Shown: piece after piece, positions 1-64,000 of the stretch
Numbering within the stretch: position 1 is the stretch's first letter
Layout: the number at the start of each line of letters is the position of its first letter
Notes under the pieces: model-generated
Databases searched by the model: none
Told to the model about the DNA's origin: nothing
The model's input: the letters and a program-made list of their open reading frames with translations, nothing else
Virus record (IMG/VR): IMGVR_UViG_3300032236_000879
Coordinates: 19,247 to 83,246 of that record
Length of the DNA stretch: 64,000 nucleotides
From: a virus
Strand: one strand, 5' to 3'
Made by a program: the position numbers and the translations under genes

Positions 1-1867
1 TGATCGGGAAGTACAAGTTCTCCCAGACATCACGGAAAGCGAATGACAAGCCTAGGATAAGCCTATTGCGTTCGCCACGGGACAGATTGTCAAAGTCAAG
101 CTCACGGCCGAGTTCAGTGATTTCAACTGAGAGGTCATTCATGAACACAACCGTGTGAGGTAGACCGATCTTGTCAAGATAGTGCGTCAGTCGTGCGTTC
201 AGATATGACAGGTTTTGGTCGATGATCTTCTTACGAACAAAGCTATCCTTGCTTGTTAACAAGTCAAGCAGGAACTTCAAGTGATCGCCTAGCTTCGATA
301 GCTCATTGATCTTTTCAAAATTAACTTCTTGAAGTGCGTTTGCTTCCATGTCACTGATCTGATCCACATAAGGATCGACTTCAGCTACCTTCGTCTCAAT
401 CTGCTTGACTAAGCCGGCTACCACGCTGCGATGTTCAATCGCTTCTGCTTCCGTATCATAATGTGTTGCAGGCGGAGGGCCTAAGACTTCATTGGTACAT
501 GCTTCATCGATCTGTTCAGCATATGGATCAGTTTCTGCCATTTTAGTATTGATCTGATTTTGAATGTTCTCAAGTTCAGACTCATGCTTGATAGCTTCTG
601 CTTCAGTCTTGTAGTGCGTGACAGGAACCAAACCCAAATCAAATATAGAATTTTTATTTTTTTCTAACTCAGTTTGGGTTTGGGTAAGCTCATCATGTGC
701 AGCAGTAAGAAGTTCACGTTTACTGCTTACAACGGCAGTATGATTTTCATCATGAAAGTCTTGACCGCAAGCATAACACTTGTTTTCTTCAAGTGTCTTG
801 ATCTCACTTTCTAGCTTTGTGACGAGTGCCTTATCCTTCTTGAGCGTTGCTTCCAAAGAAGCAATCGTCTTGTTCAGCGAAGCAAGCTCAATCTTATTGG
901 CGTTATAAACCTTAAGATTAGAGTGAGCCTGTAACTCAGCAGCGATATCAATCGTCTTGATGTTATCATAGCTAGCCTGCAGGACTGCAACATCTGCATC
1001 TCGTTTTTGCATCCATGCAGTCTGCCTAGCAATAAGCGCATTGCATGTATCTTGCTTCTTCTTCTTTTCATTATAGATTGCTAGATCAGCATGAGCCTTT
1101 AGTTCTGCGGTGATGTCGATCTTGCTTAGTTCGTCAAAGTCACTCACAAGATTGTTGAGGTCTTCGCTGTGCTTTGCATTCCATAGTCGCTGGCGCCTGC
1201 GCAGATTCTCAATCTGTTCTTCGACTCGCTTGTTAGCTTCCTGAATAGTCTTGACCTTGAACTGCTCTTGTTCAATGGTATCTTTGTTAGACTTCATTTT
1301 GGTCTTGATCGCTTCTGCTTTCTCTGAAAGCAGGGTGATACCGAGAAGCTGTTCAATGATCTTGCGCTGCTCACCGGCACCCAATGAAAGGAAAGGTTCA
1401 GTATAGGTGTTCAATGCTACGATATGCTTGAACATATCATGAGTCATTCCTAGAGTACGCTCAATTTCTTTTTGCGTGTCCTTGTTCTCGCCTTGAGCAG
1501 TGTCTTTGTCTTCTTGTTGCTCTACACCGTTGACATAAAACTTCAGGATGTTTGGTCTACGACCACGTTCGATCTTATAGTCAACCCCCTTAGAACTATA
1601 TTCAAGCGTGATCATCATACCCTTTCCGTTGGTACGATTGATCAGATTGTCTTTTCGAATCTTGTTTATGGGTAGGTCAAATAACGCATAGGATAATGCT
1701 TGCATGAGTGAAGTTTTGCCGGTTCCATTACGAGATCCGGCTCCACCCAAATCTAGATTCTCACCTAGAATAAGAGTAAGTTCTTTGTTATCAAAGTTTA
1801 CAGCTTGTGTCACTGCCCCAATAGAAAGGAAATTACGTAAGGTTATATTCTTGATTACAATACTCAT
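1..1867 (-). CDS. gp46: gp46-like recombination endonuclease subunit (Rad50/SbcC-type ATPase), 3' end off the window
   Basis: The frame runs open from the ATG at 1867 to the left edge, giving about 622 visible residues without a stop. The N-terminus has a Rad50/SMC-type P-loop (SRNGTGKTS, about residues 45-53). Charged coiled-coil arms follow, interrupted near residue 363 by a CxxC zinc hook (CYACG). T4 gp46 with gp47 forms the Mre11-Rad50-like complex that resects DNA ends for recombination-dependent replication. The ATG overlaps the gp47 stop codon (ATGA), so the two are translationally coupled, as expected for subunits of one complex. The C-terminal half, with Walker B and signature motifs, must lie left of base 1, so whether the gene is intact cannot be judged here. 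Confidence 0.93.
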   Translation of the reverse strand, partial: MSIVIKNITLRNFLSIGAVTQAVNFDNKELTLILGENLDLGGAGSRNGTGKTSLMQALSYALFDLPINKIRKDNLINRTNGKGMMITLEYSSKGVDYKIERGRRPNILKFYVNGVEQQEDKDTAQGENKDTQKEIERTLGMTHDMFKHIVALNTYTEPFLSLGAGEQRKIIEQLLGITLLSEKAEAIKTKMKSNKDTIEQEQFKVKTIQEANKRVEEQIENLRRRQRLWNAKHSEDLNNLVSDFDELSKIDITAELKAHADLAIYNEKKKKQDTCNALIARQTAWMQKRDADVAVLQASYDNIKTIDIAAELQAHSNLKVYNANKIELASLNKTIASLEATLKKDKALVTKLESEIKTLEENKCYACGQDFHDENHTAVVSSKRELLTAAHDELTQTQTELEKNKNSIFDLGLVPVTHYKTEAEAIKHESELENIQNQINTKMAETDPYAEQIDEACTNEVLGPPPATHYDTEAEAIEHRSVVAGLVKQIETKVAEVDPYVDQISDMEANALQEVNFEKINELSKLGDHLKFLLDLLTSKDSFVRKKIIDQNLSYLNARLTHYLDKIGLPHTVVFMNDLSVEITELGRELDFDNLSRGERNRLILGLSFAFRDVWENLYFPI

Positions 1868-2880
1868 AGGTTGCGATAAATCTCTAACAGTAGCTTAGGA
1901 TCATAGAAATCACTTTCAATCTTTGTGATTTGATCAATGACGATTTGGTCAACACTTTCAAAGCTGACTTCACCGGGAGCGAGGTCTTGGGAATGTTCAG
2001 TATTCTTGATAGGAATCAGTGACATTTCTCGTAGTTTATATTGTGGAATGAGGGTTTCACGAATGAAGGTTGCTTCCTCATATGAGATATCGATATCAAG
2101 ATGAACACGAACACATGATTTAGGAAGCAGAAGCCCGTCAGGATTATCTAGAACCTCACTCAACTTATAGACACGAAACAGCGGTTGACCTGACCACGAA
2201 TAAAATTCAGGGTCACTGCCCCATTCTAGGATCATCATTCCTCGGGCATCATCACCTGCATCTGCGTAGTTATGCGGAAACGCATTCCCGATATACCAAA
2301 TGTTCTTCTTGCACTGGCGCTTGTGGAAATGCCCAGAGAACACCCATTCAAAACCTGCGACATACTCTGAATTGATTTCTCCATGATCAGGCATCTCTAC
2401 CATCGCATTCATATAGAAGTGTGGCAACTCTAGATGGGCAAATAGATACTTACCCTTCATCTTTAGTAGCTTCTTATAGTCCTCACCGACTAACCAAGGA
2501 GCAATGACTACATCATCTTGCATGAACCAATCATTCACGATTGTGACATTAGGTAGATGTGTTGCCCATTCTACTGAGTGAATGTCCCTGCGATCACGAT
2601 AGTAAAGATCATGATTGCCAGGAATGAAATATACATGATCAAATGCAGAATTTAGTTTCTCTAAAGCACGAAGACCGAACTGAAGGGTGTGCATATTGAT
2701 GCTCGCTCTATGGTGATTGTAATCACCTAGAAAGAAACAAGTCTCACACCCTTCAGCTTTAGCTTTACTGATAAACCAATCTACGAAATCAAGACAATCT
2801 TGGTTGTGCTGTAAACTGTTACTCTTTAGTCCGAAATGAATGTCTGTAAAGACAGCCGCTTTTTTGAATAGTTGTGCCAT
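1864..2880 (-). CDS. gp47: gp47-like recombination endonuclease subunit (Mre11/SbcD-type phosphoesterase)
   Basis: This 338-residue protein carries the ordered metallophosphoesterase motifs: FTDIHFG (D13, H15), GDYNHH near 52, GNHD near 90, and GHFHKR near 165. These are the metal ligands of Mre11-type nucleases, and the length is close to T4 gp47 (339 aa). It partners gp46 in end resection for recombination, repair and replication. It is upstream of gp46 with a 4-nt ATGA overlap. A sigma70-like promoter lies immediately upstream (2887-2915) and would start transcription at or next to the ATG; an AAGGAC sequence also lies 13 nt before the ATG. Family assignment is firm; expression class is inferred. 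Confidence 0.95.
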   Translation of the reverse strand: MAQLFKKAAVFTDIHFGLKSNSLQHNQDCLDFVDWFISKAKAEGCETCFFLGDYNHHRASINMHTLQFGLRALEKLNSAFDHVYFIPGNHDLYYRDRRDIHSVEWATHLPNVTIVNDWFMQDDVVIAPWLVGEDYKKLLKMKGKYLFAHLELPHFYMNAMVEMPDHGEINSEYVAGFEWVFSGHFHKRQCKKNIWYIGNAFPHNYADAGDDARGMMILEWGSDPEFYSWSGQPLFRVYKLSEVLDNPDGLLLPKSCVRVHLDIDISYEEATFIRETLIPQYKLREMSLIPIKNTEHSQDLAPGEVSFESVDQIVIDQITKIESDFYDPKLLLEIYRNL

Positions 2881-2886
2881 ACTTAT

Positions 2887-2915
2887 ACTATATTGTCCTT
2901 GATTGTAAATTGCAA
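2887..2915 (-). promoter_or_regulatory. sigma70-like promoter for the gp47-gp46 operon
   Basis: On the minus strand, TTGCAA (2915-2910) and TATAGT (2892-2887) are separated by exactly 17 nt. The -10 matches consensus in 5 of 6 positions and the -35 in 4 of 6. The start point would fall at about 2880-2881, on the A of the gp47 ATG. This suggests early or middle expression by host polymerase, possibly leaderless. Confidence 0.5.
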
Positions 2916-2929
2916 TCGGTTAGGTTACC

Positions 2930-3814
2930 TTAGTCTAGCTGCATTTTTGTATCACGCATTTGTCTCGTGAATGAAGGATTCAATCCATTCATCTCAAGGA
3001 TATCATCGCGGATATTCTGATTCCTCTTTTCAGTGTTAAGAACACGGCAGAAGCTATTAGTAATGGCTGCGGTATAATAAGCAAAAGGATTAGAAGATTT
3101 AGCTTCATTGAATCGAAGCCCGACGTAAGTTAATTGAAGGATAGCCGAATTGCGCATCTCATCGTTGTACGTGTATCCACGCCAGTTGAACTTCATTGCA
3201 TACTTCTCACACAGCATCATATACATGCGAGCTAGCTTGTTCGTGATTTTTCCGTGGTCCTTAGAGAAATGTCCGTTCTCAATGCCGCCTACCCAGTGAG
3301 ACTTACCGATACATCGCATTGTGTTGGTTTCGTCTAACTTGAAATGCTGGAAGGGAGGAAAATTAACCTTAATGTGGACCATATCATCTACGTCGTTCCG
3401 GGTGGTCTTATCTTCTAAATCTGAAAAATCTTCACTGTCGTCTTCATCAAACATGATGATATCTTTGGCAGTTTTTTTCTTAGTTGATTTTCTAGGTTGC
3501 TTCTGTGCTACAGGGATGTGATCCCAAGTCATGACCCTGAATATGAGATCAGTGACTGGGATATCTTCTGCTGAAATCTTCTCATTTAATTCTTGTGATA
3601 ATCTAACTGCTCGCACCTCTTTGGCTGATTGTACTTGTTCTGGCTTCAGTGCGTATTCTAAACTAGTTTCCACTGGAGAATCCGGCATGTCGATAATCAA
3701 GTCATAGCGATGATATTCCGGAAGTGTGAAGTAGCAGTATGAGTTTTTGCTTGTGTGTATTTCTTTTAATATGTCTTTGTTGTTTAGATAATTGATAGGT
3801 CTCTTAGAAGTCAT
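2930..3814 (-). CDS. gp55: gp55-like late-transcription sigma factor
   Basis: A 294-residue protein whose C-terminal ~110 residues match the T4 gp55 core: NWRGYTYNDEMRNSAILQ, then RFNEAKSSNPFAYYT, NSFCRVLNTEKRNQ, IRDDILEMNGLNPSFT. gp55 replaces host sigma70 on RNA polymerase and recognises the single-element late promoter TATAAATA. It is longer than T4 gp55 (185 aa), with an extra N-terminal part holding an acidic stretch (EDDSEDFSDLED) and a basic patch (PRKSTKKKTAK). It starts at an ATG behind AAAGGAAA. The window contains many late-octamer matches upstream of structural genes, which are its likely targets. It is divergent from the baseplate operon, so it sits at the switch between the two transcription programs. 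Confidence 0.92.
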   Translation of the reverse strand: MTSKRPINYLNNKDILKEIHTSKNSYCYFTLPEYHRYDLIIDMPDSPVETSLEYALKPEQVQSAKEVRAVRLSQELNEKISAEDIPVTDLIFRVMTWDHIPVAQKQPRKSTKKKTAKDIIMFDEDDSEDFSDLEDKTTRNDVDDMVHIKVNFPPFQHFKLDETNTMRCIGKSHWVGGIENGHFSKDHGKITNKLARMYMMLCEKYAMKFNWRGYTYNDEMRNSAILQLTYVGLRFNEAKSSNPFAYYTAAITNSFCRVLNTEKRNQNIRDDILEMNGLNPSFTRQMRDTKMQLD

Positions 3815-3843
3815 TAGTACTGGTTTTCCTTTATAGTAACACT

Positions 3844-3872
3844 ATTGTACTAGTACTGTTGTATAAATGCAA
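3844..3872 (-). promoter_or_regulatory. sigma70-like promoter for the late sigma factor gene
   Basis: On the minus strand, TTGCAT (3872-3867) and TACAAT (3849-3844) are 17 nt apart. The predicted start near 3837 gives a leader of about 23 nt with an AAAGGAAA ribosome binding site. The spacing and TTGCA core resemble the promoter before gp47. The -35 lies in the inverted repeat at 3854-3877. Confidence 0.45.
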
Positions 3873-3877
3873 CAGTA
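3854..3877. repeat. inverted repeat in the divergent gp55/baseplate control region
   Basis: TACTGTTG (3854-3861) and CAACAGTA (3870-3877) are perfect 8-bp inverted arms around an 8-nt spacer (TATAAATG). A further perfect 10-bp palindrome, GTACTAGTAC, covers 3847-3856. Together they overlap the -10/-35 spacer and the -35 of the leftward promoter. An operator for a dimeric regulator is the simplest reading. A terminator is less likely because no T-run follows. Confidence 0.5.
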
Positions 3878-3905
3878 TTGGGTAAAAATTGGGGTTTTTC
3901 TGAGC

Positions 3906-3913
3906 GATAAATA
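3906..3913 (+). promoter_or_regulatory. late promoter octamer for the baseplate operon
   Basis: GATAAATA differs from the T4 late octamer TATAAATA in one position. With T4 geometry the start would be at about 3919, leaving a 28-nt leader with a GAGGGA ribosome binding site before the ATG at 3947. Confidence 0.65.
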
Positions 3914-3946
3914 CAATGTAGAGAAATATATTTATCAGAGGGAAAT

Positions 3947-5512
3947 ATGGTTGAACCAGTAACGTTTAATGCTAGCGGCGGCGGCACAATTGTTGCTACA
4001 CAAGATCCAAACACCGGACAGCCTACCTATGTTCTCAAGTTACCGAGCGGTACTGTATTAGGACCTATATCGCAATCTGATTTTAGTAGTGGTAATAAAG
4101 GTTTTAGTGATTCATTAAGTGGTAGAGGCGGCAATGTAGCAAGTTTATCATTAGGAAATTTTACTGCGTCTGATATCACTGTTCCTGCTGACATAGATTT
4201 TTTGCAAGGTTTGTATATCAATAATCAAAATATTGCAGCACAAGCACAACAAGACTTTCAAACACAAGATACTACTGCATCTAATACTACTGCGGCAGAC
4301 ACTCCGACTGCAACTGCACCTGCTGTAGCACCAGTAGTAGAAACTTCTACACCTGCAAATACAACAGACCCGTCAGTATTTCTTAATGCTGCTAGTGCTG
4401 CCGGTATTGCTAACACACCGCTTCCTAATAATACTACTATAATACCTGCACAGAGTGATCCTATAGTAGCAACCGGTTTAAATACTGATACTGTGCAAAA
4501 TTCTACACCTGAAGTAGTTGCAGTCATCGCCCCCACAGCAATCACACCAGTAACAGCAGAAACTATAAAAACACCTCCGTTAACTGATGCACAGATATTA
4601 GATATTGCTCCTCCTGTATTACCGGATGTTGGAACTGTTGCACCTTCTGCTACAGGTGGATCACAGGGTATTACTGGTGCTAAAAAATCTGCACAAAAAT
4701 CTGCGACTCAACAAGATCAAGCTAATGCAAATGCAAAAAATGACTGGAGAGTTAGACTTGCGTTAGCTCCAGGTGCAAATTATTTGTACAAAGCAGCGAC
4801 TGAAGGAACGTTATTATACCCCCTTAATAAGACAGATGGTGTGATATTTCCATATACACCTACTGTAAGTGTGGCATACGCAGCAACATATGATGCGCAG
4901 TCACTCACCCATAGTAATTATAAAGTCTATCAATACCAAAGTAGCAGTGTTGATTCGGTTACGATATCCGGAGATTTCACCTGCCAGGACGTGTTCGAAG
5001 CAAACTATTTAATGGCAGTGATTCACTTTTTTAGATCAGCGACAAAAATGTTTTATGGACAAGATAGTAATCCTAAAAACGGAACTCCTCCTCCGTTATG
5101 TTATATTTATGGATTAGGGGCATTTCAATTTGATGGTCTTCCTTTAGCAATTACCGCTTTTACATATAGTTTGCCGGCAGATGTGGATTATATTCCTACA
5201 ACAGGTGCAGCTCCTGCAGGAGTTTCTCAAACCTCAACTCCAAATAGAAACAATACATCTAATAGTTCACTTCTTTCAGGATCAGGAAGAATGATAGGTT
5301 TACGGGTTGGGGCAGGCGGAACACCCGCTCTTCCCGTTTATCCTACAACTACTTCTTCTATCAACCAAACTACTTCATGGGTACCTACAAAAATTCAGCT
5401 TTCTGTAACATGCGTCCCTGTTGTAAGTAGAAATGCAGTATCCAATAAGTTTAGCCTAAGAGATTATGCTACTGGCAACTTACTTAACCGAACAAACGGA
5501 GGATTTTGGTAA
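3947..5512 (+). CDS. T4-like baseplate or tail-tube-proximal structural protein
   Basis: This 521-residue protein opens the baseplate operon. Residues ~1-260 are low-complexity, rich in Ala, Thr, Pro, Val and Asn. The conserved part (~265-430) contains WRVRLALAPGANYLY, then FPYTPTVSVAYAA, LTHSNYKVYQYQSSSVDSV, FFRSATKMFYGQD and SLPADVDYI. I recognise this block as common in T4-like marine phages next to gp53 and gp5, probably a hub or tube-cap part, but I cannot name the T4 counterpart. A Ser/Asn/Gly-rich tail follows. The ATG lies 8 nt after GAGGGA. The 3' end overlaps the gp53-like frame by 7 nt. Confidence 0.65.
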   Translation: MVEPVTFNASGGGTIVATQDPNTGQPTYVLKLPSGTVLGPISQSDFSSGNKGFSDSLSGRGGNVASLSLGNFTASDITVPADIDFLQGLYINNQNIAAQAQQDFQTQDTTASNTTAADTPTATAPAVAPVVETSTPANTTDPSVFLNAASAAGIANTPLPNNTTIIPAQSDPIVATGLNTDTVQNSTPEVVAVIAPTAITPVTAETIKTPPLTDAQILDIAPPVLPDVGTVAPSATGGSQGITGAKKSAQKSATQQDQANANAKNDWRVRLALAPGANYLYKAATEGTLLYPLNKTDGVIFPYTPTVSVAYAATYDAQSLTHSNYKVYQYQSSSVDSVTISGDFTCQDVFEANYLMAVIHFFRSATKMFYGQDSNPKNGTPPPLCYIYGLGAFQFDGLPLAITAFTYSLPADVDYIPTTGAAPAGVSQTSTPNRNNTSNSSLLSGSGRMIGLRVGAGGTPALPVYPTTTSSINQTTSWVPTKIQLSVTCVPVVSRNAVSNKFSLRDYATGNLLNRTNGGFW

Positions 5513-5829
5513 TGTCGGGCAATCAAAGTTTATACCCTGCTACTAGTCCATATAATAGTACGAACGTGGCTAACAATTTATTTTTAGATGTTATGTTGTA
5601 TCGTCCTATACCTATGTATCCTAGTGATGTATATATGGTTCTAACTTCGGTGTATGAGTATAGACCTGATCTATTAGCATACGACTTATATGGTGATGCA
5701 AAACTTTGGTGGGTATTTGCTGCACGAAATCCAAACAGATTAGGACCTAATCCTTACTTTAATTTTACTGCTGGTACAGGGATATACATACCTAATATAG
5801 ATACATTGAGGACGGTATTAGGAATATAA
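5506..5829 (+). CDS. gp53: gp53-like baseplate wedge protein (LysM-like)
   Basis: A 107-residue protein whose core, EYRPDLLAYDLYGDAKLWWV followed by FAARNPNRLGPNP and GIYIPNIDTLRTVL, is the LysM-like signature of gp53-type baseplate proteins. In T4, gp53 joins the baseplate wedges to each other; T4 gp53 is longer (196 aa). The annotated ATG overlaps the upstream gene; an in-frame ATG four codons later (MSGNQSLYP) is an equally good start. It is in the usual neighbourhood, next to the hub/spike gene and gp25/gp6. Confidence 0.82.
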   Translation: MVMSGNQSLYPATSPYNSTNVANNLFLDVMLYRPIPMYPSDVYMVLTSVYEYRPDLLAYDLYGDAKLWWVFAARNPNRLGPNPYFNFTAGTGIYIPNIDTLRTVLGI

Positions 5830-5830
5830 G

Positions 5831-8656
5831 ATGAGTGTAAATTCTTCTGTAACTGTAGGCGGATATACTATAAAATATTCAGCAGCTAGTAATGGTTATG
5901 TAACAATAACAATATTTTCAAATTCAACTTCAAAAACTGTAGCAATAACTCAAGGTGCTGATGTTAATACTGTAATTTCTACAGCGGTCAACCAAATACA
6001 AAGAGATGTTAAGACTGGCAGTGTAACTTCAGTAGATGCAGACACTTTAACAAGTTACTTAAATTCATCAGGTGTAACTGATCTTAATAACCTAGTAAGT
6101 CAGGCAGCTCCGACAGCACCGCCTCCAACTCCGCCGCCCCCGACCACACCTGCTACAACGCCAACGACTACCCCTCTCCCTCCGCAACCGCCACCGTCAA
6201 GTGCAAACACATTGACTGGACCGGCAAATAGTGATAGCGGATCTATTCAAAAATCTTCTTCCGGAACTACTCCGAAATCTCCTGCTGCTGTTGCTGGCGC
6301 AGGCGGAGCTACTCCAAATAGCGTGAGTGGATCTTCTACTGCTCCTAGTAAACCACAAAGTGCTTCTAGTTCTAAATTGCCTACTACTCCAAATGGGTAT
6401 CAATTTCAAGCAAGCATTGCTAGCACTCAACAAGTAGCACAATATTCTGCCCCTGGAAAACGACTAAAAAATCCATTAGGAGAGTTTCCAACATACACAT
6501 ATCAACTTAGCTTGTATATGATCACCCCTGATGCATATGAAGCATTTGTTACTAGTGGTAGAACAAAGATCGATATTTTTAATGATCTCACTAAAGGAAC
6601 CGGTGCCGGTGGAGCATTCCTTATTGCACAAAGCGGAGGGATCAACAATACTACTACAAAAAGAATGCCGGGCTTTGAATTTGATTATGGCATTGATAAT
6701 TTAGAAATCAGACAAGCGATTAATGCTAAAGCTACGCAGGATGCTAATACCATTTCTGCAATTGATTTAAATTTCCAAATATCAGAACCTTATGGATTTT
6801 CTTTGATTCAAAAACTCAAAAAAGCAAATGACTTGATTTCTGCTTATTCCGGCGGCCCCCAAAACACACCGGAGAATGGAACTAGACAATTCTTTATCTT
6901 AGGTATTAGATTTTTTGGGTACAATACAAACGGTATTCCTGCCAAACCTACTGATAAAATGTCTTATAATGGAAATGCAGCCAATCAACCCAATGTAGAT
7001 GGAATGATCGATCCTTTAGCACAGAATGGAGTATTGTTCGAACACTTTTATGATATAGTTATAAAAACTTTTACATTTAAACTTGATGGAAGAATGATAG
7101 TCTATAACATAGAAGCAGCTAATGCAGGCACTCAAGCAGGATTTTCAATAAAGCGTGGAACTATTAAAGAAAACACCCCTATTACCGCAAGTACTGTGGC
7201 AGAGATGTTAGATAAATTAATAGTTAAAATTAATAATGATCAGAAACTATTAGCTGATCAGAAGAAAATACAATATCCTAATACATGTGAAATTGTTTGG
7301 ATGCCGGGAACACAACCTATAATTGATGCTACCATGGTATCAGATGCTGATAAGGATAAATCTAAATCGCCCGGAAGCGGAGCTACCTCTACGAAAGATG
7401 TTACGGTTGCAAATGAAGTTTCTCATCAGACTGCTAGTGTGGGTGTTGCTCAGACTATAAACTTTCCTTACGGTATGAATATTATGGCAGCAATAAATCA
7501 GGTAATTGCTCAAAGCTCATATATCAATGATGCATTAAAGGTAATTTATACAACAGCACTAGAATCATCGTCTGCAACTAAATCACCGGCTGAACAAAAA
7601 AATCCACAGCCTAAAAATGTTAGTTGGTTTAGCTGCTATGCACAAATAAAAACTATAAAATGGGATAGCATAGTGAATGATTGGGCATATGAGATGCAAT
7701 ATATAATTCAAAAATATGAAACGCCTGTTGTAGATAGTGCTTATGTTTTTTCAGGAAAATCATATCCAGGTGCCCATAAGCGATATGAATATTGGTATAC
7801 CGGAAAAAATTCAGAAATTCTTCATTATGAACAAACATATGATAACCTATTTTTTAATGTAGCAGTAGCTCCTGACGAAGGTAACGGCGGCGCAAAACCT
7901 TCAGGTAGCAGCGGTGCCCCAACACCAACTAGTGGCACTACAAAAAACACAGCAATTGTTCCTGGATTATTTACTTCACAACCGCGTTTAGGAAAAACAG
8001 GGGACGGCATGGAAGCTACTAACAATTATACTACGTCATTGTATGATCCGAATTCGTATTCTCAAGTGCGTATGAGTGTTTTAGGAGACCCAGATTATCT
8101 CATGCAAGAACCATCATTTAGTGAACAAGTTGTATATGACAAAGTATATGGAACCAATGGATTTAATATTAATCCGGGCGGTGGCCAAATCTTTGTTGAA
8201 GTAGATTTCAAAGAAGCAATAGATTATGAAAATCAATTTGGTACATTAAGTATAAATGAGTCTATAAACTTTCTTAAATATCCACCTGAGATTGCTGAAA
8301 AGATAAAAGGAATTGCATTCATACTCACTGATGTCAGTAGTAAATTTAGAGGAGGGTCTTTTACTCAAGATTTAACTTTAATTCTACCTCCTTTTGCTAA
8401 TGCAAGTGCATCTAGTAGCTCAGTTGATAGTGGTAGGCCTCCGACAAATGTTACGCCTAATAATGCAAATAATGGGTCACCGCCCGGAAACACCACTCAG
8501 TCATCCGGTAGTACAGGGACAAAGGCTGACCCTACCTTTAATTCAAGTAATCCTACTACTGTAGCAACAAATACTAATAACCAGACTCCTGCACAAGGTA
8601 CTACTCCTACAGGGGCCAATGCCCAACCGGTAGCAAATGATGATTCACATGGATAA
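5831..8656 (+). CDS. large baseplate hub-associated structural protein
   Basis: 941 residues. Residues ~1-90 form a small beta-rich domain. A Pro/Thr/Ser-rich linker (~90-180) follows, with runs such as PPTPPPPTTP. A large folded region (~195-870) contains FPTYTYQLSLYMITPDAYEAF, and a second Asn/Thr/Ser/Pro-rich tail ends the protein. It lies between gp53-like and gp5-like genes, so a hub role such as that of gp27 is plausible, but the protein is far longer than T4 gp27 (391 aa) and I see no decisive motif. The ATG is 2 nt after the gp53 stop and has an AGGAAT Shine-Dalgarno. Function is inferred from position. Confidence 0.6.
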   Translation: MSVNSSVTVGGYTIKYSAASNGYVTITIFSNSTSKTVAITQGADVNTVISTAVNQIQRDVKTGSVTSVDADTLTSYLNSSGVTDLNNLVSQAAPTAPPPTPPPPTTPATTPTTTPLPPQPPPSSANTLTGPANSDSGSIQKSSSGTTPKSPAAVAGAGGATPNSVSGSSTAPSKPQSASSSKLPTTPNGYQFQASIASTQQVAQYSAPGKRLKNPLGEFPTYTYQLSLYMITPDAYEAFVTSGRTKIDIFNDLTKGTGAGGAFLIAQSGGINNTTTKRMPGFEFDYGIDNLEIRQAINAKATQDANTISAIDLNFQISEPYGFSLIQKLKKANDLISAYSGGPQNTPENGTRQFFILGIRFFGYNTNGIPAKPTDKMSYNGNAANQPNVDGMIDPLAQNGVLFEHFYDIVIKTFTFKLDGRMIVYNIEAANAGTQAGFSIKRGTIKENTPITASTVAEMLDKLIVKINNDQKLLADQKKIQYPNTCEIVWMPGTQPIIDATMVSDADKDKSKSPGSGATSTKDVTVANEVSHQTASVGVAQTINFPYGMNIMAAINQVIAQSSYINDALKVIYTTALESSSATKSPAEQKNPQPKNVSWFSCYAQIKTIKWDSIVNDWAYEMQYIIQKYETPVVDSAYVFSGKSYPGAHKRYEYWYTGKNSEILHYEQTYDNLFFNVAVAPDEGNGGAKPSGSSGAPTPTSGTTKNTAIVPGLFTSQPRLGKTGDGMEATNNYTTSLYDPNSYSQVRMSVLGDPDYLMQEPSFSEQVVYDKVYGTNGFNINPGGGQIFVEVDFKEAIDYENQFGTLSINESINFLKYPPEIAEKIKGIAFILTDVSSKFRGGSFTQDLTLILPPFANASASSSSVDSGRPPTNVTPNNANNGSPPGNTTQSSGSTGTKADPTFNSSNPTTVATNTNNQTPAQGTTPTGANAQPVANDDSHG

Positions 8657-8662
8657 TATAAT

Positions 8663-11600
8663 ATGACACAAGACGTAGTAAAAACAGTAGGACCTATAAA
8701 ATCTTCAAAACCAGATGTCGGTGGTGCTGCTACAAAAAACTTTCCGGTGTTCGGTATTGTGAAAGATAATATTGATCCTACGCGATCAGGTAGAATCAAA
8801 GTATTGCTAGCTGATAAGATACCGAACAATTCAGATGATGCATCAAATTGGGTAACAGTTAGTTTCCTCTCTGACTTTTTCGGTAAAATAGATAGTGCTG
8901 CTGGAACAGGAAAAGACGATCACGGCACATATAAATCAAACCCTACTTCATATGGACAATGGCATGCTCCTCCTGATATCGGGACAAAGGTAATCTGTAT
9001 TTTTGTTAATGGAGACCCTAATTATGGATTTTATATTGGATGCGTTCCGGAAGCAGAGACACTTCATATGGTTCCTGCGATTGGTTCATCTGATAATATT
9101 ATAGCAAACGGCGGTGAGGCACAAAGCTACGGCGGTGCAACTAGATTACCGGTCACAAATTTAAATACTAATAATGCTTCTAATGCAGATAGTCCTAATT
9201 TCAATAATAGTCCTCGCCCGGTTCATAGTTATTCTGCTACTATCATGAACCAGCAAGGTATCTTACGAGATCCTATTCGAGGTCCTATCTCATCTTCTGC
9301 ATCACGTGAAGCAGCATCTCGGGTAGGTTGGGGAGTATCTACTCCTGGTCGTCCTATCTATGAGGGAGGATATGATGATTCTACTGTAACTCAGAACTTA
9401 GATGCAAGCAAGAATGCACAATTAAAAGTTGTTGCTCGCCGGGGCGGACATTCTATCGTCATGGACGACGGAGATATCATCGGCAGAGATCAACTTGTTC
9501 GTATTCGTACTGCATTAGGACATCAGATTTTAATGAGTGATGACGGTCAGACATTGATGATCCTTCATTCTAATGGTCAATCATATATTGAGTTAGGTAA
9601 GGAAGGTACGATTGACATGTACTCTACTAACTCAGTGAATATCAGAACACAGGGTGACTTAAATTTACACGCTGACCGAAACGTCAATATTCATGCCATG
9701 GAGAATCTCAATATCCAAGCAAAGAATCTTCAGACTAATTCTGAAGAAAATACAATGATGCGATCAGGGTCAGACTTTAACGTGTCAGCTACAGGTAAAC
9801 TTACTGGTCTTGCGGGTGGACCTGTTGCTTGGGCTGCCGGCGGCGAAGCAAGTTTGGTAGGTGGCGGACAGACATTTGTTAATGGCAGTAAAGTAAATCT
9901 CAACAGCGGTTCTCCTAGCACGACTCCTGAAGCAGTCAAGCCTATCCCGTTGGTAGCACAAACGGATACACTACATGATCAAGAAAAAGGATTTGTCGCT
10001 GCACCAGGAAAGCTACTCACTATCGTATCTCGTGCCCCAGCACATGCCCCCTGGGCTAATGCAGGACAGGGTGTTGATGCTAAAACAAATCTTGATGCAG
10101 CAAGCCAACTTCCTTCAGCAGCAAGCCCGGCAGTTCAATCAGCTACTGCGACTGCCTCTAATAATGCAACTCCGCCCGCAGTAGCTACAGTTGCATCAGC
10201 GCCGTCGAGCGTACCGGCAGTTTCTGCTGCTATGGATAAAAATACTACAGCAGCAGCACTAGGTGCAGTAGCAACTTCAGCAGCAGCAGGGCCATTATCA
10301 GCAGCAGTAACTCAGGGTGCAGCAGTGGTCAATACTGCACAGGGACCTATCGCTGCGGTAGGATCATTTGCACAAACTGCATCTCAGCTTGCTGCGGGTG
10401 GAATATTAAAGCCTGGATCAGCTACGTTGGTAACAAGTTTAGTTCAGTCAGGTGCAAACATCACACAGGCGATGCCGTCATCATTGTTCACTGGAGCAGG
10501 TGGGGTACAAAATCTTACTAGCCTAGTACAAAATACTACAGCACAGGCTACATCTGTTGTCAATACCATGCAACAAGCACAGACTGCATTAGGACAGGTG
10601 GGAGCTATTACCGGTGCTGAATCTGCCACTCAAGTGACTGGCATGGTTACCGCTGCTGCAACTGTTGGGCTGGGTTCTACTATCTCTGCTATTCAACAAA
10701 CAACCACTACAGCATCTTCAGTGGCAAGTGGAGCTATTCCAATAGCCGGTATTGTAGGAGTCGAAGGCACAGTGACAGGTGCATTGAATTCTGCAACCGG
10801 TACACTAAACAGTGCTGCAACTACATTGACTAGTGCAGCAAGTGGAGCATTAAAAAACGCGACAGGTGCAGCAGGATCGCTCGCCGGAGTTGCAAACTCA
10901 TTGACCGGATCTCTGTCGGGTGCAGCAACAGGTATACTAGGGTCAGCAAAATCTGCATTGGGTGCGATTGGATCAGGGGCAGCCGCAGCAGGGTTAGCAC
11001 AATCTATTGGTGGATTGGGCGGAATTCAAAGTGCATTGACTGCAATGGGAAATGTTCCTAGCTTAGCTTCACTTATCAACAAAGCAGAAGGAGTAGCTGC
11101 ATCAGCATTTAATGCAGTAAAAAATTCATTCAAGCCACTACAAGCAGGTGTTCCGCAAAATCTAACACAAATCGCAAAAGAAAATGCTGCATCAGCCGCA
11201 GCGGTCGCGAGCCAGACCACACAAGCAAGTAGTAATTTGTTAAACTCTGTGGGGGCTATTGCTGGAAATGGAGCAGGCACTGGTATCTTGACAGGAGCAT
11301 TATCTGCTGCTACAAGTGCTATAGGAAGTGTAACAGGCGCAGTGAACACAGTCGGCGGCGCAGTAGTAAATGCATCTGGATTAAGTTCTATTGCAGGAAC
11401 AGTAGGTGGTATCACGAAATCAGTTGCATCATTGAACAATAGTGTATCAAGCATTACCGGAGGCATTACCGCTGCTACTAACAAGTTAAGTGCAACCGGT
11501 GGATTAGGAACTGCGGTAACTTCTACTATCAATAACCTATCAGGAGTTGCGGGCAGTGTGTCTAATGCAGTGACAGGTTCAGTGTTGAATACTACGATAG

Positions 11601-12442
11601 GTGGAATACAAAATGCTGTAAACAACGTGAGTGCAATAGCCGGTGCAGGAGCTACGATTGCATCAGGTGGAACGGCTGCATTAACAAATGCCGCATCAGT
11701 AATTCAGCAAGGAGCATCTGCTGCGGTATCCTCTGCTCTAGCGAGCGGATTGAGCAATCTTCCAGGAGGAATCAATACGGTCAATAATGTTGTGAACCAA
11801 GCAGCAGGAGCAGTAAATTCTATTCCAGGAACTGGAGCATTGACTGGTGCGATCAAGACAGCACAGACCGCAGCGATGAATGGATTATCTTCATTGACAA
11901 GTACATCAGGTGCACTGACTGCTGCTACGAGTGGTATAACCGGAGCATTAGGTGGTGCAGCAAGCCAGTTAGGTGGACTGACTGCATTAGCATCTGCTGG
12001 ACTACCGGTAGGTGCAGTTGCACAGCTACAATCCTCTATTGCCTCGCTCACTAGTGGAACACCGGGGGCGATTTCTCTACCTACTGTAGGATTCAATACC
12101 ACAGACAGAGGATCAATCACAGCACAGATCACATCTACTCTAGGTGATCCAGGTATTCCAACTCCGAATTTAGTCGGGTCTATCCCTGAAGCTACTAAAT
12201 CGGCAGTTGATGATGCTAAACAAAAGGCTGAACAAGAGTATCAGGCTGCTGGTGCTGCATATGATGCAAAAACCGCAGAAATAAAAGTACTACTAGATGC
12301 ATACAAAAAACTAGATGCAACATTACCGCCGGGCGATCCTGCAATCGATGCAGCTTATAAAAAGTATCATGATCTCTATTATGGAGCAGAGTATGCTGCA
12401 ATAAAGAAACGCTACTTCGATGCGGTAAAAGCTACAGTATAA
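8663..12442 (+). CDS. gp5: gp5-like baseplate central spike (no lysozyme domain), with long Ala/Gly/Ser/Thr-rich extension
   Basis: 1,259 residues. Residues ~28-130 are a gp5/VgrG-type OB-fold (FPVFGIVKDNIDPTRSGRIK, GTKVICIFVNGDPNYGFYIG). Residues ~240-385 are the spike beta-helix with the repeating pattern VNIRTQGDLNLHADRNVNIH. T4 gp5 has a lysozyme domain between these parts; here the segment is short with no glycosidase motif, so peptidoglycan cutting must be done elsewhere. From ~450 to ~1180 the sequence is almost only Ala, Gly, Ser, Thr, Val, Leu, Asn and Gln in hydrophobic alternation. A charged, probably helical C-terminus ends it (KQKAEQEYQAAGAAYDAKTA). The spike pierces the outer membrane when the tail contracts; the role of the extension is unknown. 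Confidence 0.83.
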   Translation: MTQDVVKTVGPIKSSKPDVGGAATKNFPVFGIVKDNIDPTRSGRIKVLLADKIPNNSDDASNWVTVSFLSDFFGKIDSAAGTGKDDHGTYKSNPTSYGQWHAPPDIGTKVICIFVNGDPNYGFYIGCVPEAETLHMVPAIGSSDNIIANGGEAQSYGGATRLPVTNLNTNNASNADSPNFNNSPRPVHSYSATIMNQQGILRDPIRGPISSSASREAASRVGWGVSTPGRPIYEGGYDDSTVTQNLDASKNAQLKVVARRGGHSIVMDDGDIIGRDQLVRIRTALGHQILMSDDGQTLMILHSNGQSYIELGKEGTIDMYSTNSVNIRTQGDLNLHADRNVNIHAMENLNIQAKNLQTNSEENTMMRSGSDFNVSATGKLTGLAGGPVAWAAGGEASLVGGGQTFVNGSKVNLNSGSPSTTPEAVKPIPLVAQTDTLHDQEKGFVAAPGKLLTIVSRAPAHAPWANAGQGVDAKTNLDAASQLPSAASPAVQSATATASNNATPPAVATVASAPSSVPAVSAAMDKNTTAAALGAVATSAAAGPLSAAVTQGAAVVNTAQGPIAAVGSFAQTASQLAAGGILKPGSATLVTSLVQSGANITQAMPSSLFTGAGGVQNLTSLVQNTTAQATSVVNTMQQAQTALGQVGAITGAESATQVTGMVTAAATVGLGSTISAIQQTTTTASSVASGAIPIAGIVGVEGTVTGALNSATGTLNSAATTLTSAASGALKNATGAAGSLAGVANSLTGSLSGAATGILGSAKSALGAIGSGAAAAGLAQSIGGLGGIQSALTAMGNVPSLASLINKAEGVAASAFNAVKNSFKPLQAGVPQNLTQIAKENAASAAAVASQTTQASSNLLNSVGAIAGNGAGTGILTGALSAATSAIGSVTGAVNTVGGAVVNASGLSSIAGTVGGITKSVASLNNSVSSITGGITAATNKLSATGGLGTAVTSTINNLSGVAGSVSNAVTGSVLNTTIGGIQNAVNNVSAIAGAGATIASGGTAALTNAASVIQQGASAAVSSALASGLSNLPGGINTVNNVVNQAAGAVNSIPGTGALTGAIKTAQTAAMNGLSSLTSTSGALTAATSGITGALGGAASQLGGLTALASAGLPVGAVAQLQSSIASLTSGTPGAISLPTVGFNTTDRGSITAQITSTLGDPGIPTPNLVGSIPEATKSAVDDAKQKAEQEYQAAGAAYDAKTAEIKVLLDAYKKLDATLPPGDPAIDAAYKKYHDLYYGAEYAAIKKRYFDAVKATV

Positions 12443-12445
12443 ATA
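12438..12445 (+). promoter_or_regulatory. late promoter octamer (exact TATAAATA) before gp25
   Basis: An exact T4 late consensus octamer overlaps the stop codon of the spike gene. The predicted start at about 12451 leaves a 12-nt leader with AAGGA before the ATG at 12463. Confidence 0.7.
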
Positions 12446-12462
12446 CTACAAAGGAATGATCA

Positions 12463-12966
12463 ATGCCGCAATACGTAGGATTTAGTACTCAAAATGCATG
12501 TCTACCAAGAAGCACTAACATGCAACTCAATAGTTCTATGGGTTCTAGTGTAAGCATCAACGGACTCAACATCAATGGTTACGGAATTCCTACTGGATAT
12601 GGCGGAATCGGGAACTCATTGATTTCTGGAAAGAAGTTTACTCTAACTGATAGTCAACTAGTGATTCGAGATTTTCTAAACGCATTGAATATTCCTCTAG
12701 GATCAGTTGTCGGTCAACCCGGAATAGGCACCTCGCTCTGGTCATTCTTGTTCGAACCTAATACTATAGATGTTCAGACACAACTTGAACTTGAACTTCG
12801 CAGGGTTGCTGCTCAGGATCCTAGAATCGATCTTAATCTTGTGCAGGCTTTTCCGCAAGAAAACGGTATCCTTGTAGAAATACAATTTTCAATAGTGCCT
12901 TTCAATAATCCACAAACTTTAAATGTATTCTTTAATCAGCAAACATTAGTTGCTGCTCCGGTATAA
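12463..12966 (+). CDS. gp25: gp25-like baseplate wedge protein
   Basis: 167 residues with the gp25/GpW family fold: VIRDFLNALNIPLGSVVGQP, GTSLWSFLFEPNTIDVQTQL, ELRRVAAQDPRIDLNLVQAF, then a beta strand motif ILVEIQFSIVPFN. gp25 is the conserved sheath-initiator and wedge component beside gp6. T4 gp25 has 132 residues; the extra length here is a Ser/Asn/Gly-rich N-terminus of about 45 residues. AAGGA precedes the ATG. Confidence 0.93.
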   Translation: MPQYVGFSTQNACLPRSTNMQLNSSMGSSVSINGLNINGYGIPTGYGGIGNSLISGKKFTLTDSQLVIRDFLNALNIPLGSVVGQPGIGTSLWSFLFEPNTIDVQTQLELELRRVAAQDPRIDLNLVQAFPQENGILVEIQFSIVPFNNPQTLNVFFNQQTLVAAPV

Positions 12967-12989
12967 CAAAAATCCACTTTTTTGATAAT

Positions 12990-12997
12990 GATAAATA
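12990..12997 (+). promoter_or_regulatory. late promoter octamer before gp6
   Basis: GATAAATA in the 55-nt gap between gp25 and gp6. The predicted start at about 13003 gives a leader of about 19 nt with a weak AAGAG Shine-Dalgarno before the ATG at 13022. Confidence 0.65.
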
Positions 12998-13021
12998 TAT
13001 TCATATCAAAAGAGTATAATT

Positions 13022-16000
13022 ATGGCAACAAGTACTAGACAATCTGCATTATTTGGACTGAATGACTGGAAGACATTCTATCAAACATATAATCAGGCCG
13101 ATTTTCAAAGTTATGACTATGAAACCCTGCGCAAGGCTTTCATCGATTATCTACGTCTGTACTATCCTGAAACTTTCAACGACTACACCGAATCTTCTGA
13201 ATTCATCGCATTACTAGATGTTATCGCATTCATGGGTCAAGGTCTTGCTTTCCGCGATGACCTAAATGCTCGTGAAAATTTTATTGATACTGCTGAACGT
13301 CGTGACTCAGTTATCAAGCTCGCGAACCTCGTGAGTTATACACCGAAAAGAAATCTTGCCGGTCAAGGATACTTAAAAGTAATCAGTGTTTCAACAACGC
13401 AAAATATCACTGATATCAACGGCATGAATCTAGGCAATCAGACAGTTCTTTGGAATGATCCGGCTAATGCGAACTGGCTAGAACAGATGAATACGATCTG
13501 GAATGCTGCAATGATCAATACACAAAGGATTGGCAGACCAGGCAACACGACTGATATTTTAGGTGTTACTACGAGTGAGTATGCATTACAGATTCCTACT
13601 ACATCACTTCCGATCATTCCGTTCACTTCTAATATCAATGGCATGAACATGAACTTTGAATTAGTGAGCGTATCAACTATCGGTGAAGATTATGTTTACG
13701 AGATTCCTCCTGCACCTTCAGGTCGTTTCAACATGCTATATCGTAATGACAAGTTAGGATTCGGATCTCCAGAAACAGGATTCTTCTTCTACTTCAAGCA
13801 AGGTTCTCTACAGAATTATGACTTCACCCTTCAGCAACAAGTTGCTAATCAAAATATCGGTATTGGTACTATCGAAGGGGTGAACAACACTGATACATGG
13901 TTATATCAGATCAATAATAATAACACACGGACCTTATGGAAGCAAGTAGATAATATCTACGCTGATGCGTATCTACAGACTGAAACATCTGGAAGAAAGA
14001 TTTTCTCAGTAAACTCAGGATTCAATGATACTGTTTCATATATATTTGGTGATGGAGTATTTTCTGCGATTCCATTAGGAAATTATAGAGCATATGTTCG
14101 TGCAGGAAATGCGTTGACATATACTATCGATCCTAATGAGATGAACAATGTCACTATCTCGTTTACATATATTGATAGAACAGGTAAACCTCAGACCTTG
14201 ACTATCGGACTAACACTGACATTAGTTGTGAATAATGCACAGGCTCGTGAAACCCAGCAAGACATCAAGCAACGTGCACCTACTCGCTACTATACACAAA
14301 ACAGAATGGTCAATGGTGAAGACTACAATAACTTCCCGTACACGCTGTATAGTTCAATCATCAAGTCTAAGGCGCTGAATCGTTCTTCGATTGGAGTATC
14401 AAAGAACTTAGATTTACTTGATCCTACTGGCAAATACTCAAGCACTAATTCTTTTGGTAGTGATGGTGCACTATTCCAGAGTGATGTGGAAGGATTCTTG
14501 AATCTAACTATCACGAATTCTAGTGACATTATTTCATTCTTCACGAATAATTTAGCTGCGGTACTTGGACTGAATAGTGCCAATCAATATTATGTACAGA
14601 ATTATCCTAGATATCTAATCACGGATCCTGCAACAACCCCAGCATCTCAATTTGTATATTGGAAAACAAGCACAGTTGATACTAGCACAGAATCAGGTTA
14701 CTTTTATAGTGTGCTCGGTGCCCTAGAATCTCCGCTTTCGGTAGGAACATATTCTTCTACTAATCTAAAGTATATAACAACAGGAGCGTTGTGTAAATTC
14801 GTCGCTCCTATCGGTTATTACTTTGATCCTAATAATCGTTTAATCCCCGGTATTCCAGGATCAGGTGATTCTACTTATATCTGGACAACTGTTCTCAATG
14901 TAGCAGGTGATGGCAGTAATAATAATCAAGGAACGTTTGCTAATGGAACAGGCCCAATAAAGATCAGCGGGTATCTACCTGACGGTGTTATCTTGACCAA
15001 TGTCATTCCTGTATTTGACAATAATATTCCTGCTGCGGTAATTCAAGAATGTGTTCTGAGAATGGAGCTACAGCAGAACTTTACATTAGAATTTGACAAC
15101 TCATTGTTGATTACACAACAACGTTGGTCAGTAGGTAAATATAATAATCCAAATTATTTTGTAAAGTTTACATCTACTGGTGTCAATATGTATACTATCA
15201 CATACAGAGCATTAAACTATTATTTTGGTTCTGTTGCAAGCACTAGATTTACTATGAATAACAATGAGATAGTATATGATCCTTATTCGGGTAAGATCAT
15301 TCAAGATTTCGTGAATATTCTTTCAATCAATACCCAACCTAATTCAACACAAGCATTGGGTAAAGATTATAAGATAAATGTCATAGGTCAAACAACACAG
15401 AGCGATGGTTATGTGAATGATTTTGAAGTACAAGTTGCAGCTACAGATGTAAACAACAGACAACTACTATTGAATCCAGATTTTTTCAGTGAAGTGACTG
15501 GATATGTTTCAGGTGGCACCAATACAGGAATCTATGTTTTCTTTGAAACAGTCATTGATCCTCTAAATCTGTCACGCCAATACATTATTCCTACGACTGA
15601 TGTTGTCTATGTATATCCTACTTTGAGTCAGATCGAAGTAGTGAAATATGATTATCCTTTAGGACAATTGTTTTATGCATATAGCGATGGGATTTTTTAC
15701 AAGTCAGTGCAAGATTATACGGTCGTAACTCCATCTTATATTATGACTCCGCAACCACAATATTCAGTATTGCCGGGTCGTCAGGGACTATCCTTCCAGT
15801 ACAGACATAACTCTAATAACACAAATAGAATTGATCCTGTCACTACGAACATCATTGATCTATATGTGGTGACTCAATCATACTATACAGCATATCAAAA
15901 TTATATTCAAGATACTACCGGTACTGTTCCTGAACCAAATCGACCAACGATCAATGAACTTAGCCAAGACTACGGACAAGTTCAAGATTATAAAATGCTA

Positions 16001-16402
16001 TCAGATGCAGTGATCTTAAATAGTGTTGTGTTCAAGCCGCTGTTTGGTCCAAAAGCTGAACCTGCACTTCGTGGTACTATCAAAGTTATCAAGATGAGCA
16101 GTACAAGCGCAAGTGACAGCGAAATTAGAAGTGCAGTACTGACTGCTATGAATACATATTTCAATGTTAACAATTGGAACTTTGGTGATACTTTCTACTT
16201 CTCAGAATTAAGTGCTTATCTACATGCACAGTGCGGTGATTTGATTAGTTCTGCGGTTCTTGTTCCTAATGACCCAAATAAAAGATTCGGAGACTTATAT
16301 GAAATCAAATGTTTACCCTATGAAATTTTCGTGAACGCAGCAACATCAAATGATATCGTAGTCGTAGCGGCTCTTACACCCGCAGAACTTCAAATTGCAT
16401 AA
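13022..16402 (+). CDS. gp6: gp6-like baseplate wedge protein
   Basis: 1,126 residues. The N-terminus matches the gp6/J-family signature: YDYETLRKAFIDYLRLYYPE, FNDYTESSEFIALLDVIAFM, RDDLNARENFIDTAERRDSV, LANLVSYTPKRNLAGQGYL. gp6 forms the continuous inner ring of the baseplate that changes shape on contraction. It is nearly twice as long as T4 gp6 (660 aa); the added part is beta-rich and Asn/Tyr/Thr-rich. It stands directly after gp25, the conserved order in contractile systems. Confidence 0.93.
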   Translation: MATSTRQSALFGLNDWKTFYQTYNQADFQSYDYETLRKAFIDYLRLYYPETFNDYTESSEFIALLDVIAFMGQGLAFRDDLNARENFIDTAERRDSVIKLANLVSYTPKRNLAGQGYLKVISVSTTQNITDINGMNLGNQTVLWNDPANANWLEQMNTIWNAAMINTQRIGRPGNTTDILGVTTSEYALQIPTTSLPIIPFTSNINGMNMNFELVSVSTIGEDYVYEIPPAPSGRFNMLYRNDKLGFGSPETGFFFYFKQGSLQNYDFTLQQQVANQNIGIGTIEGVNNTDTWLYQINNNNTRTLWKQVDNIYADAYLQTETSGRKIFSVNSGFNDTVSYIFGDGVFSAIPLGNYRAYVRAGNALTYTIDPNEMNNVTISFTYIDRTGKPQTLTIGLTLTLVVNNAQARETQQDIKQRAPTRYYTQNRMVNGEDYNNFPYTLYSSIIKSKALNRSSIGVSKNLDLLDPTGKYSSTNSFGSDGALFQSDVEGFLNLTITNSSDIISFFTNNLAAVLGLNSANQYYVQNYPRYLITDPATTPASQFVYWKTSTVDTSTESGYFYSVLGALESPLSVGTYSSTNLKYITTGALCKFVAPIGYYFDPNNRLIPGIPGSGDSTYIWTTVLNVAGDGSNNNQGTFANGTGPIKISGYLPDGVILTNVIPVFDNNIPAAVIQECVLRMELQQNFTLEFDNSLLITQQRWSVGKYNNPNYFVKFTSTGVNMYTITYRALNYYFGSVASTRFTMNNNEIVYDPYSGKIIQDFVNILSINTQPNSTQALGKDYKINVIGQTTQSDGYVNDFEVQVAATDVNNRQLLLNPDFFSEVTGYVSGGTNTGIYVFFETVIDPLNLSRQYIIPTTDVVYVYPTLSQIEVVKYDYPLGQLFYAYSDGIFYKSVQDYTVVTPSYIMTPQPQYSVLPGRQGLSFQYRHNSNNTNRIDPVTTNIIDLYVVTQSYYTAYQNYIQDTTGTVPEPNRPTINELSQDYGQVQDYKMLSDAVILNSVVFKPLFGPKAEPALRGTIKVIKMSSTSASDSEIRSAVLTAMNTYFNVNNWNFGDTFYFSELSAYLHAQCGDLISSAVLVPNDPNKRFGDLYEIKCLPYEIFVNAATSNDIVVVAALTPAELQIA

Positions 16403-16404
16403 AA

Positions 16405-16412
16405 GATAAGTA
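16405..16412 (+). promoter_or_regulatory. late promoter octamer placed 5 nt before the ATG of the giant gene (leaderless geometry)
   Basis: GATAAGTA is followed by TATAC and then the ATG at 16418. With T4 spacing, position +1 is the A of the ATG. No Shine-Dalgarno is visible upstream. The same GATAAGTA variant recurs at 63501. Confidence 0.55.
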
Positions 16413-16417
16413 TATAC

Positions 16418-19400
16418 ATGGCTAGAATTAGAACACTTAATTTTCTTCCAGAGGTTTTTCAAACTCCTCCTAACGCTCAGTTTTTGGCAGCGACATTAGA
16501 TCAACTCGTAAATTCTCCCAACGTCGCTAACGTTCAAGGTTATGTGGGAAGTAAGTTTGGCACCGGCGTCAATGCTACAGATGCTTATGTGCCCGAACCT
16601 ACTAAAGCTCGTGTTGACTATCAGTTAGATCCTGCAGTGGTCTTCACCAAACCAAACGAAACGACTGCAAATGATTTTGTGACTTATCCTGGAATCCTTG
16701 ATGCTATTAAATTAGCAGGAGGAATCACAGATGATAACAGCAAGTTGTTCACTAGCCAATTTTATTCATGGGATTCATTCACTAACTTAGATCCATTGAT
16801 TAATTTCAATCAGTACTATTGGCTACCGGATGGTCCTCCTGCAGTAACAGTTGCAGCTTCTACTATATTCTCCAAAGAAGCCTTTGTTGTAACTAGTAAT
16901 ACCAATTCATATAGTATTGTAAGAGAAGGTTCTACTACTTCAAATGCTAATCCTCCGATCACCTTATTGAGAGGAGGTACATATACTTTTGCAGTCAATC
17001 AGAATACCCGATTCTGGATTCAAGGGGCTCCGGGCATATCAGGTTATAGTCCAACCCAGCCTAATCAACCGGTTCGTGATGTTTATGGTGTAACGAATAA
17101 CGGAGTAGAAACTGGATTTGTGACATTCGAAGTTCCGCTGAAGAATGCACAGGATGAATTTAATTTTCCAAATACTGTGAATGTCGATGTGATCAGTACT
17201 ACATCATTTGATAACATCAATGGTCAGTTCGTTAATTCATTTGCAGGCATCGACGGTATCACATCACTATTAGGATTGACTGTTGCATTCTACAACACGC
17301 CGCAAGAAATCGCATACATCTCTTCCTACTACGGTGAGACCTCGTATGATACAAACGATCCTGCGTTAGTTCCTCCGGCTACGCTTTCTATTGCTAGCTG
17401 TAATACGAGCGCATTCACCCTTGCATCAGGAAATACTAGTGGTTTGGTTGTAGGTGGTACTGTAACTTTCACGGGAACAGTATTCGGTGGAGTCAATCCT
17501 GGTCAAGTTTATTTTATCAATAGCATTCCTAGCTCTAATTCATTCACTATCGCAACTTCATTGAATGGTCCGACCCTAACCCTGACTGCTGCATCAGGCA
17601 GCATGACTGCAAACGTCAATCAGGGCTTGTATGAAGATGGATATAATGCAAACATTAATACAACATTCTTCACTGTAACCTATATCGGTGATCCTACTAA
17701 TCCAATCATTCGACTAGTACCGTCAGGTGCGATTCCGTCAAACACGAAGATCGTGCCCGTATATGGAGTAGAGTGGAACAATAGACCATTCTATCTAGAT
17801 GTTGCCAACAATCTAGAATTGATTCCTTATATTAGTGCTCCGCTTGATGTTCTTTACTATCAGGATGGAACTGATCCTAATAAAGTGGGAACTATTCACC
17901 TAATCGAAAGCAATCTTAATAATACTATCGACGTTGATCTACAGATCCTAGGTAAAAAGAATTATACTGCTCCAAATGGGGTTGTATTCACTAATGGGTT
18001 GAAAGTAGAATTTGACGGCGACGTTATTCCTACAAGTTATCTGACTGGACAATACTATGTTCAGGGTGTAGGTACAGCCATCGAATTAGTAAATGTAGAG
18101 ACTCTCGTTGTTCCGGAAAAGTTCAGTGAAGGTGAATATATCGCATGGGATGTAACAAGCTGGGATATCGGAAATTATGACATCAGCCTTGACATTCCAG
18201 TGCTTGCTGATTATATTGTAATTGCGCGTAATGCAATCAGCAAGAATGCATGGGCACGAAGCAATCGTTGGTTCCATATTGATGTGATCAATGCAACTGC
18301 AAAATATAATAATGATCCTACTATTGTCACAACGTATGCAACTGCTGCCAATAAAGCAGCAAGACCTATTATTGAATTCTATCCGAATCTAAAACTGTTT
18401 GATTCTGGTGCTACTGGTGTAAATCCAGTAGACTTTATTGATACTACCAATACTGATGCGCTCTCGACTGTTCCCGGATCAGTCGCATATTATCCGGATG
18501 TTCAAGTGTATTCGACTGCATCTGCTACTATTACTGCTAGCCCTACGACTCCTGTCTCTGCCGGTTCATTCGTTGTAGGAAACACCTACCAAATCAGTAC
18601 ATATGGTACAACGACTGACTGGAATGCGATTGCTGGAACTTCATATCAAAACTACGCAGTAGGAAGCAGATTTGTGTGCGTGAATGCGGGTTCTGGTAAT
18701 GGTTTTGCAGTACCATTGGCAACATCAACTACTATCACAGTTGCAGCAAGTGCACTTAATGGTACACTTGCTGATTATATGTTTATTGCTGACTCTACTG
18801 GTATATTACCTGCTAATTCACAGATCACTAATATTTCAGGAACAACTACATTAACATTGACAGTAACTTGGGCAATTCCTCAGAATGTTGTCGGAGCATC
18901 AGGCGTAATTCTATATGCGAGTGATACTACTGTCAATAACTACGGACTATTTCCGGGCGCTCGTGTTATCTTTGCAGGAGATAGTGATCCTAACGTAAGA
19001 AATAAAATCTATGTTTCTAATTTCTCTGTGATCGCACCTTCTACTACACCAACCATTACTTTGATTGTAGCAGAAGATGGTATAATCGGACCAGACACAC
19101 AAACAGTAATAACCCGGGGTTATACAAATGCTGGATTGAGTTACTGGTTTGATGGCTTATATTGGAATCAAGCACAGCAGAAAGTATATTTGAACCAAGC
19201 TCCAAAGTTTGATGTATTTGATGCGAACGGTGTAAGCTTCGGAGATAGCACAGTATATCCTAGCACGACTTTTGCAGGCTCTAAGTTATTTGCTTACGGT
19301 CTAGGGACAGGAACTAAAGACCCTGTTTTAGGGTTCCCGATTCGTTATAGTTCAGTATCTAACCTAGGGGATATCAGCTTTGATGTCTCGCTAAATTCTG

Positions 19401-22400
19401 ATACGTTTAACTACGTCTATAATAGTAATCCAGTAACACAAAAAGTAAACACCGGATATGTTTATAATTATACCAATGCAGCGACTTACAAGAGATTGTT
19501 AGGTTGGGAAACTGCAATCGCGCCTAGCCAGCAGTATCAGATTCTGGAGTTTAATTTTGTTCCAGGAACCACACAAACATCTAATCAGTTCTTGTGTGAT
19601 ATTGCACCTCTTGCTCCTTTGGGGCCACATGAAACTGGTTGGCCAAGAGTCAAGGTGTACATCAATAATGAATACCAAGATACAAATACATACACCTATA
19701 CAACAACTGATACTACCACTACTGTAATACTCAATACTCTTCCTACAGTAAAAACTGTGATTCAGATTTTGATTCTAAGTGATCAAGTGAGCAAGGCAGG
19801 TTATTATCAGATTCCGTTGAATCTAAGCAACAATCCATTCAACACTGACTTGACAGTTGTTAATACAGGTGATATTAGAACACAGTATCAAGATATCTTT
19901 ATCAATTCTCCTATCGTTACAGGAACTATTTTCGGTACAAATAACTTCAGAGATTGCGGTGATCTAGTACCTTATGGCACTAAGATCATTCAGAACAGTG
20001 CTTCACTTGTGTTGCCTGGAATGTCCCTACGTAATCCGCAATATAATCTATTCAATGCTCTGCAATTTAACTCTAATGAATACATCAAGTACAAGCAATT
20101 GATCGTAGACACTGTGCAGAACACAGATTATGTTCAGCGATATACTCCTTCACAAATTTTGGATGATGCGATCTCACAGATTGCCGCAGCTAAAAGTGAA
20201 GTAAATGCATTCTTCTGGTCAGACATGCTACCAAATCAGAATTCATATATTAGCAATACATATGTCTTTAATAATGATTTGGATAGATCACAGTATCCAT
20301 TGAGTCATGTATATAATTTCGAGAGTGCAAATTATAATGGTGTTCTAGTTTATTTGACCCGTAATATCGGTGGAATCCTTGCTGAAAGACAATTGATTAC
20401 TGGTGTCGAATATGTCATTAGTACTGATTCACCCACGTTGACCATCACTATTCCAATGTTGCAAGGTGACAATGTAACAATCAAAGAATATAATCAGACT
20501 TATGGTTCTTATGTACCAAATACTCCAACTAAGTTAGGTATATATCCTAAGTTTATTCCGGGAGTTGTACTTGATCCGAATTACACGATCCCTACTTACT
20601 TCATTCAAGGTCATGACGGATCATATACCAAACTATACGGTGATTATATTCCTGAAGCTAATGTACTAGTTGATTTCAGAGATCAGGCACTATTGGAATT
20701 TGAACAGAGAGTCTATAACAACCTCAAGTTAAGCACAGAGACACCTATCAAGCGTTATGAAGTTGTTCCTGGATTCTTTAGGACTTCAACATATACTTGG
20801 GATCAGTATCTACAAATCTATTCGACTCAGTTTCTAAATTGGATCGGTCAGAATCGAATCGATTATAAGACACAGTACTTCTCACGAGTAAATGAGTTCA
20901 CTTACAACTATACTAATTCTACAAGTAAAGTAGACAATAATCCTATCGTCCAGGGATACTGGAGAGGACTATACGAATACTACTATGATACTACTACTCC
21001 AAACACTACTCCATGGGAGATGTTAGGATTTGAGATCATGCCAGATTGGTGGACCTCTCGCTACGGTCCCGCTCCGTATACGAGTGATAACGGAATCCTC
21101 TGGGGCGACCTAGAGCAGGGACTAGTATGGAATAACGGTGAACCTTATATCAATCCTCTCGTAGCTCGACCTGGCTTATCAAAGATCATTCCAGTTGACT
21201 CTAATGGAAATCTACTCTCTCCTTATAAAGTGATCGTAGGTAATTATAATCCAAGCACATTCAATAAAGATTGGAAAGTCGGTGATGATGCTCCTGCTGA
21301 ATTGAGCTATCGTCGTAGTTCAACTTATCCGTTCGACTTGACTAGAATCTTTGCACTAACCCGTCCTGCTGAATTCTACAATCTCTGTGTTGATCTGGAT
21401 CACTACAAATATAATGTAGAGTTCAATCAGTATCTTGTTGATGATAGAAGCCATCTAGTCCCAGCAAATATCCAAGTATACGGTAATGGTATAGCAAAGA
21501 CCAGCTATCTAAACTGGATCGTTGATTTTGAAAAGCAACAAGGAATTGATTCTACTACTGAATTAACAACATCACTCAATAACCTAGATGTAAGACTAGT
21601 ATATCGTCTTGCTGGTTATAGTGATAAGTCATTGCTTCAGTTTTATGTTGAAAAACCATCACCTAGCAGTACCAACGCATCACTGTTGATTCCAAATGAA
21701 AGCTATGCTATTCTACTATATGATAACCAAGCATTTGATCGCATCATGTTTAGCGGTGTCATTGTTCAGCAGAATGATTCATACTGGACAGTATATGGTA
21801 ACTCACAGACTAATGCGTACTTCCAGATACTTGATCCAAACTTCAATGGAAATTGGACAACACTAACTACTGAAAATATATCAGTGAAGGTAGCACAATC
21901 ATACAGCACTAATGTTTCTCTAGTGCCATATGGTACTAAGTTCTACAGCACACAAGACTTAGCACAATTCCTGATCTCATACGGTAAATATCTAGAATCA
22001 AAAGGAATGGTTTTTGATGCAATCGAAAATGGAATTCATGTCACTTGGCAACAGATGGTGTATGAATATCTATACTGGGTTCAGACAGGATGGTCAATCG
22101 GAAGTATAATCACATTGAATCCTGCTGCAACAACAATGGATATCAATCAGCCGAGTGCCATCGTTCAACCATTGACGATCCAACAGCAGAATTTTGTGTT
22201 GAATCAAAATCTATATCCTATCAAGCTCAACGATCTCTGCATCAATCGTGATGGTACATTGCTTCATATGCACACGTTGAATGCAGGAGATACTATGGCT
22301 TATGCACAGTTCAACTTGAGCAATTTTGAACATGGTATCGTGTTTGATAACTATACCCTATTCAATGACACCATCTATAATTTGATAACCGGACTTTATC

Positions 22401-25400
22401 AGAATAGAATCTTTGTTCGAGGACAAAAGACTGCTGAATGGAACGGAACGGTCAATGCTTGGGGATTCATTCTAAATCAGACTGATATTCACGAATTCAA
22501 TTCTTTCACGAAATATACTAAGGGTGAGATTGTAAAATACAAAAATAAGTATTGGACTTCATTAACCATCATTGAACCATCCGGCGTCTTTGATGAGACA
22601 AAGTGGAAGCAGATCAATTACAGCAAGATTCAGCAAGGAATGTTTGCTAACCCAAGCACTCGTGCATATGAAAGCACGTTGTATTATGATGCACAGAAGG
22701 CTAATCTACACCAAGATGCTGATTTGTTATCCTTCTCATTGATCGGCTATCGTCCGCGTGATTATCTCGCACTCATTGACTTGACTGATACTGCACAAGT
22801 TCAAGTCTACAAGAACATGATTAGAAATAAAGGTACGCTCAATGCATTGAATGCATTCAAGGGAGCTAACCTTCCACAGGGCGGAATTCAGTACGACATT
22901 TATGAGAACTGGTCTATTCTAACAGGCACATACGGCGGTGTGCTAAATGAAAATTTTGTAGATTTCAGGCTTCAACAAGCAGACATGACAGGTGATCCTG
23001 CAATTGTCAGCCTAACCAACGGTAACGGTACAGCAGGAACGATGCAAGAAGTGTCGATATATGATCTATACAACTATGGCACGGAGATCACTTCACCTGA
23101 CATTCTTAGTACTACAACAGCAACACCTACACAGATTCTATATCCTAGTGCAGGATACGTCAACTTCAATGATGTCAAGATGTCAACATATTTCTATTCG
23201 GGATTGCCTACCGCAACAGATATAAATGGCAAGATCATTCCTATTCAGAATTTCTATGTCGGTGAATTCATCTGGATGGCAAACTTCAAAGAGAAGTGGG
23301 GCGTCTTTAGATGGAAGCCTATCGGTCAAGTAACCCAGGTCAGAAATAATCAAAACCAAACAGCAACAGTCACGTTCAACACTCCGCACGGATTGAGCAA
23401 GTTAGATCCAATGGCAATCATCAACTTTGCTACATCGGTTGACGGGTACTATATCGTGACTGACGTTGTTAATTTATATGAAGTCATCATTAATCTATCA
23501 ATCGTTGGTGCTAATCAGACAACTGTTCAAGGGCGTGGGCTGGGCTTCGCATTCGAATCACAGCGTGTTGCGACTCCAAGTGAGATTGAAACACTTAATT
23601 TAACTGAGAATGAATTCATCAAGAACCTAGTGTGGGTAGATGAAAATAATGACGGTGGTTGGGCAGTCTATGAGAAGAGCATCAATTACCTATATCAAAA
23701 TCAATTACAGCTTCCAGAATCTACTACATATGGTTCCGCAGTCGCATACACTGATACATCAGGATATCTCGTAGGGGATGCGGGCGCTAACCGTGTTTAT
23801 CGATATTCTTATAACAATGTATCCGGTCAATCGACACTCACTCAAACTGTTGTACCATACGGTGGATCCATTGCTACCTCATTCGGATCAAATATCGCAT
23901 ATGCTAAGAATATCTATGTGATCGGTGCTAATGGTCCAGGTGAAGATGACATTGGTAATTTTATCTATGTAATAAATGATAGCATCATTTCAACTGATAT
24001 GCTAAAATATCAGAATGATTACATCTATGCGTCAGCCGCTGACATCGCAATGTCAGATGATGCTAATTGGCTATATGTGTCTGATATTGCAAATGGGCTT
24101 GTTTTAGCATATCGCAGAGATAACATCACATTTAATGCAGGGTATTTCACTTCAGGTGAAACTTACATTATCGATAGTTTAGGCACTACTGATTTTACTG
24201 CTATTGGTGCTATACAAAACAAAGTTGGAATTGCATTTATTGCAACTGGTCCTGGTACAGGAACAGGTGTCGCAACACAAGCATCATACAAGCTAGCGCA
24301 CATCATCAACTGTGCTGATTTGGGACTGACTGCTGATAGTAAATTCGGTAATTCTCTATCAACCAACTATGATGGTAGTGTTCTGATGATAGGTGCTCCT
24401 GATGTAGCTGATACTAGTCCGGTTCTTGCTAACTGGGGTGCGGCATATGTTTATCAGCGAGCAGTACAAACATTTGAAGCTCAGTATTCGAGCGTTCCTT
24501 ATCAACCGTTCGCATTTAATCTAGCCTGGACACCCCAGACAAACACATTCCTTCCTCCGCAGACATTGACTTCGACTACTGTTATTGGAAATTACATTTA
24601 TGTTAATGATGCAACTTATCTTAGAATAAACATGCCTGTCATGTTCATCGCTGGAAGTGCAGGTGCTGGATTAAATAATAGCGGAATCAATCCATACGTC
24701 ACTTATTATATTGCAGATATTATAGAAAACACAATTGCATTAAAGACCTCACGTTCAACTAGCACTATTGTTAGCTTGATTGATGGTACAATCACATGCA
24801 CTATGTATCCGCAATATGATGTGAACGGAAGCACTAGGGTTTATGTTTCTGTTAACGGCAAAGTGGTTCAAGATAACAACTATGCATTAGCCGGAAGTAC
24901 TCTGTACTATACAGGTAATTTACAAGTAGGTGACATTGTTAACGTTAGTGGTACTGATTTCTTTATGGCGCAAGAATTTAATTCTGAGTACAACAATAGA
25001 CCTGATGTATATTTTGGTACTTCTGTTGCAGTCACAAAGTATGGATCAACTGTTCTTGTAGGTTCACCGTATGAAATCGATACAGACGGTAAAGAAGGTG
25101 CAGTATATAGTTATACAAACGGCGGTGCAAAATATGGTCTAGTGATCGGTACATCACCTTGTAATATCACATCTGCTAGAACATTATTAATTAATGGGTT
25201 TGCAGTATACTTACCTATCGGAAATGCCGCTGTAGTGGCAAATGCGATAAATGGTTCAAATATTAATAATATACAAGCAGCCGCAACTGCTGATAATAAG
25301 ATCATGATTCAGCTTATTAATAGTTCTCTGGCAGGAGTTGATAACAAATTGTTATTGACAACATTTGACAGTAATCTATTTGGTGAGCTGGGTGTGGAAC

Positions 25401-28400
25401 TATTTACTAATACTCAGATTATCAAGTGCCCGCATCAATTTGGTCCAACTGAGTTCGGGTACAAAGTAAAAACAAATCATGCAAATAGTATCGTAATCTC
25501 TGCTCCTGTTGGTACACGATATGAAGGTACAGTATTTGATTTTACAGATGACAATAATCTAGACAATGATACTGTGTTCGATAATAATGCGACTCAGTTT
25601 GTAGATACTTATCCAAATGCCGGTGCAGTATATATGTTTGAGTATCTCTCAAATTATAATGAAAATCTGGCAAATCCTGGAACATGGACTTACGCACAAA
25701 GCACAAATGATATCTCAACTGATTATGGATATAATCCTCAATACGGTGCAGCACTAGATTTCAATCAATATAATGTGATGATAGGTTCTCCGAACTTCCA
25801 ACCATATACTCTTGGTGGAGAAGTCATCGTTTATAATAATGCTACAGGCGCGAATGACTGGACAGTCTATAGACAGAGTGCACCTGTTGTAGATATCAAC
25901 AAGGTTCAGAATACACAACTGTATAGTGCTTCTACTAATAACACACTCACCAATCTTGACTACATCGATCCTCTGCAAAATAAACTTCTAGGTGCTGCTC
26001 GTGAGAATCTCGACTTTGTGACAGGAGTAGATCCTGCTGTTTATAATGTGAGCTATAACGCAGAAGCTGGCCCAGTCTGGGGAGCACCTCAAGTGGGTAA
26101 GCTATGGTTTGATACAGCAAACGTGAGATGGGTGAACTATCATCAGAATGATGTAGTATACAATAGCAAATATTGGGGAGAAGTATTCCCTGGATCAGAC
26201 GTTGCAGTCTATAGTTGGATCGCTAGCTTCATTCCGCCTCAGAACTACCAAGGACCCGGCGTTCCGTATGATGTGAATCAATTTGTCGTCAACAATACAA
26301 TGAACTCATCAAACGTTGTTGTTCCTGTTTATTATTTCTGGGTACGTAACACTAATGTAATTTTCAGCAAGACAGGTAAAACGTTATCTGATTCTGTCGT
26401 TCAGAATTACATTTCTAATCCTCGTACTTCCGGTATTCCATTCATGGCTCCGGTATTACCGAACACATTCTCTATCTATAATTCAGGTAATTTCTTCAAT
26501 GCAGATGACACGGTGTTCCATATTGGATTTGCGAATGGATCGTCACAGGATATCGTTCACAACGAATACTCATTGATCAGAGAAAATTTTGCAGATGATT
26601 TCTTGCCTGGATTCCCTAATACAAATAATGCACACAATGAATCAGGAGTTCACGGTGATATCGGAAAAGAATATATCTACGGTGCACCATCGTCGCTATA
26701 CGCTAAGATGATCGACTCTCTTGCAGGATGTACTCCTGCAGGAAATATCGTACCTGATCCATTCTTACCTTTGGCAGTTCAATCAGGTGTTCTAGTTCGC
26801 CCAAGCCAGAGCTTCTTCTATGATAGATTTGCGGCATTAGATAATTACTTGTCATATGCCAACAGCGTATTGATCAATTATCCAATCTTTGAATTACGTG
26901 AAGAACTCTCGTTCTTGTTCACATCCGGAACTTATTTTAATACTCCGGATTATTGGAGCTATGTTGATTGGTGGGCTACCGGTTATAATAATAGCACAAA
27001 GGCATCAGTGCAAGTAGCAGTGTATGCTGATCTATCCACATTGAATGTTCCGGTTGGTACTATCGCAAAAGTAAATCAAAATGGTGCAGGCAAGTGGGAA
27101 GTATATATTCAATCATACACCAATATTTGGACAAGAATTGGATTACAGAACGGAACACTTCAGTTCAGCAGTTCTCTCTGGGATTACTCGGCTGGTAAGT
27201 TAGGTTGGTCAGGAAACTTCTTTGACACAACTCCGTTTGATCTCTATCCTAGTGAAGAAACCCGAAGCATCGTTCGTGCATTGAACGAACAGATTTATAT
27301 TGGTGATCTATTGATTCATAGAAACAAGAGCTTGATCTTGCTATTTGAATACATTCAATCTGAAACAATTGAATCTCAGAATTTCTTACCTTGGTTAAAC
27401 AAGACTTCATTGGTTGATGTTGCTCACACCATCCGTGAACTGCTTCCTTATGAAGTATATAAAACAGATGATCAAGTATTCTTATCTGGATATGTCAATG
27501 AAGCCAAACCATATCGTGTTGTCATTAAGGACTTCTTATTCAAATATACAAAAACTGATGTATTTGAAGGTGACATAACTGACTTTGATCTTCCTGCAAT
27601 CTACGATTCAGTAAATCAACAATTCGTATCACCACAGTTAATCTATACAACCGATACTAGCAGCGATTATGAATTTAATACTACTAGTCAAATCTGGCAG
27701 AATGTAAACTATTCTCAGTGGTTCCAACACTACGGTCTATCAGTAACTGGACAACCTGAGTTCCCGATCACAATTTTAAGTTCATATCTAAATCGTAGAT
27801 CAACTTATATTATTGTAGATAATGCACACGGTTTCCCAACTAACGGTATCATAACAATTGGAACAGAACAGATCAGCTATTCATATGTTGATCGTGCCCT
27901 TAATATCATAGGTGGACTGACTAGAGGGGTGAATCAAACTACTCCAGTAGATCATATTCCAGGAGAACAAATCATCATTGATCTTCCTGCTGTGATACTA
28001 TTGGATGGGGGCCGTGGTTATGCTAATCCGCCTAAAGTGACAGCGGTATTCGATACTACAAAATATCCTGCTCCTAGAGAAGATGCGACATTTGAAGCAG
28101 TATTAGGAAATGGTTCTGTCGTTCAGATCAATGTCACTAATCCAGGGAGTGGATATGCAGTTCTACCTGATCTAGTAATCGAACCTGCATTGACTGTCTA
28201 TTTTGATAACACAAACATCAATTCAAGATTCCATACAATTAACGTGTATGCACCTGCACTACAAACAGGCGATCTAATTCAATATAGACCTGGAACAGGC
28301 GCTGGTGCCGGAAGACTCGCAGATGGGCAGTGGTATTATATCAACGTCCTAGAAACTAGCACGATTTCTGTCATCGGATTGTATACGACTTATAGCAATG

Positions 28401-31400
28401 CAATCAACGATCAGGATAGAGTAACAATATTCGATAATGGAACAGCCGCAGGGATGTCATTGAATCTAGGTGCCAAAGCATCTATCATTACTTCTTCTGC
28501 ACCTGTTAGAGAAAATATTGTTACACTACGTTTTGATAGAACCTCATATGGATCAAAGATTCAAGATTGGCAAGCCGATTCGTTCTATGGTGCTTATTTC
28601 GCAGGTAGCTATTATAGCGTAGATACAACATCATCTAGTTCTCCGCTTCTATTAGAAAACACAAATCCTGATATTAATACGATTACTGCTTCTGCCGATG
28701 GTGTGACGTTTGAAATTACTAGTGTTTCAAATGAAGAGCAAACCACATGGTCATCTTACACTCGATCGGTGGGTAGCACGATTGCTGCAAATAATGCTAT
28801 CAGACTCATTCCTCAAGATGGGAACAACAATCCATTAGGGGCTGAACCTAATGCATCGGGTACGACAATTGGATTCTATGTAGGAATGCCAATCAAGTTC
28901 CACGGAACTGTCATCGGTGGAATAGTACAGGATCAAGTTTATTATGTTGCACAGGTATTGAATGAGATTGATTTTACTATCTCTGCAATATCAGGTGGAT
29001 CAGTTGTCAGTTTGACAAATTCTACTGCTAATTATCCACTCTATTGCTACACAGGTGAAGTAGTCGATACTGCGCTCATCAATGTAAACTATCCAGGCAT
29101 ATTAACTGCTACTGCAACTTCAGCCAGTAACAATGCGATCACTGTTCCATTGACAGCAATAGGTACAGGCGGTACTAATGGATTCTATCCAGGATTGACT
29201 GTATTTTTTACCGGCACTGATTCACAGTTTACTGCATTTGGAAATGCGATCACTGCAAATGAAGTCTATTATGTTAACACAATAATCGATGAACAAACAT
29301 TCACTATTTCTGAATTCAAGAATCCTACATTTACGAATGTGCTGCATAATGTTACAGAAAATAACACAGTTTACCCTATCACTGCTAATGTAACACAGAC
29401 TATTGGTTCAACCGATATAGTTGTTGTAGATTCTACGCAAGACTTTAATCTACATGATCCTGTGATCTTTAATTCAATGGTTGTCTCTGGGAACCCAGTA
29501 ACAACATTCGGTGGAATCGTTTCGGGAACAGTGTACTACGTAAGTCAAATTGTCAACGGTACTGAAATGAAGATTTCCCAGACATCGACTGGGGTAACAT
29601 ATAATCTATCAGATCAAACAGGTACAGCGATTGCTACTAACCAAAGTAACGTAGTTCAGCTTACAACTGCCACTGGTCAATTGACCCTTAATGTTGCATT
29701 GCCAGTAAGCCCGGGACAAGTCAATGGACAAAAATTAAAGTTCTATCAAACATCAACCCAGTTTACTGGAATAAACACAGGTGTTATTAGCAACCTAATC
29801 AAAACAAGTGTTGATGCTACTATTGGTACTGTAAACAAGATTGCAGTTGGAACAACAACTAATTTCTATACTAATATGCCTGTGCAGTTTGAGGTTGCAA
29901 CAGGTGGGTTGCTTACAGGAACAACTTACTATGTCATAGATTATACAGGCAATGGTGGCATTACTCCTACATTACAGGTTGTTGTTTCAGCTACTTCTTC
30001 GACTGGAAATAAATTGATCTGTAAGTCTGGAACTAATACTGGTGACTTATATGTAAATATGCCATTGATATTCTCCGGTACCGGACTCGGAGGAATCATC
30101 ATCGGTGAAGTATACTACGTCAAAAGTGTAGTAGATAGCACACACTTCACGGTCTCGCTATCTCCGGGCGGAGCTACATTAACTTTAGCAAATGACTCAG
30201 GGTACATGTTAGGTACCGGGGATTCTTATATCACTGTTTCACTCACACCCGGTGGTTCTCTCGTATCATTGTCTACTAGCACAACCGCTTCAACATTAGA
30301 TCAGATTGTCACTGCTACTCCTACATTTGATATTTCTTATATACTCGGTGGATATAGAGCAATCATTGCAAACGGCGGAACAGGTTTTGCAGTAGATAAC
30401 GTGATCACTATTAGTGGTACTGCGGTCGGCGGAGTATCCCCTGCAAATGATATTATAATAACAGTTGCTGCGGTTGACACAAATGGTGCAATAACCAGTA
30501 TATCTCTTGCAGGTAATCCGCCCGACATTGAGTTGAGTTATTATGTGAAAGTAGTTTCTGCAACAGGATTAGAACTCTACCAAGATTCACTTTTATCTAT
30601 TCCAGTAAACGGTAAGACATTACCATATACAGGATTTACAAGTGCTAATGTAACTCAAACAAGTAGCACCGGAAATATTATTACAGTATCAAGTTCTACT
30701 GCATTCAGTATAAATGATGAAGTCATTTTTACTGGAAACGTGATCGGTAATATCGTATTAGGTCAACCTTACTACGTGATCTCAAAGCCATCATCAACAC
30801 AGATCAGAGTATCACAATTGCCAAATGGTTCACCGTTCAATCCAGGCAATGCAACAGGATCATGCTTAGTGACGAAGCCAGGAAGCTTTGCATATCTACC
30901 TGAACCATTCTACTTCCAACCATCTATCATCAGATACAATAACAGGCTATATGAATGCTTAGTATCAAATAATGATCCTGAGTTCGTGTTCGGTAAATGG
31001 CAATTGATTGATTCGGGTGCTCGCAATATCAATGCAATGGACAGAGTCATTGGTTACTATCAACCAACTGCAAATATGCCAGGCAAAGATTTAACACAAT
31101 TGTTCGAGGGCGTTTCATATCCAAACCCAATCTATTATGGTAATGCTTTCCAACCATCACAGCAATTCGAGCTAGATACATTATTACAAGATCAACCATT
31201 CTACCCTACCGGAGTTCAACTTACTTCAGTCGTATACAATAACGGTGAATACTATGCTGCATCAAATCTAACAGATTATTCAGCAGTATTGTATAGTACA
31301 GACAACGTAAATTGGGCATTGACTAAATTGAGTAGCGTGAATGTACACACAACTGATATCATTTATCACAATAGTGTCTATGTGATGACTTCGAATAATT

Positions 31401-34400
31401 CTGCAACACCTATCTTTAGAAGTAGCAATGGAATCGATTGGAGCACTAACGGATACTTCACTCCTTGGGGAGCAGACGGTTGGTCTGATTTCAACTATGA
31501 TATGACTTCACTGAATGTTGCTGCACTTGCATTAAACAGTGTAACGACATTTAATAACTTCTGGTTTGCAGCAGGTGATAGTATCGTGTCTAGCAATGAC
31601 ACATATGTCTGGGGCAAGGTACATTCTTATCCTTCTGCAAACGCAGTGACACTATATAGCATTGCTTCTGTTTCGATTCCTAATTTTACAGGATTGATTG
31701 CAGTAGGTAAAGGGTTGAGACTCGACTATTCTACTGGAACAACTCAGCTAGTCCCTACAGATATTATCTCAACTAGTACAGACGGGTTGATCTGGCAAGA
31801 CCTTGCCTCGCTCACTGATAAAACATTCCGCGCAGTGGCAGCTAATACAAACAGAATCACTGTTGTTGGTGACAGCGGAGTTATCTACTACTCTACTGAT
31901 GGAATAAACTTCTTAGGATTGAATGAAGCAACAGTAACTAACGTAGATGACGCGAATAACATTCTATCGTTAACCAACACTGCTGGGCTGACCGTAGGGG
32001 ATACTATTAGATTCACTACTGCATTTTCATCTATTCTAGCAGGAACAACATATTTTGTCAAGAGCATCATCAGCCCGACAAGAATAACAATTTCTGCTAC
32101 ATTAGGCGGTGCCACTAAAACATTGACTCCTTATGCTATCAATAGTCAAATCATCGCATATAAGTATGATCCAGCTAATCCAAATCCGAATGCATTGTAC
32201 AATATCATCTATGCTAATGATCTCTGGGTAGCAATCGGTGCTGCAGGAACAATCAAGACTTCTTCAGATGGTATGTCATGGACTGTACGTTCATCAGGTA
32301 CAACACATAATCTGAACGGTATTATTTGGTCAGGTACAGAATTCACAGTAGTAGGTGATAACAATACAGTAATAACTTCTACTGATGGCATCACTTGGTC
32401 GGGCTCAACGATATTCAGTGTCTTGCCTTCAACATATGATGTCAAGGGAGCAGATTTCCAATACGGATATGCACCGGAAGAACTCGTTGCAGGAAATGTT
32501 CGTGATGATCTAGCGATGACAGTAGTCACCCGTCCCGGAACAAACTGGGATGCAGCAGAATATTCAAACGTTGGATATAATGTTATATCTATTGAGGTTG
32601 CACCGAAAACACAAACACAAACTATCTATAACTTTGATCGTATTGTTCAAGTTCCAGTACAGGTATCAGTACAAGTACTAGATGCATCTACTATGTTAGG
32701 AACAACACTATCACCGACTCAGTATAGTGTAGACTGGGTGAACAAAAATATCATCCTAAACTCTCCTATCTCATTCACTCCTGACATGCAGAAGTTGAGG
32801 ATTGATATATATGAAGTTGGAAATGGGGAACAGCTAGTAAAAGCAAGTACACATAATGATCCGATCAGAACTAACGTAGATACCGGATTTAACGAGATTT
32901 ACTTAAATTGTAATTACAGTGCTAACATCTTTAATGGTAGTGGTGTGATCAAACCCGGTTCATTTGATCTAACAGTGACTGCTGTTGCAACAGATAGCAT
33001 TACCAATTCAATAACGTGCGATGATGTATCCCAGTTTTCAATTGGACAAGCGGTGACATTTACAGGGGTGGTATTTGGAAACCTACAAACCAATACCACT
33101 TATTACATCAAATCAATCAGTATGATAACTGAATCTATCACAGTATCATTATCATATGATCCTATTACAGGAATCGCAGGACCTACTACAAACTTGACCA
33201 CCGATACAGGAACAATGTCTGTTAACCTAGCATACGGTTCAGATATTCCTTGGACTACTCCTTATGTAGTTCACAATGGAACTAGACTTGTTCAAGGTTA
33301 CTCAAGTCAAGTGACAGGAACGTCTTCTATAACCAATACCGTCATCACTAATTCTACTGCTGGTATGACTGTAGGAATGCCAGTAACATTCAGTAAGAGT
33401 GTGTTTGGTGTGCTTTCTCCTATAACAAGATACTACGTAGCATCAATCATAGATAATAATAATTTCACTGTTTCTGCAACTCCTAATGGATCAACAGTGA
33501 CCCTTACTGATGCAGCAGGTGCAGCATATTATATCACTAATGATTTCGCATTTGGGTTACAGCCAAACAAAATTCAAGCAACACTCATATTTGCAACTGA
33601 TACATATACTCGTGCAAATGATTATATTGCTTACTCTGTGTTCGGGGAATCTGAACCAGCAGAATACGGATATACTGTTCCGGAAAGACAAGAATTTGTA
33701 GCGAACGGAACTACAGTAGCATTCACCTTAGGTAACTATGTCGGTGGTGATAACCCAACAAATGCAATCGTAGAGATCAACGGGATTCGTCAATCGTCAT
33801 CCAAATACACTATTAGCTTTGGTACTAATAGTGTTATATTTGCAACACCTCCTGCAAATGGTGCGATTGTCGCAGTCACGAGCTACAATGTCACTGATCG
33901 TCAATATCTAAATAGCCAATACGGTATCACAGGTAATGTTGGAAGTGCATTTGCTACTTTTGTGGTAGGACAAACTAACAACGTGACCGGAACATGGGAT
34001 CAAAATTCACCGTCCGCGCAGACATGGGATGAGAATTCTCCTTCAATTATCTCGTGGGATGAGCAACAAAATTGGTTGACATTAAGTTCAGGTACTACAG
34101 GAGTATTGCACGTAAACGATCCTATCATCTTTAGTGCTCCTACTATCGGTGGACTCGTTGCCGGACAAACATACTATGTGACTCAGATTCTTGACACAAG
34201 TAATTTTGTGATTTCTGCTACATTGGGTGGTCCGGCAGTCGTATTAACTAACGATACCGGATCAATGACTGCAAATGCGAATGCGTTGATCGTTGCTCAG
34301 ATCACTAACATAAACAATAACATTACATCTCCTATTGCAGATACAGTTGCTACTGCTACAGCGACCGGAACTAATAGAATAACAGTACTAAGCACGAGCG

Positions 34401-35920
34401 GATTTATCGCAGGTGCTACTGTTCAGTTCCGTGGTACTTCTTTCGGTGGACTTGCAACTGATGGTACTATCTATTTTGTGGGAACAATAGTTGATGGAAC
34501 ACACTTTACTATCGTTGATTCTACTAACACAACTGTTCCGCTCTCAAATGCTACTGGAACAGTAGAAGTTATCGTCGGTGGTCAGCCTGCAGTACGTGTC
34601 ATAACTGCAATTCAAACTGGATTCGCAACTAACACCTTAATAAGAATCGATGGAACTCAAGGTTCTACTCAATTGAACAACAATACATATTATGTAAGAG
34701 TGATTGATCCGTATACATTTGATCTTTATACCCAACCGTTCACTGCGGCATTGAATGGTGTTAATTATCCGGTAACTAATGTCTCAAATTATGTGTCTGG
34801 TGGATTCATATGGAGACAGGGAACATTCTATCTGATCGACACATATGCAACCGCAACTACAGCAGCTAACGGACGTATCACTGTAGCTTCGACAGCAAAG
34901 TTAGTATACGGCACTCCGGTATACTTTACCCAATCTGGATATCAGAACGGACAGACTTTGATGGGAAATCTTGTTCAGGGAACAGAATACTATGTACGTG
35001 ATATAATTGATGCTACACATTTTACGGTTTCATCAACTAGAGGTGGCCCGATAACAACAGTCACCACTGACACTGGATATATCAATGTTACACAGTGGGA
35101 ACAGGGTAATGTTGACCGTCTATGGGTAACAGTCAATGGTTATCGCGTACCTTCTTCTAAGCTAAAGCTCAATGCAGTGAATGAAGTCAGCATCTTGACT
35201 ACTATTAATCCAGGCGATGAAGTTGTGATGACCAGCATGATTCCTAATGCTACACCAAATCAAGAAATCTACTTGAACTTTGTTGATGTGTATGGTGCGG
35301 GATCAGTATATAGAGCAGGTGCTGAAACTAGAACTTGGTTGACGCAAACCTTAGGCATTCTAGATACAGTCATGTACGTCAATGATGTTACTTCTTTAAC
35401 AAAAGAAATAATACAAAATGTAACTGCTCCGACAGAAGTAAACGGATACTATAACATTGGATTAACCGTAGATAAGAGAATTCTTACTGGGGTTACAGTA
35501 CTCAACCATACAAAAAATCTGTATATCAATAGCAGCTATGTGAACGTGATACTTGTAGATTCTTCTCCTATAGTGCAGATCACTGCAGGCTCTTGGATCA
35601 ACACAGGTGATCTACTCACCGTTATCACACTTGAAGGTAATACAGTATTCATGAACGGTGAACAGATCAGATTTAGTAGCGTAGATTTTGTGACTAATAC
35701 ATTGAGTGGACTAGAGCGAGGCGCGAATGGCACGGGTGCACAACTCATAATTCCGCAATATACTGAAGTATATGGATTGTTAGATTCGGACAGATTGACT
35801 GATGTTGAATATCATCAAGTCTGGAATTCATATGTATATAACACAGTAGATGGTGACCCTCTACAGATTAGTCAGACTGTTTCTGCTACATTCTTAAGTG
35901 CTAGTGAGTATCCTGAATGA
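16418..35920 (+). CDS. 6,500-residue giant virion structural protein of the baseplate/tail
   Basis: A single uninterrupted frame of 19.5 kb, directly after gp6, where T4 has gp7 and gp8. The N-terminal ~140 residues (RIRTLNFLPEVFQTPPNAQF, then YSWDSFTNLDPLINFNQYYW) match a module I recognise from virion proteins of large T4-like phages. Visible domains by residue: Tyr/Asn-rich beta structure to ~2430; FG-GAP-like propeller blades ~2435-3143 (such as FGTSVAVTKYGSTVLVGSP); short chitin-binding-like modules near 2025 and 4830; at least 14 copies of a ~70-90-residue module with a YYV core; six Asp-box repeats ~4950-5330 (STDGITW). No membrane segment or enzyme motif is evident. Assembly into the wedge or a fibre is inferred from the position and the N-terminus. 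It has no ribosome binding site. Confidence 0.85.
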   Translation: MARIRTLNFLPEVFQTPPNAQFLAATLDQLVNSPNVANVQGYVGSKFGTGVNATDAYVPEPTKARVDYQLDPAVVFTKPNETTANDFVTYPGILDAIKLAGGITDDNSKLFTSQFYSWDSFTNLDPLINFNQYYWLPDGPPAVTVAASTIFSKEAFVVTSNTNSYSIVREGSTTSNANPPITLLRGGTYTFAVNQNTRFWIQGAPGISGYSPTQPNQPVRDVYGVTNNGVETGFVTFEVPLKNAQDEFNFPNTVNVDVISTTSFDNINGQFVNSFAGIDGITSLLGLTVAFYNTPQEIAYISSYYGETSYDTNDPALVPPATLSIASCNTSAFTLASGNTSGLVVGGTVTFTGTVFGGVNPGQVYFINSIPSSNSFTIATSLNGPTLTLTAASGSMTANVNQGLYEDGYNANINTTFFTVTYIGDPTNPIIRLVPSGAIPSNTKIVPVYGVEWNNRPFYLDVANNLELIPYISAPLDVLYYQDGTDPNKVGTIHLIESNLNNTIDVDLQILGKKNYTAPNGVVFTNGLKVEFDGDVIPTSYLTGQYYVQGVGTAIELVNVETLVVPEKFSEGEYIAWDVTSWDIGNYDISLDIPVLADYIVIARNAISKNAWARSNRWFHIDVINATAKYNNDPTIVTTYATAANKAARPIIEFYPNLKLFDSGATGVNPVDFIDTTNTDALSTVPGSVAYYPDVQVYSTASATITASPTTPVSAGSFVVGNTYQISTYGTTTDWNAIAGTSYQNYAVGSRFVCVNAGSGNGFAVPLATSTTITVAASALNGTLADYMFIADSTGILPANSQITNISGTTTLTLTVTWAIPQNVVGASGVILYASDTTVNNYGLFPGARVIFAGDSDPNVRNKIYVSNFSVIAPSTTPTITLIVAEDGIIGPDTQTVITRGYTNAGLSYWFDGLYWNQAQQKVYLNQAPKFDVFDANGVSFGDSTVYPSTTFAGSKLFAYGLGTGTKDPVLGFPIRYSSVSNLGDISFDVSLNSDTFNYVYNSNPVTQKVNTGYVYNYTNAATYKRLLGWETAIAPSQQYQILEFNFVPGTTQTSNQFLCDIAPLAPLGPHETGWPRVKVYINNEYQDTNTYTYTTTDTTTTVILNTLPTVKTVIQILILSDQVSKAGYYQIPLNLSNNPFNTDLTVVNTGDIRTQYQDIFINSPIVTGTIFGTNNFRDCGDLVPYGTKIIQNSASLVLPGMSLRNPQYNLFNALQFNSNEYIKYKQLIVDTVQNTDYVQRYTPSQILDDAISQIAAAKSEVNAFFWSDMLPNQNSYISNTYVFNNDLDRSQYPLSHVYNFESANYNGVLVYLTRNIGGILAERQLITGVEYVISTDSPTLTITIPMLQGDNVTIKEYNQTYGSYVPNTPTKLGIYPKFIPGVVLDPNYTIPTYFIQGHDGSYTKLYGDYIPEANVLVDFRDQALLEFEQRVYNNLKLSTETPIKRYEVVPGFFRTSTYTWDQYLQIYSTQFLNWIGQNRIDYKTQYFSRVNEFTYNYTNSTSKVDNNPIVQGYWRGLYEYYYDTTTPNTTPWEMLGFEIMPDWWTSRYGPAPYTSDNGILWGDLEQGLVWNNGEPYINPLVARPGLSKIIPVDSNGNLLSPYKVIVGNYNPSTFNKDWKVGDDAPAELSYRRSSTYPFDLTRIFALTRPAEFYNLCVDLDHYKYNVEFNQYLVDDRSHLVPANIQVYGNGIAKTSYLNWIVDFEKQQGIDSTTELTTSLNNLDVRLVYRLAGYSDKSLLQFYVEKPSPSSTNASLLIPNESYAILLYDNQAFDRIMFSGVIVQQNDSYWTVYGNSQTNAYFQILDPNFNGNWTTLTTENISVKVAQSYSTNVSLVPYGTKFYSTQDLAQFLISYGKYLESKGMVFDAIENGIHVTWQQMVYEYLYWVQTGWSIGSIITLNPAATTMDINQPSAIVQPLTIQQQNFVLNQNLYPIKLNDLCINRDGTLLHMHTLNAGDTMAYAQFNLSNFEHGIVFDNYTLFNDTIYNLITGLYQNRIFVRGQKTAEWNGTVNAWGFILNQTDIHEFNSFTKYTKGEIVKYKNKYWTSLTIIEPSGVFDETKWKQINYSKIQQGMFANPSTRAYESTLYYDAQKANLHQDADLLSFSLIGYRPRDYLALIDLTDTAQVQVYKNMIRNKGTLNALNAFKGANLPQGGIQYDIYENWSILTGTYGGVLNENFVDFRLQQADMTGDPAIVSLTNGNGTAGTMQEVSIYDLYNYGTEITSPDILSTTTATPTQILYPSAGYVNFNDVKMSTYFYSGLPTATDINGKIIPIQNFYVGEFIWMANFKEKWGVFRWKPIGQVTQVRNNQNQTATVTFNTPHGLSKLDPMAIINFATSVDGYYIVTDVVNLYEVIINLSIVGANQTTVQGRGLGFAFESQRVATPSEIETLNLTENEFIKNLVWVDENNDGGWAVYEKSINYLYQNQLQLPESTTYGSAVAYTDTSGYLVGDAGANRVYRYSYNNVSGQSTLTQTVVPYGGSIATSFGSNIAYAKNIYVIGANGPGEDDIGNFIYVINDSIISTDMLKYQNDYIYASAADIAMSDDANWLYVSDIANGLVLAYRRDNITFNAGYFTSGETYIIDSLGTTDFTAIGAIQNKVGIAFIATGPGTGTGVATQASYKLAHIINCADLGLTADSKFGNSLSTNYDGSVLMIGAPDVADTSPVLANWGAAYVYQRAVQTFEAQYSSVPYQPFAFNLAWTPQTNTFLPPQTLTSTTVIGNYIYVNDATYLRINMPVMFIAGSAGAGLNNSGINPYVTYYIADIIENTIALKTSRSTSTIVSLIDGTITCTMYPQYDVNGSTRVYVSVNGKVVQDNNYALAGSTLYYTGNLQVGDIVNVSGTDFFMAQEFNSEYNNRPDVYFGTSVAVTKYGSTVLVGSPYEIDTDGKEGAVYSYTNGGAKYGLVIGTSPCNITSARTLLINGFAVYLPIGNAAVVANAINGSNINNIQAAATADNKIMIQLINSSLAGVDNKLLLTTFDSNLFGELGVELFTNTQIIKCPHQFGPTEFGYKVKTNHANSIVISAPVGTRYEGTVFDFTDDNNLDNDTVFDNNATQFVDTYPNAGAVYMFEYLSNYNENLANPGTWTYAQSTNDISTDYGYNPQYGAALDFNQYNVMIGSPNFQPYTLGGEVIVYNNATGANDWTVYRQSAPVVDINKVQNTQLYSASTNNTLTNLDYIDPLQNKLLGAARENLDFVTGVDPAVYNVSYNAEAGPVWGAPQVGKLWFDTANVRWVNYHQNDVVYNSKYWGEVFPGSDVAVYSWIASFIPPQNYQGPGVPYDVNQFVVNNTMNSSNVVVPVYYFWVRNTNVIFSKTGKTLSDSVVQNYISNPRTSGIPFMAPVLPNTFSIYNSGNFFNADDTVFHIGFANGSSQDIVHNEYSLIRENFADDFLPGFPNTNNAHNESGVHGDIGKEYIYGAPSSLYAKMIDSLAGCTPAGNIVPDPFLPLAVQSGVLVRPSQSFFYDRFAALDNYLSYANSVLINYPIFELREELSFLFTSGTYFNTPDYWSYVDWWATGYNNSTKASVQVAVYADLSTLNVPVGTIAKVNQNGAGKWEVYIQSYTNIWTRIGLQNGTLQFSSSLWDYSAGKLGWSGNFFDTTPFDLYPSEETRSIVRALNEQIYIGDLLIHRNKSLILLFEYIQSETIESQNFLPWLNKTSLVDVAHTIRELLPYEVYKTDDQVFLSGYVNEAKPYRVVIKDFLFKYTKTDVFEGDITDFDLPAIYDSVNQQFVSPQLIYTTDTSSDYEFNTTSQIWQNVNYSQWFQHYGLSVTGQPEFPITILSSYLNRRSTYIIVDNAHGFPTNGIITIGTEQISYSYVDRALNIIGGLTRGVNQTTPVDHIPGEQIIIDLPAVILLDGGRGYANPPKVTAVFDTTKYPAPREDATFEAVLGNGSVVQINVTNPGSGYAVLPDLVIEPALTVYFDNTNINSRFHTINVYAPALQTGDLIQYRPGTGAGAGRLADGQWYYINVLETSTISVIGLYTTYSNAINDQDRVTIFDNGTAAGMSLNLGAKASIITSSAPVRENIVTLRFDRTSYGSKIQDWQADSFYGAYFAGSYYSVDTTSSSSPLLLENTNPDINTITASADGVTFEITSVSNEEQTTWSSYTRSVGSTIAANNAIRLIPQDGNNNPLGAEPNASGTTIGFYVGMPIKFHGTVIGGIVQDQVYYVAQVLNEIDFTISAISGGSVVSLTNSTANYPLYCYTGEVVDTALINVNYPGILTATATSASNNAITVPLTAIGTGGTNGFYPGLTVFFTGTDSQFTAFGNAITANEVYYVNTIIDEQTFTISEFKNPTFTNVLHNVTENNTVYPITANVTQTIGSTDIVVVDSTQDFNLHDPVIFNSMVVSGNPVTTFGGIVSGTVYYVSQIVNGTEMKISQTSTGVTYNLSDQTGTAIATNQSNVVQLTTATGQLTLNVALPVSPGQVNGQKLKFYQTSTQFTGINTGVISNLIKTSVDATIGTVNKIAVGTTTNFYTNMPVQFEVATGGLLTGTTYYVIDYTGNGGITPTLQVVVSATSSTGNKLICKSGTNTGDLYVNMPLIFSGTGLGGIIIGEVYYVKSVVDSTHFTVSLSPGGATLTLANDSGYMLGTGDSYITVSLTPGGSLVSLSTSTTASTLDQIVTATPTFDISYILGGYRAIIANGGTGFAVDNVITISGTAVGGVSPANDIIITVAAVDTNGAITSISLAGNPPDIELSYYVKVVSATGLELYQDSLLSIPVNGKTLPYTGFTSANVTQTSSTGNIITVSSSTAFSINDEVIFTGNVIGNIVLGQPYYVISKPSSTQIRVSQLPNGSPFNPGNATGSCLVTKPGSFAYLPEPFYFQPSIIRYNNRLYECLVSNNDPEFVFGKWQLIDSGARNINAMDRVIGYYQPTANMPGKDLTQLFEGVSYPNPIYYGNAFQPSQQFELDTLLQDQPFYPTGVQLTSVVYNNGEYYAASNLTDYSAVLYSTDNVNWALTKLSSVNVHTTDIIYHNSVYVMTSNNSATPIFRSSNGIDWSTNGYFTPWGADGWSDFNYDMTSLNVAALALNSVTTFNNFWFAAGDSIVSSNDTYVWGKVHSYPSANAVTLYSIASVSIPNFTGLIAVGKGLRLDYSTGTTQLVPTDIISTSTDGLIWQDLASLTDKTFRAVAANTNRITVVGDSGVIYYSTDGINFLGLNEATVTNVDDANNILSLTNTAGLTVGDTIRFTTAFSSILAGTTYFVKSIISPTRITISATLGGATKTLTPYAINSQIIAYKYDPANPNPNALYNIIYANDLWVAIGAAGTIKTSSDGMSWTVRSSGTTHNLNGIIWSGTEFTVVGDNNTVITSTDGITWSGSTIFSVLPSTYDVKGADFQYGYAPEELVAGNVRDDLAMTVVTRPGTNWDAAEYSNVGYNVISIEVAPKTQTQTIYNFDRIVQVPVQVSVQVLDASTMLGTTLSPTQYSVDWVNKNIILNSPISFTPDMQKLRIDIYEVGNGEQLVKASTHNDPIRTNVDTGFNEIYLNCNYSANIFNGSGVIKPGSFDLTVTAVATDSITNSITCDDVSQFSIGQAVTFTGVVFGNLQTNTTYYIKSISMITESITVSLSYDPITGIAGPTTNLTTDTGTMSVNLAYGSDIPWTTPYVVHNGTRLVQGYSSQVTGTSSITNTVITNSTAGMTVGMPVTFSKSVFGVLSPITRYYVASIIDNNNFTVSATPNGSTVTLTDAAGAAYYITNDFAFGLQPNKIQATLIFATDTYTRANDYIAYSVFGESEPAEYGYTVPERQEFVANGTTVAFTLGNYVGGDNPTNAIVEINGIRQSSSKYTISFGTNSVIFATPPANGAIVAVTSYNVTDRQYLNSQYGITGNVGSAFATFVVGQTNNVTGTWDQNSPSAQTWDENSPSIISWDEQQNWLTLSSGTTGVLHVNDPIIFSAPTIGGLVAGQTYYVTQILDTSNFVISATLGGPAVVLTNDTGSMTANANALIVAQITNINNNITSPIADTVATATATGTNRITVLSTSGFIAGATVQFRGTSFGGLATDGTIYFVGTIVDGTHFTIVDSTNTTVPLSNATGTVEVIVGGQPAVRVITAIQTGFATNTLIRIDGTQGSTQLNNNTYYVRVIDPYTFDLYTQPFTAALNGVNYPVTNVSNYVSGGFIWRQGTFYLIDTYATATTAANGRITVASTAKLVYGTPVYFTQSGYQNGQTLMGNLVQGTEYYVRDIIDATHFTVSSTRGGPITTVTTDTGYINVTQWEQGNVDRLWVTVNGYRVPSSKLKLNAVNEVSILTTINPGDEVVMTSMIPNATPNQEIYLNFVDVYGAGSVYRAGAETRTWLTQTLGILDTVMYVNDVTSLTKEIIQNVTAPTEVNGYYNIGLTVDKRILTGVTVLNHTKNLYINSSYVNVILVDSSPIVQITAGSWINTGDLLTVITLEGNTVFMNGEQIRFSSVDFVTNTLSGLERGANGTGAQLIIPQYTEVYGLLDSDRLTDVEYHQVWNSYVYNTVDGDPLQISQTVSATFLSASEYPE
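23720..25845 (+). other. FG-GAP-like beta-propeller region inside the giant protein
   Basis: Six FG-GAP-type blades can be read: YGSAVAYTDTSGYLVGD, FGSNIAYAKNIYVIGANG, FGNSLSTNYDGSVLMIGAP, FGTSVAVTKYGSTVLVGSP, FGYKVKTNHANSIVISAP and YGAALDFNQYNVMIGSPN, each followed by a GxxYxY-type strand. Integrin alpha chains and many adhesins use this fold. One YYV-type module is inserted between blades at about 24560. Confidence 0.7.
31200..32420 (+). other. Asp-box (BNR-like) propeller region inside the giant protein
   Basis: Six Asp-box motifs of the S-x-D/N-G-x-x-W type are visible: YSTDNVNW, RSSNGIDW, STDGLIW, STDGINF, SSDGMSW and STDGITW, spaced by strands such as AVAANTNRITVVGDSG. Sialidases and Ycf48-like propellers carry these; no sialidase active-site arginine triad was identified. 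A YYV module interrupts the series at about 31920. Confidence 0.7.
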
Positions 35921-35926
35921 TAAATA
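35919..35926 (+). promoter_or_regulatory. late promoter octamer before the tagged-protein cluster
   Basis: GATAAATA overlaps the stop codon of the giant gene. The predicted start near 35932 leaves about 36 nt of leader before the ATG at 35968. Confidence 0.65.
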
Positions 35927-35967
35927 AAAGAACACATTCTTTGAATGTTTAATTGGAAACGGAATAC

Positions 35968-36720
35968 ATGAGTAATTCAGACGACTTTAGAAAATTGATG
36001 ACTCTCCTAGAGTCGATTGAACAGGGAAATCAATCCCAGCAGCTGGATGAGATTTTTGGTATTCCTGATCTTCCGGATTGGGTTCCTGGCAGTAAAGCAA
36101 ATAAAAAAATGAAAGCTGATGAAAAAGCTAGTGAAGAAAAATATAAGAAAGAATCCGAAGAAGTTGATCGTGTTTGGGATAATATTAAGGCAAGAAGCCA
36201 ATCTATTCCGGTGTGGATGTATTTCTTTTGGCAGCCAAGCCAAACAATGGATTCATTAAAAGAAGTTGCTCAAACGACTGGAATCTTAGAACCTTTTTTT
36301 GTTGATGCTAGTTATGACCCGGTTAAAGGAACAGGCAAAGCTTCAAATCCGAATGCTGATGCATCAGGAATAATAGGTTCAATGTTGGCGGGTATGTTAG
36401 CAGTAGGGATAGTACCATCTAGTTATCTTGTATACCAAGGTAAAATATTGAAAAGTCCCTTAACAGGTCATAGAGCTATTGTTCATAGTCCGGGTATGTT
36501 TCCCGGTATGAGTGATTTCGGCAATCTTGATCATCCGGATACTGCAAGTTCAAAAAATAAGATAATCGATATTGTAAAACGTTGGACAGGACGGGGCGGG
36601 CCTCCTAATGGCGGCGGTGAAAGAACAACTGAACCTCAAAAAACTACTGTTGCACCTCCGGGCGGACAAGGAAGCAACGTGATTCCCCTTAGACCGGTAG
36701 CTAATAGAAGAGCAGCATAA
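35968..36720 (+). CDS. putative capsid-packaged protein 1 with N-terminal tag
   Basis: 250 residues from ATG 35968; a TTG five codons upstream also opens the frame but has no better signal. The N-terminus, NSDDFRKLMTLLESIEQ followed by QQLDEIFG, is shared with the next two genes. The L-x-E element (LDE) resembles the T4 gp21 prohead protease site. The core (~70-200) contains SIPVWMYFF, then SSYLVYQGKIL, HRAIVHSPG and KIIDIVKRW, aligning with the third gene of the cluster, so the two are paralogues. The tail is Gly/Pro/Thr-rich. I recognise no enzymatic family. Delivery into the capsid and then the host is an inference from the tag. Confidence 0.7.
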   Translation: MSNSDDFRKLMTLLESIEQGNQSQQLDEIFGIPDLPDWVPGSKANKKMKADEKASEEKYKKESEEVDRVWDNIKARSQSIPVWMYFFWQPSQTMDSLKEVAQTTGILEPFFVDASYDPVKGTGKASNPNADASGIIGSMLAGMLAVGIVPSSYLVYQGKILKSPLTGHRAIVHSPGMFPGMSDFGNLDHPDTASSKNKIIDIVKRWTGRGGPPNGGGERTTEPQKTTVAPPGGQGSNVIPLRPVANRRAA

Positions 36721-36730
36721 AGGACAACAA

Positions 36731-37168
36731 ATGAACTCAGACGACTTTAGAAAAATGATGACTCTACTGGAGTCAATTGAAACCCCGACACATCAGATAG
36801 ATGAAGGCAAAGAACATCATGATGTATCATCAGGTAAATGGGCTGCTAGCGTTCCTGAAGGTCAGAAAGCACTCAATACTGCTTCAAACATAGTTTATAA
36901 TAAACCGTTTGAACAACTTGACCCAGCTATTCGAAAAGTATTAGTTGCTGCTATAACTGCTGCTGCTACAGTAGAAGAATGGTGGAAAACTGATTGGTTG
37001 GGAAACATTAAGGAACATTACTCACAGTTTATGTGTCCTAAACCCGAAGATGTCATCAATCGTCTTCGTTCTGAATACCCTGAAATCATTACAGACAACA
37101 AACTTAATTCCGCAGTTAAACAAACCGTTAAAGAGTGGCGTAAATATCACCGCACCGCGGCTCAATAA
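36731..37168 (+). CDS. putative capsid-packaged protein 2 with N-terminal tag
   Basis: 145 residues. The N-terminus NSDDFRKMMTLLESIE followed by HQIDEGKE repeats the tag of its neighbours; I-D-E before G fits the T4 prohead protease preference (I/L-x-E, cut before G or A) best of the three. The rest (~30-145) is unrelated to the neighbours, with an Ala-rich helix (KVLVAAITAAATVEEWW) and a basic C-terminus. AAGGA lies 6 nt before the ATG, 10 nt after the upstream stop. No known family recognised. Confidence 0.7.
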   Translation: MNSDDFRKMMTLLESIETPTHQIDEGKEHHDVSSGKWAASVPEGQKALNTASNIVYNKPFEQLDPAIRKVLVAAITAAATVEEWWKTDWLGNIKEHYSQFMCPKPEDVINRLRSEYPEIITDNKLNSAVKQTVKEWRKYHRTAAQ

Positions 37169-37204
37169 ATCTTTATACACAAATAATGAAAAAAGCAGAT
37201 AAAA

Positions 37205-38014
37205 ATGAACTCAAATGACTTTAGAAAAATGATGACTCTACTAGAGTCGATTGAGCAAGGGCGCCCAACACACCAATTAGATGAGATTTTTGGTATATTT
37301 GGTCGTGGGGATAAGCAGGGACAACTAGCAGACGAAATCAAGAAAACTGAAATCATACTAAATTCAGCCATACAAGCTAAAGAACTTTGGGAAAAGCTTG
37401 AAGGAGAAAGCCAATCTGCTCCGATCTGGTTATACTTCACAACAGATCAACACACTTCCCCCGGTGTAGTAAGTAATATACGAAGAGCCGCTGCTATCAG
37501 TAAATTTAATACCTTTTTCGGAGAGTATTCATTCGCTGACACACCATATCAACAGACTGATCTTAGAATAAATCTTGAACGTTGGGATAATATAGCTCAA
37601 CCGTATGATCTTGAATACGGAGGGAATGGATTTTATTATGGTAATGCTGTAAAGTTAATACAAGTTTATAAGTGTTATAACTTTAACTTTCCTACTAGTT
37701 CTATTCTATACAAAGGAAAGGTTATAGAAAGCGGTAATTATTCTGGAGCAGGTAAGACTACGTTTGTTCATACACCTAAAGCTACTGCTAGTGGTAACCT
37801 TCAGGATGAGAATTGGAGAGATAATCCAGACTCTGGACACTCTTTTGAAAGAATAGTTGATATTGTGAAACAGTATTGTAATTGGGAAGACGGTCATTCT
37901 ATTGGTTCCTTCCCACCAGAAGGTGTATCGTTAGCCCCTGATGGTAACGGATTGGATTGGGGAATCAATCACTTTAGCGAAAAACTAGATGAACTTAGAA
38001 AGCAGCGTAGATGA
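37205..38014 (+). CDS. putative capsid-packaged protein 3 with N-terminal tag
   Basis: 269 residues. The tag is NSNDFRKMMTLLESIEQ followed by HQLDEIFG. The body shares with the first gene of the cluster the line SAPIWLYF, then SSILYKGKVIESG, KTTFVHTPK and RIVDIVKQY, so it arose by duplication. Between these lies a Tyr/Asn-rich insert (NGFYYGNAVKLIQVYKCYNF). The stop codon overlaps the next ATG (ATGA). Function unknown; the shared core could be an enzyme fold that I cannot place. Confidence 0.7.
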   Translation: MNSNDFRKMMTLLESIEQGRPTHQLDEIFGIFGRGDKQGQLADEIKKTEIILNSAIQAKELWEKLEGESQSAPIWLYFTTDQHTSPGVVSNIRRAAAISKFNTFFGEYSFADTPYQQTDLRINLERWDNIAQPYDLEYGGNGFYYGNAVKLIQVYKCYNFNFPTSSILYKGKVIESGNYSGAGKTTFVHTPKATASGNLQDENWRDNPDSGHSFERIVDIVKQYCNWEDGHSIGSFPPEGVSLAPDGNGLDWGINHFSEKLDELRKQRR

Positions 38015-38145
38015 AATCGAATAATAAGAACAAAGTCACTCCTAGAAAACCGGATGAGGTAGGTGGAATTTATTTTTCTTCTGCTATAAAGATTTTTGAT
38101 CCAAAGACAGGTGAGATAATTTTACATAAAAGAGGAGACGGATAA
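38011..38145 (+). CDS. small hypothetical protein, 44 aa
   Basis: ATG overlaps the preceding stop (ATGA), and the stop codon abuts the next ATG (TAAATG). This tight packing on both sides argues that it is translated. The sequence has a basic N-terminus (KSNNKNKVTPRKP) and a beta-like second half (GGIYFSSAIKIFDPKTGEI). No family recognised. Confidence 0.6.
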   Translation: MKSNNKNKVTPRKPDEVGGIYFSSAIKIFDPKTGEIILHKRGDG

Positions 38146-38424
38146 ATGCCAAACATTTATCTGACCGAAAACCTATTTAATAAGGCATTTGGAATATTAC
38201 CATGGCGATATATAGGTAGTGAAAAAAATAATAATGCATTAGTATGGACATTGACTACGCCGAACGGTGATATTATAACAGTATCCGGACTTCGTCATTG
38301 GGCAAAGAGTAACGGACATAAGTATCAAGATATATATAATAGCAAGAACGGATGGAATGCGGTAAAGCATGGCTCTGGTCGCGGCGGCGGAAGAAAGAAA
38401 AAGGAACATAACAGTGGAATTTAA
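38146..38424 (+). CDS. small DNA-binding-like protein, 92 aa
   Basis: A 92-residue basic protein behind GAGGAG. The pattern TTPNGDIITVSGLRHWAKSN followed by GHKYQDIYNSKNGW resembles the short NUMOD-like helix-turn-helix element that accompanies phage homing endonucleases, with a very basic tail (GRGGGRKKKE). No nuclease catalytic motif is present. It may be a free-standing DNA-binding remnant of a mobile endonuclease or a small regulator. It overlaps the next gene by 11 nt. Confidence 0.55.
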   Translation: MPNIYLTENLFNKAFGILPWRYIGSEKNNNALVWTLTTPNGDIITVSGLRHWAKSNGHKYQDIYNSKNGWNAVKHGSGRGGGRKKKEHNSGI

Positions 38425-39040
38425 TATAAAGGTGTTTATAAAGGGACACATTACTATTACAGATGTTACTGAACCTGACAATCATATTGTTTTAGTTGAC
38501 AAGGATAACCAAATCAACTATGAAAACATGTCAGAGGCTATTGCAGACTCTCTGAGCAGCCGTGGCTACGGTCAAATCTATGAAATGGCATTTGGAAACG
38601 GTGCGTCGTCTATCGATGAGACCGGGGTGATCACCTATCTTCCTCCGAACACGACTGGACAGAATGCTGCTCTCTACAATCAGACATATGCGAAGATTGT
38701 AGATGATACGAGCGTATTCAATCTAGACCCAACCCGAAACAAAATGACAGTGCTCCATAGTGCAGGTAACTTGTACACTGATATTCTAGTACAGTGCTTG
38801 CTTGACTACGGTCAGCCTGCAGGACAAGCAGCTTTTGATAATAGCACTTCAGTCACATCAGATTATATCTTTGATGAATTAGGATTGCTAGCTAATTACG
38901 GTACGGATGCTAACGGTAATACAATCACTAGACTTTTAACTCACGTAGTATTTCACCCTGTACAGAAGTCTTTGAATAGACAGATTCAAATAGATTACAC
39001 TGTGCGGGTGCAGTCACTTACCAATTTGGTGACTATATGA
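38414..39040 (+). CDS. conserved virion structural protein (tail fibre region)
   Basis: 208 residues from a GTG at 38414, chosen because AAGGA lies about 8 nt upstream and the preceding gene would otherwise be overlapped by 56 nt; an ATG at 38369 is the longer alternative. Contains MSEAIADSLSSRGYGQIYEM, then GNGASSIDETGVITYLPP and ends with a strand-rich domain. I recall similar proteins beside tail fibre genes in T4-like marine phages, but the role is not established. The stop overlaps the next small gene (ATGA). Confidence 0.65.
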   Translation: MEFNIKVFIKGHITITDVTEPDNHIVLVDKDNQINYENMSEAIADSLSSRGYGQIYEMAFGNGASSIDETGVITYLPPNTTGQNAALYNQTYAKIVDDTSVFNLDPTRNKMTVLHSAGNLYTDILVQCLLDYGQPAGQAAFDNSTSVTSDYIFDELGLLANYGTDANGNTITRLLTHVVFHPVQKSLNRQIQIDYTVRVQSLTNLVTI

Positions 39041-39168
39041 ACGATAAATTCGCCCCTACCTGGTTGATGATTAAACGCCACATGCATACAGGCGTGCTGT
39101 ATTTCTGTAAAACTACTAGGGCCGATCCATACAAATATAACGGAGTGCATAAACAGTGTCATATGTAA
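39037..39168 (+). CDS. short remnant of a phage endonuclease-like protein, 43 aa
   Basis: Starts in an ATGA overlap with the upstream gene. Its line WLMIKRHMHTGVLYFCKTTR followed by DPYKYNG resembles the start of a common phage family reading TGLKYFGKTT-x-DPxKYxGSG. That family continues for 100 or more residues, while this one stops after 43. It also overlaps the start of the next fibre gene. It is probably a decayed or minimal version; the assignment is from memory of the motif. Confidence 0.5.
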   Translation: MNDKFAPTWLMIKRHMHTGVLYFCKTTRADPYKYNGVHKQCHM

Positions 39169-41690
39169 TTTTAAAAAGCGATGGTACAATACTAACGACT
39201 ATTGCCGACGGCACTATCAACACGACCAGTACTCCTCTAGGGCTACCGGGTAGGCTCTATCCTGGCTACGGTCAGGTAATCGACACTGACGTTGTACATC
39301 TTCTTGAGAATTTCGCAAACAGCTCACCGCCGACTGCTGCTCTTAGGGGGCAGCTATGGTTCAACACGACTAACAGTACACTCAATATAGCACCGAGTGA
39401 TTCACCTGCTGCTAGCGCATGGTTAACTATCGCTACTACAGGAAGTGATGGTGTTTTTGGTAATCTCACTATTACCGGCAACATCACTGCTAATAATGCT
39501 GCAATAAGCAACAATACTACATCTAATACAATCACTGTCAATTATGCAACAGTCAATGTGAGTGCGAATATCACTAACGCGAACGTGACTGGTAATTTTG
39601 TTGCAGCTAATGTTCTAACTAACTTGATCAGCACTGGTGCACAAGTACTACCGGGACAGATGATTGGAACTTGGACTGTTTCAGGCGGACAGAACGGTAA
39701 TTCATTATATGTTAATGCCGGTAACCTTGTGATCAGTAATGCAGGTTATGGTATCAAGACTGACTTATACATGTACGCTAATGGTCAGCAAGTAAGTTTT
39801 AATGGTACATATACTAATTCAAACGTAGCTGCATTCTTACCGGTATATGTAGGTGATATTGGATTAGTAGGCGGCGGCGCTAACTTGAACGGCAATGTAC
39901 TTAATACTGGTTCTTCTACTAATCCAGGAACTATCATAGGTAACTGGACTATTCAACCTGGTTCAAATCTCACTGGTCTTACTAATGTTCCGGGTTCAAT
40001 CGTTACTGGTATTGTTGCTAATGCTAATACATCATTGTATACTGTGAATGTTTTAGGCATCAATCAGCCTAATATTGTTTCAGTCGGTACTTTGACTTCA
40101 CTGAATATCAGTGGATCATTGACTTCAGGCCAAATAATATCTACTGTTACTACTGGAACTCCTCCGCTGACTGTGTTGTCAAATACTAAAGTTTCAAATC
40201 TTAATGCTGATCTGCTTGATGGATACACTACTGACGTTGGTCCTACTGCAAATACTATTGCAACCAGAGACGCTCAAGGAAATGTTTCAGCTAATTACTT
40301 CTTAGGTAACGGTGCTCTTCTTACTGGCATCAATAATTTTACTTCTAACATATTCAATGGTACTTCTAATATAAACATTGCAACTCCAAACGGTAATATT
40401 GTTGCGTCTGTTAACGGAACAAGCAATATACTAACTATTTCAACAGTTGGTGCCAATATTTTAGGAACAGTGACTGCTACTGCATTCGTGGGAGATGGTT
40501 CTAGACTTACCAATATACCTGTAGGAAATATTAGCGGCACTATTTCAAACGCAAACTATGCGTCATATGCTGGTAATATTATCAATTCTTCTCAACCAAA
40601 TATCACTTCAATCGGTACGCTCACTTCGCTTAACATTAGCGGAAATCTGAATGCAGGTAATGTAATCAGTTCATTCTTCGGAAGCGGTGCAGGGTTAACT
40701 AACATCCCAGCAGGAAATATAATAGGAACAGTTAGCAGTGCTGTATCTGCTACTAGTGCTTCGACTGCTGGTTCCGCCACAACTGCTGGTACAGTAACAA
40801 CTAATGCTCAACCAAATATCACAAGCGTAGGAACACTAACATCACTTAATGTTTCCGGTAGGGTAAATGCAGCTTCATTTGCAGGCGACGGCTCTGCTCT
40901 AACGAATCTTACCGTAGGTAATATTAGCGGTACGATTTCAAATGCAAATTATGCAGCATATGCCGGTAATATTATCAATTCTTCTCAACCAAATATCACT
41001 TCAATCGGTACACTCACTTCACTTAATGTTACCGGAAATATAACAGGTTCAAATATTTCTGGAAATCATTATGGCAATGGATTTGCGCTGACCAATATAA
41101 ACGGATCTAATGTCAGCGGAACAGTAGCTCTTGCGGTATCTGCTGGTACAGCAAATACTGCTAGCACTGTCACTACTGCGGCACAGCCAAATATCACAAG
41201 TTTAGGAATACTATCTGGATTGGGTGTTGTTGGTACAGTAAATGTTACCGGAACTATGACAGTAAGTGGTAACTCGTCATTCGCAACTGGAACACAACAA
41301 GTTAGAGATATAATCGAACAAGTTAATCTTTCTGGATCAGCTATTTCAGGGTCAATCAATGTCAATTTGATCGGCCCCTCAGTCAATTATTTTACCACTA
41401 ATGCTGCAGGAAATTGGGCTATCAATTTTATAGGAAATAATTCTGTAACCGTTAATTCTTATCTAGGAGTTGGTCAATCTGCAACTACGACAGTGCTGGT
41501 TACGATAGGTTCAAGTGCATATTATCCGTCTGTGTTTTCTATTGACGGTGTATCTGTTACTCCTAAATGGCTGGGTGGGTCCGCTCCTTCTTCCGGTAGT
41601 GCTAACAAGGTTAATGTTTACACATTCACTATCGTAAAGACCGGTTCTTCAGCTTTCACGGTATTTGCTTCAGTGTCAAATTACGGATAA
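39156..41690 (+). CDS. tail fibre protein with repeated QPNITS modules
   Basis: 844 residues from GTG 39156, with GGAG 10 nt upstream. The N-terminal ~90 residues (ILKSDGTILTTIADGTINTT, then LRGQLWFNTTNSTLNIAP) match the N-terminus of the gene at 42679 and probably attach the fibre to the baseplate. The shaft holds five copies of QPNITSIGTLTSLNISG, interleaved with GDGSRLTNIPVGNISGTISN. Such strand-rich repeats are usual in trimeric fibres. The C-terminus (NYFTTNAAGNWAINFIG onward) is a beta-rich tip resembling generic fibre heads. No chaperone peptidase domain is present. Confidence 0.82.
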   Translation: MSYVILKSDGTILTTIADGTINTTSTPLGLPGRLYPGYGQVIDTDVVHLLENFANSSPPTAALRGQLWFNTTNSTLNIAPSDSPAASAWLTIATTGSDGVFGNLTITGNITANNAAISNNTTSNTITVNYATVNVSANITNANVTGNFVAANVLTNLISTGAQVLPGQMIGTWTVSGGQNGNSLYVNAGNLVISNAGYGIKTDLYMYANGQQVSFNGTYTNSNVAAFLPVYVGDIGLVGGGANLNGNVLNTGSSTNPGTIIGNWTIQPGSNLTGLTNVPGSIVTGIVANANTSLYTVNVLGINQPNIVSVGTLTSLNISGSLTSGQIISTVTTGTPPLTVLSNTKVSNLNADLLDGYTTDVGPTANTIATRDAQGNVSANYFLGNGALLTGINNFTSNIFNGTSNINIATPNGNIVASVNGTSNILTISTVGANILGTVTATAFVGDGSRLTNIPVGNISGTISNANYASYAGNIINSSQPNITSIGTLTSLNISGNLNAGNVISSFFGSGAGLTNIPAGNIIGTVSSAVSATSASTAGSATTAGTVTTNAQPNITSVGTLTSLNVSGRVNAASFAGDGSALTNLTVGNISGTISNANYAAYAGNIINSSQPNITSIGTLTSLNVTGNITGSNISGNHYGNGFALTNINGSNVSGTVALAVSAGTANTASTVTTAAQPNITSLGILSGLGVVGTVNVTGTMTVSGNSSFATGTQQVRDIIEQVNLSGSAISGSINVNLIGPSVNYFTTNAAGNWAINFIGNNSVTVNSYLGVGQSATTTVLVTIGSSAYYPSVFSIDGVSVTPKWLGGSAPSSGSANKVNVYTFTIVKTGSSAFTVFASVSNYG
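40521..41049 (+). repeat. near-identical direct repeat in the tail fibre gene
   Basis: The segments 40521-40655 and 40914-41049 are very similar at DNA level and encode the same block, VGNISGTISNANY followed by NIINSSQPNITSIGTLTSLN. They are in frame, 393 nt (131 codons) apart, so recombination between them would shorten or lengthen the fibre by whole repeats. Confidence 0.7.
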
Positions 41691-41695
41691 GTCAA

Positions 41696-42643
41696 ATGAC
41701 TAGGTTATCAACATTTAGTGCAGATAGTTATAGAGCGTGGGTAGGTCCAGCTGCATCTACGGACACACATTGTGCTAATAGTGGATATACCTTTCCTCTA
41801 CTAATACCTAACTCATCTGATGGATACACACTGTCACAATTAGGTACACCTCAGTATAATGCACATGCATGGACTATAAACACAGGATATATCAAATACT
41901 TGATCAATGGTCAAGGAAGAGGTATTTTTGGAAACGGTACTATCGGAAACACAAGCCCGTCGGAATATATGTTGCTATATGATCCTACTGGGAAAGGCAA
42001 CTACACCTATGGTCTGTTCGATGACTGTTTTCAACCTGGTACACCCCATGAAATGGGTATTTTTAGCATAGACGATGCTGTATTTTTAGGGGGCGGAAAT
42101 GAACCAACCTTTGGAAACAATCCTGCCAATGGAACAGTTTTATCCTGGCAAGTTTCTGATGGTAGAATCGTAGTTCTAATGGGTAGCACTACTTGGGGAC
42201 ATGCAGTCTTTCAATATTTTTCTTATCCAGGTGAATCTATAGTCCGTATGCAAATGTCGTACACTAATACAACTTCATCTAACCATTTTATACTGGCGCA
42301 ACGCGGCGGCGATTGTGATTTCGATCAATACCCCACTTTCAATGATCGGGGAATTTCACCGACTGCACCTGCTAATGTAGCTTATTCTATCGGTCAGTTA
42401 ACAACAAAATCAGTGTGTCTTTATACTCCGGGTAATTCATATACATGTAATACATCAGTCATTGCTGATTGGCCATTGTATGATCCTGGACAAGTTCTAA
42501 CTGGAATTAATAACGGAATCGGAGATTATTCGATTTATAGTGCATGGAATTTAGGAACAGTTTCTCCGGGTCAGACCGTATATGTGACCTGTTTTTATAT
42601 AGTAGGATTAGGGTTATCCGAATTCCCTACTTATATATGTTAA
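41696..42643 (+). CDS. putative tail fibre adhesin
   Basis: 315 residues, 5 nt after the fibre gene. The sequence is Gly/Tyr/Asn/Thr-rich with many aromatic residues and several cysteines (TDTHCANSGYTFPLLIP; QRGGDCDFDQYP). It has neither the shared fibre N-terminus nor a known enzyme motif. Its place between two fibres that share an attachment module makes it a receptor-binding tip candidate. This is positional inference. Confidence 0.6.
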   Translation: MTRLSTFSADSYRAWVGPAASTDTHCANSGYTFPLLIPNSSDGYTLSQLGTPQYNAHAWTINTGYIKYLINGQGRGIFGNGTIGNTSPSEYMLLYDPTGKGNYTYGLFDDCFQPGTPHEMGIFSIDDAVFLGGGNEPTFGNNPANGTVLSWQVSDGRIVVLMGSTTWGHAVFQYFSYPGESIVRMQMSYTNTTSSNHFILAQRGGDCDFDQYPTFNDRGISPTAPANVAYSIGQLTTKSVCLYTPGNSYTCNTSVIADWPLYDPGQVLTGINNGIGDYSIYSAWNLGTVSPGQTVYVTCFYIVGLGLSEFPTYIC

Positions 42644-42648
42644 GAAAT

Positions 42649-42656
42649 GATAAATA
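42649..42656 (+). promoter_or_regulatory. late promoter octamer before the second fibre gene
   Basis: GATAAATA just after the adhesin stop. The predicted start near 42662 gives a 17-nt leader carrying GGAG before the ATG at 42679. Confidence 0.65.
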
Positions 42657-42678
42657 AAAATAACGGAGTGATTGAACG

Positions 42679-43905
42679 ATGGCATATACGATTGTAAAAA
42701 CTGATGGTACAGTATTGACTACCATCGCAGATGGTACTATTAATACAACTAGTACCTCTATTGGATTACCTGGTAGAAACTATGCAGGTTACGGACAGAC
42801 ATTGGACACAAATTTTGTCCATACACTAGAAAACTTCGCTGCATCTACTCCTCCTGCTAACCCATTGAGAGGTCAACTTTGGTTCAATACTAATAATAGC
42901 ACATTATATGTTTGCCCTGCTGACGGTACTACATCTGCCTCATCTTGGTTATCACTCACTTCAACTGCTTCAGGTGGTTCAACTACGTTCGGTGCTGTCA
43001 ACGTAACAGGTAATGTTCAATCAAACAACCTAGCTGCAACTAATGGTGTTTCTGCTAACGTAGTCACTTCTAACTATCTCACCATCAGCGCAAATGCAAC
43101 AATCGCTAATGCGTCAATTGCTAATGCAAATGTAACTACCCTATTGACTGTTGCAAATATCACTTCAGGTGGCCAGTCAGTCCCTGGCAACTTGACAGGC
43201 GGATGGACAGTAAATGGTTCTGTCACTGGCAACGCTCTTATAATCACGAACGGTAATCTAGCGGTAAGCAATTCTGCTGGTGCTAACCTGTACGGTATTC
43301 TCTGCGACAGATATATGTATGCGAACGGTACTCCAATCAGCTTCGCAGGTACATATAGTAACGCAAATGTTCAAGCATATCTTCCTACTTATACAGGTAA
43401 CGTAGGAACAACTGGTGCAACGTTCTATGGCAACGTACTAACGACTGGGGCAAACACTACTACAGGTGCGATCACAGGCAACTGGTCATTGACAACTGGT
43501 TCACGACTCAATGCTACTTACGCTGACTTGGCTGAGCGTTTTGCGGCTGATGATGTATATGATGCAGGAACGGTTGTTTCTCTAGGCGGAGAAGCAGAGA
43601 TCACTGCTGTTAAATATGAACTCTCAGAAGATGTATTTGGTGTTATCTCTGACACTGCTGCGTATTTGATGAACTCGGCCGCAGGTGATGATACGACACA
43701 CCCTGCTGTAGCAGTTTCGGGGCGTGTTCCTGTTAAGGTTCTTGGATCCGTCAAGAAGGGTGATCGTCTAGTCAGTGCAGGAACTGGTCTTGCTCGTGCT
43801 GCTAAGGGCGGAGAAGCTACTCCATTCAACGTGATCGGCAGAGCATTAGAAAACAAGACTGATATTGGTGTCGGATTTGTCGAAGCCTTCGTATCGATTA
43901 AGTAA
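42679..43905 (+). CDS. tail fibre-like structural protein
   Basis: 408 residues. The N-terminus (IVKTDGTVLTTIADGTINTT, then LRGQLWFNTNNSTLYVCP) is a paralogue of that of the gene at 39156. The middle is Asn/Thr/Val/Ala-rich. The C-terminal ~130 residues (TYADLAERFAADDVYDAGTV, then HPAVAVSGRVPVKVLGSVKK and GDRLVSAGTGLARAA) form a conserved phage fibre C-terminal domain that I recognise in T4-like marine phages. Probably a shorter fibre that uses the same attachment site. Confidence 0.8.
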   Translation: MAYTIVKTDGTVLTTIADGTINTTSTSIGLPGRNYAGYGQTLDTNFVHTLENFAASTPPANPLRGQLWFNTNNSTLYVCPADGTTSASSWLSLTSTASGGSTTFGAVNVTGNVQSNNLAATNGVSANVVTSNYLTISANATIANASIANANVTTLLTVANITSGGQSVPGNLTGGWTVNGSVTGNALIITNGNLAVSNSAGANLYGILCDRYMYANGTPISFAGTYSNANVQAYLPTYTGNVGTTGATFYGNVLTTGANTTTGAITGNWSLTTGSRLNATYADLAERFAADDVYDAGTVVSLGGEAEITAVKYELSEDVFGVISDTAAYLMNSAAGDDTTHPAVAVSGRVPVKVLGSVKKGDRLVSAGTGLARAAKGGEATPFNVIGRALENKTDIGVGFVEAFVSIK

Positions 43906-43917
43906 TAAGGAACACAC

Positions 43918-44874
43918 ATGAGTTACGCACAATATGGTACAGTCCAGGCAACAGACTTTAACGCACTAGCGGGCGGTAACCCTACTACGACTGCTAATAC
44001 ATTGAATGCAGTATGGGCAACAGGTGGAACCAGTGCAGGTTACGGTCAGCCTGCACTATCAAATGTCGCTGCTGGACAGACAGTTGCTGCAACTTCACAG
44101 TGGGCTACCCTAGTGGCAAATACAGCAAGTGCAGCAACTCACCAAGGTTCAGCAATCACTGCTGTTACCGCACCGGTAGCTGGTGGCACAATAACATACT
44201 TGTCAGCTATTCCAACTAACCTAACTACGATTTATACTAACAGGTTAAATGCTGCTTCACAAGGTTCAACAGGTACAACCTCAGCCAACCGTGCATCAAC
44301 ATGGTCAAACAACTTAGTGTTTACTCTGTCGGCTACATTTGCGAACGGTGATGCTGCTCGCTATTTCTTTAATGCCGGCGGACAACTCAAGATCACATTC
44401 AGTCATCCAACTGGTACAACCATCGACAACTCATTGAACGCACTTGCTACTGCTTGCGGAACTGTTGTTCTTTCAGCACCGACTAGTGGTACGATTACTG
44501 TAGCATCTACTTCATATAACGGTGTAACTAAGATTGGTGGTAGCGGAACAGTAAATGCGATTTCTACCAACTCAGGATATTATGCTTGGACTACTGCAAA
44601 CACTCAGGTATTCAAACAGCTAGTTGCTTCTGCACCCGTCGGATATACAAATACAAACATCAATTTGAATGTAAAGACCAATGGTCCAGTTGGTACAAAC
44701 GGTGACGTTGGTAACGTGATCACAATCTACGCAAACTGGGCAGAACTTACTTCAACAGGACTAACCGCATCAGTAGGTTCAAACACAATCCTTACTGTGG
44801 CTTATCCAGAGACAACTAATATATCAAATACATGGGGAGCAGTAACTCTGGCTGCTTCAGTAACAGGCGCTTAA
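43918..44874 (+). CDS. virion structural protein of the fibre region
   Basis: 318 residues rich in Thr, Asn, Ala and Ser, with AAGGAA 8 nt before the ATG. The N-terminal half contains YGTVQATDFNALAG and YGQPALSNVAAGQ; the C-terminal half is beta-rich (GYTNTNINLNVKTNGPVG). Proteins of this kind occur next to fibre genes in large marine myoviruses. Exact role unknown. Confidence 0.7.
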   Translation: MSYAQYGTVQATDFNALAGGNPTTTANTLNAVWATGGTSAGYGQPALSNVAAGQTVAATSQWATLVANTASAATHQGSAITAVTAPVAGGTITYLSAIPTNLTTIYTNRLNAASQGSTGTTSANRASTWSNNLVFTLSATFANGDAARYFFNAGGQLKITFSHPTGTTIDNSLNALATACGTVVLSAPTSGTITVASTSYNGVTKIGGSGTVNAISTNSGYYAWTTANTQVFKQLVASAPVGYTNTNINLNVKTNGPVGTNGDVGNVITIYANWAELTSTGLTASVGSNTILTVAYPETTNISNTWGAVTLAASVTGA

Positions 44875-44899
44875 TTTTTTAATCGTACAGGGGTATCCA

Positions 44900-44907
44900 T
44901 CTAAATA
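44900..44907 (+). promoter_or_regulatory. late promoter-like octamer before the 102-aa gene
   Basis: TCTAAATA followed by CTTCT, as in T4 late promoters. The predicted start at 44913 is the first base of AGGAG, so the leader would be about 11 nt. Confidence 0.5.
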
Positions 44908-44923
44908 CTTCTAGGAGCATATG

Positions 44924-45229
44924 ATGGATACCAAAACCTTACTTACAGAGGCGCGGGCTAGATTTAATCACAATTCAGCTAAAGCCTATCTCAAAGAAAA
45001 ATATGAAGCCAAACTGCTTATCGCAGAACAGGGAGGGTTATGGAAGGCTGACCAACAAACAATTGCCTTTCTGACATCTTCACTTGAAGACCATATGGTT
45101 CTAATTGACACCTTCGGCAATCCAGTAAAAGTAAATAGGTATGATTTGGCTACTAAATTAGAGCAGACCTATTCTATTGTAATGGAAGAATGGTATCAAG
45201 AATGGAAAGAACTTGAGACTAAAAGATGA
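44924..45229 (+). CDS. conserved phage hypothetical protein, about 101 aa
   Basis: Two ATGs stand in tandem at 44921 and 44924; AGGAG is 3 nt from the first and 6 nt from the second, so the second is preferred. The protein is charged and helical (AKAYLKEKYEAKLLIAEQGG, then LWKADQQTIAFL and DTFGNPVKVNRYDL). I recall relatives downstream of fibre genes in T4-like phages and suspect a fibre assembly role, without proof. Overlaps the next gene by 4 nt (ATGA). Confidence 0.6.
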   Translation: MDTKTLLTEARARFNHNSAKAYLKEKYEAKLLIAEQGGLWKADQQTIAFLTSSLEDHMVLIDTFGNPVKVNRYDLATKLEQTYSIVMEEWYQEWKELETKR

Positions 45230-46038
45230 CACGTGGAGTAATCCTGTTTGCATTTAACACTGAGAAGTATAATTACTACGAGATGGCGGAATATACTGCT
45301 AGACGTATTAATTATTTTCTTAATCTACCTGTAACTATCATCACTGACGAAGATTCATATCCTGACAACCCTGAATATTCCTGGGATAATGTGATCAAAG
45401 TAATTCCGGACAAGAACAATACCCGTGTATGGGGAACATGGATCAATAAAGGTAGATGGCAAGCATATGATTTGACTCCATATGATGAAACCTTATTGAT
45501 TGATGTAGACTATGTTGTTAATTCTAATAAGCTATCAAAGTTATTTAATATCTATGATGACTTCATCTGCCATAATACTATTGACTTTCTGATGCAGCCC
45601 AACTCTGAACAAGAAAAGATCAGTTTTTATGGTTATAATTCTTTGTGGGCAACAGTAATCATATTTAAGAAGACTGATTACTCTAAGCGTATTTTTGAAT
45701 GTATGCAGATGGTACAGAATAATTATGAGTACTACATGAATTTACATTCGTTCAATACTGGTATCTATCGTAATGATTATGCATTGACTATCGCAATGGA
45801 TATTGTTAATGGACATTTGACTTCTAAGAATGATTTTATTCCTTGGAATCTAATACATATTGGAAGTAATACCCAGATTTATAAAACTAATGACGATGAA
45901 TTGGATACTGAATTCACTGTAACATTTGACAACTGGCAGCGAGGAAAAATACGTAAAGAATATTTGACTATCAAAGACTTAGATTTTCATGTCATGGATA
46001 AAGACCTCTATGTGGGGATCATAGAAAATGGAAAGTAA
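45226..46038 (+). CDS. GT-A-like glycosyltransferase
   Basis: 270 residues. The N-terminus has a beta-alpha start (GVILFAFNTEKYNYYEMAEY) and VTIITDE, followed by TLLIDVDYVV near residue 90. The D-x-D in this place is the usual metal and sugar-nucleotide binding motif of GT-A enzymes. No membrane segment. First of a series of transferase genes; overlaps both neighbours. The sugar and acceptor cannot be told from sequence. Confidence 0.7.
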   Translation: MTRGVILFAFNTEKYNYYEMAEYTARRINYFLNLPVTIITDEDSYPDNPEYSWDNVIKVIPDKNNTRVWGTWINKGRWQAYDLTPYDETLLIDVDYVVNSNKLSKLFNIYDDFICHNTIDFLMQPNSEQEKISFYGYNSLWATVIIFKKTDYSKRIFECMQMVQNNYEYYMNLHSFNTGIYRNDYALTIAMDIVNGHLTSKNDFIPWNLIHIGSNTQIYKTNDDELDTEFTVTFDNWQRGKIRKEYLTIKDLDFHVMDKDLYVGIIENGK

Positions 46039-46789
46039 TAGAGGTTTTGTCATCATGGCACAGGGTGATGATTATGTCAAATGCGCCCAAGCTCTAGAAC
46101 TCAGCATCAAGCGAGTGATACCTGATGCCAATGTGACCATCGTCACGACTGGTATGCTACCGCACGGCGATCAATGTCCCAACACATTGTGGAAGTTACA
46201 GAATGACTGGCAAGTCTATGAAGCGAGTCCGTACGAGTACACGATCAAGCTAGAAGCAGATATGTTTCTTCCGCGTCCAATCGATTATTGGTTCGATGCG
46301 CTACAAGATCGTGATGTAGTTATCTGCACTCGAATGAAGAACTTCATGCAAGAAGATTCTACTATTACTTTCTATCGTAGATTCATTATTGAGAATAAAC
46401 TTCCTGACACTTATAACGGTATCACTTACTTCAGAAAGTCGCCGCTCGCACAGCAGTTTTTTGAGATGACTAGGACTATCTGGGAGAATTGGGAAGAGAT
46501 TCGTAAGACGATGAAATGTAACGTTGATGAACTAGCTACCACTGATTGGGTATACGCAATAGCATCTCATGTGATAGGCGTTGAGAAAACAACTTTACCG
46601 CAATTTGAGCCGATGGCAATGGTGCACATGAAGCAGTACATCAACGGGACACCCACAGAAGACTGGACTAAGACGTTCACTTGTGAGTTACTACCGCACA
46701 CGATCAGGGTCAACACGATTCCTCAGTTGTATCCATTTCATTATCACATGAAGCATTTCGCTGACATTATTCTGGAGAAACTCAAATGA
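46028..46789 (+). CDS. GT-A-like glycosyltransferase
   Basis: 253 residues with the same layout as the upstream gene: FVIMAQGDDYVKCAQALELS, VTIVTTG, then YTIKLEADMFLPRPIDYWF. The motif E-A-D replaces D-x-D but is in the right place after a hydrophobic strand. A C-terminal His-rich line (PFHYHMKHFADI) may add metal ligands. Overlaps the upstream gene by 11 nt and the next by 4 nt. Probably modifies a phage or host glycan; substrate unknown. Confidence 0.68.
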   Translation: MESNRGFVIMAQGDDYVKCAQALELSIKRVIPDANVTIVTTGMLPHGDQCPNTLWKLQNDWQVYEASPYEYTIKLEADMFLPRPIDYWFDALQDRDVVICTRMKNFMQEDSTITFYRRFIIENKLPDTYNGITYFRKSPLAQQFFEMTRTIWENWEEIRKTMKCNVDELATTDWVYAIASHVIGVEKTTLPQFEPMAMVHMKQYINGTPTEDWTKTFTCELLPHTIRVNTIPQLYPFHYHMKHFADIILEKLK

Positions 46790-47127
46790 GTGATAATAAT
46801 GAAGAAATGTTTATTTGGGAAGCTCCGGTAGTTCAAAAGCCGGAATTCCGGCTTTATTATGATGACTTAGGCAATGTTATCTGTTATACTTGTGAGAAGT
46901 TAGAAGGAAACTTCATCGTTATCGATGCATCAACCTTCGCTGAGAGTAGGCCTGATGTCAGGGTCATTGACGGTAGAATCATTAGGGATGCACCTAACGC
47001 TACTATTGTGAGATTGATACCTAGCACAGAAGGAACTCTCTGTGCAATAGAAGACTTGAGTGTTATCGTCAGTGAAGATGATGACATTGAAAAGCAATAT
47101 TGGAAACTGAAAGTATATGAACTCTAA
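46786..47127 (+). CDS. hypothetical protein, 113 aa
   Basis: Acidic protein with IWEAPVVQKPEFRLYYDDLG, CYTCEKLEGNFIVIDAS and a C-terminal WKLKVYEL. GGAG lies 8 nt before the ATG, inside the upstream gene. No family recognised; small proteins of this style accompany glycan genes in T4-like phages. Confidence 0.6.
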   Translation: MSDNNEEMFIWEAPVVQKPEFRLYYDDLGNVICYTCEKLEGNFIVIDASTFAESRPDVRVIDGRIIRDAPNATIVRLIPSTEGTLCAIEDLSVIVSEDDDIEKQYWKLKVYEL

Positions 47128-47144
47128 AGCTTTTATTGAAAGCT
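47128..47144 (+). terminator. weak hairpin after the glycosyltransferase operon
   Basis: AGCTTT and AAAGCT form a 6-bp stem with a 5-nt loop directly after the stop codon. No T-run follows, so it is at best a weak terminator or mRNA end stabiliser before the late promoter at 47151. Confidence 0.25.
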
Positions 47145-47150
47145 CAAGAC

Positions 47151-47158
47151 GATAAATA
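47151..47158 (+). promoter_or_regulatory. late promoter octamer before the 57-aa gene
   Basis: GATAAATA; predicted start near 47164, then AAGGTG and the ATG at 47175. Confidence 0.65.
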
Positions 47159-47174
47159 TAACATAAGGTGAAAC

Positions 47175-47348
47175 ATGATTAGTATTAATTTTTCTTTTGA
47201 CACGCAATATGGAACTTTTAGTGATGCTCTGTGGCTTTCAGAAAATCACACCTTTACCGATGCAGAAATTGAAGAAATGAAGCAACAAAGATTAACTGAT
47301 TGGTTAGCCTTCATCGAACAACCTCAGGTTAATGTGAATGGCCAATAG
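47175..47348 (+). CDS. small hypothetical protein, 57 aa
   Basis: Behind AAGGTG and its own late octamer. The sequence begins with strands (MISINFSFDTQYGTF) and ends in an amphipathic helix (FTDAEIEEMKQQRLTDWLAF). Its last codons overlap the start of the next gene by 11 nt. The promoter, binding site and overlap argue that it is real. Function unknown. Confidence 0.6.
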   Translation: MISINFSFDTQYGTFSDALWLSENHTFTDAEIEEMKQQRLTDWLAFIEQPQVNVNGQ

Positions 47349-48972
47349 ATATTGGGTAGGCGGTTCTGGAACATGGAGTACGTCTTCTACAACTAACTGG
47401 TCTGCCACTTCAGGCGGCACGAGCGGTGCATCTGCTCCTACTGCCGCTGATTCTGTGTTCTTTGATCAGGCAGGCACGTACACTGTTAGTGTTAGTGGAA
47501 CAGCACTTTGTCTAGATTTAAATATCTCGGCAGGTACTATTACATTTACTTCCGGTACAGGTATTACTATATCTGGTAATGTATCAATCACAAATGTAAC
47601 TCCAACGTGGTCAATCGGAGGATTGTTCACTTTCAACGCAACAACAGCAGTAACTATAGCATCTAATGGTTCAACATTTAATACTACCCTGTCATTTACC
47701 GGTGTTGGTGGATCCTGGCAGTTATTGAGTGCATTAAGAACTACCTCTCAAATCAATCTCCAAAATGGAACATTGAATTTAAATGGGTTTACTTTTACTG
47801 GTAGCACCTTCATCTCTTCCTATGCTTCTGCAAGAACACTTGCGTTTGGAACCGGAAATATCACGTTGAATGGTTCAGGTACTATATGGAGTACAGCAAC
47901 CGTCACAAACCTTACGATTACAGGAACTCCGGTGGTAAACATTTCTACCACTACTACTCTTACTACAGCACTATCTTTAGGTTCTCTTTCTGAAGCTAAT
48001 GCAATATCTGTTAATGTTACGTCAGGAACTTATGCCCTAAATATTTTCACTGGTAGCAGCGACACAGTGAAAGACCTAAATTTCACCGGGTTTGCCGGAA
48101 CATTAAACGCAATAACAACTACTGCTTCTATATATGGAAATTTAACTTTATCTAGTGGTATGACAGTAACAACAAGCGGTGCAACAGGTACACTACTATT
48201 TGGTGCTACTTCTGGCATTAAAACAATAACTACAGCTAGTAAATCAATTCCATATGCAGTTCAAATAAACGGATTGGGCGGTACTTGGCAGCTTCAAGAT
48301 ACATTTACCTCAACTTCAATCACTGGTTTAACGCATAGTAACGGTACGCTTGATTTAAACGGCAAAACACTTACTTTGGGTTCTGCTTATACAACTGGTA
48401 CAGGTACTAAAAATTTAACTTTTAATGGTGGAACATTGGTTATATCGCTTGCTTCACCTGCTGCATTTAATAATGCCGTTCCTACTGGATATACGACTAC
48501 TGCCGGTACTGGCACTGGCACGATTTCTATGACTGCTGCAACTGCTAAAACTTTTGTAGGAGGTGGTTCTACATTCAACTGTACGTTAAATCAAGGTGGA
48601 GCCGGAACGCTCACGATCACTGGTTCAAACTCATTTAATAATATCACAAATACAGTACAGCCTGCATCAATCTTATTCACTGCTGGTACAACTAACACGT
48701 TCAACAACTTCAATCTCGGCGGTAACCCCGCTGGCTTTATCACTATAGGAAGTGCTACTGCTGCCACCCATACCCTATCCAGTCCTAGCACAAGTATTTC
48801 AGGTAATTATCTATCTATTAGCTATTCCGTTGCGACTGGAACAGCAACATGGACTGCTAATAATAGTATTAACGGCGGCAATAATACTGGTTGGATCTTT
48901 CCGGCTATTGTACCGGGAGTATTTGTTCCATCCGGTGTTACAATAGCCGGCGGTGTAACCTTCTCCTATTAA
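47338..48972 (+). CDS. beta-rich virion surface protein / adhesin
   Basis: 544 residues. The N-terminus RYWVGGSGTWSTSSTTNWSA followed by PTAADSVFFD is a module I recognise from phage tail and virion proteins. The rest is Thr/Ser/Gly/Asn-rich with regular strand repeats (LNGKTLTLGSAYTTGTG; FTSTSITGLTHSNGTL), which suggests a beta-helix or stacked strands. It lies between transferase genes rather than in the fibre cluster, so it may be a decoration that the transferases glycosylate; that link is speculative. Confidence 0.7.
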   Translation: MANRYWVGGSGTWSTSSTTNWSATSGGTSGASAPTAADSVFFDQAGTYTVSVSGTALCLDLNISAGTITFTSGTGITISGNVSITNVTPTWSIGGLFTFNATTAVTIASNGSTFNTTLSFTGVGGSWQLLSALRTTSQINLQNGTLNLNGFTFTGSTFISSYASARTLAFGTGNITLNGSGTIWSTATVTNLTITGTPVVNISTTTTLTTALSLGSLSEANAISVNVTSGTYALNIFTGSSDTVKDLNFTGFAGTLNAITTTASIYGNLTLSSGMTVTTSGATGTLLFGATSGIKTITTASKSIPYAVQINGLGGTWQLQDTFTSTSITGLTHSNGTLDLNGKTLTLGSAYTTGTGTKNLTFNGGTLVISLASPAAFNNAVPTGYTTTAGTGTGTISMTAATAKTFVGGGSTFNCTLNQGGAGTLTITGSNSFNNITNTVQPASILFTAGTTNTFNNFNLGGNPAGFITIGSATAATHTLSSPSTSISGNYLSISYSVATGTATWTANNSINGGNNTGWIFPAIVPGVFVPSGVTIAGGVTFSY

Positions 48973-48996
48973 TTTATTCTAGCATACCATATCCAG

Positions 48997-49004
48997 CTTA
49001 AATA
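48997..49004 (+). promoter_or_regulatory. late promoter-like octamer 5 nt before an ATG (leaderless geometry)
   Basis: CTTAAATA, then TAAGC, then the ATG at 49010. No Shine-Dalgarno in the 30 nt upstream. Confidence 0.5.
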
Positions 49005-49009
49005 TAAGC

Positions 49010-49951
49010 ATGGATGACATTATTGATGTTGCAGACTTAGATGTAATCTATCTAAGTTATGATGAACCGCAGAAAGAAGAATTCTGGCTAAAGATCAAGA
49101 ACATGGTTCCTTGGGCTGTTCGAGTCGACGGAGTCAAGGGTTCGGATGCTGCACACAAAGCAGCAGGTGAAGCGTCCACAACAGAACGTTTTATTCTGAT
49201 TGACGGGGACAATATGCCCGATGAAGAATTCTTTAATCTGCAATTAGATTTTACAGGACTTGATCCTAACTACACATTAGCACAGTATCGTTGGAGAGCA
49301 GTTAACGCTATTAACGGTCTGCGTTATGGCAATGGCGGTATGTCTTCTTGGACTAAGACCTACGTTGCTAATATGAAGACCCATGAGACAAGTGATGGAA
49401 GCGATGCTACGGCTGTGGATTTCTGCATGGATTCTTCTGATAATCTATACTGGGCGATGCATGATTGCTACTCAACGACGTATCCGAATTATACTCCCTT
49501 TCAAGCATGGAGAGCAGGATTCCGTGAAGGTGTCAAGATGGTGCTTGATCGGGGTGCAAAACCTAGTATAGATGATTTTAAAGAACGAGCATCAACCCGC
49601 AATCTAAACAATCTTACCGTCTGGCATAATGTAGGCTTAGACGTAGCGAACGGTGATTGGGCTATCTATGGAGCAAGGCTCGGTACTTATATGACTCTGC
49701 TCACTGACTGGGATCACAGAAACGTCATGTGGTTTGACAACTTCCCTGAACTTTGGGAAAAACACAAGACGAATCCCATTCATTATGCAGAAGAAATAGG
49801 TGAAGAGTTAGAAGCTAAGTTAGGTCTACCTATCTGTACGCTGACGCCTGCTCAAAGCAAATTCTTCAAGCGTCATTATAATGCAGACAAATATAATATG
49901 GGTCCTCTCGTCAAAGAGATGGACGTTATAAGACAAATTGAAGGTTGGTAG
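49010..49951 (+). CDS. glycosyltransferase-like protein (DGD motif)
   Basis: 313 residues. Begins with a Rossmann-like strand (LDVIYLSYDEP), then RVDGVKGSDAAHKAAGEAS and FILIDGDN, with D65-G66-D67 as the D-x-D. The same stretch aligns with the C-terminal domain of the 59913-63461 protein, where DGD is replaced. Preceded by a leaderless-type late promoter. Sugar donor unknown. Confidence 0.7.
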   Translation: MDDIIDVADLDVIYLSYDEPQKEEFWLKIKNMVPWAVRVDGVKGSDAAHKAAGEASTTERFILIDGDNMPDEEFFNLQLDFTGLDPNYTLAQYRWRAVNAINGLRYGNGGMSSWTKTYVANMKTHETSDGSDATAVDFCMDSSDNLYWAMHDCYSTTYPNYTPFQAWRAGFREGVKMVLDRGAKPSIDDFKERASTRNLNNLTVWHNVGLDVANGDWAIYGARLGTYMTLLTDWDHRNVMWFDNFPELWEKHKTNPIHYAEEIGEELEAKLGLPICTLTPAQSKFFKRHYNADKYNMGPLVKEMDVIRQIEGW

Positions 49952-49957
49952 GGCCCT

Positions 49958-50476
49958 CTATTTCTTAACTCTACAATTAACGCCGTGGTAGCGAGTATAG
50001 TTAGACTTGCCTAGCCCTTCTTTATTACAGTGCGGGCATTTCCATTTAACTTGTGAATGATGGGTTCCGTTTTCTAAATGTCTTCTGTGATGTGTTCTTT
50101 GTATTTCGCCCCCTAAAAAGGGATGAGTACCGTTCTGAGAACGCAATAAGTTATTTTTAGATTGCATTCCGCTCTGGAATATGTGATTGCCCCTTTCAAG
50201 CTGTTGTCTATTACGCTTAACCGCTAATTCAGATATTAACTCAGGAGATAATTTCATTCTCTTTGCGATTAAAAAACATGCAACCCAGTCTTCTTGTTGA
50301 TAATGAATATCATAGTGTTCTTGAATAGTAACTGCTTTTAAATTACTAGGGTCAATGTTGTCATGATTCCCGTCAATGTGATGAATGTCACATCTTCTAC
50401 CATGCTCATCTTTAGGAATAGGACCGTAGTGACGCTCGTAAATTTTGCGGTAGTTGTTGCCAGTGTAAATAGTCAT
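49958..50476 (-). CDS. HNH homing endonuclease, antisense to the island
   Basis: 172 residues. The HNH core DIHHIDGNHDNIDPSNLKAV lies near residues 29-48. The middle is basic with repeated short motifs (GTHPFLGGEIQRTHHRR), and the C-terminus has a zinc-finger-like CPHC plus a further Cys. It is the only minus-strand gene right of 3814, a usual sign of a mobile intron-less homing gene. It has its own AAGGAG and a late octamer (50538-50545, minus). The flanking genes appear intact. Confidence 0.85.
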   Translation of the reverse strand: MTIYTGNNYRKIYERHYGPIPKDEHGRRCDIHHIDGNHDNIDPSNLKAVTIQEHYDIHYQQEDWVACFLIAKRMKLSPELISELAVKRNRQQLERGNHIFQSGMQSKNNLLRSQNGTHPFLGGEIQRTHHRRHLENGTHHSQVKWKCPHCNKEGLGKSNYTRYHGVNCRVKK

Positions 50477-50537
50477 GCTGATTGCTCCTTCATAGCATTA
50501 GAGTAGTTGGGAATCCCCATTCCGCGAACTACACTTT

Positions 50538-50545
50538 TATTTATC
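50538..50545 (-). promoter_or_regulatory. late promoter octamer driving the HNH gene
   Basis: GATAAATA on the minus strand; the predicted start near 50532 leaves 56 nt of leader before the ATG at 50476, with AAGGAG about 9 nt before it. Confidence 0.6.
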
Positions 50546-50560
50546 TTATAGGAACAAATT

Positions 50561-51958
50561 GTGTCAGAATCAGAAGTTGATAGAATTAAGCGTATTAGAG
50601 ATTATATAGATGTTGATGCTACTAAGACTTTCTGTTTAGCAAAATGGCATCATGTTACTATGTATTTACAGAGCGGCGAGACACACTCTTGTTACCATCC
50701 GCAACCACATAAAGTTCCTTTAAGCGAACTTGCTGAAAACCCGTCTGCATTGCATAATACTATGTATAAGAAACTTGAGCGCAAACAGATGCTAGCAGGA
50801 GAGAAGCCTTCTGGGTGTCAGTACTGTTGGAATGTGGAAGCAATGGGTCCTGATTATATCAGTGACAGACACATTCGTAATAGTTCTATCTTCACTGAGG
50901 AAAGATTCAATCAGACCGCTAACGGACCTTGGCATCAAAATATTAACCCGGAATATCTTGAGATCAACTTCGGCAACGAATGCAATTTCAAGTGTGGTTA
51001 TTGTCATCCCAAGTATTCGACTTCTTTTTTCAAAGAAATCGAGAAGTTCGGTCCAGTCACCGGCGTCAAAAATCATCGATGCGATGTTGACTGGATGAAA
51101 TTATATCAACGTGAAGAAGAAAATCCTTATGTTGATGCGTTCTGGAAGTGGTGGCCAGAACTACGCAAGACTTTAAACATCATGCGTGTTACTGGGGGAG
51201 AGCCAACATTGCACAAGTCTACTTGGCAATTGTTAGATAAAATCGATGAAGACCCGATGCCTTGGTTAGAGTTGAATATCAACTCTAACCTCGGTACTAA
51301 GAATATTCTGATTGATCGCCTAGCAACTAAAGTAAAGAAGCTGGTAGATGAGAATAAGATTCGTTCATTCAAGTTATTTACTTCTGTGGATACGTGGGGA
51401 CCTCGTGCAGAATATATTCGTACTGGGCTAGACTTACAAACATGGGAAGAGAACTTCCACACTTATCTGCAAAAGTCTGACTCTGCTATTACCTTCATGA
51501 TCACGTTCAACATCTTCTCAGTTACCTCTTTCAAGTCTCTGTTAGAGAAGTTCCTTGAATGGCGCAAGCAGTATGGTTGGTTCGAGGATCGTAAAGAACA
51601 CAAGGTTCGTTTTGACACTCCATATCTACGTGAACCGATTCAGTATGATATGAACATCTTGCCTAAGGAAGAGTTCATGCCCTACATGTATGAATCGCTA
51701 CAGTTCATGAAGGATAATCTAGACGATAATCGTCCTGACGCCTTCTCGACAATCGAATATGAGAAGTTCAAGAGAGTCGTTGACTACATGGCTGAAACCG
51801 TCTATACTGATGAGAAACTGATTGAAGGTCGCCGTGACTTCTACAATTGGTTCAACGAACTGGATGATCGCAGAGAGAATGATATGCTCTCAGTCTTTCC
51901 AGAGATGATGGATTTTTATAGGCTATGTCAAGAAATCAATATTACCAACCCTCTATAA
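50561..51958 (+). CDS. radical SAM protein of the phage 'twitch' type
   Basis: 465 residues from GTG 50561 (AGGAAC upstream). The cluster motif C141-x3-C145-x2-C148 (NECNFKCGYCHPK) binds the 4Fe-4S cluster that cleaves SAM. RVTGGEPTLH is the GGE motif for the SAM amino group. The N-terminal part holds extra cysteines (SGCQYCWN; SCYHP), typical of an auxiliary half-SPASM 'twitch' cluster. Proteins of this type are known in large phages; substrates are not known. Here it lies among sugar enzymes, so modification of a peptide or glycan precursor is a guess. Overlaps the next gene by 34 nt. Confidence 0.85.
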   Translation: MSESEVDRIKRIRDYIDVDATKTFCLAKWHHVTMYLQSGETHSCYHPQPHKVPLSELAENPSALHNTMYKKLERKQMLAGEKPSGCQYCWNVEAMGPDYISDRHIRNSSIFTEERFNQTANGPWHQNINPEYLEINFGNECNFKCGYCHPKYSTSFFKEIEKFGPVTGVKNHRCDVDWMKLYQREEENPYVDAFWKWWPELRKTLNIMRVTGGEPTLHKSTWQLLDKIDEDPMPWLELNINSNLGTKNILIDRLATKVKKLVDENKIRSFKLFTSVDTWGPRAEYIRTGLDLQTWEENFHTYLQKSDSAITFMITFNIFSVTSFKSLLEKFLEWRKQYGWFEDRKEHKVRFDTPYLREPIQYDMNILPKEEFMPYMYESLQFMKDNLDDNRPDAFSTIEYEKFKRVVDYMAETVYTDEKLIEGRRDFYNWFNELDDRRENDMLSVFPEMMDFYRLCQEINITNPL

Positions 51959-52188
51959 ACTCGTACGTGACAAGCATGGCCGTTTTCAATGCTATTGACG
52001 ACGGGTGGTCTATGATTGGTACGCACATGCCTACTAGCCAAAAGGTATATGCAGTCAGAAATGATATAGCCAGATGGATAGAAACACAACCACCTCACAT
52101 GTGGAAGTTTTATGATGTAGATAATATGCTGAATTGCTACCTGCTTAGTGAAGAATTACTATCATGGATGATATTGAAATGGCGATAG
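51925..52188 (+). CDS. hypothetical protein, 87 aa
   Basis: Starts inside the radical SAM gene in another frame; an alternative ATG at 51976 would avoid the overlap. Contains FNAIDDGWSMIGTHMP and HMWKFYDVDNMLNCYLL. No signal peptide and no family recognised. Its position suggests co-expression with the radical SAM enzyme. Confidence 0.5.
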   Translation: MSRNQYYQPSINSYVTSMAVFNAIDDGWSMIGTHMPTSQKVYAVRNDIARWIETQPPHMWKFYDVDNMLNCYLLSEELLSWMILKWR

Positions 52189-52221
52189 AGTTCTAGAAAC
52201 CTTTTGGCATCATTCAGCAGA

Positions 52222-52229
52222 ATTAAATA
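52222..52229 (+). promoter_or_regulatory. possible late promoter octamer
   Basis: ATTAAATA, two mismatches to TATAAATA, 25 nt before the ATG at 52255. Predicted start near 52235. Weaker than the others. Confidence 0.35.
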
Positions 52230-52254
52230 GATTTACAAATTTAGGAGAATAATC

Positions 52255-52524
52255 ATGACCGTAGTAAGCAGCGATAATTTTATTGATCATGATACTGGAA
52301 AGAAGGTATCTAAGATCATCGAAAAGTATATGGACACTGAACTGTCTGAAGAAACATGCGATCTAGTTCTAGAGGATATCCGAGAAACCTTTAGTCAGAA
52401 TCACTTTGCAGAAGTATCTGTTGACACAGATACCGGTGAGATCGCAGTCATCATTGAAGATAAGAATAACCGACTACTGAAGTGTACATCACTTCAGATA
52501 TTAGAAACAAAGAATGATCGATAA
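52255..52524 (+). CDS. hypothetical protein, 89 aa
   Basis: A good TAGGAGA binding site precedes the ATG. Acidic protein with a helical first half (DHDTGKKVSKIIEKYMDTEL) and a beta hairpin (EVSVDTDTGEIAVIIEDKNN). No recognised family. Lies between the radical SAM unit and the putative transferase series. Confidence 0.6.
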   Translation: MTVVSSDNFIDHDTGKKVSKIIEKYMDTELSEETCDLVLEDIRETFSQNHFAEVSVDTDTGEIAVIIEDKNNRLLKCTSLQILETKNDR

Positions 52525-52576
52525 AACACAAATTGAAAAACCAGGAATAGATATTATCACACTGAAGTTCCATGTG

Positions 52577-52584
52577 AATAAATA
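52577..52584 (+). promoter_or_regulatory. late promoter octamer 5 nt before an ATG (leaderless geometry)
   Basis: AATAAATA, then AAAAC, then the ATG at 52590. No Shine-Dalgarno upstream. Confidence 0.55.
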
Positions 52585-52589
52585 AAAAC

Positions 52590-53903
52590 ATGTCAGAACA
52601 TGTCAAAATTGTATATAGTTGGATAGGACCTAGGGGTCCTATATGGAACACTGAACTCCCGAATATATTAACACTTGCTCATGCTAGTTATGATGCACAC
52701 TTAGAAACCCATCGGGTTTGGACAGATCAATTGTATCATAAACTATTTAGGAATTGCAAAGAAAAATTCCAACTTTCTTCGACTGTTGATATCACGAAAG
52801 ATGATCTATTCATCTATCCTTTTTCATTGACCTGGAGAATAAATTTTGAGAATTACTTCCAACCGGATGAAGGAATACTTGAATTCTCACACACTCCGAA
52901 TAGCATCATTGATGCTGTAAAGTATGGTAAAGGATTCTTCTTGATCGATCACTCACTTGAGTCATTTGTTCAGTACAATCATCTAAGCAAGATGCATTTT
53001 TATTTCAGTAATGCAGGTATTCCGTTAAACAAAATTATATATGTTACTGGTTGCATGAATGCTGATGAAGCATATCACTATTTCTTGCAAGCATATAATC
53101 TCTCAACTAATCCCAAAGATAAATTAAATCTAGTTTCTTATCCTACGCATCAAACTAATATGTACCGTGTTATACATCGTACAAGACTTGATCCAGTTTA
53201 TGATACCGAAACTGTTCCTTCAAAGTTATTCTTGACCTGGAATAGGAGATTTAGGTCGCACAGAATCAATCTCATGCTAGGTCTAGAAAAACTAAATCTT
53301 GTAGATCGATCTTTTGTAAGCATTGGGATAGTCGACCCCGAACAAGCACATCTCACTTTTGCACAAGTTGCAGGAGACGGTAATCCTGCATTAGGTACCG
53401 ATCGTTCGCACGTGGAGAGATTTTTTAGTAGGCTACCGCTTGAACTAGATCATGAAACTAGCCTGCCAGATATGTGTTCTGACATGTCGGGCAAGACTAG
53501 AAATTTTTATTCAAATAGCCTTCTCAGTATCGTGACTGAAACTAATTATGAAGCAAGAGAAGTCACTACTACAGAAAAGACATTTAAGCCGATGATACAT
53601 CGCCATCCCTTCATCATGGTAGGTGCTGCTAAAACGCTAGCTTCACTGAAGATTCTGGGTTATCAGACATTTGATAGGTGGTGGAGTGAAGATTATGACA
53701 ATATTAATGATCCAAACGAAAGAATGCAAGAAATATTGCGGGTGTGCGAAGAAATAGGAACTTGGTCACCCGAGAAAATTTTGCAATTCAAAAGAGAAGT
53801 GAAGCCAGTACTTGATCATAACTTTAGTGTTATGAGTAAAGATATTGCCGAAACAGTGGCTATAAATATTGATAAAGTTGTTAGACCGACAGATGGATTA
53901 TAG
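52590..53903 (+). CDS. putative glycosyltransferase of the TEKTFKP family, copy 1
   Basis: 437 residues, first of three relatives in this island (also 55452 and 58376). The shared C-terminal part reads SIVTETNY, TTEKTFKPMIHRHPFIMVGA, then LGYQTF and a conserved acidic stretch before an Arg. The E-K-T-F-K-P and H-P-F pattern resembles the nucleotide-sugar binding end of GT10/exostosin-like transferases, but I cannot assign the family with certainty. Preceded by a leaderless-type late octamer. Overlaps the FkbM gene downstream. Confidence 0.6.
   Translation: MSEHVKIVYSWIGPRGPIWNTELPNILTLAHASYDAHLETHRVWTDQLYHKLFRNCKEKFQLSSTVDITKDDLFIYPFSLTWRINFENYFQPDEGILEFSHTPNSIIDAVKYGKGFFLIDHSLESFVQYNHLSKMHFYFSNAGIPLNKIIYVTGCMNADEAYHYFLQAYNLSTNPKDKLNLVSYPTHQTNMYRVIHRTRLDPVYDTETVPSKLFLTWNRRFRSHRINLMLGLEKLNLVDRSFVSIGIVDPEQAHLTFAQVAGDGNPALGTDRSHVERFFSRLPLELDHETSLPDMCSDMSGKTRNFYSNSLLSIVTETNYEAREVTTTEKTFKPMIHRHPFIMVGAAKTLASLKILGYQTFDRWWSEDYDNINDPNERMQEILRVCEEIGTWSPEKILQFKREVKPVLDHNFSVMSKDIAETVAINIDKVVRPTDGL
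53861..53868 (+). promoter_or_regulatory. late promoter octamer (exact TATAAATA) before the FkbM-type gene
   Basis: An exact consensus octamer inside the 3' end of the upstream gene. Predicted start near 53874, 19 nt before the ATG at 53893. Because it lies in coding sequence it could be chance. Confidence 0.45.
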
Positions 53904-54495
53904 TCAATACCAAGAACAAGAATATATTCTAGAATATTTTGGTTCTAGCACGGGTACTTTTCTAGATGTCGGAGCAGCAGACGGTATCACATTTAGTAAT
54001 GTTTATCAATTACTATTGAATGGTTGGTCTGGAATATCCGTAGAACCTGAAACTCGGACTTTTAGAACTTTAATCCATAACTACAAGCGATTTGGATCAC
54101 GCTCAGAGTTAGTAATGTCCGTGATAGATAAGCAAGAAGGCTTTGTAACCTTCTATGAAAACGGACAACTTAGTTCTACTTCGACTGAGCATATGGTTAA
54201 TTGGGAATGGCATAGGCTTAAGAATGGATATGAATGGAAACCCGTTACTCACTATGCAATCACGTTTGATACTCTGTTAAAGAATTATTCTGCTCGTAAT
54301 TTTGACTTCATCAGTATTGACCTAGAAGGACAAAATAGTAGCATAGTTCTTTCCACTGACTGGAATCTCGCACCTGAATGTAAATTGATTTGTATCGAAC
54401 ATGATCAAAATTGGGATCCAATTATTAGTTATCTAGAGCAATATGGTTTTAAGTTCTATCAAAGAACCCCTGTTAATATATTAATGAGTAGATGA
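53893..54495 (+). CDS. FkbM-type methyltransferase, copy 1
   Basis: 200 residues from the ATG at 53893; a TTG at 53869 would extend the frame by eight codons. Motif I is FLDVGAADG, then GISVEPE at the end of strand 2, and DFISIDLEGQNSS for the later core strand, the FkbM pattern (DIDxEG). These enzymes O-methylate sugars. Starts within the preceding gene and ends 1 nt before the epimerase ATG. Pairs with the TEKTFKP protein, as does copy 2 at 56561. Confidence 0.82.
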   Translation: MDYSQYQEQEYILEYFGSSTGTFLDVGAADGITFSNVYQLLLNGWSGISVEPETRTFRTLIHNYKRFGSRSELVMSVIDKQEGFVTFYENGQLSSTSTEHMVNWEWHRLKNGYEWKPVTHYAITFDTLLKNYSARNFDFISIDLEGQNSSIVLSTDWNLAPECKLICIEHDQNWDPIISYLEQYGFKFYQRTPVNILMSR

Positions 54496-54496
54496 T

Positions 54497-55459
54497 ATGA
54501 AAAACATATTAGTATGCGGCGCCGGTGGATTTATTGGATCACACCTAGTAGAAAGCCTAAAAGTACAAGGACATTATGTAGTAGGAGCTGATCTAAAGTC
54601 TCCGGAATATTCTGATACTAAAGCGAATAGCTTTTATATAATTGACCTACGTGTTGCTAATAATGTGAATACATTATTTGATTATCATAAATTTGATGAG
54701 GTTTATCAATTAGCAGCAGACATGGGTGGGGCTGGATATATTTTTACAGGCGAACATGATGCAGATATCATGCACAACTCTGCTATAATCAATCTAAATG
54801 TCCTAGATGCTATGAAAAAGTACGGAGTAAAGAAGGTGTTCTATAGCTCAAGTGCTTGTATGTACCCATCACACAATCAAGAGGATCCGGACAATCCTCT
54901 ACTAACAGAAGACAGTGCTTACCCTGCTAATCCAGACAGCGAGTATGGTTGGGAAAAGCTATTCAGTGAACGCTTGTATATGAGCTATGCACGTAATTAT
55001 GGAATTGAAGCTCGCATTGCACGTTTCCACAATATCTTTGGCCCGCTCGGATCATGGAACAATGGTAAAGAGAAAGCACCGGCTGCACTATGTCGCAAAG
55101 TAGCAATGGCTGAAGACAATAGTGAAATAGAGATTTGGGGACCCGGTAATCAGACACGTTCATTTTTATATATTGATGAATGTATTGAAGGCATACATCG
55201 TATTATGGAAAGTGATTGCACCTTACCATTAAATCTCGGCTCAACAAGAATGATTAGCATCAACGATCTAGCCTTATTAATAGCGAGTCTCACTAACAAG
55301 AAAATCAAAATTAAGAACATAGATGGACCGGTTGGCGTTATGGGTCGCAACAGCGACAACACATTGATTAAAGAAATGATTGGCTGGGCTCCCGGTGAAG
55401 ACTTGGAAGCAGGATTGATCAAGACTTATCAATGGATATCAGAACAACTCAATGTTTGA
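54497..55459 (+). CDS. GDP-mannose 3,5-epimerase-like enzyme
   Basis: 320-residue extended SDR enzyme. GAGGFIGSH (8-16) binds NAD. SSSACMYPS holds C121, Y150-x3-K154 is the SDR pair, and KEKAPAALCRK holds K193. These match the epimerase residues of plant GDP-mannose 3,5-epimerase (Cys145, Tyr174, Lys178, Lys217 in Arabidopsis). FHNIFGP and VMGRNSDNTLIKEMIGWAP are also close to that family. The product would be GDP-L-galactose and/or GDP-L-gulose. This gives the island a supply of an unusual sugar nucleotide. Overlaps the next gene by 8 nt. Confidence 0.85.
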   Translation: MKNILVCGAGGFIGSHLVESLKVQGHYVVGADLKSPEYSDTKANSFYIIDLRVANNVNTLFDYHKFDEVYQLAADMGGAGYIFTGEHDADIMHNSAIINLNVLDAMKKYGVKKVFYSSSACMYPSHNQEDPDNPLLTEDSAYPANPDSEYGWEKLFSERLYMSYARNYGIEARIARFHNIFGPLGSWNNGKEKAPAALCRKVAMAEDNSEIEIWGPGNQTRSFLYIDECIEGIHRIMESDCTLPLNLGSTRMISINDLALLIASLTNKKIKIKNIDGPVGVMGRNSDNTLIKEMIGWAPGEDLEAGLIKTYQWISEQLNV

Positions 55460-56561
55460 TTCGATTGATTTTCCTCTAGAGGAATGGATACATGTTTATT
55501 GTAATGCTGGTCTATCTCCATATCCACTTCTGTCTGACGCTGATAAAATAATAGAGGAAATAAATCTTAATCCTAATCGTAATAAGATTATATTCATGGC
55601 ACACGGTGACGGGTTCACTGTACACTTTAATACATTTAGTGAGATCGCACGACGCATAATGAATGGCACTGGCATACCATTAGAGAACATTGCGATAGTG
55701 ATCGGCTCTCAATGCACGAAAGAAACAATCGAGTTATATAAGAAATATATAGAAGAATATAATTGGCTTCCGATCAGATTGGTTCTCAGTAATACATGGG
55801 AGTATTCATCCGGTAAACGTATTAGAGCAAACCCCGAATCATATGATCAATTCGATACTACGCCTAGAGTCAAGGATCATCTTTTGTTATGCTATAATAG
55901 AGGACAGAAATTTCATCGATGGTATGTAATTGCTGAATTGATTAAGCGTAACTTACTTTCACGTTCGTTCGTATCTGCATATCACACAGTAGATGAATTA
56001 GATCCTTACACTATTGAGGATCGTGTGGGGGCAGGTCTCACTGAAGAACTCTACGATATACTATGTGAACATAAAGATATTTTTCCATTGAAGCTATCAA
56101 TGAAGGACTTCGCTGAAGCAGGTGAAAAACAATATTCACCTTTAGGTGACGATGTAGCATACTTTAATAATAGTTATTTTAGTCTGATTACTGAAACACT
56201 ATACTACGGTAAACAGTTAAATGGTTGCGGTCATATACCCTCGCACTTTCTAACTGAGAAGACGTTCAAAGTAATCGCAACCAAGCATCCGTTTATTCTT
56301 TTGCAATGGCCAGGCACACTAAAATCTCTTAGAAGAATGGGATATAAAACGTTTCATCCTTATATCGATGAATCATATGATGTGATAGAAGATGACGTTC
56401 TTAGACTAAATGCTATCATGGATGAAGTAGAACGATTATCTAAGTACACAGATGAACAGTGGTTGGAGTTCCAACACAACATAGAGTCAATTCTTCTTCA
56501 TAACTTCAATGTACTTCAGGCTTCGAAGCAACAACATTTAACTTTTAAGGATTTTATTTAA
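55452..56561 (+). CDS. putative glycosyltransferase of the TEKTFKP family, copy 2
   Basis: 369 residues. Shares with copies 1 and 3 the block SLITETLYYGK, LTEKTFKVIATKHPFILLQW, MGYKTFHPYIDESYDVIEDD and an Arg five residues later. The N-terminal half (IIFMAHGDGFTVHFNTF) has a Rossmann-like start. The stop overlaps the following ATG (TAATG), forming the same transferase-FkbM pair as copy 1. Confidence 0.6.
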   Translation: MFDSIDFPLEEWIHVYCNAGLSPYPLLSDADKIIEEINLNPNRNKIIFMAHGDGFTVHFNTFSEIARRIMNGTGIPLENIAIVIGSQCTKETIELYKKYIEEYNWLPIRLVLSNTWEYSSGKRIRANPESYDQFDTTPRVKDHLLLCYNRGQKFHRWYVIAELIKRNLLSRSFVSAYHTVDELDPYTIEDRVGAGLTEELYDILCEHKDIFPLKLSMKDFAEAGEKQYSPLGDDVAYFNNSYFSLITETLYYGKQLNGCGHIPSHFLTEKTFKVIATKHPFILLQWPGTLKSLRRMGYKTFHPYIDESYDVIEDDVLRLNAIMDEVERLSKYTDEQWLEFQHNIESILLHNFNVLQASKQQHLTFKDFI

Positions 56562-57199
56562 TGTCAGATATCAGTTTAAAATGGTTAGTCGAAAACTTCC
56601 CGGAGAAGTGTAATTTTTTTGACATTGGCGCTGCTAATCTTAGCGACACCGTTACCTTCAAACAGCTTATGCCGAACAACACTTATTATGCATTTGAGTG
56701 TTCAGATATATGGAAAGAACAGAACATCATTACTGCTGAACGGTATGGTATTAATTACTTTCATCTAGCAATGTCTGACACATCAGACGTAGTGCAGTTT
56801 TATCCGTCAATAAAAAATCATGAGGGCAACGATTGGCCATGGTCAGGTAGCATATATGCACCCGGCACTTATCTAGCTACGACAGGGTTAGAATTTGGAG
56901 AAGGGTATACGGTGCCAAGCATTACACTGAATGAATTCTGCAAAGAACATCCGGCTCCAGATTTTATTCATATTGATGCTCAGGGTGCAGAGTACTCTAT
57001 TTTTAAAAATATGGAAATAAGACCATCTGCAATATGGGCTGAGATTTCTGCCTTCCATCTATACGATACTTCGGTGACATATCAGCAGTTTAATGATATG
57101 ATGTTGAGCTATGGCTATAAGCAAGCATATTTGGATAATAATGATTCCTTATATATACGTAGCGACTTAATTTTTACTGACTACCCTAACAGCAAATAA
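56561..57199 (+). CDS. FkbM-type methyltransferase, copy 2
   Basis: 212 residues. NFFDIGAANLSD is SAM motif I; DFIHIDAQGAEYSIFKNME is the FkbM DIDxxGxE motif. Only distantly similar to copy 1 outside the motifs, so the pair is not a recent duplication. Probably O-methylates a sugar made or transferred by neighbours. Confidence 0.85.
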   Translation: MSDISLKWLVENFPEKCNFFDIGAANLSDTVTFKQLMPNNTYYAFECSDIWKEQNIITAERYGINYFHLAMSDTSDVVQFYPSIKNHEGNDWPWSGSIYAPGTYLATTGLEFGEGYTVPSITLNEFCKEHPAPDFIHIDAQGAEYSIFKNMEIRPSAIWAEISAFHLYDTSVTYQQFNDMMLSYGYKQAYLDNNDSLYIRSDLIFTDYPNSK

Positions 57200-57202
57200 A
57201 TA
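57195..57202 (+). promoter_or_regulatory. late promoter octamer 5 nt before an ATG (leaderless geometry)
   Basis: AATAAATA, then TCAGC, then the ATG at 57208. It overlaps the stop of the upstream gene. No Shine-Dalgarno. Confidence 0.55.
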
Positions 57203-57207
57203 TCAGC

Positions 57208-58398
57208 ATGAGAAAAGTAGCAATGATCGGCGTAGGTAAACTAGGCCAAGACTGTGCCGAAGTAATGGCAGAACATTATGATGTTGTAGGATACGATGTG
57301 GAACCTCGTAGTCCAACATTTCCCATGCGGGCTTCTATTAAAGAAGCAGTAGAAGATAGAGATATAATCTTTATCGCAGCTCCCACTCCGCATGATCCTA
57401 AATATGGAGGAGAGACTCCTACTAGCCACTTAAATCCAAAAGACTTTGATTATACTATAGTCACTGGCATTCTAGAAGAAGTTAATAAGTATGTTACGCA
57501 AGATCAACTAGTTGTGTTGATCAGTACAGTACTTCCCGGTACAGTACGTAGATTATTACGCCCGTGTATTACTAATGCACGTTTCATTTATAATCCATAT
57601 CTTATTGCAATGGGTACGGTAAAGTGGGATATGGTTAATCCTGAAATGATTATTATTGGTACAGAGGATGGTAGTGAAACCGGAGATGCGGCAGCATTAT
57701 TTAAGTTTTATAAACCACTTATGAAGAACCGTCCTAGGGTAGAGATTGGTACTTGGGATGAAGCAGAAGCTATCAAGATTTTCTACAATACATTTATTAG
57801 CACTAAGGTTGCGATTGTTAATATGATTCAGGACGTTGCAGAGCGTAACGGCAATATGAACGTTGACGTAGTGACTAAGGCTCTTGCTAACTCAACATAT
57901 CGTATTACTGGCCCGGCGTATATGACAGCAGGGATGGGTGATGGTGGCGCGTGTCACCCTAGAGATAATATTGCACTGCGATACATGGCTGAAGAGCTTG
58001 GTTTGGGCTATGACTTGTTTGATGCTATCATGTATGCAAGAGAACAACAAGCAGAAAACATGGCTATGAAGATTCTACAATATGGTAAGAATGTTACGAT
58101 CATCGGGAAAGCATATAAGCCGGGTGTACACTATACTAATGGTAGTGCAAGTATGCTAGTTGGGCATTACGTTGAAGCCCTCGGTGGCACTGTCAACTAC
58201 TATGATGTGCATACTGGTGACACTGATCTTAAAGAAGGATGGACAGAAGTATATCTAATTGGATATTGGGACAAATATGTTGAGGCATTAGAGTTCCGTA
58301 TTGATAATATTGCTACAATTATTGACCCATGGCGCAAGTTTAATAAAAACAAAGCATCGGGGCAAGTGATTCATTATGGCAATACACGACAAGTATAA
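57208..58398 (+). CDS. UDP-glucose/GDP-mannose dehydrogenase family protein
   Basis: 396 residues. The N-terminal NAD fold has GVGKLG (8-13). The central region has FYNTFISTKVAIVNMIQDVA and the active-site motif GGACHPRDN with C249, equivalent to GGxCFPKD. The C-terminal domain has IIGKAYKPGVHYTNGSASML. Members oxidise the C6 alcohol of a sugar nucleotide to a uronic acid in two steps. The His in place of Phe after Cys is a variant. Overlaps the next gene by 23 nt. Confidence 0.82.
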   Translation: MRKVAMIGVGKLGQDCAEVMAEHYDVVGYDVEPRSPTFPMRASIKEAVEDRDIIFIAAPTPHDPKYGGETPTSHLNPKDFDYTIVTGILEEVNKYVTQDQLVVLISTVLPGTVRRLLRPCITNARFIYNPYLIAMGTVKWDMVNPEMIIIGTEDGSETGDAAALFKFYKPLMKNRPRVEIGTWDEAEAIKIFYNTFISTKVAIVNMIQDVAERNGNMNVDVVTKALANSTYRITGPAYMTAGMGDGGACHPRDNIALRYMAEELGLGYDLFDAIMYAREQQAENMAMKILQYGKNVTIIGKAYKPGVHYTNGSASMLVGHYVEALGGTVNYYDVHTGDTDLKEGWTEVYLIGYWDKYVEALEFRIDNIATIIDPWRKFNKNKASGQVIHYGNTRQV

Positions 58399-59545
58399 TC
58401 AACCCCAGGATTATCAATTATCAATAGATGCTCGTCTAGATTCAATATGGGTTGATATAAAACCATACAAAGACTTGTGTTGTTTTATATACGCAGGTGC
58501 TCATCAAGAATATGATATTAGAAATAGAACTGCTAGCAATATACTGACTCAATTAGAAGAAGAAATTGATAGTGGAAAACGAAACATATTCTTTGACTGT
58601 GCAGGAGAAGGTATTCCTATTCCTCACATATTATTTGTTCATGAAATCATAACAAAAGCAAAGACTCGCTTTTCTGATATTAATTACTTTTTCATTACTG
58701 GTGCATCAGACGGTGATTCTGCCTACAAGAAACTCTGTGCTGATCTAAGGATAGAGCCATTAATGGAAATAGTTTCATGTAACTTTTTTGAATTTCACGC
58801 TAGATTCTATGCTGTATACACAACTGAATATAATCCCGTTATTAGAAACAAAGACTATGTATGTTTGAATAGAGTATTAAGATGGCATAGGGTAGCATTA
58901 TTGGATAAGCTGTTGAGTGAAAATCTAGTGACAGATAAATGTTATTACTCATTCTATAACACCTTAGAAGCTGATGGCGGAATCGGTGCTATAGTCAACT
59001 CTGACATCTATTTTTATCCTAACATAATAAACAATATTGATTTAGTAAAAACACTACGCCTTAATCATGATCCAAACAGAATTAATCCAGTCGATTTACG
59101 ATTGGAAGATTTGCATATGCACAATGATACATACTTTTCATTAATAACTGAAACTTTGTATTACGCTAAACCTTCATCGGACGACACAGTTGGCTTTCAA
59201 GATTGTATTTTCTTCAGTGAAAAGATATACAAGCCAATCGCAGCATTACACCCATTTATACTTGTTGCAAGACCTTATTCTATTGCAAAACTTAACGAGC
59301 GCGGCTTCAGGACTTTTCACCCATATATAAATGAGAGTTATGATACTATCGAAGATGATGAGGATAGGTTAGATGCTATTGTTACCGAGGTTAAACGATT
59401 AACTAGTCAGACACCAGAACAATGGGAAAATTGGTGCAATAACATTAAATCTATTGTCGAACACAATCAGCGTATCCTATTCAATGAAAACAATGGATAC
59501 ATAATAAATGCTAAAGATTTAATCGGTCACTTGGTAGGTGTCTAA
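58376..59545 (+). CDS. putative glycosyltransferase of the TEKTFKP family, copy 3
   Basis: 389 residues, starting 23 nt inside the dehydrogenase gene. Shared block: FSLITETLYYAK, FFSEKIYKPIAALHPFILVA, RGFRTFHPYINESYDTIEDD, then a conserved Arg. The T of TEKT is S here. The N-terminal part reads CCFIYAGAHQEYDI. Closest to copy 2 over the C-terminal 130 residues. It lacks an FkbM partner behind it. Confidence 0.6.
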   Translation: MAIHDKYNQPQDYQLSIDARLDSIWVDIKPYKDLCCFIYAGAHQEYDIRNRTASNILTQLEEEIDSGKRNIFFDCAGEGIPIPHILFVHEIITKAKTRFSDINYFFITGASDGDSAYKKLCADLRIEPLMEIVSCNFFEFHARFYAVYTTEYNPVIRNKDYVCLNRVLRWHRVALLDKLLSENLVTDKCYYSFYNTLEADGGIGAIVNSDIYFYPNIINNIDLVKTLRLNHDPNRINPVDLRLEDLHMHNDTYFSLITETLYYAKPSSDDTVGFQDCIFFSEKIYKPIAALHPFILVARPYSIAKLNERGFRTFHPYINESYDTIEDDEDRLDAIVTEVKRLTSQTPEQWENWCNNIKSIVEHNQRILFNENNGYIINAKDLIGHLVGV

Positions 59546-59548
59546 ATA
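59541..59548 (+). promoter_or_regulatory. late promoter-like octamer 5 nt before an ATG (leaderless geometry)
   Basis: TCTAAATA, then TCAGT, then the ATG at 59554. A TAGGTG lies too far upstream (about 14 nt) to serve that ATG well. Confidence 0.45.
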
Positions 59549-59553
59549 TCAGT

Positions 59554-59895
59554 ATGCACTTTAATCTTATTCCGCTAACTAACAAAAACACTGCCCCCAA
59601 AACAAAACCTACAGAAGATATCTCGGGCAATCGTTCACTACTCACCTGTCATATCATAAAGGATAAAGTAATGACATCAAGCGAAGACACAAGTTCCGCT
59701 CATTTACGCCAGTCATTCTGGAGGAGCTATCTTCTGAATATTTTGATATCCCTTATAGCCGGAATAACCCTAGGTATATGCCAATCATCATTACTTGTAG
59801 GCATCCTGACTTATTTCCTGCTATTGTTTATATTAACAGGACTTCTAGTATTCAGACTGACTCGAAAGCTAGCTCAGGAATTAAACGACTACTAG
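59554..59895 (+). CDS. small membrane protein with two transmembrane segments
   Basis: 113 residues from ATG 59554. Two hydrophobic helices (ILISLIAGITLGICQSSLLV and LTYFLLLFILTGLLVFRLT) occupy residues ~62-105. A second ATG at 59671 (MTSSEDTSS) has an excellent AAAGGA 7 nt upstream, while 59554 has only the leaderless-type octamer, so two forms of 113 and 74 residues are possible. The 3' part may overlap the start of the next gene. Function unknown. Confidence 0.55.
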   Translation: MHFNLIPLTNKNTAPKTKPTEDISGNRSLLTCHIIKDKVMTSSEDTSSAHLRQSFWRSYLLNILISLIAGITLGICQSSLLVGILTYFLLLFILTGLLVFRLTRKLAQELNDY

Positions 59896-59912
59896 AACAT
59901 TGGTATTACAAC

Positions 59913-62900
59913 ATGTTGAGAGATGTATTTTACTACGGCGCTAAACCAAACGTCCATCCACGAGAAAGATTTGCGGAATCACTAGCAGATGCTAGGCAAA
60001 AATGCACAACAGATAGCTTTTGGATAATCAATGAGTTCTGTGATTATCGTGGTTTTGATTGGGACTTTGATTTTGAGTTCCTACCGGACGAAGATGTATG
60101 GGCAGAAGAACACAACAATGTCTGGCCAAGTCAACATCAAAAAGATTCAGGTACATGGTTGTGTCCTAAAGAATTTAGTGCTGTCATCATTTATCGCGGT
60201 GACGTAGAACCTGTTCGTCGTAAAAATCTAAAGTCTGACAACTGGGCAGAACTAGACTTAATTGACCCGTCATTTGATTTCTCATGGCATCCTGATCCAA
60301 CTGCACCTCCTTATATCTATAAGTGGGGATGTAAATTCTTTCCTGTACAGCTTAAGTCTGTGCTAGAATATCACACTCCGGGTGCTACTGAAATCAAGTA
60401 CATGACTTCTATTGTCGAGTTATTGCCTGAAGAAGATAAATGGGTCGAAGCACAGTCAATCGATAAACATAAGTTTGATATGTCGTGGAGACCTAATCCA
60501 CTTGATCCACCATTCATCTACGTATGGGGAAACAAGTGGATTGATGGCACTCTAAAGTCTACTCTAGAATATCATGCGCCGGGTGCAATTGATAGAAAGT
60601 ATATGTCTGAAAAGTTAGAAATTCTACCTGAATGGGATAAGTGGGTAGAAGTACAGAAGGTCGATCACACGAGATTTGATTTCTCATGGAGACCTGATCC
60701 CAGAGAACCTGCGTATATCTATACTTGGGGTAATAAATGGATCGCTGCTGAAGAACTACCTACATTAGAATATCATATGCCGGGTGCAATTGATAGAAAG
60801 TATATGACCAATGATGTTCCTGTCCTTCCTGAATTAGATAGATGGAAGATACTCAAGAAGATTGATGAATCTAGTTTTGATTTCTCATGGAGACCCGATC
60901 CTAGAGAACCTCCTATGACCTATGTTTTTGGCAATCAGTGGTATGATGCAGGTAAGATGCCTACTATCATGTATACAATGCCTGAAGGTCATGATATCAA
61001 GTATATGGATACGTTCAAAGCTAAGCTAGCAAATGATTCTAGTAAGTATGAACATCTTGAAGCTGCATTCTTGGATGATTATTCTTGGGTACCTGATCCT
61101 GATTCACCCCCGTACATCTATGCATGGGGAAATCAGTGGAATAAACCTGAAGATAAAATCAGCATTCAATATACTGTGCCCGGTGCAACTGAATACAAAT
61201 ATATGGAAAAACGAGCAACTCGTCTACCTTCCATGAAGAATTGGTTGATTCCTGATAATATAAACATTGAAGGGTTTGACCTTTCATGGGAACCTGATCC
61301 TCATTCTCCTCCTTATATCTATCAATTTGCTACACTATTAGATGATATATGGGTAGATGATGGGCCTAAGTATATCACTCCTGGCAATGATGGGGTTGTT
61401 GTTCGATTAGAAAATTCTATTCTACACACCGAAAAAATAAGCTATCCAAAATATATGATAGAAACTACTCTAGCTGATTTAATAAAAGAACATCCTACAG
61501 AAATGTTCTGGGCTCTAAATAAGAATATCAATTATGATGAGTTTGATTTTAACTGGACACCGAAAAAGGAAGATTTGTTTAATGTGACAGTTTTTGGTTC
61601 ACCGGAGAGTGAAACGACTCACACATACTTTGTCAATGCAAAGTATTATTTAGAAGGATATACCGGATTTAAATTTATTGAAGAAGATATAACCGCGGAT
61701 GATTCTAAGTATCTAGCTAAACTTTTTAAAAAACCAGATATGTTCTATGTTGATAGAAGCAATCCTGAATCATCAGTTAGATTTGAACAATTAAAATCAA
61801 GATTTGGAAATAAAATACAGAAGACTCGTTACCTAAATAGTTGGGTAGATACTATTAACCGCTGCATCAATCGTTCTACTACTGATTTGATTTGGATACT
61901 CAACTCAGAACTTGATTATTCTGATTTTGATTTTGACTATTATCCTAATCCTTGGCAGATGGAAATGGTACATGTATTTGGTACACAGTGGTCACATTGG
62001 GGAACTACCTTCATGGTCAATCGTGAAACTTTTCCGGTTGATACAAAATACATCAAAATTGTCGAACATCTTTCCAATCTCAATTTTGTCAAACATATTC
62101 GTGCTAAAGCTACAGCATGTGTGCATGATGTCATCATGATTGACCACGGTAATACAGACTTAAATGTAATAACTAACCAGATAGAAAGAAAGACAGGTAA
62201 GTCTGTTGTCACAACAATAAAATATGATGAAAGTTATCTGAATACCTTTAGAAATTTTATCAAGAAGTTACCGGATAAAAAAGAACACTATCTCTGGGCC
62301 TGTTCAAGTATATGTGACTATGCACAGTTTGATTTCACGTATATATGTGATCCTTTTGCCAAAGATAACTTGCATGTATTTCCTAGCGGAGCACAAAAGT
62401 TTGGTGATACATTCTTGATCGATGTGAACAAGACTAAAGCAATCATCGATCAAATGGAGAAGCTAGAAGAATATGATAAAGTTAATTTCAATAGCACGAT
62501 CAAGACTGAACGCCTTCCGGAACCGATCATCATCACAATGGATGACACCCATGTCGATGCTATCAATAAGGTTACTGACTTCCCTTATGCAACCATTCTC
62601 ACAAATGATAATGCAGGCATGGACAAGACAGTGATTGAACCTATGAACCTGTGGTCATCTGATACGAAAAACATTATAATCACGAGCACCGGTGCAACAC
62701 GTATTGTTGTGCCACGTGAGGCTAAAGAACACATAAAGAATGAACTCTACGATTATCCATATATCAAACGGGTAGCAAAGCTAACCAAGAGCAGACCGCT
62801 TGATATCATATTTTTGAGCAACGGAGAAACAGGTGCAGATGAAAATTGGGAATATCTGCAAAAAATAACCAAAGGATTACCTAATAGAGTAATCAGGGTA

Positions 62901-63461
62901 GACGGAGTAAATGGACGCGTTGCTGCATATCATGCAGCAGTAACTGCTAGTGAAACCCCGTGGTGCTTCACTGTGTTTGCTAAGTTACATATTAGTGCAA
63001 AGTTTGACTTCAATTGGCAACCGGATCGAATGCAGATTCCAAAGCATTATATCTTCCATGCAAAGAATCCGGTGAATGGTCTTGTTTACGGTCACCAAGC
63101 AATGATTGCATATAATAAGAAACTTACCCTTGCTAATGAAGGTCGAGGGCTAGACTTTACACTAGATGATGCACACGAAGTTGTTCCTCTGATTTCAGGT
63201 ACAGCAAAATATAACACGGATCCGTTCTCTACATGGCGAACAGCTTTCCGTGAAGTATTAAAGTTAAAGGCAGATAACAGCGAAGTATCCCGTGAACGAT
63301 TAGATGCTTGGTTGAACAAAGCTGAAGGTGACTATTCTGAATTTAGTATCAAAGGTGCATTGAATGCCGATGAATACTACGATGAGGTAAATGGTGACTT
63401 TGAAAAACTTAAGTTGAGTTATGAATGGGCATGGTTAAGGCAACGGTTCGACCAAATTTAA
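59913..63461 (+). CDS. large repeat protein with GT-A-like modules lacking the DxD motif
   Basis: 1,182 residues from ATG 59913; the frame is open from ATG 59778 (1,227 residues), but the longer start overlaps the membrane-protein gene by 118 nt. The N-terminus reads RDVFYYGAKPNVHPRERFAE and FWIINEFCDYRGFDWDFDF. Six tandem repeats of about 67 residues follow (FDFSWRPDPREPPYIY-type, then WGNKW and PGA-x-x-KYM). Further divergent modules carry WILNSELDYSDFDFDYYPNP and VHVFGTQW. The C-terminus (RVDGVNGRVAAYHAAVTASE) aligns with the protein at 49010, but DGD is replaced by FAK. Probably a binding or scaffold protein for glycans rather than an active transferase. Confidence 0.72.
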   Translation: MLRDVFYYGAKPNVHPRERFAESLADARQKCTTDSFWIINEFCDYRGFDWDFDFEFLPDEDVWAEEHNNVWPSQHQKDSGTWLCPKEFSAVIIYRGDVEPVRRKNLKSDNWAELDLIDPSFDFSWHPDPTAPPYIYKWGCKFFPVQLKSVLEYHTPGATEIKYMTSIVELLPEEDKWVEAQSIDKHKFDMSWRPNPLDPPFIYVWGNKWIDGTLKSTLEYHAPGAIDRKYMSEKLEILPEWDKWVEVQKVDHTRFDFSWRPDPREPAYIYTWGNKWIAAEELPTLEYHMPGAIDRKYMTNDVPVLPELDRWKILKKIDESSFDFSWRPDPREPPMTYVFGNQWYDAGKMPTIMYTMPEGHDIKYMDTFKAKLANDSSKYEHLEAAFLDDYSWVPDPDSPPYIYAWGNQWNKPEDKISIQYTVPGATEYKYMEKRATRLPSMKNWLIPDNINIEGFDLSWEPDPHSPPYIYQFATLLDDIWVDDGPKYITPGNDGVVVRLENSILHTEKISYPKYMIETTLADLIKEHPTEMFWALNKNINYDEFDFNWTPKKEDLFNVTVFGSPESETTHTYFVNAKYYLEGYTGFKFIEEDITADDSKYLAKLFKKPDMFYVDRSNPESSVRFEQLKSRFGNKIQKTRYLNSWVDTINRCINRSTTDLIWILNSELDYSDFDFDYYPNPWQMEMVHVFGTQWSHWGTTFMVNRETFPVDTKYIKIVEHLSNLNFVKHIRAKATACVHDVIMIDHGNTDLNVITNQIERKTGKSVVTTIKYDESYLNTFRNFIKKLPDKKEHYLWACSSICDYAQFDFTYICDPFAKDNLHVFPSGAQKFGDTFLIDVNKTKAIIDQMEKLEEYDKVNFNSTIKTERLPEPIIITMDDTHVDAINKVTDFPYATILTNDNAGMDKTVIEPMNLWSSDTKNIIITSTGATRIVVPREAKEHIKNELYDYPYIKRVAKLTKSRPLDIIFLSNGETGADENWEYLQKITKGLPNRVIRVDGVNGRVAAYHAAVTASETPWCFTVFAKLHISAKFDFNWQPDRMQIPKHYIFHAKNPVNGLVYGHQAMIAYNKKLTLANEGRGLDFTLDDAHEVVPLISGTAKYNTDPFSTWRTAFREVLKLKADNSEVSRERLDAWLNKAEGDYSEFSIKGALNADEYYDEVNGDFEKLKLSYEWAWLRQRFDQI
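60273..61450 (+). repeat. six tandem 201-nt coding repeats
   Basis: Repeat units begin at 60273, 60474, 60675, 60876, 61080 and 61275, spaced 201, 201, 201, 204 and 195 nt. Each encodes the F-D-F-S-W-x-P-D-P line, a YIYxWGNxW line and a PGAxxxKYM line. Units 2 to 4 are the most similar to one another. Confidence 0.85.
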
Positions 63462-63483
63462 TAATTTTGGTTGGATAAACCGC

Positions 63484-63512
63484 TTGACTTACATGAATAA
63501 GATAAGTATATT
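63484..63512 (+). promoter_or_regulatory. sigma70-like promoter overlapping a late promoter octamer
   Basis: TTGACT (63484-63489) and TATATT (63507-63512) are 17 nt apart, each matching consensus in 5 of 6 positions. The late octamer variant GATAAGTA (63501-63508) overlaps the -10. The predicted starts are near 63519 and 63514. The gene behind could therefore be read both by host sigma70 and by gp55 polymerase. Confidence 0.55.
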
Positions 63513-63539
63513 TGACATAATGTTTTTAGGAGATTATGA

Positions 63540-63875
63540 ATGAAGAATCTATTAGCAGCAGTTGCAGCACTCTTATTGGTCGCTACCCCCGCATTTGCTG
63601 ACGAGCACCATGAATATCGTGAACATCACGAGTACCGAGAACATCATGATCGCGGAAGCTGGGCAGTGCCTCTTTTAGGTGGTTTGATCGTAGGTGGAAT
63701 TATCGGAAGCCATTATAGAGAAGAACATCCGCACCCGGTATATGTTGCTCCTCGTCCCGTATATAATCCCGCTACTGTGTGTGAGAATTATTATGTGCGT
63801 GATGAGTATGGAAATTATGTCGTTGATCAGTATGGACGTGCTGTTATTCAGCAGCGTTGCTGGCAGCGATACTGA
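63540..63875 (+). CDS. small secreted His-rich protein
   Basis: 111 residues. A classic signal peptide (MKNLLAAVAALLLVATPAFA) ends with an AxA site before DEHHEYR. Three short His/Glu repeats follow (EHHEYREHHEYREHH), then a hydrophobic Gly-rich stretch (PLLGGLIVGGIIGSHY) and a Tyr/Arg/Val-rich C-terminus with two cysteines. TTAGGAG precedes the start; an out-of-frame ATG at 63536 is ignored because only this frame gives the signal peptide. The export signal and possible metal-binding repeat suggest a periplasmic or envelope role during infection. Gene content gives no further clue. Confidence 0.75.
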   Translation: MKNLLAAVAALLLVATPAFADEHHEYREHHEYREHHDRGSWAVPLLGGLIVGGIIGSHYREEHPHPVYVAPRPVYNPATVCENYYVRDEYGNYVVDQYGRAVIQQRCWQRY

Positions 63876-63941
63876 GTATTAGTTGTTGACGTAGACTGAA
63901 AACTAGGCAAGACGGGAGTGCGATTCTCCCCGCCTCCACCA
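63876..63941 (+). ncRNA. ssrA: permuted tmRNA: acceptor piece (3' half, ends in CCA)
   Basis: The 3' end reads as a T-arm (stem GGGAG 63914-63918 and CTCCC 63926-63930, loop TGCGATT), then the 3' acceptor strand CGCCTCC (63931-63937), discriminator A63938 and encoded CCA (63939-63941). The partner strand GGGGGCG lies downstream at 63954-63960, so the gene is circularly permuted. Pairing is perfect over 7 bp with a G-U at position 3, the alanyl-tRNA synthetase identity element found in tmRNA. CTAGGC (63903-63908) can pair with GCCGAG (63990-63995), as a P2 helix, with one G-A mismatch. The 5' end of this piece is not defined; 63876 is only the end of the upstream gene. Confidence 0.8.
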
Positions 63942-63953
63942 TCACTTTCTTAT

Positions 63954-64000
63954 GGGGGCGACCAGTATCGATTGATAGATAATAGGGAAGCCGAGACTAA
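63954..64000 (+). ncRNA. ssrA: permuted tmRNA: coding piece, 5' part only (runs off the window)
   Basis: Begins with the 5' acceptor strand GGGGGCG, continues through a D-like region with TCGA (as in GGATTCGAC of bacterial tmRNA) and ends in GCCGAGACTAA, similar to the conserved GCCGAG at the start of P2. A 12-nt intervening segment (63942-63953) separates it from the acceptor piece. The tag reading frame and pseudoknots must lie beyond base 64000, so the tag peptide cannot be read here. Confidence 0.75.

Follow-up and report, generated by a model that had tools for sequence, protein, structure and literature searches.

The capsid-targeting principle has been worked out in phage T4 and was proposed for the phiKZ-like phage SPN3US. 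The T4 protease gp21 cleaves after L/I-X-E and the 10-19 amino acid propeptides of the internal proteins (IPs) target the core (PMC9026906), while Ip1-3 have only the N-terminal leader in common (PMC12373910). For SPN3US, a phage of the phiKZ type, PMC5694885 describes gp53 and gp54 as processed head paralogues with identical first 15 residues, MANFVKSKLARESVE, and a protease site. Their similarity to the N-termini described here is judged by eye only, and the SPN3US propeptides differ in phage group, in their AxE-type motif and in a length of over 100 residues. The related jumbo phage CBB carries another shared N-terminus, MLPF...Y[GA]N, on divergent bodies, some of them annotated as LamG or Kelch. 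Seven of nine MLPF genes of one cluster are listed in a published virion mass spectrometry table (PMC5259590), and two further MLPF genes lie elsewhere, outside this 9-gene cluster; the CBB tag is probably an external virion anchor. When nine sets of called genes, that of the record studied here among them, were searched for MLPFxR[LM]xxY[GA]N-like starts, only CBB genes matched.

The window analysed here comprises 64,000 nucleotides of an 83,246-bp IMG/VR record, itself part of the larger genome of a jumbo T4-like phage. Like T4, this phage has a Gp23-type capsid protein (E 1.9e-97) and a gp21-type prohead protease (Peptidase_S77, E 1.2e-27), and the same record contains a T4 portal match (E 8.6e-85). 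Gene calling followed a crude longest-ORF, first-ATG rule, which gave 55 genes in the record and makes all gene counts approximate. We show here that ORFs A (35968-36720), B (36731-37168) and C (37205-38014) have an N-terminus of about 27 residues in common, with the consensus (M)NS[DN]DFRK[LM]MTLLESIE...[LI]DE[IG]. The start reads MSNSDDFRKLMTLLESIEQGNQSQQLDE followed by I in A (ATG at 35968), MNSDDFRKMMTLLESIETPTHQIDE followed by G in B (start at 36731) and MNSNDFRKMMTLLESIEQGRPTHQLDE followed by I in C (start at 37205). Each tag holds two [LI]xE triplets, LLE (residues 13-15) and LDE (26-28) in A, LLE (12-14) and IDE (23-25) in B, LLE (12-14) and LDE (25-27) in C, and therefore two candidate protease sites, spaced by ten residues in A and C and by eight in B. 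With slashes at the candidate cuts, the tags, all on the plus strand, are MSNSDDFRKLMTLLE/SIEQGNQSQQLDE/ in A (35968..36051, residues 1-28, with two putative S77 sites), MNSDDFRKMMTLLE/SIETPTHQIDE/ in B (36731..36805, residues 1-25) and MNSNDFRKMMTLLE/SIEQGRPTHQLDE/ in C (37205..37285, residues 1-27). The preliminary description of this DNA, which reported three adjacent ORFs with a common N-terminal tag followed by LDE-I or IDE-G, is confirmed, with LDE/I in A and C and IDE/G in B; it put weight on the second site of each tag. The [LI]xE motif is weak: 11 of the 55 genes here have at least two triplets within their first 32 residues, as do about 5-10% of those in the other genomes, and one or two more are present in each of the A, B and C bodies.

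Chance similarity was assessed on 1473 N-terminal pairs without body homology, drawn from the 55 called genes. Pairs A-B and B-C reach 76 and 74, no other pair exceeds 29, and the maximum of an internal-residue control is 31. Applied to the first 100 kb of T4, the same test puts ipII/ipIII (MKTYQEFIAE) on top with 54 against a control maximum of 43. No fourth copy of the tag was found in the record. Since the record is a fragment, further tagged genes may lie outside its 83,246 bp. The tetrapeptide LLES, a motif picked out after seeing the data, occurs in the first 25 residues of five of the 55 genes, namely the major capsid protein (MCP), the scaffold, A, B and C (0.05 expected). In five relatives it is found in the same region of 9 of 1641 genes, all nine MCP or scaffold. 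As a background, 40 of 1681 other N-termini have some 4-mer that also occurs at the start of the MCP or scaffold of their own genome. T4 offers a parallel: within its first 100 kb, three of 134 N-termini share a 4-mer with the gp22 or gp23 start, two of which are ipII and ipIII (IAEA, as in scaffold gp22); ipI has no such 4-mer. The T4 capsid-targeting tag (CTS) of ipII/ipIII and the tag described here are alike as short N-terminal peptides on otherwise unrelated proteins, with an (L/I)xE protease site and a tetrapeptide in common with the scaffold start. They differ in sequence, in length (10 versus about 27 residues) and in the two candidate cut sites found here, and no T4 protein is among the best 12 matches to the tags. 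In its proposed function the tag is CTS-like, yet it is no recognisable sequence homologue of the T4 CTS.

The bodies that follow the second site, all encoded on the plus strand, are 222 aa in A (36052..36720, computed pI 9.2), 120 aa in B (36806..37168, pI 8.7) and 242 aa in C (37286..38014, pI 5.4, acidic). A and C are full-length paralogues whose bodies alone match with E 9e-10 at 23% identity, whereas the body of B matches neither (best E 1.5) and has only the tag in common with them; the divergence noted in the preliminary description, with first and third related and the second not, holds. No family was found at E < 0.001 in Pfam, PHROGs, NCBIfam or PADLOC and none in PDB sequences, and in the same databases the bodies show no homology to the mature domains of T4 IPI-III or Alt. 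A and C have no Pfam match up to E 0.1. Two Pfam matches on B (E 0.037 and 0.073) are at chance level, far below the cut-off, and neither is of the binding-domain kind; PADLOC HEC-03A on B (E 0.015) and the matches of the A/C profile to Mpp10 chains (E 0.17 or more) were likewise set aside as chance, and a thioredoxin-like reading of A and C was considered and not retained. A pattern-first scan of IMG/VR, which could miss distant relatives, gave no body homologue with C alone or the A/C alignment, no homologue of C was found in phages, and searching five relatives, CBB and Vibrio phage 2.275.O gave no match to the A/C bodies or to that of B. Predicted structures were unusable (mean pLDDT 37 for C+A, 45 for B).

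The three genes form an accessory cassette (35927..38010, plus strand) between a giant virion-type gene and ORF D. A late-type promoter element, GATAAATA (35919..35926, plus strand), overlaps the stop of the giant gene and is also present after it in 8 of 8 relatives among those listed. Across the record, 11 of 15 [TG]ATAAATA sites sit 15-80 bp upstream of a gene start, while random placement gave a mean of 0.3 and a maximum of 3 (300 draws). ORF D (44 aa, 38011..38145, plus strand) overlaps the stop of C and marks the downstream edge of the insertion: in relatives its homologues follow the giant gene directly (at least 20 matches), and none of the 80 relatives compared has A-B-C in this position. 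A decayed homing endonuclease adjoins the cassette. A/B/C lie between the giant gene and a tail-fibre-type gene; this location in the tail/fibre region, away from the head genes, is a further difference from the T4 system.

Related phages have T4-CTS-like tags of their own. In relatives, the pattern M[RK].{1,3}[EDQ][FILMV][ILVFM]xE matches 37 of 1641 starts, on many different proteins, compared with 5 matches at 8145 internal Met. The 37 include two probable chance matches that were left in the count, G003 240727, which looks deformylase-like by eye, and G011 228818. In the record itself, MKTYQEFIAE-like starts of this pattern occur in 0 of 55 genes. In L209, L210, L211, L213 and L214, a kinase-like tagged gene is located 0.9-2.2 kb downstream of MCP, and G003 has a look-alike 2.7 kb downstream. 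The relatives' putative tags, MR[AV]xEF[IL]xE and M[RK]IxE[IL][IL]xES..LDEI, resemble the tag described here in their [LI]xE site and varied bodies; they begin like the T4 CTS, and the kinase group also has a second LDE/I site. They are not alignable to the A/B/C tag beyond the LLxES...LDE pattern. A second [LI][DNT]E site is general only in part: it follows 7 of the 37 tagged starts, some of which are paralogues of one another, as against 42 of 1604 untagged ones. T4 gp24, an annotated gp21 substrate, starts with MAKINELLRES and so resembles tags found in relative G018, for example MRINELLNES; its propeptide has an LLxES start like the kinase-group tags and LLES here, but gp24 is a capsid shell protein, whereas A/B/C are proposed to be cargo. 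In Vibrio phage 2.275.O, the start of NVP2275O_455, MDFRETRMLLESIE, ranks top of 2802 N-termini (41; next 29.7), 3.5 kb downstream of the capsid gene. Sixteen of 400 shuffled collections (1,067,200 shuffles) contained a match as good, a family-wise P of about 0.04, and in a smaller set none of 13,340 shuffled N-termini reached the score. A tag HMM gives the protein E 0.069, level with an unrelated protein, and a profile search of the 2.275.O genome returned no match. Like A/B/C, NVP2275O_455 has DFRxxxxLLESIE at its start; unlike them it has an unrelated 118-aa body and no LDE shortly after. It is suggested, at the level of sequence, that a second phage has this tag, there close to its capsid gene. 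Tag alignment and pattern scans of IMG/VR, pattern-first so that distant ones could escape, found no other real instance: the one pattern match, in L004, lies inside a polymerase-like ORF and was rejected as chance. A weak match in relative G018 (L086) falls inside a radical-SAM-like reading frame and was rejected likewise.

We consider it likely, with a probability of roughly 0.68, that the N-terminus of A, B and C is a capsid-targeting propeptide working like the T4 CTS, and that the freed bodies are head cargo leaving with the DNA. This reading is favoured because the tag sits on unrelated bodies with pair scores far above the control, because S77 protease and gp23-type capsid genes are encoded in the same record, because N-terminal LLES is confined to MCP, scaffold, A, B and C, and because of the late-type promoter, the T4 ipII/ipIII-gp22 parallel and the Vibrio look-alike. 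The packaging and protease address put forward in the preliminary description is to this extent supported by inference, to which the two (L/I)xE triplets per tag and the T4-CTS-like tags of relatives contribute. Its other half, injection with a possible anti-defence role, is conjectural, as the bodies gave no trustworthy database match and the structure models could not be used. Counted against it were the tail/fibre location, the weak [LI]xE motif, the modest Vibrio match, the acidic C body, the lack of T4-CTS resemblance and the shared N-termini on external-looking CBB proteins.

In the main rival reading, the tag is an uncleaved N-terminal anchor that fixes interchangeable proteins outside the virion, on tail, baseplate or capsid fibres. 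CBB offers the precedent, one N-terminus on divergent bodies that are for the most part present in the virion table, and A/B/C lie between a giant virion-type and a tail-fibre-type gene. An (L/I)xE triplet occurs at residues 7-9 in 4 of the 9 CBB MLPF genes, hence such triplets alone cannot separate an anchor from a CTS. However, the CBB tag, which has another sequence and LamG/Kelch-type bodies, does not conserve its triplet, whereas both sites are kept in A, B and C; their tag has LLES in common only with capsid protein and scaffold, their bodies show no LamG, Kelch or fibre-type binding domains in Pfam, and the Vibrio look-alike lies near a capsid gene. We therefore regard an external anchor as unlikely.

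It also seems improbable that A, B and C arose from one gene by duplication, with the N-terminus as a structural or regulatory segment, for example an oligomerisation helix, that has no packaging role. A and C are indeed adjacent full-length paralogues, and the poor structure models place a predicted helix across the tag. The body of B, in contrast, is unrelated, yet over 48 bp of tag DNA the B and A genes have about 90% identity, which points to tag transfer. Moreover, where codons differ within the 16-codon tag, most of the changes are synonymous (A/B 4 of 5, A/C 3 of 5, B/C 3 of 4) although the A/C bodies have diverged so far, and LLES is otherwise confined to head-core N-termini. The 80-90% identity of the tag DNA and the decayed homing endonuclease beside the cassette would fit recombination that copied a DNA segment within the cassette without selection on the peptide. 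This is disfavoured and very improbable, given the mostly synonymous differences and the fact that in each of the three genes the tag begins precisely with the start codon.

If the tag is a capsid-targeting propeptide, A, B and C would be expressed late, and the tag would dock them onto the assembling prohead core, perhaps through its likeness to the LLES segment at the scaffold and capsid protein N-termini, whereupon they would be enclosed. The S77 protease may then trim them after LLE/S and/or (L/I)DE/, and the freed bodies inside the head would be cargo, ejected with the DNA; that they act against the host is conceivable and the weakest step. More tentatively, and at less than even odds, T4-like phages may build their cargo address by copying the assembly/protease segment at the start of their own scaffold and capsid protein (IAEA in T4; LLxES in jumbo phages of the 121Q/PA5oct/2.275.O kind), late genes that gain the address becoming modular, lineage-specific effectors. 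Were this true, any late gene gaining such an N-terminus would become head cargo, and A-B-C and the relatives' kinase-like, GH19 and possibly ADP-ribosyltransferase-like proteins would be fast-changing pre-loaded effectors. The tag would be a new version of the principle known from T4 and, if the reading is right, would carry it over to a further large group of giant phages and suggest that a scaffold segment is what the address copies. A short tag with two candidate cut sites might then also be used as a handle for packaging proteins into laboratory phages. The otherwise anonymous proteins that jumbo T4-like phages carry in the head could, if the reading is right, be listed from their N-termini alone and become testable as injected effectors.

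Three adjacent genes on the plus strand, A (35968-36720), B (36731-37168) and C (37205-38014), begin with a common N-terminal tag of about 27 residues, present at the start of all three as the preliminary description had it. A and C are paralogous along their whole length and B is not, and the tag continues into a second candidate protease site, LDE-I in A and C and IDE-G in B. This site follows LLE-S, the other candidate, at a spacing of ten residues in A and C and eight in B. When N-termini were compared all against all, two tag pairs scored 76 and 74 and the next pair 29; when the first 100 kb of T4 were compared likewise, ipII/ipIII came out on top (score 54, against at most 43 in the internal control). 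Most codon differences among the three tags are synonymous, and the computed pI after the second cut is 9.2 for A, 8.7 for B and 5.4 for C.

The record (83,246 bp; the window starts at its base 19247, and the other 19 kb were also fetched) is, judged by its sequence, part of a T4-like jumbo phage. Head genes lie outside the window: a Gp23-type capsid protein (record 2890-4086), a scaffold (4114-5256) named from position and relatives, its PHROGs entry being of unknown function, a Peptidase_S77 prohead protease (5240-5878) and a T4-type portal (7582-8913). The capsid protein has 67% identity to its counterparts in Vibrio phage 2.275.O and Pseudomonas phage PA5oct, and the baseplate-wedge and PHROG 11259 proteins have matches of <60% identity in Atu_ph07, Phosso, GAP32, 121Q, RaK2 and others. 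A cluster at window 50561-59545 matches radical SAM, methyltransferase, nucleotide-sugar epimerase and UDP-glucose dehydrogenase, which suggests glycan modification.

We favor the reading that the tag sends A, B and C into the phage head, where the S77 protease would trim them; the main alternative is an uncleaved external anchor on the virion. The latter has a model in phage CBB (344368-355464), in which several proteins, some annotated LamG or Kelch, have a common MLPF...Y[GA]N N-terminus that looks like an external anchor. Seven of the nine members of one such cluster (CBB_536, 537, 548, 549, 551, 552 and 553) are in the published virion mass spectrometry table, two more MLPF genes elsewhere having been matched to no entry; so in this phage group a common N-terminus does mark proteins of the virion. 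An (L/I)xE triplet also occurs at residues 7-9 in four of these nine tags. On the side of head targeting stands the motif LLES, picked post hoc after being seen in the data, which is found in the first 25 residues of five of the 55 called genes of the record, namely those of capsid protein and scaffold and the three tagged ones (its frequency at internal positions predicts 0.05). Among 1641 called genes of five large relatives, all nine N-terminal LLES matches are capsid protein or scaffold. Of 1681 other N-termini, 40 have some 4-mer in common with the start of their own capsid protein or scaffold (43 of 1684 once the three tags are counted), a blind expectation near 2.4%, and LLES itself occurs in none of these 40. 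T4 behaves comparably: three of 134 N-termini have a 4-mer in common with the start of gp22 or gp23, and these three include ipII and ipIII, whose leaders contain IAEA as does the start of the scaffold gp22; ipI has no such 4-mer. T4 gp24, cleaved by gp21 according to its record annotation, starts MAKINELLRES, which resembles MRINELLNES and MKINELLNES, two tags found in the relative G018. As an aside, leaders may be copies of head-core N-termini, as both the IAEA and the INELLRES resemblances suggest.

T4-like tags also occur in the five large relatives (G003, G011, G013, G017 and G018). The pattern M[RK].{1,3}[EDQ][FILMV][ILVFM]xE was found at 37 of 1641 gene starts versus 5 of 8145 internal methionines, the control, and in T4 at 2 of 134 (ipII, ipIII) versus 0 of 580. 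Counts were 0/55 versus 2/434 in the record, 2/562 versus 2/2221 in CBB and 2/465 versus 1/1976 in 2.275.O. A Pfam scan of 23 of the 37 tagged proteins gave matches above the curated cut-off in eight: GH19 (three), amidoligase_2, GNAT, DUF6267 and DUF6321 (two). A kinase-like tagged protein of G018 matches PHROG 15752, a family of phage protein kinases (E 2.8e-14). Such kinase-like genes start M[RK]IxE[IL][IL]xES..LDEI[TS]RP. Their distance downstream of the capsid gene is 0.9-2.2 kb in G018 (locus L209), L210, L211 and the near-identical L213/L214 (L212 was left out of this placement); G003 has a look-alike 2.7 kb downstream of its capsid gene. Two tagged G011 proteins appear ADP-ribosyltransferase-like by eye only; neither matched Pfam, NCBIfam or PADLOC, and the one compared with PHROGs and PDB sequences gave no match. 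The T4-CTS-like N-termini (CTS, capsid-targeting sequence; loci L087-L099 and L102-L167), including the kinase-like and GH19 proteins, form a list of predicted head cargo. Several G013 proteins (L137-L154) have another common N-terminus, MS[IV]T[IF][TS]GG...GG[GW]-like and probably of fibre type.

A possible relative of the tag itself occurs in 2.275.O, where LL(x)ES lies in the first 25 residues of four of 465 genes. Two of these encode the scaffold and the capsid protein; the other two are small and lie 3.1 and 3.5 kb downstream of the capsid gene. The more distant of them, NVP2275O_455, begins with MDFRETRMLLESIEAMGN. In a comparison of 2802 N-termini with the three tags it came first (41; next 29.7), and its score was equalled by none of the 18,855 internal windows of 2.275.O and G018. 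Upon shuffling, 16 of 400 collections contained a match to tag A as good; a profile search of the 2.275.O genome gave no tag match, and the tag HMM scored NVP2275O_455 at E 0.069, the level of an unrelated protein. Its location near the capsid gene strengthens the match, which we regard as suggestive. For its body the phage collection gave nothing beyond a chance-level match (E 10), and exact-pattern scans of IMG/VR for DFRxxxxLLESIE gave no further instance.

Upstream of A lies a giant gene, one 6500-codon ORF (window 16418-35920) after the baseplate wedge gene. Its product would be far larger than the 382-kDa virion protein of phAPEC6, encoded there by the gene whose number follows that of the baseplate wedge (gp245; PMC7247149 Table 1), if the two are equivalent. 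Locus L005 has a tandem pair of long tape-measure-like genes (8948-12478 and 12494-16054) with C-terminal segments that by eye are lysozyme-like in one and peptidase-like in the other. In relatives the giant gene is directly followed by the 44-aa ORF D (window 38011-38145), and A, B and C are missing from this site in all 80 loci fetched through the downstream gene; on this comparison, A-B-C is an insertion of ~2.1 kb between the giant gene and D. A search of the 6234 ORFs in the window and the fetched loci gave no relative of A, B or C besides the three themselves. The gap from giant gene to PHROG 11259 gene is 125-235 bp in 73 relatives and 790-811 bp in seven (L006-L011, L059; L007-L010 are near-duplicates), in which it holds a GIY-YIG-like endonuclease gene. 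That of L006 (225 codons) matches the SegE family just under the Pfam cut-off (E 2.1e-4), and at the same site, window 38146-38424, a large deletion inside such a GIY-YIG (SegE-like) homing endonuclease gene has left a remnant of 92 codons. In the window the giant gene is followed by the element GATAAATA, 49 bp ahead of the start of A, and all eight relatives inspected have it after their giant gene as well. Of the record's 15 [TG]ATAAATA sites, 11 precede a gene start by 15-80 bp (random mean 0.3), and the record also has a gene for a late sigma factor. We take this type of element to be the T4 late promoter motif, and its placement, together with the sigma factor gene, indicates that A, B and C are probably on a late transcript.

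Capsid targeting has been treated in the T4, SPN3US and P1 literature. Tags of this kind in the 121Q/PA5oct group were not described in the open-access full text consulted in part, which is weak evidence of absence, and the portions consulted of a comparative jumbo-phage study report S77 peptidases in its groups 1 and 2 with N-terminal tags unmentioned (PMC7824862). In T4, according to passages of PMC9026906, propeptides of 10-19 residues take internal proteins to the core, gp21 cleaves after L/I-x-E and the internal proteins co-purify with gp22. The leader is the sole homology among Ip1-3, which upon injection inhibit GmrSD type IV restriction enzymes (PMC12373910, in part), and IPIII without its CTS is described as still working if made in the host (PMC9391042, in part). 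The tag of A, B and C would resemble the T4 CTS in its predicted way of working, while it does not appear to be a sequence homologue. On this analogy with T4, the products of A, B and C would be packaged into the head, trimmed and then ejected. Given the T4 precedent, anti-defence or host take-over would be the likeliest class of role for them, at a chance that we put at even at best.

Follow-up and report, generated by a model that had tools for sequence, protein, structure and literature searches.

The tmRNA is the RNA that frees stalled ribosomes. A survey reported 402 phages with a tmRNA, 133 unique structures and 53 two-piece tmRNAs called by ARAGORN, 50 of the latter from marine or aquatic samples (PMC9004378), and a further study made the family RF04321 and lists 79 phage tmRNA sequences (PMC11915505). 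Since phage permuted tmRNAs have been published, the element described here is of a kind already known. It is located at the right edge of a stretch of 64,000 nucleotides (the window), i.e., bases 19247-83246 of a linear viral record of 83,246 bases, so that the window end coincides with the contig end and the gene is truncated.

Among the described systems, the alphaproteobacterial two-piece tmRNA (RF01849/RF04321) shares with our locus the segment order, the GGGGGCG/CGCCUCC acceptor with G3-U70, P2, and an ANDN-type tag. It differs in its T loop, which is GGCGGUA or GGCAGUA in contrast to UGCGAUU in the window, and the gene in the window is phage-borne. Melnitz, Mosig, and other aquatic phages (PMC9004378) likewise carry a permuted tmRNA in a virulent-looking phage with no host operon, but they belong to another phage group and the window has no match to a glutamine riboswitch. 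CcrRogue and CcrSC, two large phages of the alphaproteobacterium Caulobacter, have the T loop UGCGAUU and the acceptor in common with the window, while their tags (ANDNAPFAVREAIAA and ANDNDVVVSTMTSVKLAA) and intervening segments (104 and 89 nt, respectively) are different and tRNA genes are found nearby. Finally, the betaproteobacterial permuted tmRNA (RF01850) occurs in two related phages, L010 and L012, downstream of a relative of the 1227-aa ORF discussed below; these are RNAs of the beta type (127 and 156 bits) with the tags ANDSTYALAA and ANDELYSLAA.

A cmscan run over the 64-kb window revealed RF04321 (tmRNA_permuted) at 63878-64000 on the plus strand as the only Rfam match (54.5 bits, gathering score 47, E 7.3e-8, 3'-truncated). 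When 63800-64000 was searched alone, alpha_tmRNA also matched but fell short of its gathering score of 50 with 37.3 bits. The initial annotation had proposed a circularly permuted tmRNA carried by a phage genome, and both the RF04321 match and the continuation of the gene in an overlapping contig (see below) bear this out. ARAGORN called neither a tmRNA nor a tRNA anywhere in the window, which is no surprise for a gene truncated by the end of its contig; the complete gene of the related locus L006 and the nearly complete one of the overlapping contig likewise escape it.

The acceptor piece (63878-63941, plus strand, as for all parts named here) comprises the P2 5' strand, the T arm, the acceptor 3' strand, and the encoded CCA. 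GAC and the T stem-loop GGGAG-UGCGAUU-CUCCC with its stem of five pairs occupy 63911-63930, and the acceptor 3' strand CGCCUCC is followed by ACCA, the last base being 63941. The intervening segment UCACUUUCUUAU, 12 nt in length and free of cargo, lies between CCA and G1 (63942-63953); its removal would be expected during maturation. The start of the coding piece (63954-64000) consists of the acceptor 5' strand GGGGGCG (63954-63960, G1 at 63954), the conserved GACCAGUAUCGAUUG, and the beginning of the P2 3' strand. The acceptor and T arm thus precede the 5' acceptor strand, with the intervening segment between them, and all seven acceptor pairs form, including G3-U70. These elements, which had been noticed from the letters, could all be read directly. 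The P2 helix, put forward as possible, holds as well: UUAGU (63879-63883) stands opposite ACUAA (63996-64000), where the 3' strand has only begun, and every P2 pair proposed by the alignment of relatives is standard in the window.

The missing half can be read in a second contig. L026 opens with 105 bases identical to 63896-64000 of the window and continues with the rest of the gene: the resume codon, a tag frame (GCA AAC GAT AAC TAT GCG TAT GAG GGT CTT GCC CTA GCG GCA TGA) encoding ANDNYAYEGLALAA-stop, and the 3' region. It scores 82 bits with RF04321 and 80 bits with RF01849 (alpha_tmRNA), both matches reaching the 3' ends of the models. A second half with a tag frame, matched by both models to the end, therefore follows the position of base 64000, where its absence would have spoken against the proposal; it is read in L026, which represents the same phage or a sibling, and not in the record of the window itself. 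This bears on the possibility that the window holds a tmRNA fragment left by integration at an attachment site or by imprecise excision, and not a working gene. Such a fragment would fit the presence of the first part only; moreover, tmRNA genes are common integration sites (PMC11915505) and ssrA fragments in prophage genomes have been cited (PMC9004378). Yet the truncation is that of the contig, L026 continues the gene as complete, and related phages of this group have the whole gene at the same position. A fragment is thus very improbable, and an attachment-site remnant is rejected in view of the full second half together with the complete genes in relatives.

Genes for a baseplate wedge, a baseplate hub/tail lysozyme, and virion proteins mark the source as a tailed phage. 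Two further features of the window concern its gene content: a single ORF of 6500 codons (16418-35920), whose giant product is of phage structural type and weakly matches FG-GAP and carbohydrate-binding modules, and a sugar-nucleotide cluster (50561-58398) with radical SAM, nucleotide-sugar epimerase, and UDP-glucose dehydrogenase-like genes. Directly upstream of the tmRNA, which starts a few bases past its end, lies a 111-aa ORF with a signal-peptide-like start (63540-63875, plus strand). The sole forward promoter-like match (63484-63512) is located ahead of this ORF, with a score not above that of shuffles, and ORF and tmRNA are probably co-transcribed. In two of the related loci (L005 and L011), a strong-looking promoter precedes the tmRNA by reading (TTGACA, 17 nt, TATATA or TATAAA).

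Further upstream, the 1227-aa ORF (59778-63461, plus strand) serves as a syntenic marker, since its relatives lie upstream of permuted tmRNAs in other phages. They were found at 16 loci, several on contigs of 211-333 kb, and a complete permuted tmRNA is present downstream in 10 of the 15 loci searched with Rfam (L003, L004, L005, L006, L010, L011, L012, L014, L017, and L013, identical in ARAGORN). Two types occupy this place: alpha-type tmRNAs with the tags ANDNYYTEELRLAA, ANDNDFAFELALAA, ANDNNAYEDFALAA, and ANFIASNDNEFVAMEMAA, and beta-type tmRNAs with the two tags given above. Alpha and beta types appear to replace each other here, perhaps tracking the host.

A further explanation is that the contig end is chimeric and that assembly joined a tmRNA from the host or another phage to the upstream genes. 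Another contig, L028, which shares its sample with L026, stops at exactly the last base of the window, and the approximately 126 bases in common are typical of an assembly break. Between the window and L028 the tmRNA is 99-100% identical and most of the aligned flank about 72%, a contrast that speaks for the gene, although high identity at a contig end is partly expected when assemblies break in common sequence; the common end looks like a break within sequence common to sibling phages. However, in L006, L020, L021, and L029 a related tmRNA likewise follows directly on related upstream sequence, which makes the junction itself a conserved one. In addition, the T arm of the window is phage-typical: its pattern was found in only one of 385 Alphaproteobacteria genomes, 359 of which have a permuted tmRNA match. 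A chimeric end is hence somewhat less probable still than a fragment.

The scan for this T-arm type, together with the earlier searches, yielded at least 62 distinct phage permuted tmRNAs, and 62 were aligned. The T stem is paired in all 62, with covariation at three of its five pairs and four pair types at two positions. The acceptor is paired in all 62 as well, an invariance that is not independent because the relatives were chosen partly by the acceptor strand. Most sequences retain the P2 pairs, with substitutions in both strands; since this very alignment also served for the structure prediction, the count leans somewhat towards it. The T loop of the lineage is UGCGA[U/A]U, while the bacterial tmRNAs read, a non-random choice of those with the highest scores and one more, have GGCGGUA or GGCAGUA. 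By sequence, the tmRNA of the window is thus placed in a phage-typical lineage and not with the type usual in alphaproteobacterial hosts. The cultured Caulobacter jumbo phages carry the same type, absent from their GenBank annotation, at 1439-1871 in CcrSC (L039) and 1474-1792 in CcrRogue (L040). In a host lookup, the exact D-segment pattern had two matches in genome contigs (L037 and L038), and no tmRNA was found around either. A tRNA-Ala or chance pairing mimicking a tmRNA can practically be dismissed: the end CGCCTCCACCA is common to tRNA-Ala genes and several of the 15 first pattern matches were ordinary tRNA genes, but the E-value is 7.3e-8 over window and library, ARAGORN finds no tRNA here, and 62 distinct phage sequences repeat the architecture, the majority of them having a tag frame; the conserved second half contradicts such mimicry as well.

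With a probability of roughly 93%, we therefore take 63878-64000 to be the first part of a circularly permuted tmRNA gene that the phage encodes and that works, on the basis of its structure, the tag frame seen in L026, its synteny, and its conservation. Processing, charging, and tagging would proceed as presumed for the family. Host tRNA-processing enzymes would cut the transcript after CCA and before G1, leaving two pieces, acceptor and coding, which the acceptor stem and P2 would keep joined. The expected partners are host SmpB and alanyl-tRNA synthetase; host SmpB is assumed because a search of nine phage records (mostly fragments) detected no SmpB, while control bacteria gave SmpB. By analogy, the tmRNA would rescue ribosomes stalled on broken mRNAs, those of the phage included, and add a tag like ANDNYAYEGLALAA. 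The list of phage groups known to supply a ribosome-rescue RNA of their own thereby grows by one, and the lineage, which sits unannotated in cultured Caulobacter phages, can be tested there.

The intervening segment varies from 12 to 165 nt in the phage set. In the window, 12 nt are too short for a nested gene, and none is present; its tmRNA is a member with an empty slot, in contrast to the close relatives L006 and L020, whose slots are filled. Both contain, within an intervening segment of 135 nt (L006 10146-10280, L020 5259-5393), an ORF of 57 codons (ORF3, beginning MIICICRDIRESHYSNREDLIKRVLEEDYCCGSCLKEFLYD) with a CxC...CxxC pattern. Eight of ten codon changes between the two are synonymous. 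From the Cys pattern, ORF3 may encode a BFD-like [2Fe-2S] protein.

Two further small ORFs are more widespread. ORF1, with the consensus KWM(L/F)RAYI.WSICADITLL.GIIYL.FF-stop (also written KWM(L/F)RAYI(I/L)WSICADITLLAGIIYLVFF), is probably a small membrane protein gene. Relatives were found at 249 viral loci, 80 of which were kept (L191-L270, e.g., L218 and L242), and in 75 of these 80 the ORF sits between the two halves of a permuted tmRNA, 74 of the 75 having a readable tag frame. AAGGAG follows directly after CCA in 68 of the 75 nested loci, and throughout the strict set of 67 loci the stop codon finishes exactly one base ahead of G1. In the predicted fold, the Shine-Dalgarno sequence is part of a helix that prolongs the acceptor stem without a break. 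ORF2 (MNWDWHWISWFKGTPFQWGEF, also MNWDWHWISWFKGTPFQW, at its start) was found at 43 loci (L271-L313, e.g., L272 and L298) and is nested in 36 of them; in most, its stop codon lies within the GGGGGCGAA(C/T)TAG of the tmRNA itself. The neighbours in L298 and L251 are phage-like (PhoH-like, endolysin, exonuclease).

Nearest-neighbour comparison revealed 79 synonymous versus 25 nonsynonymous codon changes in ORF1 and 22 versus 19 in ORF2, where about 22% synonymous changes are expected without selection for ORF1; such pairs are not fully independent, and the overlap of coding and RNA structure also constrains bases. Judged from these patterns, the small ORFs between the tmRNA halves appear to be protein-coding genes under purifying selection in many relatives. 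Some copies stand outside intervening segments (ORF1 in L202-L204, the L202 copy overlapping the start of a tmRNA call; ORF2 in L282, L283, and L304), which argues that ORF1 and ORF2 are genes in their own right. None of the three ORFs matched Pfam or PHROGs, and matches in cultured phages were at chance level. For ORF1, no convincing match was found in 190 alphaproteobacterial genomes; its profile matched two alphaproteobacterial genomes weakly (20-24 bits), and in the one inspected the ORFs were of ordinary bacterial kinds and the match was put down to chance.

One intervening sequence has been described as holding a tRNA gene, which was called unique, and another as holding a repetitive element (PMC11915505). 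Protein genes between permuted tmRNA halves were not found reported earlier in the open-licence literature. We consider it likely that, in the permuted tmRNA genes of phages, the intervening segment is a slot for carrying genes, whose content would be freed as a tiny mRNA by tmRNA maturation, the RNA gene acting as excision punctuation of the nested protein gene. If true, genes nested in permuted tmRNA genes constitute a new gene arrangement, in which protein genes are freed by tmRNA processing, and they offer a testable reason for the usefulness of a permuted tmRNA to a phage.

A tRNA-like stretch in the intervening segment of L153 was not confirmed by ARAGORN. The segment of L034 (134 nt) contains GGAGGAAAGTC, by eye like a conserved RNase P RNA motif, and had no Rfam match beyond tmRNA. 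Bacterial segments are long in three Alphaproteobacteria, L314, L315, and L316 (165, 115, and 92 nt), and look hairpin-like by eye, not like ORFs. In L011, a skipping-rope RNA (RF02924, 46.8 bits, gathering score 36.7) at 13329-13421 overlaps the intervening segment of the permuted tmRNA; either this RNA is cargo, or the overlap hints that some skipping-rope members belong to genes of this kind.
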